Shown here piece after piece: positions 1-64,000 of a stretch of 64,000 nt of DNA. Where the stretch lies: positions 36,387,670-36,451,669 of the forward strand of contig OZ025248.1 of assembly GCA_964019135.1 (NCBI GenBank), written 5' to 3'. Position 1 is the first letter of the stretch, and each line of letters opens with the position of its first letter. The notes beneath the pieces are model-generated. The model was not told where the DNA came from, did no database searches, and worked only from the letters and a program-made list of their open reading frames with translations. Source of the stretch: Arenicola marina. Lineage: Eukaryota > Annelida > Polychaeta > Arenicolidae. A program made the position numbers and the translations under genes.

Positions 1-2005
1 GGCTGTATACGCCATGATGAGAATAGTCCGGCTATGTACTTTTCATGAGAATGTAGTCGGACTATGAAACCCATACTGAGAAAGTAGTGGGGCTATACAC
101 CTCATGAATAATCTGGCTGCACGCCATATGAACACAGCCCAGCTACACACTTCATGAGGAATATGCAGTCAGGATATACCCCTCATGCCAAAGAATATTG
201 TCCCATCAAAACCTCATGATGTGAATACAAGCCGTCTATACACCTCATGATGAGAATACAGGTGGCCTATACACCTATTGATGTAAATACAAGCCGTCTA
301 TACACCTATTGATGTAAATACAGGCCGTCTATACACCTCATGATGAGAACACAGGCCATCTATACACCTCATGATGAGAACACAGGCCGTCTATACACCT
401 CATGATGAGAACACAGGCCGTCTATACACCTCATGATGAGAACACAGGCCGTCTATACACCTCATGATGAGAATGCAGGCCGCCTATACACCTCATGATG
501 AGAATACAGGTGGCCTATACACCTCATGATGAGAACACAGGCCGTCTATACACCTCATGATGAGAATGCAGGCCGCCTATACACCTCATGATGAGAATTC
601 AGGTAGCCTATTACACCCCATGATGAGAATACAGGCCGTCTATACACCTCATGATGAGAACACAGGCCGTCTATACACCTCATGATGAGAATGCAGGCCG
701 CCAATACACCTCATGATGAGAATACAGGTGGCCTATACACCTCATGATGTAAATACGGGCCGCCTATACACCTTATGATGAGAATAAAGCCCGCATTTAC
801 ACCTCATGATGTGAATACAGGCCGCCTATATACCTCATGATGAGAATTCAGGTAGCCTATTACACCCCATGATGAGAATAAAGGCCGCATTTACACCTCA
901 TGATGTGAATACAGGCCGCTTATACACCCCATGATGAGAATACAGTCCACCTATAAACCTCATGATGAGAATAAAGGCCGTCTGTACACATCATGATGGG
1001 AATACAGGCCGCGTATACACCTCATGATGAGAATACAGGCCATCTATACACCTCATGGTAAGAATACAGGTCGCCTATACACTTCATAATGAAAATACAG
1101 GTCGCCTATACACCTCATGATGAGAATACAGGTTGCCTATACACCTCATGATGAGAATAAAGGCCGCATTTACACCTCATGTGAATACAGGCTGCCTATA
1201 CATCTCATGATGAGAATACAGGCCGCCTATACACCTATTGATGTAAATACAGGCCGTCTATACCCCTCATGATGAGAATACAGGCTGTCTATACACCTCA
1301 TGATGAGAATGCAGGCCGCCTATACACCTCATGATGAGAATACAGGTGGCCTATACACCTATGGGGCGGCTAGTTGATTTAAATACAGCCCGCCTATACA
1401 CCTCATGATGAGAATAAAGCCCGCATTTACAACTCATGATCTCAATACAGGCCGCCTATATACCTCATGATGAGAATACAGGTACCCTATTAAACCTCAT
1501 GATGAGAATAGAGGCCGCATTTACGCCTCATGATGAGAATACAGGCAGCTTATACACCTCATGATGAGAATACAGTCTGCCTATAAACCTCATGATGAGA
1601 ATAAAGGCTGTCTGTACACATCATGATGGGAATACAGTCCGCGTATATACCTCATGGTAAGAATACAGGTCACCTATACACCTCATAATAAAAATACAGG
1701 TCGCCTATACACCTCATGATGAGAATAAAGGCCGCATTTACCCCTCATGTGAATACAGGCTGCCTATACATCTCATGATGAGAATACAGGCCGCCTATAC
1801 ACCTACTGATGTAAATATAGACCGCCTCTACAACTCATGGTGAGAACACAGTTCTATAACCTTATGATGAGAATACATGCAGCTTAGACACCTAATGATG
1901 AGAATACAGGTCGCTTATACACCTCATGATGATAATACAGGCCGCCTATACCCCTCATGATGAAAACACAAGCCGCCTATATACCTCATGATGAGAATAC
2001 AGGTT
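1..2005. repeat. 31-bp minisatellite, about 64 units
   Basis: The sequence is a continuous tandem array with a 31-bp unit of the form CCTCATGATGAGAATACAGG followed by CCGCCTATACA. The array is already under way at base 1, so it is truncated by the window edge. Units fall into variant classes (AATAAAGGCCGCATTTAC, TTGATGTAAATACAGG and others). The order of variants at about 740-1250 recurs at about 1370-1820, so there is a higher-order repeat of roughly 600 bp. There is no coding potential. It lies downstream of FDX1. Confidence 0.95.
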
Positions 2006-2075
2006 GAGTAAAATTTCTAAACCGGGTGAACTTTGAGAAGTACTGTTCAATAAAATTGGTTCACAATGGTTCATT

Positions 2076-2081
2076 TTTATT
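2076..2081 (-). promoter_or_regulatory. candidate poly(A) signal of FDX1
   Basis: TTTATT on the plus strand reads AATAAA on the minus strand, about 310 bases beyond the FDX1 stop codon. It is the nearest canonical hexamer I noticed downstream. The intervening 2082-2388 would be the 3' UTR and shows nothing else. Confidence 0.4.
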
Positions 2082-2388
2082 CCCTGATTACAGTCAGACA
2101 AAACCACATCAGCCAGATTATACTTATCATAAGATAATGCCATCATAATAATGCCATCATAATAAGAATGTCATTATTATAGAGAATATACTATTATTAC
2201 AGAGAAAAGTGTAAAATAAGTTGTACTTAACTCATTGCCTTAGCGACATTAACGACATACATAACAACGGCAAAAATACGACAATCAAATGTAACAGGGC
2301 AGGACATCACTGTTAATGAAGTAGACTTCAGGGTAAAACATTTCATCTTTCCTAAGTGATTTTGAATCTGTATCGGGTCAGATCACAG

Positions 2389-5300
2389 CTATACCTCACG
2401 CGCATCTGCGACCCCTGCGGGGACCTTGATCTCCCACCCGTCCATCGCCTTGGTTACAACCACTTGGCAGCCAAGGCGGGAACTGAAAGCAAATATTTAA
2501 AGCAAATATTATACCATTCAGCATTTGATCCACTATTCCCAGTTAAGAGAGTTCACAAAGTCGCTTGTCGGAGGACATTTTTTTCAAGTGAGTAATAAGT
2601 GAGATTTACTTAAACAATTAATGGTTGGTAACATGGTAATAGGACCAGAAAAGTTTTTTGGCGAGACACGTTTTGAGCAAATAGGAATATTAGCCGTTTG
2701 AAGCTATTTTTTGCTTTTCCTTTACTCATTTATTTTCTACTGTTTATAAATTTGTTCCATTCGTTAATCCTCTGGTAGTGTCTCGTTATTAGGTAATGTA
2801 TACACGCCATAAGGCCGTACTTTAACAGCGCATACCCTTACAATACCAGTTTCTCACATGAATAAATATTTAGCTTCATTAACAGATAGTTCAAGACAAG
2901 ATGGCGAGAATGTTACATCACTACAACTCAGCTGTTAACTCTAAGATCTGAACAAGATGCATGGCACGCCAAACCAGTCGTCGTCAAAACTGCATTAGAA
3001 GAGGCCTATGTATCTTTGATTTCTTAGTATTCCTTTCAAAATTAATACCATTGACGTTTACCAAATCCAGATTATGCACCCTACATTGATAAGTATCTGT
3101 CCAACCGCTCATTCGGAGGTAATGTTCAGTCCGTTAAACTCTATTTGACACATGTATATGGTCTCATCTTGTTAGTGTACACGTTTTCCGTGCAATAAGG
3201 TATGCATTATTATGGCTGTCTTCATGCTAAACCAACTTTAGCCAAAACTATCCTAAGATGTTACAATGATCACAATGCAGGATTACATTTTTTTCTAGGG
3301 AGGACATTGTCGTATGATGAACTTTAACTTACGTGTCACACAGTTCGTAGGCTAAATCTAACATGTCCAGTTCCTCGTCAGTAGGCTTTTCCGGAATCTG
3401 CTCAAAATGTTCCGGCTTGAACTGCAGGTGGCAGGTTGAGCAGGCTAGCGTCCCTTCGCAAGCACCTGAAGAAACGCACGACGTAATATGATAACTTCTT
3501 ACTTTGTAATAGTGTAATGAGCTCAGAATTTAAAAAAACGGAAATTCAGTTCATTTCCCTAAGGCCACCATTAGAATCAGTATAGATATGTTTTGGAAAG
3601 GTTATTGTAGAATCCTTGTAAGAGTTGCATGGCTATAACCTGTTTTAAACCCGAACATGATGGCATTCCAAACAATGGTAACAGAAGATCAATGGCAAAC
3701 ATGACTTAAGCAACTTTTTGTTGCTTATCACCTTAGGGCAAACAGATGACAGAAAGTTACATAGCCAATACTGCGATTACTGAAAATAAACAAACCAAAT
3801 TTATTTAACATTGGACATCGCAGGATATGATATTGCATGTTATGACAATAAATAATTAAATGCATCATCAACTGTTTTACTTACCAAATCCGTCTACGTC
3901 AATATCGTTATCCACAATCACGTCTAAGAGGTTTTCCCCTACTTTGGCTTTCGTTGACAGACGTCTCCCATCATACATAATAAAATGTACGGTCACTCTG
4001 CAAGAACCAGAAACACAGGTAAGCACAACTGCAAACACACATAAATATGTATGACATGACTGACGTTACTTGGGCTGTCAAGAGCAGCAGCAGCCAGGGT
4101 CAAGAGACCCACGCCGTCTCGGGCTGTCAGAGAGGAGTCAGGGTTAGGAGACCCATGCTGTCATGGGCTGTCAGAGAGGAGTCAGGGTCAGGAGACCCAC
4201 GCTGTCTTGGGCTGTCAGAGAGGAGTCAGGGTCAGGACACCCAAGCCATCTTGGGATGTCAGAGAGGAGTCAGGGTCAGGAAACCCAGGCTGTCTTGGGC
4301 TGTCAGAGAGGAGTCAGGGTCAGGAGACCCACACTGTCTTGCGCTGTCAGAGAGGAGTCAGGGTCAGGAGACCCACGCTGTCTTGGGCTGTCAGAGAGGA
4401 GTCAGGGTCAGGAGACCCATGCCGTCTTGGGCTGTCAGAGAGGTGTCAGGCTCAGGAGACCCACACTATCTTGGGCTGTCAGAGAGGAGTCAGGGTCGGG
4501 AGACTGATCAATGCTGTCTTGTGCTGTTAGAGAGGAGTCAGGGTCAGGAGACCCACGCTGTCTTGGGCTGTCAGAGAGGAGTCAGTGTCAGGAGACCCAT
4601 GCCGTCTTGGGCTGTCAGAGAGGAGTCAGGCTCAGGAGACCCACACTATCTTGGGCTGTCAGAGAGGAGTCAGGGTCGGGAGACTGATCAATGCTGTCTT
4701 GTGCTGTTAGAGAGGAGTCAGGGTCAGGAGACCCACACTATCTTGGGCTGTCAGAGAGGAGTCAGGGTCGGGAGACTGATGCTGTCTTGGACTGTCAGAG
4801 AGGAGTCAGGATCAGGAGACCCATGCCAACTTGGGCTGTCAGAGAGGACGTCAGGGTAAGGGGACCCACACCGTCTTGGGCTGTCAGAGAGGAGTCAGGG
4901 TCAGGAGACTGATGCTGTCTTGGGCTGTCAGAGAGGAGTCAGGGTCAGGAGACCCACGCCAACTTGGGCTGTCAGAGAGGATGTCAGGGTCAGGAGACCC
5001 ACGCCAACTTGGGCTGTCAGAGAGGATGTCAGGGTAAGGGGACCCACACTGTCTTGGGCTGTCAGAGAGGAGTCCAGGTCAGGAGACCCACGCTGTCTTG
5101 GGCTGTCAGAGAGAAGTCAGGGTTAGGAGACCCATGCCATCTTGGGCTGTCATAGAGGAGTCAAGATCAGGAGACCTACGCCCTCTTGCGCTGTCACAGA
5201 GGAGTCCAGGTCAGGAGACCCACGTCGTCTTGGGCTGTCAGAAAGGAGTCCAGGTCAGGAGACCCACGCCATCTTGGGCTGTCAAAGAGGAGTCCGGGTC

Positions 5301-6759
5301 AGGAGACCCATTGTCTTAGACTGTCAGAGAGGAGTCAGACTCAGGAGATCCCTATAGTCAGGAGTCTATAGAAAGGAAATAGTCTCATACTACAGAGCTC
5401 CAACTTTTCAAACAGGAATAACCATTTAAGTAATGAAATGCTGATTGATCACCTGTCTATTTGTTGATTTTATTGCGCATACTATGGGATAATAGCAAAT
5501 ATTTCTAATAATGCTCCCAAATAATTTAAAGTTGCATGTCGAGCTCTTTCCCGCTAAAACTAATGAGGTCAAAATACATATAAGAATCAGTCCTTGAATC
5601 ATTCAAGACTTCTTTTATCCATACTCCACCCATACCAGACTGCCAAATAGTGTCCCTCAGCCTTGTCCGTGATATCAATTTACCACAATTTTTCATTTTA
5701 GTAGTAAACGTCATCAGTTTGTGTGCTTCGCGATGCTTTGGTATAAGTAGCAGTGCCGCGACCAAGTTCTGTGGTGTCCCGGGATAGACACGTTTGCCAC
5801 ACCACAGCCGAAACGGCGATGTTTATCAGGTTTCTAAATTTATAGAATGAAACAATCAAGTTTTCTGCAAATTTTGATATAAATTTCGCCTAGGCTTAGT
5901 TTTAGCGGGAAACAACTCCACATGCAACTTTAAGGCAGTGGATATTTGACCATGACCAGATACCAATGGTGTGGGCTGTTTTGCCGGATCTTGCCGCTCA
6001 TTGGCTTCTTTATGATATAATTTATGGACCGTTCAGCACTATTTTACTGGCAGGCTTCAATTCTGGCATAAGATTGAATGCTGTATCAACATGGCACTGA
6101 GATACATTTATCTATTCATTTCTCAACCAAATAAACTGGCATTGAAACATATTCATATTCCAGCTGTATCTCAGTGCTACCTTACCAGGCCCGTCTCCAA
6201 CGTATCACGGGGTGCCGTTAGAGCCAGGCAGCATTTGCTATCTTTGCGATGTTGCAGCGCATATTTTCGAGTATAGGGCACACAGGTTTTAACTAACCGA
6301 CAAAATATGGATCTTTTCAGAATCCTTATGCAATTTACTGACCTGGCGGAAGGAAAATAACTTACTTTGATTTATTGTCCTAACTTGCAATGTCAGCGCT
6401 TTTTCTGGGCACATTTATTTGATCAGTGCCAGCCCGCGCCATTATGCACTGCAACACCGCAAAGACAGCAAATGCTGCCTGGCTCTAACGGCACCCCGTG
6501 ATGCGTAGTTAGATACAGGCCTGGTAAACAGGTAAAGTGCTACCAAGTCCGAGTACCGTCAAGAACGGAGAAGTCAACCAGTTACTTACGTTTCTTTCTG
6601 TGGAAATGGTTTCGTGGAACTGAATCTTCGCTCCGGTGCATCACACTTTTTTACGGTTACATTCAGAGGTGATAATTTCGGCACTGTGACACATGTTCTC
6701 GTTGCAAATCTGCAAAAGGTACGAGTCACAGGTAAGATACGTCTGCACAAGGAGGCCAT
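2389..6759 (-). CDS. FDX1: mitochondrial [2Fe-2S] ferredoxin (adrenodoxin)
   Basis: Four coding exons on the minus strand: 6590-6759, 3885-3997, 3333-3465 and 2389-2482, all with GT-AG borders and compatible phases, giving 169 aa. Residues 1 to about 56 ([15 protein letters not shown]...) are Arg-rich and almost free of acidic residues, as in a mitochondrial transit peptide. The mature part starts [11 protein letters not shown]. The cluster ligands are Cys97, Cys103, Cys106 (motif [11 protein letters not shown]) and Cys144 (SRLGCQ). The acidic partner-docking helix [13 protein letters not shown] is present. By family, the protein carries electrons from ferredoxin reductase to mitochondrial P450s and to Fe-S or lipoyl assembly. 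The motif [14 protein letters not shown] is closer to FDX1 than to FDX2 (GACEASLACSTCHV). The start at 6759 is the first ATG; an in-frame GTG lies 8 codons upstream. Human FDX1 is 184 aa, so the length is normal. Intron 1 (2.6 kb) holds a 44-bp minisatellite and two inverted-repeat elements. Confidence 0.95.
4076..5362. repeat. 44-bp minisatellite in FDX1 intron 1
   Basis: About 29 tandem units of 44 bp built on GCTGTCAGAGAGGAGTCAGG plus GTCAGGAGACCCACGCTGTC. A variant with GGAGACTGATCAATGCTGTC appears at about 4498 and again about 180 bp later, showing a duplication of about four units. Because 44 is not a multiple of 3 and stop codons are rare in the unit, long spurious reading frames (up to 270 codons) cross it in several frames. 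None has the features of a gene. Confidence 0.95.
5526..5933. mobile_element. MITE-like element, copy 1 (408 bp)
   Basis: The ends are inverted repeats of about 38 bp: TTAAAGTTGCATGTCGAGCT on the left and, read from the other strand, TTAAAGTTGCATGTGGAGTT on the right, both continuing into CCCGCTAAAACTAA. The interior has no transposase. A second copy of nearly equal length lies at 40260-40661. It is a non-autonomous DNA transposon in FDX1 intron 1. Confidence 0.8.
6183..6525. mobile_element. inverted-repeat element in FDX1 intron 1
   Basis: Two arms of about 80 bp face each other. The left arm has TACCAGGCCCG, then ATCACGGGGTGCCGTTAGAG and CCAGGCAGCATTTGCT; the right arm (6442-6525) is their reverse complement with few mismatches. 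The spacer is about 175 bp and has no coding potential. This is typical of a MITE. Confidence 0.75.
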
Positions 6760-9717
6760 TCTGAACCGGAAGTGCAGACGCACTCTCTCCCAGCACCTTG
6801 GCGAGTTTGCAATCCGACTCGCTCACAACCGGCTCATAACGTAAAGAAGTCCTCTATGATGCGCCCAACTCAGTCAATATAGGGCCCTAATGGATATAGT
6901 GTAACACTATCATTAGTTCATAATAAGTTTGATTCGTACACAAAATTACCTCATTTCAACAAGAGTGGCTAAGTAAGTAACTGGGTAAACATAAGTAAGC
7001 CTTAACACAATCTCCGCGGAAGCAAACGTTGGCGGTTGCAAGGCTTCATCACGCTACACTCGCTAGGTGTCGCGCCGGTCCAACGAGTGCAACGAGGGCA
7101 AGTTTGCGTTTCACGACAAAATTTGGCAGGCTGCCAGCGGCTCTGTGAAGCTGTGGCGGACCAAAGCGAAGGAGAGAGGCGGACGGCGTCAGCTGTGAAA
7201 AAAATGATAACATTTTAGGCGGCAGGGGCTTAGGGAAGTTAAACAGCCAGGATATAAATCTAAGGGGAACCGGGTAATGTCTTTGATGGGGGTCTTTTAG
7301 CCCTGATCCATAGCCCTCACAACCTCAACCCTAACTGGCCCTAACGGGAGTGGAAGGCCTTCTGCCTATCAGCTTGTTGTCAGAAGGGTCAAGTTTACTG
7401 GGCTAGGGGTCTTTGATCAGTCTTCGATCGTTATTCGTTAATATTTGCCAGGACATAGTCGCTATTATAAAAATAGGGCTACCTTTTGGCCAGACTGCAT
7501 AGGAAAAGTGTAGCTGGTGTATTTGCCATTAGCGTGATATTACTTATGTACAGAGGTTAATGCATATTACGTTAATTTGGCATATGTTTTCCATAGTCTA
7601 GTTGAAACATCAAAACTGAGTGATATGGATCAGTGCCAAAGTGCCTGTTTTCTTGTACTATGGTGCTCCCGGCCTGCGACTTTCAACTTTCAATGATGGG
7701 GATCTCTCCAACGCATTTAGAGCTCTATATATTTCCTTTTAGTACGAGAACTCGCCGCATTTACCTGTGTGAATATACACAGTTGTTTCACACAGAACTA
7801 CATGTAGATGGTCATACCAGTTAGGTGTAAATTCCAAATGAAGTCTGAATAAACGATTTTGGTTACCAAACAAGAGATGCTTCCTCAATGAAGTTGCGTA
7901 CATAAAACACATATTGTTGTGCTAAAAGGTTTATTGCTCAGAAAGTCTACATGGTAGACATTGATATGGCTTATAATATTCTTTTACAGTGTAGCATGCC
8001 AAACACAGCCTAAAGCACCCACAATATATATATTAGATATATACTGTTTATATGGTTAAGATTGTCAGACGATAAGAGACATACGATCGTGTGAACCAAC
8101 TTTACTTTCAAATTGACTTGTGAAGAACTAATAAATTACGAATTAGCTTCAAACTGAAACCCACACTACACCAGTAAACGTTTCAGCCATTAACTCCAAT
8201 GTATCTTAATAGGCCAGATGCGCTTTCATGGTGTTGTCGTAAATCATGCTTTCATAAAAAAAGTTAAGCTCACAAAATCTTAGTAGGTCACATTCCCAAA
8301 ACACTAAAATATGCATAAACATCAAAATATCCATCTAGGGTGGTGCGCGAACCTGGTGCGTATTCATAATGCCGGTAGAAAAAAATACACAGAATAACCA
8401 TTTCCGATTGTCGGCGGAGATGTAAACCATGCAGACAGGCAGATTGCCACAACGTAATCATTTTCTATCAACCTTGATATTGTATTTCCATGACATTACG
8501 TTTCAATTAAAAAATTTAACACATAACCATGCATAACAAGAGACTGAATATTTGTGTTGCTTAGCTGTCTAGCCCCTAGCACCCCAGCTCCCTTTTACTC
8601 CACGGTCTTGCAGCGGATACGTCGAAGACGACCGTTCATGTTGCTGAGCACACCAGCCACCCGAAGCTTATTCCTGCTACGATACGATCAAACAATAGCC
8701 TGTTAAATAGTTGATAGTTAAATCCCGCCCGTATGTTTCAATTGTATACAGAACCAATCAAATACAGGACGGTCATCTGAGCTTCCTTTCCAAGGTATTC
8801 GAGTTGTGACACCATGATGCATAAAACTACCTATGGAAAATCCAATTAATTCGGAATAAATCCGATGTAGCAACGTACTCACACTCAGGATTTGACTACT
8901 TGGGCGATCAACACAGCATATTCCAAACATCCAAAAAACCTGTGTAACTTCTGGTTCAAATACAACGTGAATATCCTGGTACATTATAAACAAAGAACCC
9001 GAACAGTCTGCACTCTACTAGCACCAATGTGGTAATGGGATAACATGACAACTATAGCAGGTAGTCTACAACACGTGAAACATACATTGTTGTTTTTAGG
9101 GCACTTTTGTGCATGCAGGGGCTAAACTGAGCCGAGGAACCTCGCGGTACGATGAAGGATGAAAGGATGAAACAAGCTTCAGATCATGTGCCCGGGCCCG
9201 GATTCCAGGTGGGGGGGGGGGGGGGCTATACTATGACAAGTGAAGACCAGATGGCAAAAAAAAACGTGCGCAGGAATACAAACAAAACACCAAATCGTTT
9301 ATAAGAAGTAATATCACATATGCGGGTGCGTTATCAGTTTTATCATCACATCGAATAGCATGGTATTCGAGAAAACACCTGGGGCCATGTTATAGCCCAA
9401 CAACGCAAAAACAACAAAACAACGGTGGCTGAACTATAGATCCAGATGTCCAAAGGCCTATTAGCGGTTGCAGTAGTAACGGATAACTTGACACCTTCTC
9501 TAAAGTTATCATCGATTTATCGCCCGATGAATCTGTTACAAATCCGTGAGAGGTCAAATATCTCAAGACCAGGCAGACCTTAACATGGACATCTCAATAC
9601 CAACAATCCTTTATGCCGTGATACACAATGAATTTAAATATTAGCGAACCATTTCGGCGTAAATTAAGATAAGGCTACAGCACTCCGTATATATACAAGA
9701 GTTGAAACCTGCAACGC
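6760..9717. other. FDX1 upstream and MTF1 downstream sequence, no gene seen
   Basis: This stretch holds the FDX1 5' flank (6760 to about 7300) and the sequence downstream of MTF1. I see no conserved exon. At 9120-9225 there is a fragment related to 63425-63505 (GATGAAACA near GGCCCGGA), followed by a run of at least 14 Gs at about 9210. AT-rich sequence at 7900-9000 could be a long MTF1 3' UTR but nothing proves it. Confidence 0.5.
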
Positions 9718-9723
9718 TTTATT
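9718..9723 (-). promoter_or_regulatory. candidate poly(A) signal of MTF1
   Basis: TTTATT on the plus strand is AATAAA on the minus strand, about 500 bases after the MTF1 stop codon. Other hexamers further on (for example near 7930) are possible alternatives. Confidence 0.35.
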
Positions 9724-10223
9724 TCAGAAGACTAACCTATACAACCTAGTCTAGACCGCAACCCAAGACTTAAAATAACAATACCGTCTGGAGGAAGTAA
9801 CTTTATAACAATGGGAATATGAGGCAGGTACTAACGCTAACATGAAGTCACGGAAGCTCGTCATAAATCGACCCTTTATGGGTTAAGATACTTTTTACAA
9901 GTACGAGCATCAATTGATGTGATGAAACGTATTCATTGCCAATGAAGCGTAGAGTACCAGCGTAATTATGTACGGAGATATTTCTAGGATACAAGAACCA
10001 ATTCCTACATACATTGATTGCAGCCATTCGCGAAAACAAGGTATCCCATACAAATCTATTTCAATTGAGAGACGAGAAAAAATATAGCACTATGAGCATT
10101 GCCGGCTCTTGAACACTGAAATAGTGACATTGCGCTGGTAAAGTATATTGTCTGTAAATTTGACTAGGTAATAAGCCACACAAGGCATTCAAGCAACACT
10201 TATTTCTGAACAGCCTTCTGTCG

Positions 10224-18212
<7,989 letters not shown>

Positions 18213-18371
18213 ACGTGGTCGCTAATGAACAAGCCGCGCACCACCTTCAATATTCAGCAAATAATAACGGGGGCGGATCCCAGAATTTGAAAGGAGGAAG
18301 GGTTCCGAACTGCCCCCCCCCCCCCACACACAGATGCGTCCGTGAAGGGAACGAAATCACAGGGGGTGACC

Positions 18372-20436
18372 AGGGTTGAGTTGCGGAGCACGCTCGACCG
18401 CCGCGAACATTTTTGGTCACTCGGAGCTCGCTATGCAACAACATTGGTCACATCGAACTATTTCCATTTGTTGCGGGGATATCTACTAAATAAATGTCTT
18501 TACTTTGGAAATAGCAGGACAATCTAAATAGTGTAAATATTGATAAATAAAAGATAACTATAAAGCATCGATATTTACGGGTTATCCCCACTTATTTGAG
18601 AAGAATCATCGTCCAGAGTTTGATATTATCATGCGAGGCTGCTCTTGATCGCGGCGAACCATACCCCACTTCCGGTTCAAAATTGTACGCGTCCTTGACC
18701 AATCCGCCAAGTTCAAATCCTTATTTGTCGTTGCCGATGGCGTGCGCACGCGATCGACACCCATATGCAACGCACCCCAGGGTTGAGTTGCGGAGCACGC
18801 TCGACCGCCGCGAACATTTTTGGTCACTCGGAGCCCGCTATGCAACGACATTGGTCACATCGAACTATTTCCATTTGTTGCGGGGATATCTACTAAATAA
18901 ATGTCCTTACTTTGGAAATAGCAGCACAATCTAAATAGTGTAAATATTGATAAATAAAAGATAACTATAAAGCATCGAATTACGGGTTATCCTCACTTAG
19001 GGCGTGATCGATTCGTCTCTTCCAAAGTCTACCTCTTCCGGAAGAGTGCATGCAGTACGATCGTTTTGCCTCCTCTATTCCGAGAAGACCTCTTCTGCTC
19101 TTCCGCCCAGGTAGGTGGAAGAGAGAAGAGGTAGAGGCTATTCCAAGATGGCGGAAGCTAACTATGCAATATTCGCTCAGCGTGACAAAATAGGTTTTTG
19201 GGGAAATACATGAATGAAATAATGAATAAAATTCTGTGAAACATATGTAAGACCTTTTATTTTGTTATTTGAAAGATATGTGTCAGGTATATGAGGGCCC
19301 ATATATGCAGTTACCCATGTATCTATCTGTTGAAGCTGGGCGATAATATATGGACGTGGGCGATAAATTGTGAGCTATAAGTGAGTTTCCGTTGGCCATA
19401 TTGAAACTACACTTCCAACTCGTCACACGCGATCGATTCATCGCTCATATTCTCTATTTTTGGATGAGCTCTTCTCTTCCTGGAAGAGTTGAATCGATTA
19501 GACTCTTATTTGAGAAGAATCGTCGTCCAGAGTTAAATATTATCATGCGGGGCTGCTCTTGATCGCGGCGAACCATACCCCACTTCCGGTTCAAAATTGT
19601 ACGCGTCCTTGACCAATCCGCCAAGTTTAAATCCTTATTTGTCGTTGCCGATGGCGTGCGCACGCGATCGACACCCATATGCAACGCACCCCAGGGCTGC
19701 GTACCGTAGCACGACCGATCGCGATCGCAATCCTTACGGTACGACAAATAACGAATTGAACTTGGCGGATTGGTCAAGAATGCGTGCAATTTTTAAGCGG
19801 AAGTGGGGTATGGTTCGCCGCGATCAAGAGCAGTCCCGCATGATAATATTAAACTCTGAACGACGATTCTGCTCAGATAAGTGGGGATAACCCGTAAATA
19901 TCGATGCTTTATAATTATCTCTTATTTATCAATATTTTACACCATTTAGATTGTGCTGCTATTCCCAAAGTAAGGATAATTATTTGGTGGTTATCCCCGC
20001 AACAAATGGAAATAGTTCAATGCGACCAATGTCGTACCGTAGCAAGTTCCGAGTGACCAAAAATGTTCGCGGCGGTCGATCGTGCTGCGGTACGCGGCCC
20101 AGCGCTGCGTACCGTAGCACGATCATTCGCGGTACGACAAATAAGGAATTGAACTTGGCGGATTGGTCAAGGACGCGTGCAATTTTGAGGCGGAAGTGGG
20201 GTATGGTTCGCCGCTATCAAAAGTCCCGCATGATAATATTTAACTCTGGACGATGATTCTTCTCAAATACGTTGGGATAACCCGTAAATATCGATGCTTA
20301 ATAATTATCTTTTATTCATCAATATCTTACACTATTTTAGATTATGCTGCTGTTTCCAAAGTATTATTTGGTGGTTATCCCCGCAACAAATGAAAATAGT
20401 TCGATGTGACCAATGTCGTACCGTGGCGGTTTACAG
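18372..20436. repeat. large palindromic array of two alternating modules upstream of MTF1
   Basis: Two modules of about 200 bp alternate. Module Y begins near GTTGAGTTGCGGAGCACGC and ends near CGGGTTATCC. Module X contains CATACCCCACTTCCGGTTC and TTGACCAATCCGCCAAGTT. The order is Y (18372-18590), X (18590-18785), Y (18785-19003), X (19504-19697), then inverted X (19697-19890), Y (19885-20100), X (20100-20290), Y (20280-20436). The array is thus an inverted repeat centred near 19697. The left arm is interrupted by an insertion (19004-19503). The array starts about 160 bp upstream of the MTF1 start codon. No transposase is visible. Confidence 0.85.
19004..19503. mobile_element. nested insertion in the palindromic array
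   Basis: The host sequence CACTTATTTGAGAAGAATC is split: CACTTA lies before 19004 and CTTATTTGAGAAGAATC after 19503, so CTTA is probably the target duplication. The insert begins GGGCGTGATCGATTCGTCTC and ends near GTTGAATCGATTAGACT, with short inverted ends sharing ATCGATTC. It carries a YY1-like CAAGATGGCGG at about 19145. No transposase. Confidence 0.65.
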
Positions 20437-20439
20437 TTC

Positions 20440-21392
20440 GAACTCGCCACAAAACGAACTCGCCACAAAACGAACTCGCCACAAGTGAACTCGCCACACT
20501 TCGGGAAACTCGCCATACTTTGGTTAACTCGCCACACTTTGGTTAACTCGCCACACACCGACAGGTGAACTCGCCATATTTTCTTGTGAACTCGCCAGAT
20601 CTCCTGGTGAACTCGCCACACCTCCTGATTAATCGTCACAGGCTTAGTATATTACTATTGAGGCTTTTATGGCATTATAATTATTACGCTTAGTATACTG
20701 GTTACTATCTCATTAAATTTGGCGGGGGTTCCGCCAGATCGGAGGGAGGCGCCTTCGCTGTTGGAACACTTATAACTCTCCCGCACGGGGGGAGGCTTTA
20801 ACAGTCGTCGCCATATTGAATGATCATCAGTTCAGTCAGGCGTGTTTGCTACATAGGGCGAAGTCGCCACAGGCTTGTTGTACTTATATATTATGTCGGT
20901 CAATATATAATAGCGGTAAATTTAAAGATTAATTAGCGTTGCGGATCCGGGCGGATCGTGTTGTCAATGCAAAATGCAATCAACGATGTTTTGTGCTGTC
21001 AATTTCTATATCGGTGTAGGGCAGATTTCACGCTATTGCATTGGTGTTTGCAATTTTTAGCGAAGAATTTTGTCATTAATTAATGATTACGCAGAAGTGG
21101 GTTAAACACGCATATGCTGTCTAATAAAGGGTGCATGTTTTTGGAATAAATTTCAATATAATTTAAATATAATTCAATTATAGTTTTTCCACGATAAACT
21201 TAATTTTTCAAAGATAGCGGTGACTACCGGTCTCATGCCTTCCTACATTTTCGTTTTACGAGCTAGGGAACGACTTAACCCGTAGGTATGGCGAGTTCAC
21301 TCGCCGAGTGTGGCGAGTTATCCCAAAAGTGTGGCGAGTTCACCCGCCGTGTGGCGAGTTCACTTGTGGCGAGTTCGTTTTGTGGCGAGTTC
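20440..21392. mobile_element. foldback element with arrayed GTGGCGAGTTC ends
   Basis: Left terminal array 20440-20640: about ten copies of GAACTCGCCACA-type words spaced 11-24 bp apart. Right terminal array 21285-21392: the reverse complement GTGGCGAGTTC in about six copies. The outermost order (GAACTCGCCACAAAACGAAC, then CACAAGTGAACTCGCCACAC) is the same read inward from both ends, so these are true inverted termini made of subrepeats. The interior (20640-21285) is AT-rich and non-coding. Confidence 0.75.
20718..20815. repeat. dispersed repeat shared with 34142-34240
   Basis: TTTGGCGGGGGTTCCGCCAGATC, GGAGGCGCC and GCTGTTGGAACA occur here and, with several changes, at 34142-34240 in the same order and orientation. 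It is probably an old transposon remnant inside the foldback element. Confidence 0.6.
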
Positions 21393-22563
21393 ACCGCACA
21401 CCGGCACGGTAACATCATAACGCGTCCCTGGGATGGATAATCCCACAGACATGCCACACCGGTATTCTATTGCAGGAAAAGTGACCACAAACGCTTATTC
21501 TAGGAAAGGAAAAGTATCTTTTTATGGATATTTTGATGGAATGTACCTTTGTTTGGACCAACTAAAGGTTATTTTTGGTGTCTAAACCCCTCTCCCCACC
21601 TTTTTCAGTTGTGAAAATGTTGAGTTTGATGTTTTCCCCATCCCCAAAGTTGAAATGATATTTAATGAAATGCATGTATTTACGAAATGCAACTTGTTTG
21701 TTTCTTGCGTACATGACTTGGCTGGAAAGCCACCCGTGAACGCTGCTTAGGATGGGGCTTTCTAAAGACCCCCCCCCATTTAAAAAAAACACAGTGAACC
21801 TGCAAATGCTTACAAAAAGAGCCCGTTAACAGGTACTGGGTTAATGGATAGCCCCAGGCCGTTGTCGGAGTTGTCCACTTTTTGATCAGTTTTTCTCTGT
21901 CCTTGCAGATAATTAAAGGTTTTTAAATCATAACTGAAATGCATGATCGAATCAGACGCCGGAACTAAAATGAAGCTATTACTTCCTAGTCACCTACTAG
22001 GAGGTGACAGAATCATGAATGTTATTTGTCACTTCTGCTGAGACTGCAATCTGGAACGACAATTGTAAGTGCCTTTTCCGAGTGCCTTTATGACATCCTA
22101 GGGCCCCAGAGGGGCTTTTTCGACACGGCGACACGGCGATTTTTAAAATCGACAACGCGACATTGGGGTTGTCTTAGAATCGACATGCGACATAAGACTT
22201 AGCGACACGGCGACATGGAACTTTTCTTAAAATCGACACGCGACATGGACCTTTTCTTAAAATCGACACGCGACATGGCTACCCCTCGTCAGGGGCCCTA
22301 TCCTGGGCAAGGTCCCGGGCATGGCCCCATACGCAAACTGTTGATTAACAAGTTAGCTAAAATACACTCGAGGTTCTGAATTCAATGAAATCAGCGGACT
22401 GGAGCCTATCAAATGTTAAACAGGACATTTCAATAGTTAATTTACTGCAGCTGGTATACAATAAAGGTTGGTGAGAATATTTGCGCTTATCACAAATAGT
22501 CGATGCTGAAGCTGCCCTAATTTTCAGCGGAAGCGGAAATTGGGAAGTGTAGTGCTGGGATCG
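21393..22563. other. RPS4 upstream sequence
   Basis: No exon was recognised. At about 22110-22290 there is a short array of CGACACGCGACATGG-type units (about 37 bp spacing) flanked by GGGGCC-rich borders, related to TGTCGCGTGTCGCC sequences near 44645 and 53685. The last 300 bases form the presumed RPS4 promoter, with no TATA box. Confidence 0.55.
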
Positions 22564-22575
22564 CTCTCTTTTCTC
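22564..22575 (+). promoter_or_regulatory. pyrimidine tract (5' TOP-like) at RPS4 transcript start
   Basis: CTCTCTTTTCTC lies 11 bases before the ATG at 22587. Ribosomal protein mRNAs usually begin with C followed by a pyrimidine tract of this type, which couples their translation to growth signalling. The exact start nucleotide is inferred. Confidence 0.6.
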
Positions 22576-22586
22576 GTCCAGCCAAC

Positions 22587-25500
22587 ATGGGGGTAAGGTG
22601 GATAAGATTGGTTTTGAAAATCTGCTCACATCTACCTGATATCATGGACTTCTGTCTCATATTGTGCCTTACGCTTTTCTTTATATATCGTTGAATGTTT
22701 ATGCACATTGTTCAACCCAATATCTTCTGTTGTTGCACCGTATTTACATCTTGCTCCCGTGCTATTTACACCTGACATTACTTGTTCAAAACGCCGTTGA
22801 GCTGCGTTGTGAAACTTATTATTTTCAAGTCGGTTCTCACAAGATCCAAGAAAGTTATAGTACTTAGTATGCTGTAAGGAAATCTGTTCATAAATCCAAG
22901 GAGGATAACCGTTACGCTAGCCTGAAAATCAGACGTTAATGTCCTGACAGTCAGAGGGGCCGGCCCTACAGCTCAGTGGGCTAGAGCGCTCGCATTGAGT
23001 GCTCTGGTCACCTGAGAGCCTAACGGCACGTGAGTCGTTGGTTCGAGCCCTGCTGTGGCCATGTCTGTGGTCGCAGGATAAAGATCCCATGTCTTCGTAA
23101 AGAGTAGGGGGTTACCCCTGGGCACATGGCTCCACTCTCCCTTCCTTCTCCCATTGACGCAATATGACCAAAAGTAGTTAAAGCATCCTGATTAACCAAC
23201 CTGACAGTCTGAAGGATCGACACTAACGTCTGAAACCATAGCCCTTGGGCGCATTTTACAAAACATATTTGACCACCTTTACAGAAGCCCTCACTTGGCA
23301 GCCGCCAGAAAATGGATTTTTTGCCTTCTTCAATGTTAATGGGAGCTTGGGTAGACGAGATTCAAAGTTATTCATGCAAGGTTACTTTGTCAAACCACTT
23401 TTTACACACCTCCCGTTTCTCTTCGTGGTATCAGCCGTTATTTTTCGTGACTAGTGGTGATACCTAGTTGTTGGGAATTAAAAACTGCATGTAATTTTTA
23501 GTGCCTCCAACGACTCGATAGGTGTCACCACTGGTCATTGCGCCAAGAAAAAATGGTGTCTGACACCGCAGAAAGAAATACATGGTGTTTAAAAGTCAAG
23601 TTTGTGGAGTAATCTTGTAGGTAAAACCTTGAATCTTGTCTCCCCAAGCTTCCATTAAGATTGAAGAAGGAAAAAATCCATTTTCTGGGGGCTGCCAAGT
23701 GAGGGCTTCTGTAAAGGTGGTCAAATAGGGGAACAGCGCCTAATGCCTATGGTTTCAGACGTTAGTGTCAATTCTTCAGACTGTCATGACATTAATGTCT
23801 GGTTTTCAGGCTACCGTTACGCAAGTTTTCTTGGATTAGGCTTGAGGAAAATTAGCTCTGAAGACCTGTTTAGACTGTACTCGCGGGGGTAAAATATATT
23901 TCTGCATACAGATCAAGAATTTTGTCCTAATTTACATATGGAATTCTGTAAGGTGTTACTCATTTCAAAAATATGGTATAGGTAATGGACCATTGGGTGC
24001 TATTTTACCAGCAGGTCTCCTTCACCTGCAAGATCTCGGGCAGAGTGAGTGAGATAATCTCATTGGTCGGCTGTTGAAAAATGTGATGTGAGGGATACGA
24101 CTTAAAGATATATTGAATCAGAGGTGGCGGGAGGGGGGGGGGGGGGAATAATTGGCCTGTAAGATCAAATGTGGAATATTGCAATACAGCAAAATGAGCT
24201 CTGCTGGTCAAACAGCCTAAATTGTTTGGAAACCAGTCACATCAAAATATCTGCTGTGTATTGTACAAGTCTTACCTAAATCTATCAGCCTGTGTCAAAT
24301 ATATTGAATGGAAAGTAGTAGCATTACCAGTAATCAGTTCCCAAGTTTTGTTCGCTCATTAATTCACAAGCTTCAGCTAGCATCAAGAGTTATGAATCAA
24401 AGAGCATGAATGCTATGAAATTCCTATCACTGCTTTATTATAGTGGGTTGACAGGATTAGTATATAGCAAGATTATGTGACGTCACAGTCAAACTGACCA
24501 GGATATTATGCTCTTCTCAGTTCAAGTGTGATGATACAGGATTCTGTTGTATAAATTACTAATTTATGCTAAAGTATGATCCCTTCAAATTGAATCTAAA
24601 ACTAGTGATATTTTTTGTGAGTATTAAATTACATAATATAACAAAAATTTAACCTGATTGCAATTTTAAGTAGAAGCTTGCTCTAGCATATTATTAATGA
24701 GTATCAATGTTTTCTTTTCTAGGTTCGTGGTCGAAGGAACCACCTGAAGCGTCTCCATGCGCCTAAACATTGGATGCTGGACAAGCTTGGGGGAGTTTTT
24801 GTGAGTATGACTTAAATTATGTGAACCATTAGCAAGGAAGAAATCCTTAGTATCCAGATTCACAGAAAGTGCATTAATCAATAAAAACCAGGATCTATAT
24901 ATATAACAATGGCATAAGCTACACCTCAAGGATACCTTTTGATTGTCATGCTGCAGCTCTTTCTGGTTTTATTTGTGATCAAATGATATTCATGTCACTC
25001 GATAAAATTTTAGCATTTAAACATGTTTATAAACAGAAAATCCACCTGTTAGGTGAATACTTATCTGTTTCTGACACGATATTGCTAGATAAATATTTTT
25101 TACTTAAATGTTAAGTCAAAGTGTTTATGAATACAGGACTTAGTAGTATTATGAATATTGTGAGTGGATGTAGACAGGCCTTATACTGATAACTATCATG
25201 GACAGCTATGTTGAAATTTCATTCATGTTCTTGTTGAATACAAATGATTTAGAATTGTGCTATTGCATATTTCTTTCGACTACATTTTGCATGGAAGTTA
25301 ATTTGATGAAATGTGTGTTATAGGCCCCTAAGCCCAGCACTGGTCCACACAAGACTAGGGAATGTCTGCCTATGATGATTTTCCTGAGGAACAGACTGAA
25401 GTATGCCCTGACTTACACTGAGGTCAAGAAAATCGTCAACCAGAGGCTGATCAAGGTTGATGGCAAAGTCCGCACTGACAAAACATACCCTTGTGGTTTT

Positions 25501-28500
25501 ATGGGTAAGGATCATTCAAACCAGCCATAAATTAACTCGTTAACAGAAGTACATAGACCCCTCACAACAAACATGGGTCATCGTTAAATAGGTTAGGCTT
25601 GTTGGTCATTGGTCCATGCTTTAGCTTAAACTATTCGATGATTCGGTAATGAGGCCTTATCGAAGCTATACATTATCTACCACTTGAAATGTGTGGTCAA
25701 TATAGGCCTTAAAATAACTAGTCTTCAACGGTCGCTTCCAGAATTGTTTAAAATATCTGAGGAGCATCACCCAGAGGGCAAACAAGATGGTCTTCTAACA
25801 TTTTTGAGTAAAATAATTGTTAAATTTTGAGACTTAACCAGCAAATAATAAATTGGCCTACATGAACATGTACAGGTAGATGTCTAACTTGGAGCAGGGG
25901 GGATAAATGTAACCTGATGCCTAATTTAGTAACATCACTGATGACCAGATAACCCATTAATATCATTTGCCCCTGTGCAACTTTTGGATCAAGAGAAAGA
26001 TATGCCAGTTGTTCTTTCATGTCTCCATGTTTGTTAAAACGTTGAGTATCTAATTTGCAAATTATTTTTTAGAGGTAAATAAATAGGCCTTATCGAAGCT
26101 ATGCAATGTCTGTTCGGTAGAATGTTTAGTCAATCTAGGCCTAAGAATGATTTAGTCTTTAAACGGTCGCTTCCTGAAATGTAGTGTCTGAGGAGCATCA
26201 CCCATAAGGCAAACAAAGATTTCTTTCATAATTGAATCAGTCTGGTTTTATCATTCACCAGTGGGAGCCTTCGTGCTTTCATGTGCACATATAGGTTTGC
26301 TGATACTGTTCTCTATATCAGTTCCAGGAAGTATTGTCAATATATCACCCTTTTCTGGGTGTGCTCTAGCAATTCATTTCAATTAGCCACTGCGGCTAAA
26401 CACCTTCAGTTTTCTTTAGCCACACACCGATCCCATTAGCCACATACAAGTATATGTTTTTTCTCTCCAAAAACATTGTGTTTATAAGCCAAATCACACT
26501 TTCGGACGCAATTCATGGGATTCATTCGGGATAAGCAATGCCAAGGGGTCGCTATTATCAAATGAGGGGGAGGTCCTGGGGGCCTCGTAATGCCGGAGAG
26601 AGCGGACATTTCTGATGAAAAAGATTTACCTCATATTTTAATACTTGCGATCGGGGGGGGCGACTGCCTCCCAAAATCTGCGTCCGTACTAATGTTCTCT
26701 CTAGCAGCGGCGACATAGAACAAGTCAATGCGACAAAAATATCCCGTCTGAGCGGATTGTGGAAACCCGGCATTTCCGTAAAGCATCCGCCCCGCCCCCC
26801 CCCCCCCCCCCCCCTCATTGCATAATGGCCACTTCAAAGTGTCTCACCATGGCGTTTACCAAATAATGATTCCGCTGATACAGAAATTTGAAAAGCAAAC
26901 TTAAGGGGCAGGGGGGGTTACCCCCACTCATCCCTCCCCCACCTCAAGTAAGTGGATGTCCAGTAAGGGCAGGCCAAGGACTGTAAAGTACAGTAGCGTG
27001 CCCCCTAGTCCCATCAGTCGTAAATTTTTCGAACATACTCAGTCAACCACCTCCACCTCCATCTCCAAAATCATATATCCGCTCCTGGTCGGATAAATGA
27101 GCAATTAAGGTTTCCGATGATTGAGGAATTGAGGTTTCCGGGCCCAGAAATCACGAGGATATGCGAGGAAAATCTGACCTCGGAATCTTCTTCTTACCTC
27201 AATCCTGGATCCTTTTTATATACAATTCTGATCCTTTGCAGTCTAGCCTCAACATCTGTTGAGGACTGGTGATGCTGAGGAGGGGCATTCTAAATGGTAG
27301 GGAGCAGTCATTTGCCGCTTTTAGCGATGGATGCCACATCTCTCTCCAACCCCACTTGGGCATTTAATACATTGCTAGCTGTGACCGAGTCCCGCAGTAG
27401 CCCCCCCCCCTTTTTCCGCTTGAAGGGCGATCAATCTGTTTGCTATAGACCTGCCATATACCCCACATTTCCATGCAAGTACCCGCTCTATAAACACTAT
27501 TGTGTGCCCCTAGCATTACACCAGAACATCTCAGTCATACAAATTTGGTGTTTCACATCAGTTCTGCGGAGTAACTTTATGAATATTGCAGGTTTTAGTC
27601 TGATCGGTATCGTTTTTAAAGGCAATATCAGAACTTTTTATAAGCATGTGCTAGTGCGCTCTCTCGGGCATTACTGGGTGTCAGGGAACTGCCCCCCACA
27701 CACACCGGCACACCATCCCACATCAGACTTGTATTATAATATGCCCGCTGCCCCCCCCCCCCCCCCCTCTGGGTGGCCAACCACAATACGAGAATGACTG
27801 TGTCTACGCCCACATTCTCATCTTGAAGGTACATATCGGTCAACAACACGAGAACAAATACCTAACTAAATCCAGCTAGTTTGACTTATGCTCAACAATG
27901 TCACTGATCACGAAAAACACGCCCAATGCCGAGACAATGCCCCGACTGGCCCCAACCCGAAATACGCGCCTGCGCACTGGAAGGGGTGATTCGGCTTATT
28001 GGCGGCTGAGTAGCGTGCTTACCCTTTGCCGTCATCATTTTGTCACCGTTTGCTTGGACAACGCGAACGCCGAGTAAATTCCGTGTGGTTGTATATTCAG
28101 GACACTTTAACCACTTTTGGTCATATCGCGTTAATGGGAGAAGGAAGGGAAAGAGGAGCCATGTCCCCGGGGGTAACCCCTACTCTTTGCGAAGAAGGAC
28201 ATGGTAACTTTATCCTGCGACCACACAGACATGGCCAAAGCGGAGCTCGAACCATCGATCCATGTGCCGTTAGCATGGTTGGGCTCTGAGGTGACCAGAA
28301 AGCTGAATGCCTGCGCTCTAACCCACTGAGCTACCGGGCCGGCCCTCATTCCGTGTGGAAACGGAAATAACCGAACATTAATTATTCGGAAAATAACTAG
28401 AAGTACGAGTAAGCTACGTCACCTTCGAAAATGTTGAGGGTGTGTTCAGCCTTGGGATTTCCTTGTGCCAATGACAGCCACATCACTGCGGGCATTCAAT

Positions 28501-31500
28501 TCAGCGAAATCGTGTTTTGATCGTTGATTGAAAATCAGGCCATTTTTTTCGCCACTGTGGCGATACGCATGGACCAATCTTGCGCCACATACAGTTTGCT
28601 TTCGCCATTGGCGATGTGGCGAACGGCTAGCGCGCGCCCAGCTTTTTAACTAGGCGAATGTATAAATATTATTAATTGTGCAAATTCAGTAGAAGGCTGA
28701 ACATGCTAAATCTTACCGGTAGTTCCATTTACAGGTCACATATTCGCTGTACATGTGTGTATTTGCACAATTCCCTTAAAGTGAAGCTTAATGTCACATT
28801 CCAACTATTCAGCGAATAATAAGGTTCTGTTCATAGTAAGGCCTTATCGAAGCCATGCATGAGCTACATAAGTGCAGTGTGTGGTCAATCTAGGCCTAAG
28901 AATGTTATGTCTTTAAACGGTCGCTTCCAGAATTTATGATGAATAGCTGAGGAGCATCACCCACAAGGCAGACAAGATTATTTCTTAAGGTCATTGAATT
29001 AGTCGGGTTTTCACATGCACCAGGGGAAGCCTCCCTGCCTCAATTATGAAACTGTCTGAGCTACGGATTGTGGGTTACCCTTTAACCAGCATCTTCAGCA
29101 GGTGTCCTACAAACCCATTTCATTGTCCCAGTGGTTTCTTGGTTCAGTCTAGCTTCGTTGTTACTGTTTTTTAATGGTAGCATGAAGTATTGGCAATATC
29201 TGACTCTTTAATATCTGCTCATATACCATAATTGTTTAGCGAATAAAAAGGTTCTGTTTATAGTAAGGCCTTATCGAAGCCATGCATGAGCTACAAAGTG
29301 CAGTGTATGGTCAATCTAGGCCTAAGAATGTTATGTCTTTAAACGGTCGCTTCCAGAATTTGTGATGAATAGCTGAGGAGCATCACCCACAAGGCAGACA
29401 AGATTATTTCTTAAGGTCATTGAATTAGTCGGGTTTTCACATGCACCAGGGGAAGCCTCCCTGCCTCAATTATGAAACTGTCTGAGCTACGGATTGTGGG
29501 TTACCCTTTAACCAGCATCTTCAGCAGGTGTCCTACAAACCCATTTCATTGTCCCAGTGGTTTCTCAGCTCAGTCTAGCTTCGTTGTTACTGTTCTTTAA
29601 TGGTTGCATGAAGTATTGGCAATATCTGACTCTTAAAATAGGCTCATATTGAATAATTTGTTAGTGAATAAAAAGGTTCTGTTTATAGGAAGGCCTTATC
29701 GAAGCCATGCATTAGCTACAAAGTGCGGCGTGTGGTCAATCTAGGCCTAAGACTAATATGTCTTTAAACGGTCGCTTCCAGAATTATGATAAATAGCTGA
29801 GGAGCATCACCCATAAGGCAAACACTTTTTGGTAACAAAAAATAACTGACATGAATAAAACATTCTTTGTAAAAAAAAAATTATAAGAAAGTTTTCAATT
29901 AATAGCTCTACCAGCTGACTAATTAACAGCACTATACCAGTAAAAGTACTACCGGTACCATTAGAGGTTTTATCGAAGCCATACATCGATCTAAATCGAA
30001 TGTATGGTCAATGTAAGCCTTCAATTGTCTTCAAACGGTCGCTTCCAGAATTTTAACTAATAGCTGAGGAGCATCACCCAGAAAACAGACACGATTTGTT
30101 TAGCTTAATCTTTGCGCTGTTTCAAATAAATATTGTGTCATTTAAGTTACCATCAGCGTCCTGTTCAAATCTGCGTTTTTGCTTAGCGAAACTTGCAAAC
30201 AGGCATTGTTATAATATTATTACCTATTGTTTGACTTTTGTTTAAATACCTTCTCTGACTAAAACAAAGATGTATGTAAGGCATCGGGTTTCATAGACTT
30301 TGAAAAGCATGTGCAACACATCCACGATTTGCTTCTTGTAAATCAGAAGCAGCCATGTCTGAGTGACAGTAGATTTGACCAGACTAAAGGGTTGCAAAGG
30401 TTCAAATTGCACGTATGGCTCGAGTTGTTTATATCATTAACACCATTCAGCTCCTCATTTTCCCATAACTTGTTTAGCAGTTAACGGAAATAAGCGTTAT
30501 ATTTTGATAAAGTGGTGCTTCTGTCATTTGTATGATTGTTTATGCATTTGTAGATGTGATCACCATTGAGAAGACTGGAGAGAACTTCCGTCTTATCTAT
30601 GATGTGAAGGGAAGGTTTGCTGTGCACAGAATCTCGGCTGAGGAGGCCAAGGTAAGGTTTTTTGTAAAGTGAAACTGGAACAGACTAAATTTATTTGGCC
30701 AAGCATTCATAACGGCATGTAAGCCCCCACCCCACCCCCAAACAAAAGCAAGAAGCCATATCAAAGCCTTACACTTTTTCATGTACATGAAAGCTGTAAT
30801 AGTTTTTTGGAAGCCAAGTTTTAAGTTGTGTTCACCAGCATCCACCTGATAGGCTTTTGCGTTAGACTTTTCTAGATCAGTCCTTAGTTGAACTGCTGGG
30901 CTACTTTCTTGACATCATTATGTGTATCAAATGATGTCTTTATCTGGTCCAGCTATAAAGAAAGTGCTATTTCAAGCTGCCATAACGTTACGTTATGGTA
31001 GTCCAGGCTATGCACGACAAATGGAGCTTAATGTAGTTATGCTGTTAGGCAGTGTTGAATATCCCTAAGAATTAAATTATCTGATATCTATTAAATTTAG
31101 ATCTGGTTGAATACTGTATATACGGGTAGATAACCTTGCGATGTCACCGTTCATTAAGCTGACATTTGTTGCATGTAGCTAGTGGTACAAGATAATGATA
31201 AGCAGTCAAGCAAGTGAAAGTTTAACTGATGAACTTTAGTTTTATTTGTGCTTGATGGTTCCAGTACCGCAACTGCTTTTCAACCTATTTTGTACCACAT
31301 TGTTTTAGTCAATGTTGTCGGTGTTGCAAAGCTATAGCAAAGTGTTTTTTTCAAGCCACTGTAGCAGTTACGTTATTGTGGTCCAGGCTCAGCACAACAA
31401 CACGGAGTACTTTCCATTCTCTTCAACTGCCAGTTGTTTCCTTTTTAAGATATTCTGTGACTGATTTTGGAGTATTTAAATGTTTTTTTATGTTCTTTCT

Positions 31501-33561
31501 CTGTATCTAGGTAGGCTTCCGGTCTAGCGCAGGCGTCTAAATTGCTATCGGTTGCTGCGGTGAATGTTTGGTAGCGATAGTTTATAGGGAATCTAATTGC
31601 TCAGCATAAACATCTATGCTAGAATTTTACCTCCAGTTCAAGATACTAGAATGAAAACTTATTTCTTGGCGCTTTTCGACTAGTCTTATCTGTCGAAACA
31701 TGGTGATAAGAGGGTGGTCATATGTGACATTGGTTTGTTTGCTGATGTTTTGCAGTACAAGCTGTGCAAGGTGAAGAAGGGACTCGTTGGGTTGAAGGGT
31801 GTGCCCCACTTGGTCACCCATGACGGCCGTACCATTCGCTACCCAGACCCCCTCGTCAAGGTTAACGACACTATCCAGGTGGACATCGCCTCAGGCAAGA
31901 TCAAGGAATTCATCAAGTTCGACTCTGGTAAGTATCTTCCGGCTCACTCGTTGAAGAAGGCGATCAACGAACTGTATATCAATAGGAGTATTAATCAGTT
32001 TTCAAAATGAACCCACCTGTTTTAAAACTTACACTAAATCGATTTCATCGTCATTTTGAATGATTTTTTTATTATTGCTCGATTTCCTGGTGTTTTGAGG
32101 GAAGGTTTTTGGTGTTTTTCAGGAAATGTGTGCATGATCACGGGAGGCCGTAACTTGGGGCGTGTGGGTACGATCACCCACCGCGAGCGACACCCTGGGT
32201 CATTCGACGTCGTGCACATCAAGGACTCCATGGGACACACCTTTGCCACACGGTGCGTGATGCTCTTGAGCCACACTCGCCAGTCGTCTCGCTGTGCTCC
32301 TTATCTTTAGAGTATCACTCCTAATGATATTATGTAGCTGGCTAATCACCGGTTAATACCACCGATGGTCAGTAACAGTTATGCCAATTTTAAAAATATA
32401 CGAAAGCCTGGCAAAAGGAGTGAACCACTTCGCTAGTACACATAGTTTGTATGCGATAGACAACTGGATGCCTTAGTCCATGAACATGTACAGCTGTTTG
32501 TGGAAGCTGGCTGTAGATGCTGTGCCCTATTGATTCGTTAGCGATGGTACCTTCTATCGAACCGGACTAAATCAGATATAAACTCTTGGTAAATTGGATG
32601 TTGGGCGCTGCTGTGTGATGAGATAACGATGGATTCCCCTTCATGAGCTGGTTTACCAGTAGTGCATGAAAAATCATCTGCTGATCGCACTGTCCAACAT
32701 TATATAATGATGGAGGGGGGTGTATGAAACACTACACTATATTCTTGAATAAGTTCTATGTTGTGTTCGGAATTGTACCGGGCATATTTTATATGATCTT
32801 GCAAAATTGGTGATTTTTGTGTTGTATAGTTATTTAATACAATACAACTTGCATTTTAATTAGATCATTAATGACATCTTCAATTAGCAATTGATATATA
32901 AGTTGAAGTACTGTGTGAGCTGATGAGATGACGATGGATTCCCCTTCATGAGCTGGTTTTCCAGTAGTGCATGAAAAATCATCTGCTGATTGCACTGTTC
33001 AACATTAAATAATAATGTGGGGGTGGGGGGTGAGTTGAAACACTACAAGATGCTTTTGTAGTGTTTTTACCGGTATATGTTTTGTTCGGTATTGTACATG
33101 GTGTATTTTACAATGTAGAATCGGTGATTTCTGGGTTCTCCAGTTGTTCAGTAGGGTCCAATACAGCTTGCTTTTTAATGAGATCATTACCGATATCTCC
33201 AGTTAGCACTTAATATAAGTTAAAGCAGTGTGTGAGCTGATGAGATGACGATGGATTCCCCTTCATGAGCTGGTTTCCCAGTAGTGCATGAAAAATCATC
33301 TGCTGGTTGCACTGTACGCCGTCTACACTTTCGACGTGTGTGGATTTGGGAAGGTTCTTCGGTGCAGTTGTGACCATCACATGACGCCGTCTGTCCATTT
33401 AATACTGATAATGGCATATATTTTTGTTGTGCTGCAGGTTAAACAACGTGTTCGTCATCGGCAAGGGCCTGAAGCCATGGGTGTCTCTGCCGGGAGGCCG
33501 TGGTCTCAAGCTCACCATTGCCGAGGAGAGGGATCGCAGGATTGCCGCCAAGAACCAGTAG
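22587..33561 (+). CDS. RPS4: 40S ribosomal protein S4
   Basis: Seven coding exons: 22587-22592, 24723-24800, 25324-25504, 30554-30651, 31756-31927, 32123-32252 and 33438-33561, all GT-AG with matching phases, giving 262 aa (human RPS4X 263). Order: the N-terminal eS4 region ([18 protein letters not shown]), an S4-type RNA-binding segment ([17 protein letters not shown], then [15 protein letters not shown]), the central eS4 domain ([19 protein letters not shown] to RTIRYPDPL), a KOW-like segment ([20 protein letters not shown]) and the C-terminus ([20 protein letters not shown]). By family, it is a structural protein of the small subunit. The two-codon exon 1 (ATG GGG, then GTAAGG) yields [12 protein letters not shown], one residue longer than the usual MARGPKKHLKR. 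I chose it because the ATG follows a pyrimidine tract and the splice phase fits, but exon 1 is the least certain part. Introns 3, 4 and 6 carry snoRNA-like RNAs. Confidence 0.95.
22893..23838. mobile_element. long inverted-repeat element in RPS4 intron 1, interrupted by a SINE
   Basis: The left arm (22893-22952 and 23200-23375) and the right arm (about 23620-23838) are reverse complements over about 220 bp. Shared words include ACCGTTACG, CAGACGTTAATGTC, CTTTACAGAAGCCCTCACTT and GAAAATGGATTTTTT. The left arm is split by the SINE at 22953-23199. No transposase is seen in the 245-bp centre. Confidence 0.8.
22953..23199 (+). mobile_element. tRNA-derived SINE, main family, copy 2, with target duplication
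   Basis: The head GCTCAGTGGGCTAGAGCGCT and the B box GGTTCGAGCCC define a tRNA-like promoter; the body ends near AAGCATCCTGATTAACCAA. It is flanked by direct repeats CCTGACAGTC at 22943-22952 and 23200-23209, which form the target-site duplication inside the older inverted-repeat element. Confidence 0.9.
25652..25787 (+). ncRNA. H/ACA-type snoRNA candidate, family A copy 1
   Basis: RPS4 intron 3. The 5' hairpin is closed by AGGCCT/AGGCCT, with inner pairing near GAAGCTATACATT/AATGTGTGGTC. The hinge contains AAAATA, which fits ANANNA. The 3' hairpin has lower stem GTCTT/GAGGGC, pocket, upper stem GCTTCC/GGAGC, then ACA at 25782-25784 three bases from the proposed end. The ACA lies about 16 nt below the upper stem, as expected for a pseudouridylation pocket. 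I cannot name the target. Confidence 0.65.
26085..26218 (+). ncRNA. H/ACA-type snoRNA candidate, family A copy 2
   Basis: Same architecture as copy 1: AGGCCT-closed 5' hairpin, hinge AGAATG (one mismatch to ANANNA), lower stem GTCTT/AAGGC, conserved ACGGTCGCTTCC and GAGGAGCATCACCCA, and ACA at 26213-26215. The apical parts differ most from the other copies, while the pocket sequences are unchanged. Located in RPS4 intron 3. Confidence 0.62.
26795..26814. repeat. 20-bp poly-C run
   Basis: Twenty consecutive Cs in RPS4 intron 3, the longest of many poly-C or poly-G runs in the window (others at about 9210, 17461, 24137, 27751, 36450, 43168, 59747 and 63099). Confidence 0.95.
28085..28350 (-). 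mobile_element. tRNA-derived SINE, main family, copy 3
   Basis: In plus-strand sense the tail (GGACACTTTAACCACTTTTG) comes first and the tRNA-like head (GCGCTCTAACCCACTGAGCTA) last, so it is on the minus strand. Flanks include GGGCCGGCCCTCATTCCGTG, and TTCCGTGTGG is present on both sides (28078 and 28348), a probable target duplication. It lies in RPS4 intron 3 between snoRNA-like copies A2 and A3. Confidence 0.85.
28839..28977 (+). ncRNA. H/ACA-type snoRNA candidate, family A copy 3
   Basis: 5' hairpin AGGCCT...AGGCCT with the inner stem GCCATGCA/TGTGTGGT and a pocket of ATCGAA against CAATCT. The hinge is AGAATG. The 3' hairpin has GTCTT/AAGGC at its base (G-C, U-G, C-G, U-A, U-A), then ACA at 28972-28974. 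It is nearly identical to copy 4, which starts 427 bases downstream. Confidence 0.68.
29266..29403 (+). ncRNA. H/ACA-type snoRNA candidate, family A copy 4
   Basis: Differs from copy 3 at only a handful of positions, none in the pockets or boxes. ACA at 29398-29400. It belongs to a unit of about 427 bp duplicated in tandem together with flanking sequence (AGTCGGGTTTTCACATGCAC and following). Confidence 0.68.
29691..29827 (+). ncRNA. H/ACA-type snoRNA candidate, family A copy 5
   Basis: The hinge AGACTA matches ANANNA exactly. Lower stem GTCTT/AAGGC is kept and ACA lies at 29822-29824. The upstream flank repeats that of copies 3 and 4; the downstream flank diverges immediately after the ACA, which suggests the RNA end is a real boundary. 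Confidence 0.7.
29963..30094 (+). ncRNA. H/ACA-type snoRNA candidate, family A copy 6
   Basis: The most diverged copy. The 5' hairpin retains TTATCGAAGCC and ATGGTCAAT, the 3' hairpin retains AACGGTCGCTTCCAGAA and GCTGAGGAGCATCACCCA. The basal stem and hinge are weakened (TTCAATTG in place of an H box). Two ACA triplets are possible (30085-30087 or 30089-30091). It may be a decaying copy. Confidence 0.5.
30895..31022 (+). ncRNA. H/ACA-type snoRNA candidate, family B copy 1
   Basis: RPS4 intron 4. The 5' hairpin is closed by GCTGG/CCAGC with a perfect 9-bp inner stem GACATCATT/AATGATGTC. The hinge box AAAGAA fits ANANNA. The 3' hairpin has basal GTGC/GCAC, pocket TATTTCAAG against TCCAGGCTAT, and an 11-bp upper stem CTGCCATAACG/CGTTATGGTAG. 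ACA at 31017-31019 sits three bases from the end and 15 nt below the upper stem. This is the clearest H/ACA fold in the window. Target unknown. Confidence 0.75.
31269..31402 (+). ncRNA. H/ACA-type snoRNA candidate, family B copy 2
   Basis: Diverged paralogue of copy B1. 5' hairpin GCAAC/GTTGC with inner ACATTG/CAATGT; hinge ATAGCA fits ANANNA. The 3' hairpin has GTGT/GCAC at the base and CCAC/GTGG above the pocket; the pocket words TTTCAAGC and GTCCAGGCT are the same as in B1 although the stems have changed. ACA at 31397-31399. Conservation of the pocket with changed stems points to a functional guide. Confidence 0.7.
32598..32700 (+). ncRNA. structured intronic RNA, family C copy 1 (C/D-like)
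   Basis: RPS4 intron 6. The outer stem ATGTTGG/CCAACAT encloses a C-box-like GTGATGA, a long hairpin (GATGGATT, TTCATG, CTGGT with ACCAG, CATGAA, AATCATC) and a D-box-like CTGA followed by GCAC, which can pair with GTGT. A strong internal hairpin is unusual for box C/D snoRNAs, so the class is uncertain. Confidence 0.5.
32902..33003 (+). ncRNA. structured intronic RNA, family C copy 2 (C/D-like)
   Basis: The outer stem is GTTGAA/TTCAAC where copy 1 has GTTGG/CCAAC, a compensatory change that supports pairing. C-box-like CTGATGA at 32920-32926 and D-box-like CTGA at 32986-32989. The internal hairpin loop (CTGGTTTTCCAG) also keeps its pairing. Confidence 0.55.
33226..33314 (+). ncRNA. structured intronic RNA, family C copy 3 (C/D-like)
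   Basis: Same internal hairpin as copies 1 and 2 (CTGGTTTCCCAG apex). C-box-like CTGATGA is kept, the D-box position reads CTGG rather than CTGA, and the outer pairing is CAGTG/CACTG. Ends about 120 bases before the RPS4 exon 7 acceptor. It may be inactive. Confidence 0.45.
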
Positions 33562-33665
33562 ACCCGCCACCTTGCGATTTCCACGTGGCCCGTCCCCGCC
33601 AACCTGGGCTTCTGGTACTGGAGAGCGCGCTCCTTGCTGCCGATGTGAAATGTGAACAACTGCGC

Positions 33666-33671
33666 AATAAA
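33666..33671 (+). promoter_or_regulatory. poly(A) signal of RPS4
   Basis: AATAAA lies 105 bases after the RPS4 stop codon, giving the short 3' UTR usual for ribosomal protein genes. Confidence 0.8.
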
Positions 33672-34141
33672 AAAAACAGAAGAAATCATGAAGTTTCTTG
33701 GCCTTTTGTTCTGTTGGACAACACACTTTTACAAAGATTTGTATCCAACTGGTCTTCAAATAAGAGAATTTCTGTTTTTTAGGAACCAGTCTGGAAACCT
33801 TTGTCGCTGCATTGAGTGCCTCCGGCGACCGAAGTACCGACCGGTGTGGCGAGTTTCTCTCTGAAGTTCTATGCACAGTCTTTAAGAACTGCGATATTTG
33901 GGGCATAATTTTGTGGTACTGCGGGTTTAATTGTCGACAGTGGTGAGGTATAGCGATGACTATTTACCTTTTGCCGTATTAGAAATTCAGTTAATTTTAC
34001 GGGCGGTGGCTATCCTGTTCAGTCCCCTTTCCTTGGATACGCCGCTGGACATTTTTTTTTGCATTTGATGCGATAATAGTTTTCACGCGTTCGCACTGAC
34101 ACGTATTTTACACTCATTAAAGTTACTATTTCAACAAATTT

Positions 34142-34240
34142 TGCGGCGGGGGTGTTCCGTCAGATCACGTGAGGCGCCGCGGCTGTTGGAACAGCTGTAA
34201 ACACTGTATAACACTCTGCCTCAAGGAGGCGCTGCCAGTC
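34142..34240. repeat. dispersed repeat shared with 20718-20815
   Basis: GCGGGGGTGTTCCGTCAGATCA, GAGGCGCC and GCTGTTGGAACA in the order seen at 20718-20815. Diverged, non-coding transposon remnant. Confidence 0.6.
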
Positions 34241-34997
34241 GCGAATCCTGGCCAATAACGTCTAGTATATATATGGTTGGTACCAGTGACTTCCGGAAAG
34301 TTAGTCGTTGGCGCTCGCCCTGGCGGAGATTACTTCATGCGTGTTACGTCACCAGCACATCAACGTCACTGTACACACGTTTTTTCTCCGCCAGATTTGG
34401 ATCACAATGAATGTTTACTTTTTGTTGTAATAGTAACTTTAAAATACACTTTTATAAATGACCACAAACCAGGTAGCATAGGCCCATAGGTTACGAGCAG
34501 ACACACCCCGGAATGTCTAAAATTATATGAATCTGAATCTTATGATCATAACGTACCGCTCAAATGCTATCAGTCTTTGACCATAACGGCCTGTGTTTTT
34601 TTTTCAAAAATGCAATGGCCTTTTAAATCCGTGGAATGAATGTTGTTCCAGTATAATTCACAACCAAGAAGCTTTTCGTAAAGATTTTAGCCCGACATAT
34701 CATATTTGCACCATGAAAACCTAATAAATGATTCTGTACCAGATAACAAAATAAAACTATATTGTTGTTTCGTTGAGTTTAGAAAAGATTTACCTTTTCT
34801 TAAAACTACTTATTGTCGGGGTCGGCAAAATATGTACCGGTATATGACCTATAAAACGAACATTGGTATCAAACGGGGACTCAGTGAGCCAAGCTCTCTT
34901 CAACGTTTTTATCGATTATTTGGGTGACAATTTAAAGGATACCAATACAGATCCTGTACGGTTACATGACCTTTCAATTGAATGTCTGTTATGTACT

Positions 34998-35099
34998 AGT
35001 TAAAGAACGAGCTGGAGTGCATTCGCCAAAATAAAGCGCGAGACGCGATAGCGTCGAGTGCTTTATTTGGGGTATGCACGACAGCGAGTTTTTTAACGT
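34998..35099. mobile_element. short hairpin element (102 bp)
   Basis: The left arm GTTAAAGAACGAGCTGGAGT plus GCATTCGCCAAAATAAAGC and the right arm (GCTTTATTTGGGGTATGCAC, then GAGTTTTTTAAC) are imperfect inverted repeats around the palindromic core GACGCGATAGCGTC. It resembles a miniature foldback element. Confidence 0.65.
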
Positions 35100-37015
35100 A
35101 CTTATAAAATTGTTATAACAAGGCATGAAATGTGCTCACGTTTGGACACAGGAATTGACTATTGCGTCAATTGCACTGCCTGACGAATACATGAGGCACA
35201 TTGTGGAAACAACGGTTCGTCATTGTGAAGCCCCAGGGGGGAGGGTACGGGTGGGAAGACGTCGATTAAGTAGACATTTTGGAAGTCATTACTTCTTAGT
35301 TTCGTGAAAACATCGCCCCCTGAAAGCGATATGACGGATATAATGAGAAATGAAAGCAATCGATAAATGTGGAATTTCCATATATTTTGAGATTTCTGAT
35401 CTAACCCCCGCCCCTTTGGTGCATAACATTGAATTATGCATTTCATTGTTTGTCTTGAAATTGGCAAGTTCTGACAACATCAGCCAGCTCGCCTCCGCTC
35501 AGCTCAGCTCGACTGATTACACCGTGACACTTAGCGGGGTTCATATTAATAACTGTTCTTTATCAAGATAATGCACACTTTTTCTGTTCATTATTAAAAT
35601 AAAGCACCGTTTTGCCGTTCTTTATTTAAATAACGCCCACTTACGTGAATACAACACGGCTAGGTCTGCTTTCCGATGCATTCTTCTAGATAATGAACAC
35701 TTAAGACAAAGGCGTGACGTCATACAATTGTTTAAATGCCGATGACTTAGTTAGTCCTTATATTGAAGTCTTCCACTACAACATGCTTCGAGATGTTTGG
35801 GTAAATCTTTTGTGACAGATGGGGCATGACGATAAATAATGACGAAATGAAAACTTTAATCTTTTAGAAAGAAACTTGCAATCAAACTTGCTAGTTGCTA
35901 GTCCAAAATTAAGGCATCAAAGGCTATATTTAATTTACGAAGCTCACTTTCTCTTGCAATCTACTCGAGCTACAGCTGGATCCCTCTATCTCTTTTATGA
36001 TTTGTGACTTGCGGAGCTTGTAACAGCATCCGATGTCTTTAACGAAATGACTAAGAGTTTTGCAAGAGACTACTGTAGGTACCGCGCGAAATGCCTCTAA
36101 CAGCTTACCCCGAAGTGGAGCAGCACCTCTTGTTATCTTATGACTCAAACTCTTCGCTTTTGGGCTCCTATCTAGACTATTAAAAACTCTGCGCAAAATT
36201 TAGAATGAAAATGGAAAGCAACGGGATGCACAACGTAATAGCGTTGTTCAGTACTAAATATATTTTCTCCAAGATTGGGCTGCATAACTGTTTGGATAAG
36301 GCCTTGGCTTTGAAAATGGTAGCGAAAGCATAAAAGCCTGTTTATTTGTCGGTCAATAGCACTTTTATATACCGACGTTAAATAAAACTTTATGTTATCT
36401 TATTCTACGAAACATTGGAAGAGGAGCATAACATTTGCGAGGTGTGTGTGGGGGGGGGGGGGGGGGGTGTGAAAATAACCTCGGGTATCTGTTTTTACGA
36501 CCTGGGGGGTATCCGCAATTTGGATGCATCTATGAACTGTCACTTTTCGATGTATTTCATCGGAAAATTCGACCTTTACAGTGTATGCTCACGTGCAACG
36601 CCCCTACCCTCACCCCCCTAGATCCGCTCCTGACATCGGACTTTGCGAACTCCCACAGCTTACGCCAAATTACGGTTGGGATGCCGTACGTGATGCCAGG
36701 CGTACCGAACCTCTGCCAGCCGTCATAACTAAAAAGACCGTTAATGAGTGGAAAAGGCAAAGATGGGTCGGTAATTCTGATGTTAACCTCCTTCTCCTCA
36801 CAATGGGCTGGGGCAGATATTTGTCCATCAATCTACTCGGGTATGTATCTATCAGCAGATCGTATATGTTCCGGTATGCGGCAAACCATGCCTCAGTGAC
36901 ACATTAAATGTTCAAATCTAAACAAATACTTCCGGTAGCTTGCCTATTATCGCCCATTGATCCACGCACGGTTTCCTATATTTGTTTGTGAATAAAACAG
37001 TGTTCAACGTTAAAA

Positions 37016-39673
37016 ATGGGGAGGGTAGCCAGGAAAAAGCAACACAAAGGTGATAAACCGATGAAAGAAAAGTACCGAACCAAACGAAAGACGAAAGACT
37101 TGGATCAGATTCACGAAGACATGAAACCGAAGAATTCACAAAAACTGCTGGACCAAGAAATCGACTACGATTTGGCTGGGAGTGGACAGTTTTACTGTTT
37201 GCATTGCGCGTACGTGGGTTTCTAGACCTTTTGCTGTGAACTTTTCGCCATAACTGAATAGTGATAACAACTTTGGCTGATTAAAAAAAAAGTGTTCTGT
37301 GTACACAGCCACAGCCACAGGTCCTCAATGATGTAGCAGGTGGGCGTTGTATCAACTGATCTGAATGCCTGTGAACTTGTGGTGTACACAAACAACATGA
37401 CGCCAGCCAATCAGGTTGTTGCATTTTGAGCTTGCAATTTACAATTTAATTAACAGCCATAGTCTCATTGTCATATAAAATGATTAACAGCCATAGTCTC
37501 ATTGTCATATAAAATTATTAGTGCTATCATTTTTCTAGACTTTGCAATTAAAAGGCCTTCGGTTGCATGGGTAAACAGCATCTGAGTGCCAGAATGCCAG
37601 AAAAACTGTGTGGCAAAATTGGAACTGCCTGCCCTTCTGATGGGTAGGCAGGTCTCTGGGTAATACCTAGCTTCTGATGGGTAGGCAGGTCTCTGGGTAA
37701 TACCTACCCCATCTGATGGGTAGGCAGGTCTCTGGGTAATATCTAGCTTCTGATGGGTAGGCAGGTCTCTGGGTAATACCTAGCTTCTGATGGGTAGGCA
37801 GGTCTCTGGGTAATACTTAGCTTCTGATGGGTAGGCAGGTCTGGGTAATACCTAGCTTCTGATGGGTAGGCAGGTCTCTGGGTAATACCTAGCTTTGACA
37901 TCAAAATCCATTTTACAGGAAGTTGATCACTGCACATGTGCAAGGTCATCACTTGGCGCAAGTGCCCCCAGGCAAGCCCGCTTCTCTAGGGGCACAACGA
38001 TAACAATGTTAAAATTCTTCGACGTTTGTAGGGAATCGACTGTAGCTTTTATCATAATGTGTGCGCGTACAATCATAGTGTTTATGTATTCTATTTACCT
38101 TGTTCTATCTTCTGACATCAAGAAAGTGTGTCAACACTAGATTGTTGCAGTCATATTTTCGTGAACAAATGTTGGAACATGCGACTTTTCCCTACCAACC
38201 GCCATGCGTATGCAGCGCCACCTGGCGAATCCTGCCACCATTTAAACCATTTTTAGCCTGGGTTCCAAACTTTGTAACAGTCAATGACCTGTGAAAGACG
38301 GCGCTGCTGTTGTCTTTAATTTCAAAGTGAGCGACTGACAAGGCCCTCTAGCGGAGAGTCATATGCTAACGGAGAGGAGGAACCAAGTCGCATTCACAGG
38401 TACCGGCATCCGCCAAAAACAAATATGGTAGATGGCTGGTCGGGAACAGCTGTGTGCTCTCAACATTTCTTCACGAAAATATAACCGAAACAACCTAGTG
38501 TCAACACACTTTATTGATGTGAGATGATAGAACAAGGTATATAGGATACGTAAACACTATGATTGTTCGAGCACACATTATAATATAAGCTACAGTCGAT
38601 TCCCTACTAACGTCGAAGGATTTTAACATTGTTACCGTTGTGCCCCTAGAGAAGCAGGCTTGCCTGGGGGCACTTGCGCCAAGGTAATACCTAGCTTTGA
38701 CATCAAAATCCATACCTACACGGTTAGGGTTTTGATTAGTTGCATATCATTTTCTTGTAGCAGTTATTTAGAAGCAAATATAGAAAAAAAATCTTTATTA
38801 GAAGAATAGTGACATACCCTTTCTGAATCTTTGATTGTCATTCTCCCAAAGTGGTAAATATGCTGAGTTCTATCCCTAACAGAATTGACAGTAAAAATTA
38901 ATTTATGTCATGACACATGTAGACACCTTCAGTGCAGCAGCCATGTTGACTTGTCAATAATGATATCCAAAGAGAGGCACTGCATTCCCTATTTATTTTC
39001 ACAACATTTTCAGATTTGTCACAAATCATAATTAAATTATATTTTGTCAATAGCTGTTTGACATGATTGTTATTATTAATTGGGGTTCCCCGTTTTGTAG
39101 ATTAAACATGATATCAACATAAATTTTTAAGTGGCTTGTTTTGCTATATTTCAGTCGGCATTTCATCAATGACCAGGCATTGAAAGAACACTTCAGAAGC
39201 AAGCTACATAAGAGGAGGTGAGTTTAGATTTGTTTTCAACATGTCTTAGCCCTTTTTCAGAGTTTTTTCTATATGAAAGATATTTTCTATATTAAATCCG
39301 GTGGTGATACTTCTGCCCTCAACCCACCACCTCTTGGTTTGCCTGTTTGGCTTCCACCAGTCCACCCCCCTGATCATTATAGCAAATTCTATTATCACAA
39401 CCTTTGGGTTATGATTGGGTATAATGATGTAGCATATCATTTCACTCTCAACTTTGTGTGTAGTTCAGCGTCTCTCTGCTTGCCCTTTAAAGGCTGAAGA
39501 AGCTGGAGGATGAACCATACACTCAGGCGGAGGCGGACCGGGCTGCCGGTATGGGCAGCTACAAGGCCCCCACCAAGACCAAGGTGACCACACAGGCTGC
39601 CACCCTCAAGATGGACACGGCAGAGGGGACGAAGGATGAGGTTCCGGGAGGCAGCCAGACCGAAGACACCTGA
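37016..39673 (+). CDS. ZNF593: ZNF593/Bud20-type ribosome-biogenesis zinc finger
   Basis: Three coding exons: 37016-37209, 39155-39217 and 39493-39673, GT-AG with matching phases, 145 aa. The N-terminus is strongly basic ([20 protein letters not shown]), followed by the family signature [17 protein letters not shown] single zinc finger has Cys61, Cys64, His77 and His83 (C-x2-C-x12-H-x5-[19 protein letters not shown], then RSKLHKRR). The family block [18 protein letters not shown] follows. The yeast homologue Bud20 is a shuttling factor on pre-60S particles; the human protein is nucleolar. The tail (about 115-145) is Thr-rich and unconserved. Intron 1 (1.9 kb) contains a 37-bp tandem repeat and an inverted-repeat element. 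The initiating ATG follows an A-rich stretch (TTAAAAATGGG) and is the natural family start. Confidence 0.95.
37634..37893. repeat. 37-bp tandem repeat in ZNF593 intron 1
   Basis: Seven units of CTTCTGATGGGTAGGCAGGT plus CTCTGGGTAATACCTAG, the sixth lacking a few bases. A separate 38-bp duplication (TTAACAGCCATAGTCTCATT...) lies just upstream at 37447-37520. Confidence 0.95.
37952..38683. mobile_element. inverted-repeat element in ZNF593 intron 1
   Basis: The ends CTTGGCGCAAGTGCCCCCAG and CTGGGGGCACTTGCGCCAAG-type sequence (right arm) are inverted over about 190 bp, with a spacer of about 350 bp. The right flank repeats about 29 bp (GTAATACCTAGCTTTGACAT...) that also lies to the left of the element at 37880-37909, so a duplication or a rearranged end accompanied insertion. 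No transposase. Confidence 0.75.
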
Positions 39674-39853
39674 CGCGTGCTCCACGGCGACGGAAAACGT
39701 CGCCATGGTTTTGATTGGAAGGGGGGAGGAGGTGGTGGGGCGAGAATGGGGTGGGGGGGGGTGCGATGCAGTGTATCTGTGAATCCTGTTGTGTCTACTT
39801 GTTTGTTGTACAGTCATATATATATAACATGATTGTATGTAACCTGTTTCTGT

Positions 39854-39859
39854 AATAAA
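39854..39859 (+). promoter_or_regulatory. poly(A) signal of ZNF593
   Basis: AATAAA about 180 bases after the stop codon, in TTTCTGTAATAAATATAGAC. Confidence 0.7.
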
Positions 39860-39947
39860 TATAGACATTATTCAATCCATCAGTATTCGCCAGCATGTAC
39901 ATACAGGATGGCTTGGAGAGCTGTTCTACTAACGACGACTCTGCTCA

Positions 39948-40080
39948 AGTACACCCGAGTGGTCTGGTGGTTAGCGTGCTCGGCTTGGCTGAATGAGCTC
40001 TGCCAGACCATTCGGGGGTGAGTATGTTCGTGCGGATAATGATTCCTTAAAGCTCCTTCCTTCCTTAAAGTTACAGCCCA
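39948..40080 (+). mobile_element. tRNA-like SINE, third family
   Basis: The head GAGTGGTCTGGTGGTTAGCG plus TGCTCGGCTTGGC resembles a tRNA D-arm and anticodon region (Pol III A box). The B-box region is degenerate (CATTCGGGGGTGAGT). The tail has a CCTTCCTTCCTTAAAG simple repeat. Confidence 0.5.
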
Positions 40081-40259
40081 GTACACACATTCAAAAGTTT
40101 CAGGAACTTTGTGTCCGAAATTTTGTTTTCCTCGAAACACGCTAATGTGTACGGGAATGTTCCCGAAACTCTTTGTCAGAAACCTAATAACCTGAGTTCT
40201 AGCATGTTTGAATTTGAGGAGCACATATTCCACATCAGTAGTGTTACAACCAATGAGTA

Positions 40260-40661
40260 TTAAAGTTGCATGTGGAGTTGTTTCGCTGTTTTTGAATGCC
40301 AAATTTGCGTATAAGAACACAAACCTAAGGCCTTAAGGTTCATAACAGACAATAAACACCTACCATATCGCTCACCAATTATCTGCCAATGAGCAAAACA
40401 TTTCAAATTCATGAATTGTCCGCCACAAAAATGAAAACTTATGCTGATTTGAAACGTCATAAACGTGTGTACACAAGTCGTTTACCGGTGCCACCGACAG
40501 GGGCGCCCAAGCGCTAAATTATATGAGACAATAGAAGCGTCCGGAGCGCCATTTTTATTTGGCGGTGGCCGTTGACACTGCTTGTGGTCAAAGGTAACAT
40601 TTCCTGTTTCTGTTAATTTTGGTACAGCCGTTGCAACGGTCAGCTCCACATGTAACTTTAA
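40260..40661. mobile_element. MITE-like element, copy 2 (402 bp)
   Basis: Termini TTAAAGTTGCATGTGGAGTT and, on the opposite strand, TTAAAGTTACATGTGGAGCT match those of the element at 5526-5933. Length is almost the same. No coding capacity. Both copies start with TTAA, which could include a target duplication. Confidence 0.8.
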
Positions 40662-41200
40662 ACTCCCCAGACAATCTCTGAGCCTGAAATCAGAGATGTG
40701 AAGTTCTGTGCTTGCCGCCCCAACCTCTGTCACAAGTGGAGCGGTTAAGCGGCTAAATAATTGGCCAAGATGGGGGAGGGTAGTTTCATAAATGTCACAT
40801 CCAAGCTGTACTACGACAGCAGGGCCGGATCCATGTCTCAGAGTTCAATGTCTGGGAGAGAGGGCAGATGGTGAGAGGTGAGGGGATATACAACTCCAGC
40901 ACACTTGAGCATTGCAGGTATTGACCGGTTACCGATTATCAGCCATTGCGTAAATGGCGCCGCAATGTTTTAAGGAGGACTGGGCCAAAGAGGTGACCTA
41001 CATAAAACTTGAAAACTCAACAATATGGACAACGCAATAGATTGACTATTCTCACCAAAACCGGTTTTTGCTCTAACCCTCGCATTAGCAGCCCAATTCA
41101 TCTGTACCTATTGGCGCAAGGTGGCCAAGTTCAGCCGAATTCAAAGGCGTAATCCTCTTCAGGCGGAGAAAGCGACCCCCGTGCCCATGACCACGGTAAA
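40662..41200. other. repeat-derived intergenic sequence
   Basis: Part of 40900-41000 (GCCATTGCGTAAATGGCGCC, TACATAAAAC) is related to 58800-58890, and 40139-40170 (TGTGTACGGGAATGTTCCCG) to 58705-58730, so one dispersed element family appears at both sites. No gene. Confidence 0.5.
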
Positions 41201-41203
41201 CCT

Positions 41204-41905
41204 GGCACACCACCAAGCCAAACCATAGTCTGGTAAACCTGGCACACCACTCAGTCAAGCCATAGTCTGGTAAACCTGGCACACCACTAAGCCAAACCAT
41301 AGTCTGGTAAACCTGGCACACCACTAAGCCAAACCATAGTCTGGTAAACCTGGCACACCACCAAGCCAATCCATAGTCTGGTAAACCTGGCACACCACTA
41401 AGCCAAACCATAGTCTGGTAAACCTGGCACACCACCAGGCCGAGCCAGGGCCTGAAGCCAAGCTATAGTCTGGTAAACCTGGCACACCACCAAGCCAAGC
41501 CAGGGCCTGAAGCCAAGCCATAGTCTGGTAAACCTGGCACACCACCAAGCCACGCCAGGGCCTGAAGCCAAGCCATAGTCTGGTAAACCTGGCACACCAC
41601 CAAGCCATAGTCTGGTAAACCTGATCCACCCACCAAGCCATAATCTGGTAAACCTGGTACACCACCAAACCAAACCATAGTCTGGAAAACTTGGGACACC
41701 ACTAAGCCAAACCATAGTCTGGTAAACCTGGTACACCACCAAGCCAAGCCATAGTCTGCTAAACCTGACCCACCCACCAAGCCATAATCTGGTAAACCTG
41801 GTACACCACCAAACTAAACCATAGTCTGGTAAACCTGACCCACCCAATAAAAGCCATAATCTGGCCACCACAGGTAACCCAAGCCACCACTAAGCCAAAC
41901 CATAG
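41204..41905. repeat. 37-bp minisatellite
   Basis: About 18 units of AAGCCAAACCATAGTCTGGT plus AAACCTGGCACACCACC, some with an inserted CAGGGCCTGAAGCC block. Minus-strand frames of more than 100 codons through it are repeat artefacts. Confidence 0.95.
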
Positions 41906-44029
41906 TTTGTTAAACATGGCACACCACGGAAACGAACGATGGTCTGTAACTATGACGCGGGCCCCACTCGGCACGACGCTGCCTGTCGCCGCCGTGATAC
42001 GGGTGCGCTTTCACCGCCAGCGGGGCCGTGATTCTATATTCTCGCTGGCTTCCGTGCAGGGAACGACGGTCTCAATGGCAATGAAGTGTCAACGGCAGGC
42101 GGCGAGGCGGACAAGTACCCCCTTTGTCTTCCGTCGAGCTCCAGTGCCTCTAGGTTTTGTTTGTGGCTGATGACGCGGTCACACCATGTATTTAGCAAAG
42201 ACAAAAAAAGGTGTTGTGGCGACAATTAGTCGCTAAATTAACGATATTGACTGCATAATAGAGATTACCGAGACTCGTCATTTGAGGTACGTACGGATGG
42301 AGGCCGCGAAAAAAAAAACGTTTGGCAATTGTTCTGTTGACAGCAGCCATAGGACCCCCCACCCCCACCGCCCCCCTGACTGTCGCGTGGGCGTATATGT
42401 GGGGTGTGCAACCTACAATTACATGTCACATGTCACAGTGCATGCACGCCACATGGGGGTTGGTCGGATTATTAATATTGTATTGATGAACTTAAGGCAA
42501 TTGAATTGGGTGGAAACCTTGACCTACGCGACGATGAGAGTTGTTCCCTTGAACGGAATGGCCTCCCGTCCCTGCATGGTTCAGTTGCGCCCCCCCCCCC
42601 CGCCCCCCAACCGCCCAGTACGGGCCTAACCATGCACTTTGGTATGCATAGTCATCTTTTATCGGTGTTTTTACAAGTCCACAATATACATTAGTAAGTA
42701 GTTACGCAATATGGTTGCATTTGCAAGATAATTCGGTAACGGCTGGATACATATTGTTAATAAAAATCTTAGAAACCGACAAAACAAGGACTTGAACCAC
42801 TAAATCGGAAATGGTTGCGCCAAATAATATCGGCAGTGCTGAACGCCGGGAGGATGGAAGGTTTGCGGTTTTTCCAGGGTTGCTATTCTTCGGATGTTTT
42901 GGGAAGTAATTGCTGATGCAAGTGCTGCAGCATTCGCTTACTCAGGCGCAGATGCAATGAAGGGGGCCATTGGATATAATAGGTCCCACATATACATTAC
43001 GTTGAAAACACTGCGTACTTGAAAATTGGGCTATGGAACGGAAACATAAGCTTAATTATATGTTATATACATATGCTCGATTTAGATACCTGGATATGAT
43101 CCCATGAGAGTCGAAGTTTGACTTGTGAAATGAACCTATGAGAATAAAATAAAATTACCTCCCCCCTCCCCCCCCCCCCCCCCCGCCCCCCTTCCACGCC
43201 TCCCCTAGCATCTTCTGAGTTCTGGGGAGTACCATAACGAACGCCCCGCTGATGATTTCCGTGCATGTCAAGGCCATTTCGGCGCCTGACCGGTGTTTAT
43301 CCCCGTCGTGCTGCATCCTCACCCCCCCCCACCCCCCGCACCCCGCACCCCCCTGCCCCCCGACCTCGCTGTCACACAATGACCCCCGTGACATATGCAC
43401 CGACCCGTGCCTCCCGACGCCCACTAATAAGCGTCCAACTGCTGCGGAAAGCGCGGGAAAATGGTGGCGTGCCTTACTCATAGCGGAGGAGGGTTGTATG
43501 GCTGCTGGGCTTGGCTGACCACCGAGAATTATATATATATATGAGTAGTGAGTGAGTGGGGAGAGGGGGCGAGAGGGTGGAAACAAAACCAAAGTGCCGC
43601 ATGACCTCGGCAATATGTCAAGTGACCGGCCACGCGTACACCCTCCCCCTACCCTCCCCCCGCCCCCCCCCCATCAGTTTCCAGTCTTCCCGCCTGCGAT
43701 GGCTTCCTCTCTCCGTCCTCTCCCTGGCCTGCTAGTTAGTCATAAACATCAGTTCCACAACACTGACCGGCGAATGGTGATCGAAAACTGCTCAGTTCCA
43801 CTTAAATGACAATCAGCATCTGCGTTAAGATAGTAATTGATTCTAACGAGTTCTGCCTATAATTTAATGTGCACCGCCTCATCCCGTGTCAGAAGAACTA
43901 ACCCGTATATATGGGTCATGGGGGGCTTTTATAGGGAGAGAGGGGTGTGGGGAGGGCGGGGGGTATATTAAGTATAATAGCCAGGGCACTCTTTCAACGC
44001 ACGGGTCCAGATATATTGCATAGTTAACA
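41906..44029. other. intergenic, C-rich low-complexity sequence
   Basis: No exon recognised. Runs of Cs are frequent (42591-42605, 43161-43190, 43320-43345, 43640-43670), and a short AT repeat lies at about 43532. Proline-rich frames here come from base composition. Confidence 0.55.
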
Positions 44030-44210
44030 TTGGCAGACCTTGGGGGTGTCCCGGGGGTCGGTCCCCCCATTCGCAGACCTAGGGGTGTTCAGGGGGTCCG
44101 GACCCCTAATTGGCAGACCTGGTGGGGTCGAGGGGGTCGGCACCCCCCATTGGCAGACCTATGGGGTGTCCGGGTGGCCGGAACCCCCCACTGGCAGACC
44201 TTGGGAGTTT
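44030..44210. repeat. GC-rich tandem repeat of about 47-55 bp
   Basis: Four units, each beginning TTGGCAGACCT and containing GGGGTGTC, then GGGGGTCGG and ACCCCCCA. Confidence 0.8.
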
Positions 44211-44264
44211 TAGCAACGTGTACTCCGCTTGTACTCCACCACCGAGCTCAGCGTCAGTCACCTT

Positions 44265-44480
44265 TATCGAATCTCCAAAATGAGAACCACAAGACTGGGC
44301 ACGAAAAAAACCCACATTAAATATGATATCGCTAATATCGAAGAATTCACAGACTGTTATAACGGATCTCCGTAAATAGGGAAACTGTCTTCGCGTTGAA
44401 CCAGGAATTGTTCAAATAACGATCCCCAACAATTGCCAACAGCTAACATCTCCAACAATTCGTGGATGCCAATCGCAGAG
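44265..44480. repeat. dispersed repeat paired with 59515-59735
   Basis: The two sites share, in order, AATCTCCAA, GAATTCAC, GTTGAACCAGGAATTGT, ATAACGATCCCCAA, GATTGCCAACAGCTAA or close variants, and ATTCGTGGATGCCAATC. Identity is moderate (roughly 80 percent by eye). The 59.5-kb copy keeps an open frame, this one does not. Confidence 0.75.
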
Positions 44481-47400
44481 ATCGGAAGAGGTCCATTGTC
44501 GGTTTCTCAAAATTGTCAGTGTCGAATATCGATTTGTCACGACGTTCCGTGTCGCTTTTTGGCTCAGGTCAGTGTAGTTTGTTTCTCTAAAATGCCACTA
44601 TCTATGTCGATGTCGCATTTTCAGATCCTCCGTGTCTAATATGCCTGTGTCGCGTGTCGCCATAATACACATTCCAGACCCCTAGCTGTGAAACACCTTA
44701 TTAGAGATCAGTCACACATAACATGTTGTTTTGTTTTCGACCATTACATTAATTTCTTTCTGATTTTGATGTCTACGCTAGTATGTGTCACAGTTGATGA
44801 ATAGAGTTCGGTGCATTCGGGTCACTAGCAAAAATATCCCCTTGCCGCACGACCCTTAATTAAAGTTCAGTATCCGCTGTTTTTATCAATGCCATCACCG
44901 ACAAATCCAAGCCCACTTCTTAGCCCATGGCATTAGGACTCCTGTCACATGGCAGAGGTGAGTGGGAGGAACTCCAGAAGACTTTCGTTGAATCAATATT
45001 AGACTTTATCCATTGCAAAACGACAAGTATATTAACAGCCGATCGACACGCAAAAGTGCCTGATTAGCAGTTCAAGGAGCGTCTGTCAGTGCGCCTGTCT
45101 GTCTGTGTGTCTGTCGTTTATACCCTCGCGGTGCCGCCCCTAGCGACGGTCCTCCACCCCATCAAGACACTTGTAGAGTGTGTGTTAACCTCCGCCGTTA
45201 GGCGGCGCACTTGACCCGAGGGGTTCCTGACGAGGAGGCGAGAAGGGCCATTACCGACTTAACACCTGTGTACACGCGCATGCGCACGAAGCCAACGGAT
45301 ACTTCACAAGGGAGCATTGAACTAAATACCTAAAACATTATTGAATGGGATCGGGAAGGGGGTGGGGGGAGGGGGGTAGGACCGTAGTAGTCGGATATCC
45401 GTTCAGTTTTATATTTTCTTGTGATAGGAACTGTTCATCAGGCGAGACGTTTCGCTGGAAACGACTTCGAGATACTTCAGAATGTTTACAATAGACCACC
45501 GCTTAGCTTGACTTTACTTTGTCCTAGATGATTCGAGAATTCTTCGCTTGTGGAGCCGCGAGGGATAGGCCTACTGTATTGCACGCTTTAGTGAACTCTT
45601 ACGTTGTCATTAAATCGTATGTCTCTCATGTCCCTCATCATCAAAAATGGGGTTGGTTGGTACGCCAAAAGATAAAACAGAAAAAAAAAGTGAAAAAAGA
45701 GCAGCCATTACTACTGACAGAAGTAAGTTTTTCTCACATCGTACAACTGTCTTTCACCTCCTGTGATCCGCGCCGCACCCCTGGCATCTGTTTAACGCCT
45801 TAGACTGAACCAGTCGATAGCCGATCTCCCGGTAGAGGGCGTTCCGCTTAAGCTCACTCTGCCCCACGTCAAATATAACAATCAGAATTATCCTTCATAC
45901 GCTAAAATTGAAAATGAATCTAATCGAAGTTAAATTCGCACTTTGGCATGAAAACACCACTGTTTAGCATTTACTATGCAACTGCTACCGTACCGGACGA
46001 ATTCATTCGATTTTGATTAATTAGAAGCCATGTTACATTCGAACTATGTTTTCGGGTTCGATAGAGGTCAAAGGCTAGAGGTGAAGCGTTTTGAACTTTG
46101 ACTCCCGTGTTATTTTGAAATATCTGTTCGCTCTCTCTTATTGTGATCATACGACAGCGGAATGTCTATATTTTTCAAATTCTGCATCGAAAAATCCAGA
46201 AATAAATCCTAACTACCCTCTAAAATAATTCGTGACCCCAATACCGTTGACGCCAACCGTGAGTAGGGCGGTTACGTGGGGCAGAGGTGAGGGACGAGCT
46301 CCCTCTGCTGGCAGAGTAGTCGTCACCCTATTTTCTTGTTCGGGTCTGTCGCTGCGTCGGAGTGTCCCTATCCCAATGCAGAGCAATAGAGAGGGTTGGC
46401 ACCATCAATTTCGGTCGGTCTGTCGGGACATAAGAAACATACAATTTACTAACGACGCCCTAATCGATACCGACGGAGAGAGTCTCTGGCGCATTGAAAC
46501 TGAAGCGGTTAGGTTTTGGAATAGGGATCCATGCATCCATTCCCATTAGGGTAACTGGGTCGCTGACGTTTTGAGACATTCAGTGCAGTGTGCGTAAATA
46601 GCACCAGACGAATTAGGGTATCTGGGTATAGCTGATGTCGTTTCAATGCGAGATTACAAGATAAAAAATTGGCCTTTAACACAGCCCGATGGCGTTTCTC
46701 TAAATGCATTTCATTTATCATGCAAATGAGCGGTGAAAACCCGAATTTGCGTAACCGTTGCCATTACACTGGCCAATACGGTTGGCTCCTCTCTTGTCAT
46801 TCAAGCGATCTTTATTACCGGGGCTAGATGTTTTATCAGATACGATAGCGGTAGCGCGGCCCCCAGATCAGTCTGAAACCACCTGCGTTGTTTCATCGCA
46901 AGATATCATCACAAGGTATCATCACCGATTTCCCTCCCTCACGGCTCTCGGAAGCTGCCGGGGCAACCGTGGGCCATACAGACCGCGCGCCCTAACGGCT
47001 GTGGTAGCCGACCTCAGGCCAGCTGGTGTATCTGGGCGGAGGGGAAGGCGACAGGTGGACTTCAAAGCCACCGCGCCGTTTGCCGCCAACAGGTGAACGA
47101 GTGATGTCCACTCCGGGTTTACCGTACAAGTGCCTGCGATTGTCCGCTAAAATGTACATTGGGTTTGAAGGGGAAATAATTAAACACATTATCTGCTTAT
47201 TACCTGCCTTTAAAGGAAGAAGGATCAGTAGCTAGCGGGGCCGGTCGGGCGCGAGGGGTGTGACCCGGTTGAAGCCCGTGGGGCAGGAGATCAAAGGGGT
47301 GTGAGGGGCGGGCGTGGCGTGGGGTGGCGCCTTGGCCTTGAGGTGCTGAGTCGGCTAAGCCGGCACGGGGGCGGATGTGGACGAACCACTGACGACTCGC

Positions 47401-48774
47401 ATTGTCTTCAAAGGTCTGAAGCACGCTTTTAACTTCCTGGAAATACCTTCGAGTGGTTGATAATGAGAGACAATGTTGTTGGACTAGCGCTGGTTGGCGG
47501 GCCTGGTGTGGCATGAGTAGTGGGGATCAGATTACACGCGGGAAGGCCCGCACAGGTGAACGATCGCATTGTACAGGTGAGTTGTACTTGGGCTCAGCTT
47601 GATTTTATCCGCGGTTCAGGGTTAGCCGTATTGTTTGGCAATCCGCCTCATTGTCTTAAGTGCCCAACGCTCTTTTTCAACTTCAGACCAAAGTTAAAGT
47701 CATTCCTGCGGCATTTCGGCATCTGAATACCATCATAGAACCTTGGTCGTTAGATCTCATGTAGGGGCGAACCATTGTTTCAGCATAGCTCAAATATTAC
47801 TCACGTCTGCCATTTACTACAAATACCCCTCATGGACTCTAACATGGAAGATGGACCAGCATGATTAATCGGAATCTGTCTTTATTACATAAATTAAATA
47901 CTTTACGCTGCAACTAAAAAAGCGTGTTTTTAAAATCCATGACCACGCTCGAAATCTAATATTTTTTCTTTCATTTCAAGATGAATCCAGGTACCAAGGA
48001 AATACAAAACGACGCTGTCAACCTCGAATGTGTTCTTGTGTCACTGTAATTCGTGCACATTATGCAACATAGCTAATGAACAAGGTTTAAATGTATGCGA
48101 TGGTTGTTCACATTGCGATATTTTCACCATCATATCTACATATATCTCATCAGCTCATGTCATTTTATCATTGTCGGTCAATAGCACTTCCCTCCCCAAT
48201 CTGCCCCTGCTTTGCGAGTGTAGAAATGACTTAAATGCCTGGTTCGATCTGTTTTAGTGTTAAACCTTTAAGAAAGGTATACATTGTCATGTCTATCGTA
48301 GTTTAAGTAACAACCCACAGTCAGCAATGTCAATAGTTTATTGACGTAATACACCACCAGAATGTCACTTTTCCGCCTAAATGGCTGTAGTCCCCTATGA
48401 GCAGCTTATAACAAATAAGCTGAAAATCCATCGTCAACGGAGCAAATAACACTGTTCAGGAATGGTAAGTAAGACCGTACAATTTACATTGTCCATGCAA
48501 GGGTATATACCAAATTTGATAGGGGGGTGTGTGTGTGGGGGGGGGGTGGGGGTGCATGGATCTGGATAGGGGTGAGCTCTTAGAAAATCGGGGTGGCCCA
48601 ACCCAAAAACCCGAGAGGGCTCACACAAGTAAAGGGGGGGGGGGTCTACATCTAAGTTAGCCTGATTTCTGAATCTACAGAATGGGCGTCATATAATTCC
48701 CCCTGTATTATCCTTTTGGTCGGATTCCCTTGCCACATTTCCTTAATGACACACGGTGGTGCCTATCCCTTACC
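44481..48774. other. intergenic region, no gene seen
   Basis: Contains a TGTCG-rich stretch (44510-44665) related to 22110-22290 and 53560-53710, a GT/CT simple stretch at about 45088-45118, and G-rich runs at 45357-45380 and 48530-48650. Candidate frames are short and lack recognisable motifs. Confidence 0.55.
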
Positions 48775-51085
48775 CTGTTCCCACAATGTTACAGGTCTGC
48801 GTCTCTCCCCGTCCCCTGTTCCCACAATGTTACAGGTCTGCGTCTCTCCCCGTCCCCTGTTCCCACAATGTTACAGGTCTGTGTCCCTCTCTTTACCCTG
48901 TTCCCACAATGTTACAGGTCTGCGTCTCTCCCCGCCCCCTGTTCCCACAATGTTACAGGTCTGCGTCTCTCCCCGTCCCCTGTTCCCACAATGTTACAGG
49001 TCTGCGTCTCTCCCCGTCCCCTGTTCCCACAATGTTACAGGTCTGCGTCTCTCCCCGCCCCCTGTTCCCACAATGTTACAGGTCTGTGTCCCTCTCTTTA
49101 CCCTGTTCCCACAATGTTACAGGTCTGCGTCTCTCCCCGTCCCCTGTTCCCACAATGTTACAGGTCTGTGTCCCTCTCTTTACCCTGTTCCCACAATGTT
49201 ACAGGTCTGCGTCTCTCCCCGTCCCCTGTTCCCACAATGTTACAGGTCTGCGTCTCTCCCCGTCCCCTGTTCCCACAATGTTACAGGTCTGCGTCTCTCC
49301 CCGTCCCCTGTTCCCACAATGTTACAGGTCTGCGTCTCTCCCCGTCCCCTGTTCCCACAATGTTACAGGTCTGCGTCTCTCCCCGTCCCCTGTTCCCACA
49401 ATGTTACAGGTCTGCGTCTCTCCCCGCCCCCTGTTCCCACAATGTTACAGGTCTGCGTCTCTCCCCGTCCCCTGTTCCCACAATGTTACAGGTCTGTGTC
49501 CCTCTCTTTACCCTGTTCCCACAATGTTACAGGTCTGCGTCTCTCCCCGTCCCCTGTTCCCACAATGTTACAGGTCTGCGTCTCTCCCCGCCCCCTGTTC
49601 CCACAATGTTACAGGTCTGCGTCTCTCCCCGTCCCCTGTTCCCACAATGTTACAGGTCTGCGTCTCTCCCCGTCCCCTGTTCCCACAATGTTACAGGTCT
49701 GCGTCTCTCCCCGTCCCCTGTTCCCACAATGTTACAGGTCTGCGTCTCTCCCCGCCCCCTGTTCCCACAATGTTACAGGTCTGCGTCTCTCCCCGTCCCC
49801 TGTTCCCACAATGTTACAGGTCTGTGTCCCTCTCTTTACCCTGTTCCCACAATGTTACAGGTCTGCGTCTCTCCCCGCCCCCTGTTCTCACAATGTTACA
49901 GGTCTGCGTCTCTCCCCGTCCCCTGTTCCCACAATGTTACAGGTCTGCGTCTCTCCCCGCCCCCTGTTCTCACAATGTGACAGGTCTGGGTCTCTCCCCG
50001 CCCCCTGTTCTCACAATGTTACAGGTCTGTGTCCCTCTCTTTACCCTGTTCCCACAATGTTGCAGATCTGCGTCTCTCCCCGTCCCCTGTTCCCACAATG
50101 TTACAGGTCTGTGTCCCTCTCTTTACCCTGTTCCCACAATGTTACAGGTCTGTGTCCCTCTCTTTACCCTGTTCCCACAATGTTACAGGTCTGTGTCCCT
50201 CGCTTTACCCTGTTCCCACAATGTTACAGGTCTGCGTCTCTCCCCGTCCCCTGTTCCCACAATGTTACAGGTCTGTGTCTCTCTCTTTACCCTGTTCCCA
50301 CAATGTTACAGGTCTGTGTTCCTCTCTTTACCCTGTTCCCACAATGTTACAGGTCTGCGTCTCTCCCCGTCCCCTGTTCCCACAATGTTACAGGTCTGTG
50401 TCCCTCTCTTTACCCTGTTCCCACAATGTTACAGGTCTGTGTCCCTCTTTTTACCATGTTCCCACAATGTTACAGGTCTGCGTCTCTCCCCGTCCCCTGT
50501 TCCCACAATGTTACAGGTCTGTGTCCCTCTCTTTACCCTGTTCCCACAATGTTACAGGTCTGTGTCCCTCTCTTTACCATGTTCCCACAATGTTACAGGT
50601 CTGCGTCTCTCCCCGTCCCCTGTTCCCACAATGTTACAGGTCTGTGTCCCTCTCTTTACCCTGTTCCCACAATGTTACAGGTCAGCGTCTCTCCCCGCCC
50701 CCTGTTCCCACAATGTTACAGGTCAGCGTCTCTGCCCGCCCCCTGTTCCCACAATGTTACAGGTCTGCGTCTCTCCCCGTCCCCTGTTCCCACAATGTTA
50801 CCGGTCTGTGTCCCTCTCTTTACCCTGTTCCCACAATGTTCCAGGTCAGCGTCTCTCCCCGCCCCCTGTTCCCACAATGTTACAGGTCTGCGTCTTTCCC
50901 CGTCCCCTGTTCCCACAATGTTACAGGTCTGTGTCCCTCTCTTTACCCTGTTCCCACAATGTTACAGGTCTGCGTCTCTCCCCGTCCCCTGTTCCCACAA
51001 TGTTACCCGTCTGTGTCCCTCTCTTTACCCTGTTCCCACAATGTTACAGGTCTGTGTTCCTCTCTTTACCCTGTTCCCACACTGA
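48775..51085. repeat. 41-bp minisatellite, about 56 units
   Basis: Units are of two main types sharing GTTCCCACAATGTTACAGGT: one continues CTGCGTCTCTCCCCGTCCCCT, the other CTGTGTCCCTCTCTTTACCCT. Runs of the first type dominate the 5' half and alternation of both the 3' half. As 41 is not a multiple of 3 and the unit lacks plus-strand stop codons in all frames, all three plus frames stay open for more than 1.2 to 2.5 kb. There is no evidence of a gene. Confidence 0.97.
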
Positions 51086-51294
51086 TCTGTTGCTCGCTGT
51101 TCTTCCTCCTACACTGGGAACATGGGCCATGGAGGAGGCCAGGGATTCGCGGCCAGGCACCTGCGTCTGTGGTACATTTCATCCAACCCCATTCACTTTC
51201 CCAGTTTTCCCCCTTCACGTACAAAGAGCTCGCCCAAAACATTTCATTCTTCGTACAGGGCCCTTCCTCCCATACTAGAGTATTGCACCCACTC

Positions 51295-51545
51295 CCACCC
51301 CACTTCTACCTTTAAGGCTCGTCCCCTGCCATAATACAGTAAAGCACCCACCCCCACCCCACCCCGCCTCCCCCTACAGGGCCCGTTCCCGCCCATAATA
51401 CAGTAATGCACCCACCCCCACCCCATCTCTTCTTACAGGGCCCGTTCCCGCCCATAATACAGTAATGCACCTACCCCCACCAACACCCCAACATACAGGG
51501 CCCGTTCCGTCCTATAATACAGTAATGCGCCTCTACTTGCAGGGC
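51295..51545. repeat. tandem repeat of about 66 bp
   Basis: Four units of CCATAATACAGTAATGCACC, then CACCCCCACCCC and TACAGGGCCCGTTCCCGC, immediately downstream of the 41-bp array. Confidence 0.85.
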
Positions 51546-54026
51546 CCCGGCCTCCCCCCCCACCCCTCCTCCTCCTCTCTCCCCTCCCCGAGCCCAATGA
51601 CGCAGTGCCGTGCCGTTCGTGCTGTTCCCGGCTAACACGGCGCACCTCCGAGGCATCTCGTTCACCCCAAGTTCACGCTCCCGGGCGGGACAATATGTGT
51701 CGTATGCCACGGCACAACAACTCCTTTTGTCCGCTTTTCCCCGGTCATTGTGGACGCTCAGCGTGGAAAGTACTGTCACGGGATGAAGTGTAAGGTCCGT
51801 GGGGGGTAGAGAGAGGGGGTTCTATAGGTAGGAATCGCGTGGCAGGCTTTGTCTAAGGTGTCAAACCGCACTGCTGTGGTCACCGTAAGCTTGAAGCATC
51901 ATTGTTAAGGGCGATTTTAATGCCTACTTGATGTTTACCCATTGACGACTCCACCCTACGGTTTTCCCTCCGTGTGCAATAGCAGAAATTGAAATTTAAT
52001 GACTACAAATCAGGCTCCTCTCAAAACTGTCGCGCGGAGGGAAGCGCTAATGAAAGTGTCAAGCGCCCTTGTCGCTTCAGTCTCCCCCTGAGTAAGTGGA
52101 GGGGGGGTCTTCTGGGAGTCGGCAATCTCACAATAGGGGGGGCCAGTAATGACCAGCCCATCTCTTCACGGTAAAGGCAATACTCCAACGCCGTCCTTTG
52201 TTCGCGGATCTGGGCTCGCGAGTCTTAACACGGGCTTTCGCTACCTGACACTTCCAATACTTGTGTTCTTAAGCTCGGGTAATAAAATAACCCTCACCGC
52301 CCTACTGCCATATGTCTGGGCGGTATAAGTATATGCTACGCTGCTGATACCTTCTCCTTTTTTTTCAAATGGCGGCTTACATTTCTTTTCATAATCCAGT
52401 TGCATATAATGAAGGCTCTAAGCCCCTATTGAACAACTGGTTTTATTGGCAGATGTGCGTTTTTAATCTAGCCATATATCGGGCTTCTAAGACGTGGTTA
52501 GCGGGCAGCGTGTCACTTTACAAAGTGGTTCTTTGATAGCAATTTTGAATTGTTTTTTTATTGCAAAGAACTGTGGGCCTGTGACCTACCCAAGGTATTA
52601 TACTATACCTGCGCAACGGTCGTCGCGGGCACAGAAATTATATTGCTTTACATTTGTATATCTTGACACGTCGTATAAATTTGGAACATAAAAAAACAAC
52701 ATTTAACCTGAGGAGAAAGCTTTGATCTCAGCTGGTATGTGAGGCAACAGATGGAATCACAAATATATGACATTGATATCTTTACTTTAATGATATAATA
52801 CATCCCCGTTTGAAAGAAAAATAATGATGAATTAAAAATGTTATTCGTGTTGTAGTGCTTACGTATTGAACGCAACATGAAGATATACCGCTAACTATCT
52901 GTTACCTCTATCCGAAATCTTTATGGCTTTATGTCGACATTGACCATGCAACGGCTGATTGAGGATTTTGAAGGGGTAGGGTGAGAGGGGGGGGGGCATT
53001 TGGATGGAGCGAACTAGCTTGAAGATGTCGCGACCGAGTTGGGGTGGGGGCGGGGGAGTGACTCTCCGAAACTCTTGCGAGAGGGAATCGTCCCGAAATG
53101 GGGGTGTGGGAGTGGGGGTGGGGGGGGGCGTTCCTTGCAAAACTGGCGGGTCACACCTTATTCTCCGTGGATCCTCCAGTGTCCTGTCACGACAATGCCT
53201 TAACATGACATATATACATATATATGTAGGGGGCGCTCTCGCTCGTGTAGTAATTAAAGCATTAGATCCATAGATCCTGGGTTCGGCACCTAATCTGTTT
53301 CGACCATTCACCGCCCTGGGAGATTCCTTGGTGCGGTTTAACCCTTATGCCCACAAAAGCGGCCTAAAACGTTTGTGTAATGGCCATGATACATCGGTTA
53401 CTAACCGACACTTTTAGATGTATCATGGCCATAAGGCCAACGCTTGCTGAGGCTGATCGCATTCGGAAGTAATCAGTCATAAATCACTCCATAATATATA
53501 TAAGGGGTATGGACGGGGGGAGGGAGGTGGGGAGGGAGAACCCCTGGTCCAGTGTCAACTTGTCCAAATCCTTATTGTCGAATTTTTATTGTCGTTTCTT
53601 TCCCTGTATCGAGTTCGCTTTTCAGATCATCAGTGTCGGAATATAGGGGTCAATGTCGAATGTCGACATTTCAAATATGCCTGTGTCGCGTGTCACCCTG
53701 TTCAGACCCCTATGATATAGCAGAGTGCTTAGCTGGTATCTCCTTACGTGGCATGAGACGTGGTCTACTCTGTAGCCGACCAGGACAAAGTAAGGGTTGT
53801 CTTGAATCTCGGAATGCACTTTCGATGCTTATATTTATTGCTTTGCACTTTGAAAGGGTTGGTTGCGTGACAGTAGGGTGCTTTACCCTCCGTAGATAAT
53901 ATGGCGACAATGGAAAGGATAAAGGGTAGATGAGCCACTTCCCAGGGAGTAATATCTAAGTCTTTGCCAAGAAAGACCCGGGATCTTTATCCGACGACGA
54001 TTTGGCTGATCTACCAAGTTACACAG
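51546..54026. other. intergenic region, no gene seen
   Basis: Includes G-rich low-complexity stretches (52990-53130), a possible tRNA-like SINE head at 53225-53290, a perfect 16-bp hairpin at 53380-53432 and a TGTCG-rich stretch (53560-53710). No exon recognised. Confidence 0.5.
53380..53432. other. perfect 16-bp inverted repeat, 21-nt loop
   Basis: ATGGCCATGATACATC at 53380-53395 is exactly complementary to GATGTATCATGGCCAT at 53417-53432. The loop itself contains GGTTACTAACC. It could be an RNA hairpin or a remnant of a small transposon. Confidence 0.7.
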
Positions 54027-54292
54027 GGCCGCCCCGATAGTTCAGTCGGTTAGAGCGCTCGCATTGAGCGCCCTGGCCACATGGGAGCCTAACGGCACGT
54101 AGGCCTAGGTCGGTGGTTCGCGCCCCGCTGTGGCCATGTCTGTGTGGTCGCAGGATAAAGATCCCATGTCCTTCTTCGCAAGGAGTAGGGGGTTACCCCC
54201 GGGGGACATAGCTGTGCTCTTCCCTTCCTTCTCCCATTGACGCGATATGACCAAAATTAGTTAAAGCGTCCTGAATATACAATCAACCAACT
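54027..54292 (+). mobile_element. tRNA-derived SINE, main family, copy 4
   Basis: The head AGGGCCGCCCCGATAGTTCA plus GTCGGTTAGAGCGCTCGC and a slightly changed B box (GGTTCGCGCCC) are followed by the same body as the other three copies (GGTCGCAGGATAAAGATCCC, CTTCCTTCTCCCATTGACGC) and the end AAGCGTCCTGAATATACAATC. Confidence 0.88.
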
Positions 54293-54839
54293 TACACTCG
54301 ACAATAGCCGAACTCGCCACTTAGTAGGCGGTCCAGTTCTTGCGCCAACTGCAGGAGTGGTATGGAGTGTTGGTGCCTTAGGCAATCTTTGTACGCACAA
54401 AGGCTAACTTAGCCCAAAAAGCCTCCCGAGACCATGACATGACCTTGGATTAAACATGCCCCAGAAGCAGGTTCCAGGGTTGGTACCCCACAACCTGTTG
54501 ATCAGCAGCTGTTAAAGCGTTATATAGCCTTCCCCATGGCTCAGTGCTACCCTCAAACATCCCCCATTTACGTATAACGCTTGACGCTAACGTTAACACT
54601 GGTTTAAAACACAACGCTTGGTTTAATTCGGGGAGACCCTGTTTGAATATAGCGAGATTACATTTAGCGTTGGATAAAGTAGACCCACGTGCCCCCCTCG
54701 AGGCAACCTTAAAATACACTGTCACGGGCTGGGGACGCGCGCCCAGCGGATAAGACGCCGGGGGTAAGACGTTTGGGGGTGATGACGTGAGATACACCTG
54801 CATGCGTAGAAAGGGCGGGAGTCAGGTACACGCGCGGCG

Positions 54840-54935
54840 CCCCCCCCCCCTGCCCCCCCTCCCCCACGCACCCCCCCCCCCCCACCACCACTCCCCCCTC
54901 TACCCCAGCACCACCACCCCCACCCGCACCCCCCT
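54840..54935. repeat. poly-C-rich tract upstream of the Orange-domain gene
   Basis: Almost uninterrupted C runs of 5-16 bases (CCCCCCCCCC, CCCCACGCACCCCC, CACCACCACCCC), about 150 bp upstream of the TATA box. The complementary strand could form G-quadruplexes. Confidence 0.8.
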
Positions 54936-55056
54936 CGAGTGCCATGAGGCAGCGGCGTCGTGATTGGTCGGTTCGGTTGGTTGGTGACCCTGCCCCGGCA
55001 GATGTTCTATTGAAAGGGCCTCCGCGGTCTGTGAATGGGGGACACGACGGCCTGGG

Positions 55057-55062
55057 TATAAA
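55057..55062 (+). promoter_or_regulatory. TATA box of the Orange-domain gene
   Basis: TATAAA in CTGGGTATAAATTCGAGGGG. An inverted CCAAT box (GATTGGTCGG) lies about 95 bp upstream. Hairy/E(spl) family genes often have TATA promoters. Transcription would start near 55087. Confidence 0.6.
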
Positions 55063-55086
55063 TTCGAGGGGAGCAGCTGGTCGGAG

Positions 55087-55650
55087 CACAGTGGAACTCT
55101 CGTTGAGCGGCAGAGCACATCGACCCCTCCCAGGCCCCAGCCCAGCCCAGCCAGTCACCCACCCACCTACCCAGCCAGCCAGCCAGCCAGGCACCTAGAC
55201 TTATATAGATCGACACTTGCGGGCCACCTGCCTACCTTCCCGCCCTGGTATCGGGTCTACCCTGGGGTAGCTGCTAGTACTACCACTACACACTACCAAC
55301 CACTTACACTTACGTACTACGGCGCGGTAGTAGTAGTAGTAGTAGTAGTGGGTGGGTATTTTTAAAGAAGAAAAAAACCCATCTAGGGTTGCGACTGCAG
55401 GGGACAATCACCACAGCTGCCGGGCAAACACAGCCGTCTGCTCGTGTCACTTGACGCCGAGGACCAGTGAAAAGACGTCTGCTGCTTTCGGAAGGCGCTC
55501 GCAGTTTGTCGCGCAGCCTCTCTGGGAAACGGATCATCGTTGCGGACTTCTCTGCTAGTTGGATTAATAGTCACCACAGAAGGACATTCCGTGCTATACA
55601 TACCGCCACATTTCCGGGATTGTTGCAGTGCCTTACTTTAGGAGATACCG
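55087..55650 (+). other. probable 5' non-coding exon of the Orange-domain gene
   Basis: Extends from about 30 bp after the TATA box to a good donor (GATACCG followed by GTAAGC at 55651). It contains CAGC and TAG microsatellites (55168-55190, 55328-55350) and no frame with bHLH-like residues. The start is inferred from the TATA box. Confidence 0.45.
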
Positions 55651-57068
55651 GTAAGCAAAATATTTTGTTTGCAACTGATATAGAAACTTAAGCGCATATG
55701 ATGGCGTTTATAATTATGAAATTTAATTTTGATGACATGCAATGACAATATTGTTAGTGTAGAGTCTGTTGGTTTTCTTTTATAAAAGAAAAACTTTAAC
55801 ATTGAAACGCCACAGGTGATCAAAATCCGGAGTTGCGTAAATTTCCTGTGGTTCGAAGTCTAAAATTGACAGAATTTACCTGTCGCGTTATAGGAAAAAA
55901 ACATTTAAGATAAAACGGTTGCTCAAAGTATTTAGTTGATACTAACAACTATGTGGGCTCATGCGTTACTAGGCCAAGATATAAGCGATATCGACAGCGT
56001 AAGTTATGCGCTGAGCAACTTCAAAACTCGGGCGGTATAGTTGTTTGTTTAATACGGGAAATGGTGGTCTGGGAGGGCTGGCGCGAGGTAACACAGCGTC
56101 GAGGGTCGCCCCGCTGTCGTCACCCACCACCTGCCTCCCCCGTGACGTCGGTGGGGGTCACCGGGGTCGGGCCGGCCTGGGGGGTGGGTGAAACGGCGAG
56201 GAGGGTGAGGGGGTGATGCTGCTAGGAGGGTGGGGTAGAGGAACGGCTGATGCGGCGAGGAGGGGGGGTGGGGGTTAGGAGAGAGGTGAGTGGGCGAGGG
56301 GGTGCCGCAGGGTGGCTGGCCGCTGAAGAGCAGCGCGTCAGAAGGACTTTTTCACGTGATTTCTCGTATAGGAGGTCACCGGGGTGTGACGGTCTTTCAT
56401 TTCGTGGAAGGCTGACGCCCGAGAGGGCTGTGGCCGGTGAAAGGAGTGTGGAGTGTTGGTGGGGCGGGGGGTGGATGGGTGGGAAAGGGGGGGGGGGCAT
56501 GGCCAGTCGTGGACATAGAGAAGGAGACATAACATCGACCTGCAACAAACATGCATGGCCTTATATTGCTTATAACTGAAAAAAGGCTCCCCCGTTTTAT
56601 AGCAGCGGATACAGAAACAGATGGGGGGTTGGGGCGGGATGCTGAGGGGTAAGAGGGTGGGGCCGGGCGGCATGACGAGAGGTAAGGGGTAAGAGGGGGC
56701 CATTAAAGGCAGGGCGGGCGCTTTGGGCCCGGAGACAGCTGTTTTTGACGCTCTCGTGCACTCGCTATATCATTCAGACCTTGGTAAGCAGGAAGGTTTC
56801 CTTGCCCGTCGTAGATCGTCAGGTGGTATGTATAAAACCCAAAGCCAGCAACACCCGGGGTCATACCTGCATCTCTAGATGCACCTAATTACCTTACCCC
56901 AGTGCCAGACCCACGTGCTGTGGCTTCAGGTTTCGTCGCCTGATTTACCCTTCACGTGCACAAAGGTGGCTTAAAACATCATTGTTTCTTTCCTGGCCCA
57001 CAGCGCAATAATTGTAATGTCTAATCCCATTGTATTTTATCATCATGTCAACCTTTCTCCTCCTGCAG
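55651..57068 (+). other. presumed intron 1 of the Orange-domain gene
   Basis: Bounded by GTAAGC and CTCCTGCAG. Contains G-rich simple sequence (56200-56300, 56460-56500, 56620-56700) and an E-box CACGTG at about 56353. I looked for bHLH signatures (helix 2, LEKADILEMT-type) and saw none. Confidence 0.5.
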
Positions 57069-57080
57069 ATTGCCGCAACC

Positions 57081-57728
57081 ATGCACGCTATGATGGAGAC
57101 CTCGCCCGCCGGGGAGCTGAGCCAGGAAATCCTGCTGGCCGGATTCCGGGACTGCATGGACGAGGCAGTCCGCTACCTGACCGAGGTCGAGCAGATCCCG
57201 ACCGAGGCATCCGTGCTCCAGGGATTACTGGGCCACCTGGAAACCCAGGAGCAGCACCTGACTGATCGTGACGTTGGTGGCGCTGACACGATTACGGTCT
57301 CGAACCCGATCCCGAACCAGATCCAGACGACCACGCCGGATTCACCCACGCCCCATCCCGTGTTCCGGATCCAGAACATGGGGGGTCAGATGTATCTGGT
57401 CCAAGATCCAGATCTGAGTGTGACCATGACCAGCAAGGGCAATGGAGTGCTGAACACGACGACCTGTCGATCACCTGATACAAGTGAATCGTTAATCAGG
57501 TCAACAGCGGCAGCCGACCACAAGCCAACAGCCTTTCCGCCGCACGCCAGCGATGTGAACCACGTGACCGTCGACAAGAAACACGACCCTTGTGAAGACT
57601 TCCTGTCACGTGACATGGACACACTGATGAATGCTAATCCTCAGATCGAGTCTGTTCTGGCGGAATTACTCGAACTCCTGGAAGATGATGACGATTTCTT
57701 CAGCGATGAAGAAATGGACATGTTTTAA
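57081..57728 (+). CDS. Hairy/E(spl)-type Orange-domain protein without recognisable bHLH
   Basis: The exon begins at an acceptor (TTTCTCCTCCTGCAG, then ATTGCC at 57069), and the first in-frame ATG is at 57081, giving 215 aa to TAA at 57726-57728. Residues about 14-58 match the Orange domain of HES/HEY repressors: EILLAGFRDCMDEAVRYLTE, then VEQIPTEASVLQGLLGHLET. The middle is Thr/Ser/Pro-rich. The end is acidic (SVLAELLELLEDDDDFFSDE, then EMDMF) and lacks the WRPW or YRPW Groucho-binding motif of HES/HEY proteins. I could not find a basic helix-loop-helix coding exon in the upstream 2 kb. If none exists, the protein could dimerise or modulate HES factors without binding DNA; if one does, this is the last exon of a diverged HES gene. 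The frame is open and in phase 0 through the acceptor, so both readings are possible. Confidence 0.75.
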   Translation: MHAMMETSPAGELSQEILLAGFRDCMDEAVRYLTEVEQIPTEASVLQGLLGHLETQEQHLTDRDVGGADTITVSNPIPNQIQTTTPDSPTPHPVFRIQNMGGQMYLVQDPDLSVTMTSKGNGVLNTTTCRSPDTSESLIRSTAAADHKPTAFPPHASDVNHVTVDKKHDPCEDFLSRDMDTLMNANPQIESVLAELLELLEDDDDFFSDEEMDMF

Positions 57729-58018
57729 ATGGTGTGGCCATGCATACACCTCAGCAATGATATCGGCCAGGGTCGTACGCGAAAGTGTCAAGACAATCCG
57801 CTCGCTCAACTCGATCCTCAACGATAGCTCTCTTTTCATCGCAATTCGGACATTGGTTGCATATGGTCTCCGTCGGACGTTAAATCATTCTAGTGGTACA
57901 TAATGTGTATATATGGAGTATGTTGCGCGCATTCATATCGTTAATGTACATGGAATGAAAGAGATTATGGATGCCGCGTGAATGTTTATTCAATAGATTC
58001 GGGGTTTGACAATGGCAA

Positions 58019-58024
58019 AATAAA
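58019..58024 (+). promoter_or_regulatory. poly(A) signal of the Orange-domain gene
   Basis: AATAAA in GGCAAAATAAAGAAATTTGC, about 290 bases after the stop codon. Confidence 0.65.
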
Positions 58025-58599
58025 GAAATTTGCTTTATGAGTACAAACACGCCCTTTGTTCCATTCATTACGTTGACTCGTAGCGATGATATACCTTATT
58101 AAACACATCGTGGCTTTTCTGAAAGTTCAGTTAGGGGGTCTTCCCAGCTAAGCAGGCTGAGATGCAGATTTACAGGTTGTAGAATCGAACCCTGGCACCT
58201 GTATCTGAGTTTCATCTGACCTCATTTCATTCCCCTGGAGGTTAATTGGCACGAGCTAGATTTCATATGCACCAACACGCAAACATTCTCTAAAACAATT
58301 GACTCACATTATAATCATTGCTTTGGTTCAGTAACTCTTACAAATTCAATAGGAAACACTTTGCGTTCTTAGTGATAGTCGATATAGCAAATCTAGGGAG
58401 TTTCCCAACATAGGCCTATAGATTCGAAATGTGAGCCTCTCTTGCCATCAAAATATCCAATACCCTGGTGCAGCCTTAAAACTAAAAGTGTCCATGTCTC
58501 CTGTAGCTCAAAAAAAGTTTCCTGTATATGTAAAGGATAATCAGAAGCTAACGTCCATTGATAGAGAAGTTAAAATGGAATACAACGATTCGTTAAATA

Positions 58600-58890
58600 T
58601 GTAGATTCCACAAATATAAATTGGTGAGTCGCTTAACTCAAAACGCGAACACCCCACCTTGTTAACACATGAATCACGTTTAGCAGTACAGTCGCAACGC
58701 GCTAATGTGTACGGGAATGTTCCCGAAACTGGATTATGTGACAGCACCAGATTAATACGTACGTATTGTATATTCGACAACCCTCCAGCTCCACAGAAGG
58801 CGGCTCGGCTGCGTAAGTTAGCCATTGCGGAAAGGGCGCCAAAATATGTTGGGGAGATCTGCACCAGAGAGTGATTTACATAAAACGCAG
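58600..58890. repeat. dispersed repeat related to 40060-41000
   Basis: Shares CTAATGTGTACGGGAATGTT plus CCCGAAACT with 40146-40173, and AGCCATTGCG, GGCGCC, TACATAAAAC with 40940-41010. Probably two copies of one degenerate transposon. Confidence 0.6.
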
Positions 58891-58924
58891 GAACATTGTG
58901 TCGCTATTATGTATGGCTTTGTTT

Positions 58925-59208
58925 CGGACACAAAATGTCGGGCACAAAAAGTCGAACACAAAATTTCGGACACTAAGATTGAGACACAGTTTTAGACACA
59001 GTTTCAGACACAAAGTTTCAGACACAAAGTTCAGACACAAAGTTTCAGACACAAAGTTTCAGACAAAGTTTCAGACACAAAGTTTCAGACAAAGTTTCAG
59101 ACACAAAGTTCAGACACAAAGTTTCAGACAAAGTTTCAGACACAAAGTTTCAGACACAAAGTTTCAGACACAAAGTTTCAGACACAAAGTTTCAGACACA
59201 AAGTTATA
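58925..59208. repeat. 13-14-bp tandem repeat
   Basis: About 19 units of CAGACACAAAGTTT, some shortened to CAGACAAAGTTT, with diverged units (GGACACAAAATGTCG) at the 5' edge. Confidence 0.95.
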
Positions 59209-59514
59209 AAAACATTTAATAGTAATTACACTTTATTTGTCAAATTATTTCGTTAATTATTTGCCACAGTTAATTTTTCTCGTGATTGCATTAGTTATTT
59301 GCCACACTGAATCTGTCAAATCCTTTCGTTGATGCTTTGACGTACTTCACTTTTCAAATATTACGTTTGCTGATTGAGACGCTTTACCTCATGTTACCTG
59401 CAACACAAGAACCGACCATGTCGTGACCTGCGTCTCCCCCGGCCCCTATAAGGGGGGAGGGGGGGGGGGTCCCATTTGAATCGCGAATCCCCATGAATTA
59501 GGGGGAGCGATATC

Positions 59515-59735
59515 TAATCTCCAAGATGAGGACTGTTAAAAATCGTGCGAAAAAAAACACCTTAATGGTGATATCGCGAACATTGAGGAATTCACGGACT
59601 GCTATAACGGATCGCGGTAAATGGGCAAAGGGTCTTTGCGTTGAACCAGGAATTGTACGGATAACGATCCCCAAAGATTGCCAACAGCTAATCGCAAATC
59701 TCCCAGAATTCGTGGATGCCAATCACGGAGATCGG
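59515..59735. repeat. dispersed repeat paired with 44265-44480
   Basis: Second copy of the repeat described at 44265. Here a 97-codon plus-strand frame is open (59526-59819), but it runs past the repeat into poly-C sequence and its product is not recognisable. Confidence 0.75.
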
Positions 59736-61012
59736 AAAAGGTGCCCCCCCCCCCCCCTCCCTGCTATAAGACAATGTCGGACACAGATGGTCTCCATGAC
59801 ACAATGCACCTGTTTATGACCTTGCGTGATCTCTCCACGATGCAATCTCCTCCAATAAAATATCTCCTTCCAAGGCATGCTGGAAGCAAACTGTGGTGCG
59901 ATTCGCCGCCGTGAGCTCAAGAACAAAGAAGTTATATTATGGTATTGACAACCTTAGTAACATCGCTAACACTGAATAACACGCACACTTGCCAGTCTAT
60001 GACTTTTCTTTGAAATTAACCCTGAATTACCTCCAACGTGTGATTTAACTGATGCGTAAACACCAACGGCTATGGTTTTAGGGCTTTTTTCCGTGATCGG
60101 TCTGCCTTCATCTTCCACTGTCAGCCGTCGAGTATCTTACGTAGCAGGTCGCCACCATTCCGCAGCAGGCTCCCTAGAAGTCCCGTTTCAGAGGACAAAG
60201 GGCGAGAGACCCGAGGTGTGAATCTCCTGCTTACCGAACAGGTGTTACATTATGCCAGGAAGCTCTTTGAAGTTGCTGGGAGACCCCGCCAATAAATTAC
60301 CCCCCGGTTTGGTGCCTGCGAGCCACCGCACCCTACACTTGCCGCATCACCATATGATGACCTCATTACTACGCGGCGTGACCCAATTACATAACACCGG
60401 CGACCCTTTCATCTCCCTACCACATAGCGGGATTACTTCACAAAGACGCAATTTATGTCGAGCACTGATGCAATTAAGCCTGTTTTATCTCCCCACTTGC
60501 TTCTCATGACACCGGCTTTATAATTAATGCGGTTACCCAGCAATGCGTGCTTGCTACATGCGTGGTTAATTAGGCCTATGTAGCATTGTGTTAGCGGAGT
60601 GCAATGTAAGTAGATGGCTTTGACTTTGTTTATGTAAGCTTTACTGATTCCGCCACAGACGCATTTTCCGAATTTCCGATTGGTTGGCAGAGTTAACTTA
60701 TTGGAAGAGCGCCTGAGGCAATGTGGAGGGGGTATGTTGGAACGGCCATAGGCACCATGGGAAGAACCTTGGCGGTAAACATGGACGATTGGTAACAATC
60801 TTGTATTTAGACACACTAAATGTACACCAAATATCGGACAACATCTGATTAAATATAGAAAAAATTAGACATGTGATCTCATCATCTGACCAGCTGCACT
60901 TTGTCATGAAAAGCCAAAGTAATAATTTATTTATTTTACAATATGTTAATCAGTTTCTTTCAGTTTCCATATATTATGGAAATGGAGACTTTTACCGAAG
61001 GTGCGTTATATA
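59736..61012. other. intergenic region, no gene seen
   Basis: AT-rich to mixed sequence with one poly-C run (59744-59760). No exon, tRNA or structured element was recognised. Confidence 0.5.
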
Positions 61013-62450
61013 GATGGTGTTATACGGACTGAACCAAATCTGCCATGATAACAAGTCTGCAGTGGTCGCTAGATTATGTGTATATATGGCACATATTGTG
61101 AACTATGGTGTTATACGGACTGAACCAAATCTGCCATGATAACAAGTCTGCAGTGGTTGCTAGATTATGTGTATATATGGCAGAGATTGTGGACTATGGT
61201 GTTATACGGACTGAAACAAATCTGCCTTGATAACAAGTCTGCAGTGGTTGCTAGATTATGTGTATATATGGCAGAGATTGTGGACTATGGTGTTATACGG
61301 ACTGAAACAAATCTGCCTTGATAACAAGTCTGCAGTGGTTGCTAGATTATGTGTATATATGGCAGAGATTGTGGACTATGATGTTATGCGGACTGAAACA
61401 AATCTGCCTTGATAACAAGTCTGCAGTGGTTGCTAGATTATGTGTATATATGGCAGAGATTGTGGACTATGGTGTTATACGGACTGAAACAAATCTGCCT
61501 TGATAACAAGTCTGCAGTGGTTGCTAGATTATGTGTATATATGGCAGAGATTGTGGACTATGATGTTATGCGGACTGAAACAAATCTGCCTTGATAACAA
61601 ATCTGCAGTGGTTGCTAGATTATGTGTATATATGGCAGAGATTGTGGACTATGATGTTATACGGACTGAAACAAATCTGCCTTGATAACAAGTCTGCAGT
61701 GGTTGCTAGATTATGTGTATATATGGCAGAGATTGTGGACTATGGTGTTATACGGACTGAAACAAATCTGCCTTGATAACAAGTCTGCAGTGGTTGCTAG
61801 ATTATGTGTATATATGGCAGAGATTGTGGACTATGATGTTATACGGACTGAACCAAATCTGCCATGATAACAAGTCTGCAGTGGTTGCTAGATTATGTGT
61901 ATATATGGCAGAGATTGTGGACTATGATGTTATACGGACTGAAACAAATCTGCCTTGATAACAAGTCTGCAGTGGTTGCTAGATTATGTGTATATATGGC
62001 AGAGATTGTGGACTATGGTGTTATACGGACTGAAACAAATCTGCCTTGATAACAAGTCTGCAGTGGTTGCTAGATTATGTGTATATATGGCAGAGATTGT
62101 GGACTATGGTGTTATACGGACTGAAACAAATCTGCCTTGATAACAAGTCTGCAGTGGTTGCTAGATTATGTGTATATATGGCAGAGATTGTGGACTATGG
62201 CGTTATACGGACTGAACCAAATCTGCCATGATAACAAGTCTGCAGTGGTTGCTACATTATGTGTATATATGGCAGAGATTGTGGACTATGGTGTTATACG
62301 GACTGAACCAAATCTGCCATGATAACAAGTCTGCAGTGGTTGCTAGATTATGTGTATATATGGCAGAGATTGTGGACTATGATGTTATACGGACTGAACC
62401 AAATCTGCCTTGATAACAAGTCTGCAGTGGTTGCTACGTTATCCCCATAT
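61013..62450. repeat. 91-bp tandem array, about 16 units
   Basis: Each unit runs ATGGTGTTATACGGACTGAA, then CAAATCTGCCTTGATAACAA, GTCTGCAGTGGTTGCTAGAT and TATGTGTATATATGGCAGAGATTGTGGACT. Units differ at a few positions (ACCAAATCTGCCATG versus AAACAAATCTGCCTTG; GATG versus GGTG). The first and last units are diverged (GCACATATTG, GGGACATATTG). Each unit gives a 61-codon frame in rotating phase, which is not a gene. Confidence 0.97.
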
Positions 62451-64000
62451 ATGGGACATATTGTGTGTGAGGCTATCATTCATTCTGAAGCCTCTTCATC
62501 TCGGAAGGTCGACATAATTATCTCGGTTGAAATGATTATCATTAAAGGTACAGAGAACCAAACCGTACAGGTGCCCGTCCATGTCTCCCACCAGGCCACC
62601 ATTTACCAGACTGTCTGCCGTGAAATAACTGCGCCGAGCCACTAACTTCCCCTGCACCCTGGTCAAGCCGACCTTTATTTCTGGCGGAGACTCACTGCAG
62701 TTTTATAGGCAAAATTACTAGGGCAACCAAATATGTAGTCTGCCGGATCGGGTTTCCTCAGATTCCTGCGCGCATAATACGGCGGCGAAACAGGTGCCCT
62801 TTCTTTAGATGGGGATCAAACATATTGTCGACGACAGGTGAGCGGCGCGCCCCGGGAGGGGCAGGGCAGGGGTGTCGGGTTCCGAGGCAGCCTTTGCCGA
62901 GCAATTATCTCTGTCCGCCGATGCCTTGTTTGTGGGTTGATCAAAGCGGACGTGGTAGTTATTCACTCAGGGTGGGGGGTAAGCGGGCCCTCGTATTGAA
63001 ACTTACAACCTAGTAGATCGGGGACGCGAACTGAGGGTCCATCATTGAAAGTCCGTGTCACGAGAGAGGGCGGTGGGTGGAGGGAGGGACTGGGAGGGGG
63101 GGGGGGGGGCAGGGACGCCGTCCGGGCAGTATTTTATTATTCAATTAAAGCGGTCCGAAGAATGCTCTTTGCGATGGCCGGGTTCAACCAAATGTCTGAC
63201 CCCCAATAGGGGGGTGACGGGGGCAGGGGACTCCTACACATTATCTAACTGTCTCCAAAATGGTAATTGTACCACCCCCCACCCCCAAACCCAAAATGTC
63301 ACATGCATGCCGCCACGAACCCTAGGCCCCACCCCCCTCCCACCAACTCGAATCGAAGAGAGCTACTCACAAAGAGGAGTGAAATTAATTGGTGTTTTAG
63401 GTGGCTTTTTTCACATAAGAGGTAAACTGGACCAAGGAACTTTCAGGGACGATGACAGATTAATGAATGGATGAAACAGGCCGCATATTAGGCCCCCAGG
63501 CCCGGAAACTATAGTGGTAACCACTCCACCAGAGTGAGTTGGTGTGTGTGAGTAACTTTGTACATGTAGGACTATGCATCGGCTAAACAGCACCAACAAA
63601 CCTGCTTTACTGTATAATAAAAAATGAGAGTGATTTAGAAGTCTAGGATCGAACCACTTATATTTGGGTTGAATCTCAACAGGCTACCATCTGAACTATG
63701 GAAGTTTTGTACCCATTTGGAAGGGAGTGGGCTTTCTTTATGCGCAGTAATCCCTGTAAGATAATTGCTAATCCCCAAACGAAGAGGTCCTAAAAGCTTA
63801 AAAAGGTTCCTTCTAGCGGGGGACAGGGCGAAAATTGCTCACGACCCTCACACCACCCAACCCCACCCCCGGACCCCACCCCCGGACCCCACCCCCGACC
63901 CGTACGCCGCGGTAGTCTATAGCGTGATACAGCGAGCATGCAAATGTCAGTGGTCGAGTTTGGTCCCTGAATGCGGTCCATTTGTTATTGGAGCACCCGT
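62451..64000. other. terminal intergenic region
   Basis: No exon recognised. Contains a poly-G run (63099-63110), a SINE-like fragment at 63425-63600 that shares GATGAAACA and GGCCCGGA with 9140-9200 and reads GGTGGAGTGGTTACCAC on the minus strand, a tRNA-like segment at 63640-63705 with a perfect B box (GGTTCGATCC on the minus strand), and a CCACCCCCGGACCC tandem at 63860-63897. Confidence 0.5.

Follow-up and report, generated by a model that had tools for sequence, protein, structure and literature searches.

RPS4 hosts six tandem H/ACA-like copies

The window, a 64,000-nt stretch of Arenicola marina DNA, contains six exons of RPS4 (24723-33561), which are joined by GT-AG junctions and form a single open frame to the stop codon; the position of exon 1, carrying the ATG, was guessed at ~22587. 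Six tandem H/ACA-like copies of 128-137 nt each lie between the exons at 25324-25504 and 30554-30651, in sense to RPS4, and adjacent copies are 139-2622 nt apart according to their coordinates. Provided that exon 1 is at the guessed position, the host is RPS4 intron 3. With this condition on the intron number, the initial proposal of a six-copy H/ACA-like family in RPS4 intron 3 was confirmed (six copies, plus strand). The features are listed below.

25505..30553, + strand: host intron, RPS4 intron 3 (GTAAGG...TGTAG); flanking exons join in frame
25652-25785, + strand: copy 1, SNORA16-like; canonical H box AAAATA (spacing 14 nt) and ACA (spacing 16 nt); RF00190 27.6 bits (cut-off 35); fold z -3.84
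26085-26216, + strand: copy 2; AGAATG in H-box place, imperfect 5' upper stem; RF00190 18.5 bits; fold z +0.26
28803..29654, + strand: two tandem duplication units of ~427 nt bearing copies 3 and 4
28839-28975, + strand: copy 3; AGAATG in H-box place; fold z -2.12; weak Rfam snR46 match, 18.1 bits
29266-29401, + strand: copy 4; AGAATG in H-box place; fold z -2.82; no Rfam snoRNA match among those listed
29691-29825, + strand: copy 5; canonical H box AGACTA; RF00190 23 bits; fold z -1.95; own minimum-energy fold not two-hairpin
29965-30092, + strand: copy 6; 5' upper stem long, hinge short and lacking ANANNA; RF00190 19.5 bits; fold z -3.79

Copies 3 and 4 are 98% identical across all columns. 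A covariance model built from the six copies recovered the same six, by construction, at 131.6-161.4 bits, with the next match at 14.2 bits.

The copies are confined to the intron

Inverted repeat arms between copies 2 and 3, together with a stretch that looks tRNA-derived by eye, would fit a dispersed transposon or SINE that had landed in RPS4 by chance. The sequence-only reading had named genome-wide dispersal among the observations that would speak against snoRNAs. A DNA search of the 867-Mb genome with copy 5 as the query gave six places, a count to be taken as a lower bound, and all of them are in RPS4 intron 3. The five other copies were recovered at E values of 3.9e-47 to 5.5e-15, far past chance; copy 6 aligned over query positions 43-138 only. 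An exact 3'-hairpin pattern likewise matched six places in the whole assembly, each inside this intron, and its reversed control matched none. Within the assembly, a transposon origin is thereby refuted, and we consider it extremely improbable. Other identities were also rejected: ARAGORN found no tRNA, no other Rfam family matched at gathering score, and permissive matches such as mir-874 and snoZ5 were weak and scattered.

Fold, boxes, and conservation

The two hairpins, the hinge, and the ACA box that had been described for these copies were borne out by the consensus fold, the pair counts, and the ACA spacing. In the two-hairpin consensus, 95.2% of the cells were paired, compared with 33-48% in slid controls, and just one of 30 cells of the 3' basal stem was unpaired (C.A). 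In all six copies, 16 nt separate the 3' upper stem from the ACA box, as originally stated, which falls in the 14-16 nt range of box H/ACA snoRNAs. Copies 1 and 5, which had been correctly singled out, carry a full ANANNA H box beneath the 5' upper stem at a distance of 14 nt (range about 14-16 nt); its place is taken by AGAAUG in copies 2-4, and copy 6 has no match. Single minimum-energy folds gave two hairpins for copies 1, 2, 3, 4, and 6, and the ACA box was paired in those of copies 3, 4, and 6. The fold of copy 2 was no better than those of its shuffles.

Covariation, which had been suggested as a check, turned out weak with six copies so closely alike. Both sides had changed in 3 of 28 pairs, a count that was reached by 48 of 500 shuffles. 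The claim of invariant pocket words held for 29 of the 33 guide columns, including all eight of the 5' left guide; the remaining four vary. Upper stem 2, along with the basal stems and tail, lies outside the column classes that were compared. With 16 of its 17 columns invariant, upper stem 2 equals the guides in conservation, indicating that constraint is not limited to them.

Since ANANNA is present in two of the six copies and copy 2 lacks a favourable fold, most copies might be decaying duplicates, with copies 1 and 5 as the only functional ones. Against this, every copy matches the 3'-hairpin words exactly and keeps the same 5' left guide, including old copies with diverged flanks. We regard such general decay as possible but somewhat doubtful.

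Resemblance to SNORA16 and snR46

Rfam SNORA16 (RF00190) aligned over its full length (model positions 1-135) to copies 1, 5, 6, and 2 with 18.5-27.6 bits. None of the matches in the window reached the gathering score (best SNORA16 match 27.6 of 35 bits), a cut-off that is a curators' threshold rather than a biological feature. In a genome-wide SNORA16 search that scored just 43 of its 34621 first-look candidates, copy 1 was the sole match at E≤1 (E 0.69), and the same search gave matches in 3 of 14 control genomes. Thus, the family score by itself is not significant.

The copies share with SNORA16A/SNORA16B (ACA16; RF00190) the 135 model positions, the two-pocket layout, a 5' pocket complementary to 28S U4412, and the words CGAAGC, GGUCA, and ACGGUCGC, which were seen in the Rfam alignments of copies 1 and 5. 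In contrast to SNORA16A, whose host is SNHG12 and whose target is 28S U4412 according to excerpts of PMC3766210, they are hosted by RPS4, six in one intron, and score below the Rfam cut-off. Those excerpts give U4412 alone as a SNORA16 target; nothing on SNORA16 was found in excerpts of PMC8178906 and PMC9941101. The yeast counterpart snR46 (RF01253) is the guide for 25S U2865, which is the equivalent site and belongs to the peptidyl-transferase centre (excerpt of PMC8307265), and copy 3 gave the weak snR46 match; the Rfam model of snR46 differs in its length of 197 positions. The copy 3 match may mask a lower-scoring SNORA16 match of the same clan. In yeast, snR46 is a single gene and is transcribed independently.

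The fold, the box spacing, the sense orientation in a ribosomal-protein intron, the invariant guides, and the full-length SNORA16 resemblance support the original H/ACA reading, and the copies are best read as a predicted family of intronic H/ACA snoRNAs. Beyond that reading, membership in the SNORA16/snR46 family and 28S U4412 as the putative target can be proposed.

The 5' pocket is complementary to 28S U4412

The guide elements of the 5' pocket are given for copy 1.

25658..25665, + strand: 5' pocket left guide, UAUCGAAG; identical word in all six copies, 8/8 columns invariant; 8 bp with 28S 4414-4421 beside U4412
25697..25700, + strand: 5' pocket right guide, UCAA, invariant; 4 bp with UUGA immediately 5' of U4412

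The pocket forms 8+4 bp at 28S U4412 (yeast U2865), and the next best of the 49 U in the 167-nt segment reached 3. By comparison, the pairing of the Rfam SNORA16 consensus is 6+8. Shuffled guides attained 8+4 at U4412 in 5 of 200000 cases. An 8+4 match had a probability of 0.003 and any 12-pair match one of 0.02 per random 7 kb; here and below, chance rates refer to random 7-kb sequence (300 sequences) and shuffled guides, not to a full-rRNA background. The left half of the target was taken from the Rfam LSU consensus and the right half partly from seven letters supplied independently of it, rather than from the animal's own genome. In the assembly, the U4412 motif is absent, and 28S is present as a partial fragment only (C10:27028965 onward) that is diverged near U4412. 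A search of viral and prokaryote collections for 28S contamination found none. U2 snRNA was rejected as a target of either pocket, with six pairs at best.

An excerpt of PMC12288042 gives the target of SNORA16A/B as U4442 in the peptidyl-transferase centre, which is apparently the same site in another numbering. Position 4441 of the Rfam LSU consensus is C, not U.

A possible second target through the 3' pocket

28S U4502, which is fully modified in human and had no guide assigned as of 2021, lies 90 nt from U4412. The SNORA16 family could be a dual guide that serves U4412 with the 5' pocket and U4502 with the 3' pocket, in vertebrates and perhaps in A. marina, an idea we put forward tentatively. 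The relevant elements of copy 1 are as follows.

25728..25733, + strand: 3' pocket left guide, ACGGUC, invariant; 6 bp with 28S 4504-4509 beside U4502
25766..25774, + strand: 3' pocket right strand, AUCACCCAG; ACCCAG complementary to CUGGGU (4495-4500), offset from the pocket

In the Rfam SNORA16 consensus, the 3' pocket (UGACGGUC plus AAC) forms 8+3 uninterrupted pairs at U4502, the best of the 49 U in the 167-nt segment. Shuffles reached 8+3 in 5 of 200000 cases at U4502 and in 34 of 200000 when a match to any one of eight known sites was counted; the eight include 4522 and 4546, both in the segment, and other human sites may exist beyond these. Random 7-kb sequence tempers this result, as a match of at least 7+3 had a probability of 0.037 and a 10-pair match one of 0.15. 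Moreover, in the consensus fold and the single folds of the six copies, the left-strand GGU pairs with the right-strand ACC, which would close the pocket.

The U4502 site is intact in the rDNA fragment of this genome, ACGGUC is invariant in all six copies, and UGGGU, located 5' of U4502, has its complement in ACCCA. Relative to the Rfam consensus, the left half of the pocket is retained and the right half is displaced. On the right-hand side, AUCACCCA is invariant and the subsequent G is confined to copies 1 and 6 in the alignment. Only one right-hand pair (A-U4501) adjoins the pocket, however, and the ACCCA(G) pairing requires skipped bases and attains six pairs solely in copies 1 and 6. Per random 7 kb, the expected number is 0.9 for a strict 6+1 match and 0.03 for the bulged one. 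On the consensus rRNA, the pocket of the window ranks U4463 above U4502 (7+2 vs. 6+1); on the genome's own fragment, the two tie. Strong predicted pairing, as PMC8522698 cautions, often goes without activity.

The 3' hairpin of the SNORA16 family may be considered a speculative candidate for the missing guide of pseudouridine 4502, with a pocket kept in six copies here and a rearranged right arm (ACCCA vs. UGGGU). If the dual guide were true, one snoRNA would place two pseudouridines 90 nt apart in the peptidyl-transferase region. The comparison with a distant animal points to a candidate guide for a site that still lacked an assigned one in 2021.

Proposed products of the array

With a probability of about 0.9, the copies are tandemly duplicated genes of one box H/ACA snoRNA, the A. 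marina homologue of SNORA16/snR46, which would be released from spliced RPS4 intron 3 and guide pseudouridylation of U4412. From the anatomy, family resemblance, guide-target complementarity, and intron restriction established by the analysis, we infer transcription, processing, protein binding, modification, and a dose effect of the copies. Splicing of RPS4 and trimming of intron 3 would yield mature snoRNAs, each binding the core proteins, namely dyskerin (Cbf5), NHP2, NOP10, and GAR1. Their 5' pocket would hold 28S rRNA around U4412, and dyskerin would convert this residue to pseudouridine, likely by ordinary guided pseudouridylation. Tandem duplication would provide more copies and a higher gene dose, and those copies whose H boxes are altered may function weakly or be on the way to loss.

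Sno-lncRNAs arise when the trimming of intron ends is stopped at snoRNAs. By analogy, the array might give rise to long RNAs with H/ACA caps instead of six separate snoRNAs, with end trimming halting at copies 1 and 6. Six copies per intron depart from the vertebrate mode of one snoRNA per intron, but rice and Drosophila have intronic snoRNA gene clusters (both from excerpts of PMC2780460), and we judge such long products unlikely. The copy expansion inside one ribosomal-protein intron opens the question of how several H/ACA RNAs get cut from one intron. The array would represent, in a distant animal, the homologue of a guide acting at the catalytic centre of the ribosome. Yeast without snR46 shows raised nonsense suppression and sparsomycin sensitivity (excerpt of PMC1766470).

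Related arrays

The array belongs to an already known kind, intronic H/ACA clusters, and the caution initially expressed about the novelty of a six-copy expansion was apt in view of Drosophila clusters and a second tandem H/ACA array in the same genome. In Drosophila, Huang et al. (2004) reportedly described H/ACA snoRNAs that are clustered within introns. As in the present case, these clusters comprise several H/ACA snoRNAs in introns, and in flies ribosomal-protein genes often serve as hosts. Names in FlyBase, Psi28S-3327a-c for instance, suggest a multi-copy guide for the same site in flies as well.

The second array consists of five tandem SNORA65-like copies on one strand (C11:18608780-18613297), which are ~1.1 kb apart and 96.8-98.4% identical to the first. 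It resembles the RPS4 array in that several H/ACA-like gene copies stand in tandem on the same strand. RPL12, tried as a candidate host, gave no significant match at this locus. With 33-36 bits against a cut-off of 70 and E values of 0.02-0.11, the SNORA65-like family call fell short of the threshold, and one of 14 controls also matched. That both arrays fall under their thresholds suggests, without proving it, that the Rfam cut-offs are strict for this genome.

A six-copy SNORA16-like array in RPS4

The window corresponds to C1:36387670-36451669, where C1 is one of the 762 contigs of the 867-Mb Arenicola marina assembly. A search with the human RPS4X protein located RPS4 exons at 24726-33558, and the six coding exons of the window, when joined, form a single open frame with a stop at its end; the frame covers these six exons, the position of the first exon (ATG) being a guess. 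The RPS4 intron at 25505-30553 (5049 nt) holds six related sequences of 128-137 nt, all in the sense of the gene. On re-examination of the window, the copy coordinates and pocket words of the sequence-only reading held. We conclude that the six-copy SNORA16-like array in RPS4 is real. It is predicted to be functional, probably by an ordinary mechanism; what is unusual is the copy number.

A repeat dispersed over the genome would be another identity for the copies. An assembly-wide DNA search with copy 5 gave six matches (a lower bound by the tool's own note), and an exact 3'-hairpin pattern gave six at identical places, whereas the reversed control pattern gave none in the whole assembly. All six matches in both searches lie within the RPS4 intron, which rules out a dispersed repeat within this assembly.

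The copies share a consensus fold of hairpin, hinge, hairpin and ACA tail, in which 95.2% of consensus cells are paired (33-48% in slid controls). For the covariation proposed as a check of the H/ACA assignment, the score was reached by 5 of 500 shuffles, and the number of pairs changed on both sides (3 of 28) by 48 of 500. Coming from six close relatives, pairing and covariation support the fold without proving it. The single-fold z-scores of copies 1-6 are -3.84, +0.26, -2.12, -2.82, -1.95, and -3.79, respectively. The minimum fold of copy 5 is non-canonical, and the ACA box is paired in those of copies 3, 4, and 6. The 3' upper stem has the ACA 16 nt below it in all six copies. As the sequence-only reading had described, ANANNA is present in copies 1 and 5; there, it sits 14 nt below the upper stem of the 5' hairpin. 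At the H-box place, copies 2-4 carry AGAAUG and copy 6 has no match.

Family assignment and the 5' pocket

Comparison with Rfam, likewise proposed as a check, gave no match at gathering scores in the whole window, and, in a permissive scan covering 4.8 kb, four full-length alignments to SNORA16 (RF00190) below the cut-off of 35 bits. These were copy 1 (27.6 bits, E 0.016), copy 5 (23 bits, E 0.2), copy 6 (19.5 bits, E 1.4), and copy 2 (18.5 bits, E 2.4). In the same scan, copy 3 gave an snR46 row (18.1 bits) and copy 4 no snoRNA row. With the whole window as search space, the E value of copy 1 is 0.22. Genome-wide, copy 1 alone matched at E<=1 (E 0.69), in a search that scored 43 of 34621 candidates and in which 3 of 14 control genomes also gave a signal. 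Thus, the score by itself does not prove the family; the case is carried by the common pocket words and the common target. Low scores may be the rule for true homologues in this genome, as suggested by a second array, which reaches 33-36 of 70 bits:

C11:18608780-18613297 (contig C11; loci L017, L018), minus strand, five SNORA65-like H/ACA tandem copies (Rfam 33-36 bits, cut-off 70; blastn)

Four of these copies are Rfam matches within 4.5 kb, below the cut-off, and blastn adds the fifth; their spacing is ~1.1 kb. A plus-strand gene adjoins this array, and its translation resembles an ERM-type protein by eye.

In the 5' pocket, the left guide UAUCGAAG and the right guide UCAA pair with 8+4 bp at 28S U4412. 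A search of the assembly allowing up to 3 mismatches gave no PTC motif around U4412, which suggests that the rDNA array is missing or was withheld. The proposed match to rRNA was therefore obtained, for the 5' pocket, on the Rfam LSU consensus plus seven letters added from outside it, not on this animal's rRNA. The 28S numbering was compared with the consensus: U stands at seven of eight human pseudouridine positions, 4441 being C, and the letters expected for C4417, A4493, U4500, and C4506 are in place. For a random 7-kb sequence, P is 0.003 for an 8+4 match and 0.02 for any 12-pair match. SNORA16A is hosted by SNHG12 and targets 28S U4412 (PMC3766210); PMC12288042 gives U4442, in the PTC, apparently in a different numbering. 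snR46 targets 25S U2865 in the PTC (PMC8307265), and snr46 deletion affects translation fidelity and sparsomycin sensitivity (PMC1766470).

A partial 28S rDNA fragment lies from C10:27028965 onward (locus L009, 5966-6240), and short 18S matches are scattered over several contigs. U2 snRNA matches form clusters at C3:17.29-17.33 Mb and C14:37.49-37.51 Mb; in the C14 cluster, they recur almost regularly, at ~1.68 kb.

The 3' pocket and U4502

One lead is not ordinary: a SNORA16-type RNA may guide 28S pseudouridylation at U4502. This position is 100% pseudouridine in human (PMC6182160). According to PMC8522698, it had no assigned guide, and SNORA71 failed for U4502 in yeast; the papers listed from an open-access library showed no SNORA16-4502 link. 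The word ACGGUC, which is invariant across the window copies and occurs in the Rfam SNORA16 consensus too, lies directly at the upper-stem base. Its complementarity to 28S 4504-4509 would place U4502 in the substrate position. The Rfam consensus pairs there with 8+3 bp, the best among the 49 uridines of the segment. Shuffled guides reached 8+3 at U4502 in 5 of 200000 cases, and in 34 of 200000 when a match to any one of eight known sites was accepted; in random 7 kb, P is 0.037 for a match of at least 7+3 and 0.15 for 10 pairs.

As for the window copies, their right strand (AUCACCCA) makes one adjoining pair at the U4502 pocket, and ACCCA(G) matches (C)UGGGU solely with skipped bases. On the consensus, the window 3' pocket ranks U4463 above U4502, and GGU pairs with ACC across the pocket in the consensus and single folds. 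The dual-guide idea is therefore stronger for the Rfam SNORA16 consensus than for the A. marina copies.

Duplication history and conservation

Copies 3, 4, and 5 lie within tandem units of ~425-427 nt. Over all columns, copies 3 and 4 agree at 98%, and their 130-nt flanks downstream do not differ; copies 4 and 5 have a common upstream flank (identity 0.88-0.90). Copies 1 and 2, 433 nt apart from start to start, seem to derive from a unit of this kind. A distance of ~2.6 kb separates copies 2 and 3, and their spacer (26400-28800) contains C-rich tracts, inverted repeat arms (26563-26607 and 27654-27698) and, on the minus strand at ~28270-28345, a tRNA-derived-looking stretch seen by eye; the inverted repeats and the tRNA-like stretch are probably later insertions. 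Other pairs show snoRNA identities of 0.73-0.81 (ungapped columns) and flanks mostly near random level, the best being the downstream flank of copy 2 with 3 or 4 (0.58 ungapped, 0.48 over all columns). Flank identities are indicative only, as 40 random pairs had a mean of 0.32 and a maximum of 0.71 over all columns.

Invariance is seen in 29 of the 33 guide columns, versus 18 of 60 for loops, hinge, and upper stem 1 (Fisher p 7e-8, for column classes picked after the alignment was viewed); upper stem 2 is invariant as well (16 of 17 columns). The pattern fits purifying selection acting on the guides and second hairpin.

Intronic clusters of H/ACA snoRNAs in Drosophila were reportedly described by Huang et al. 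in 2004. Arrays of this kind are already known, given the 27 fly ribosomal-protein genes hosting intronic snoRNAs (PMC2246290), tandem cis-duplication of snoRNAs inside one gene (PMC2653536), and the SNORA65-like array of the same genome; what is new is this SNORA16-like array.

Further features of the window

22962-23061, plus strand, tRNA, permissive Rfam row (27.4 bits, cut-off 29)
23260-23332, plus strand, CPEB3 ribozyme, permissive Rfam row (21.4 bits, cut-off 35)
10224-14673, minus strand, open reading frame resembling an MTF-1-like zinc-finger factor by eye
57030-57728, plus strand, open reading frame resembling a Hes/Hairy Orange-domain protein by eye
48716-51315, plus strand, long tandem-repeat array open in all three plus frames, probably a minisatellite
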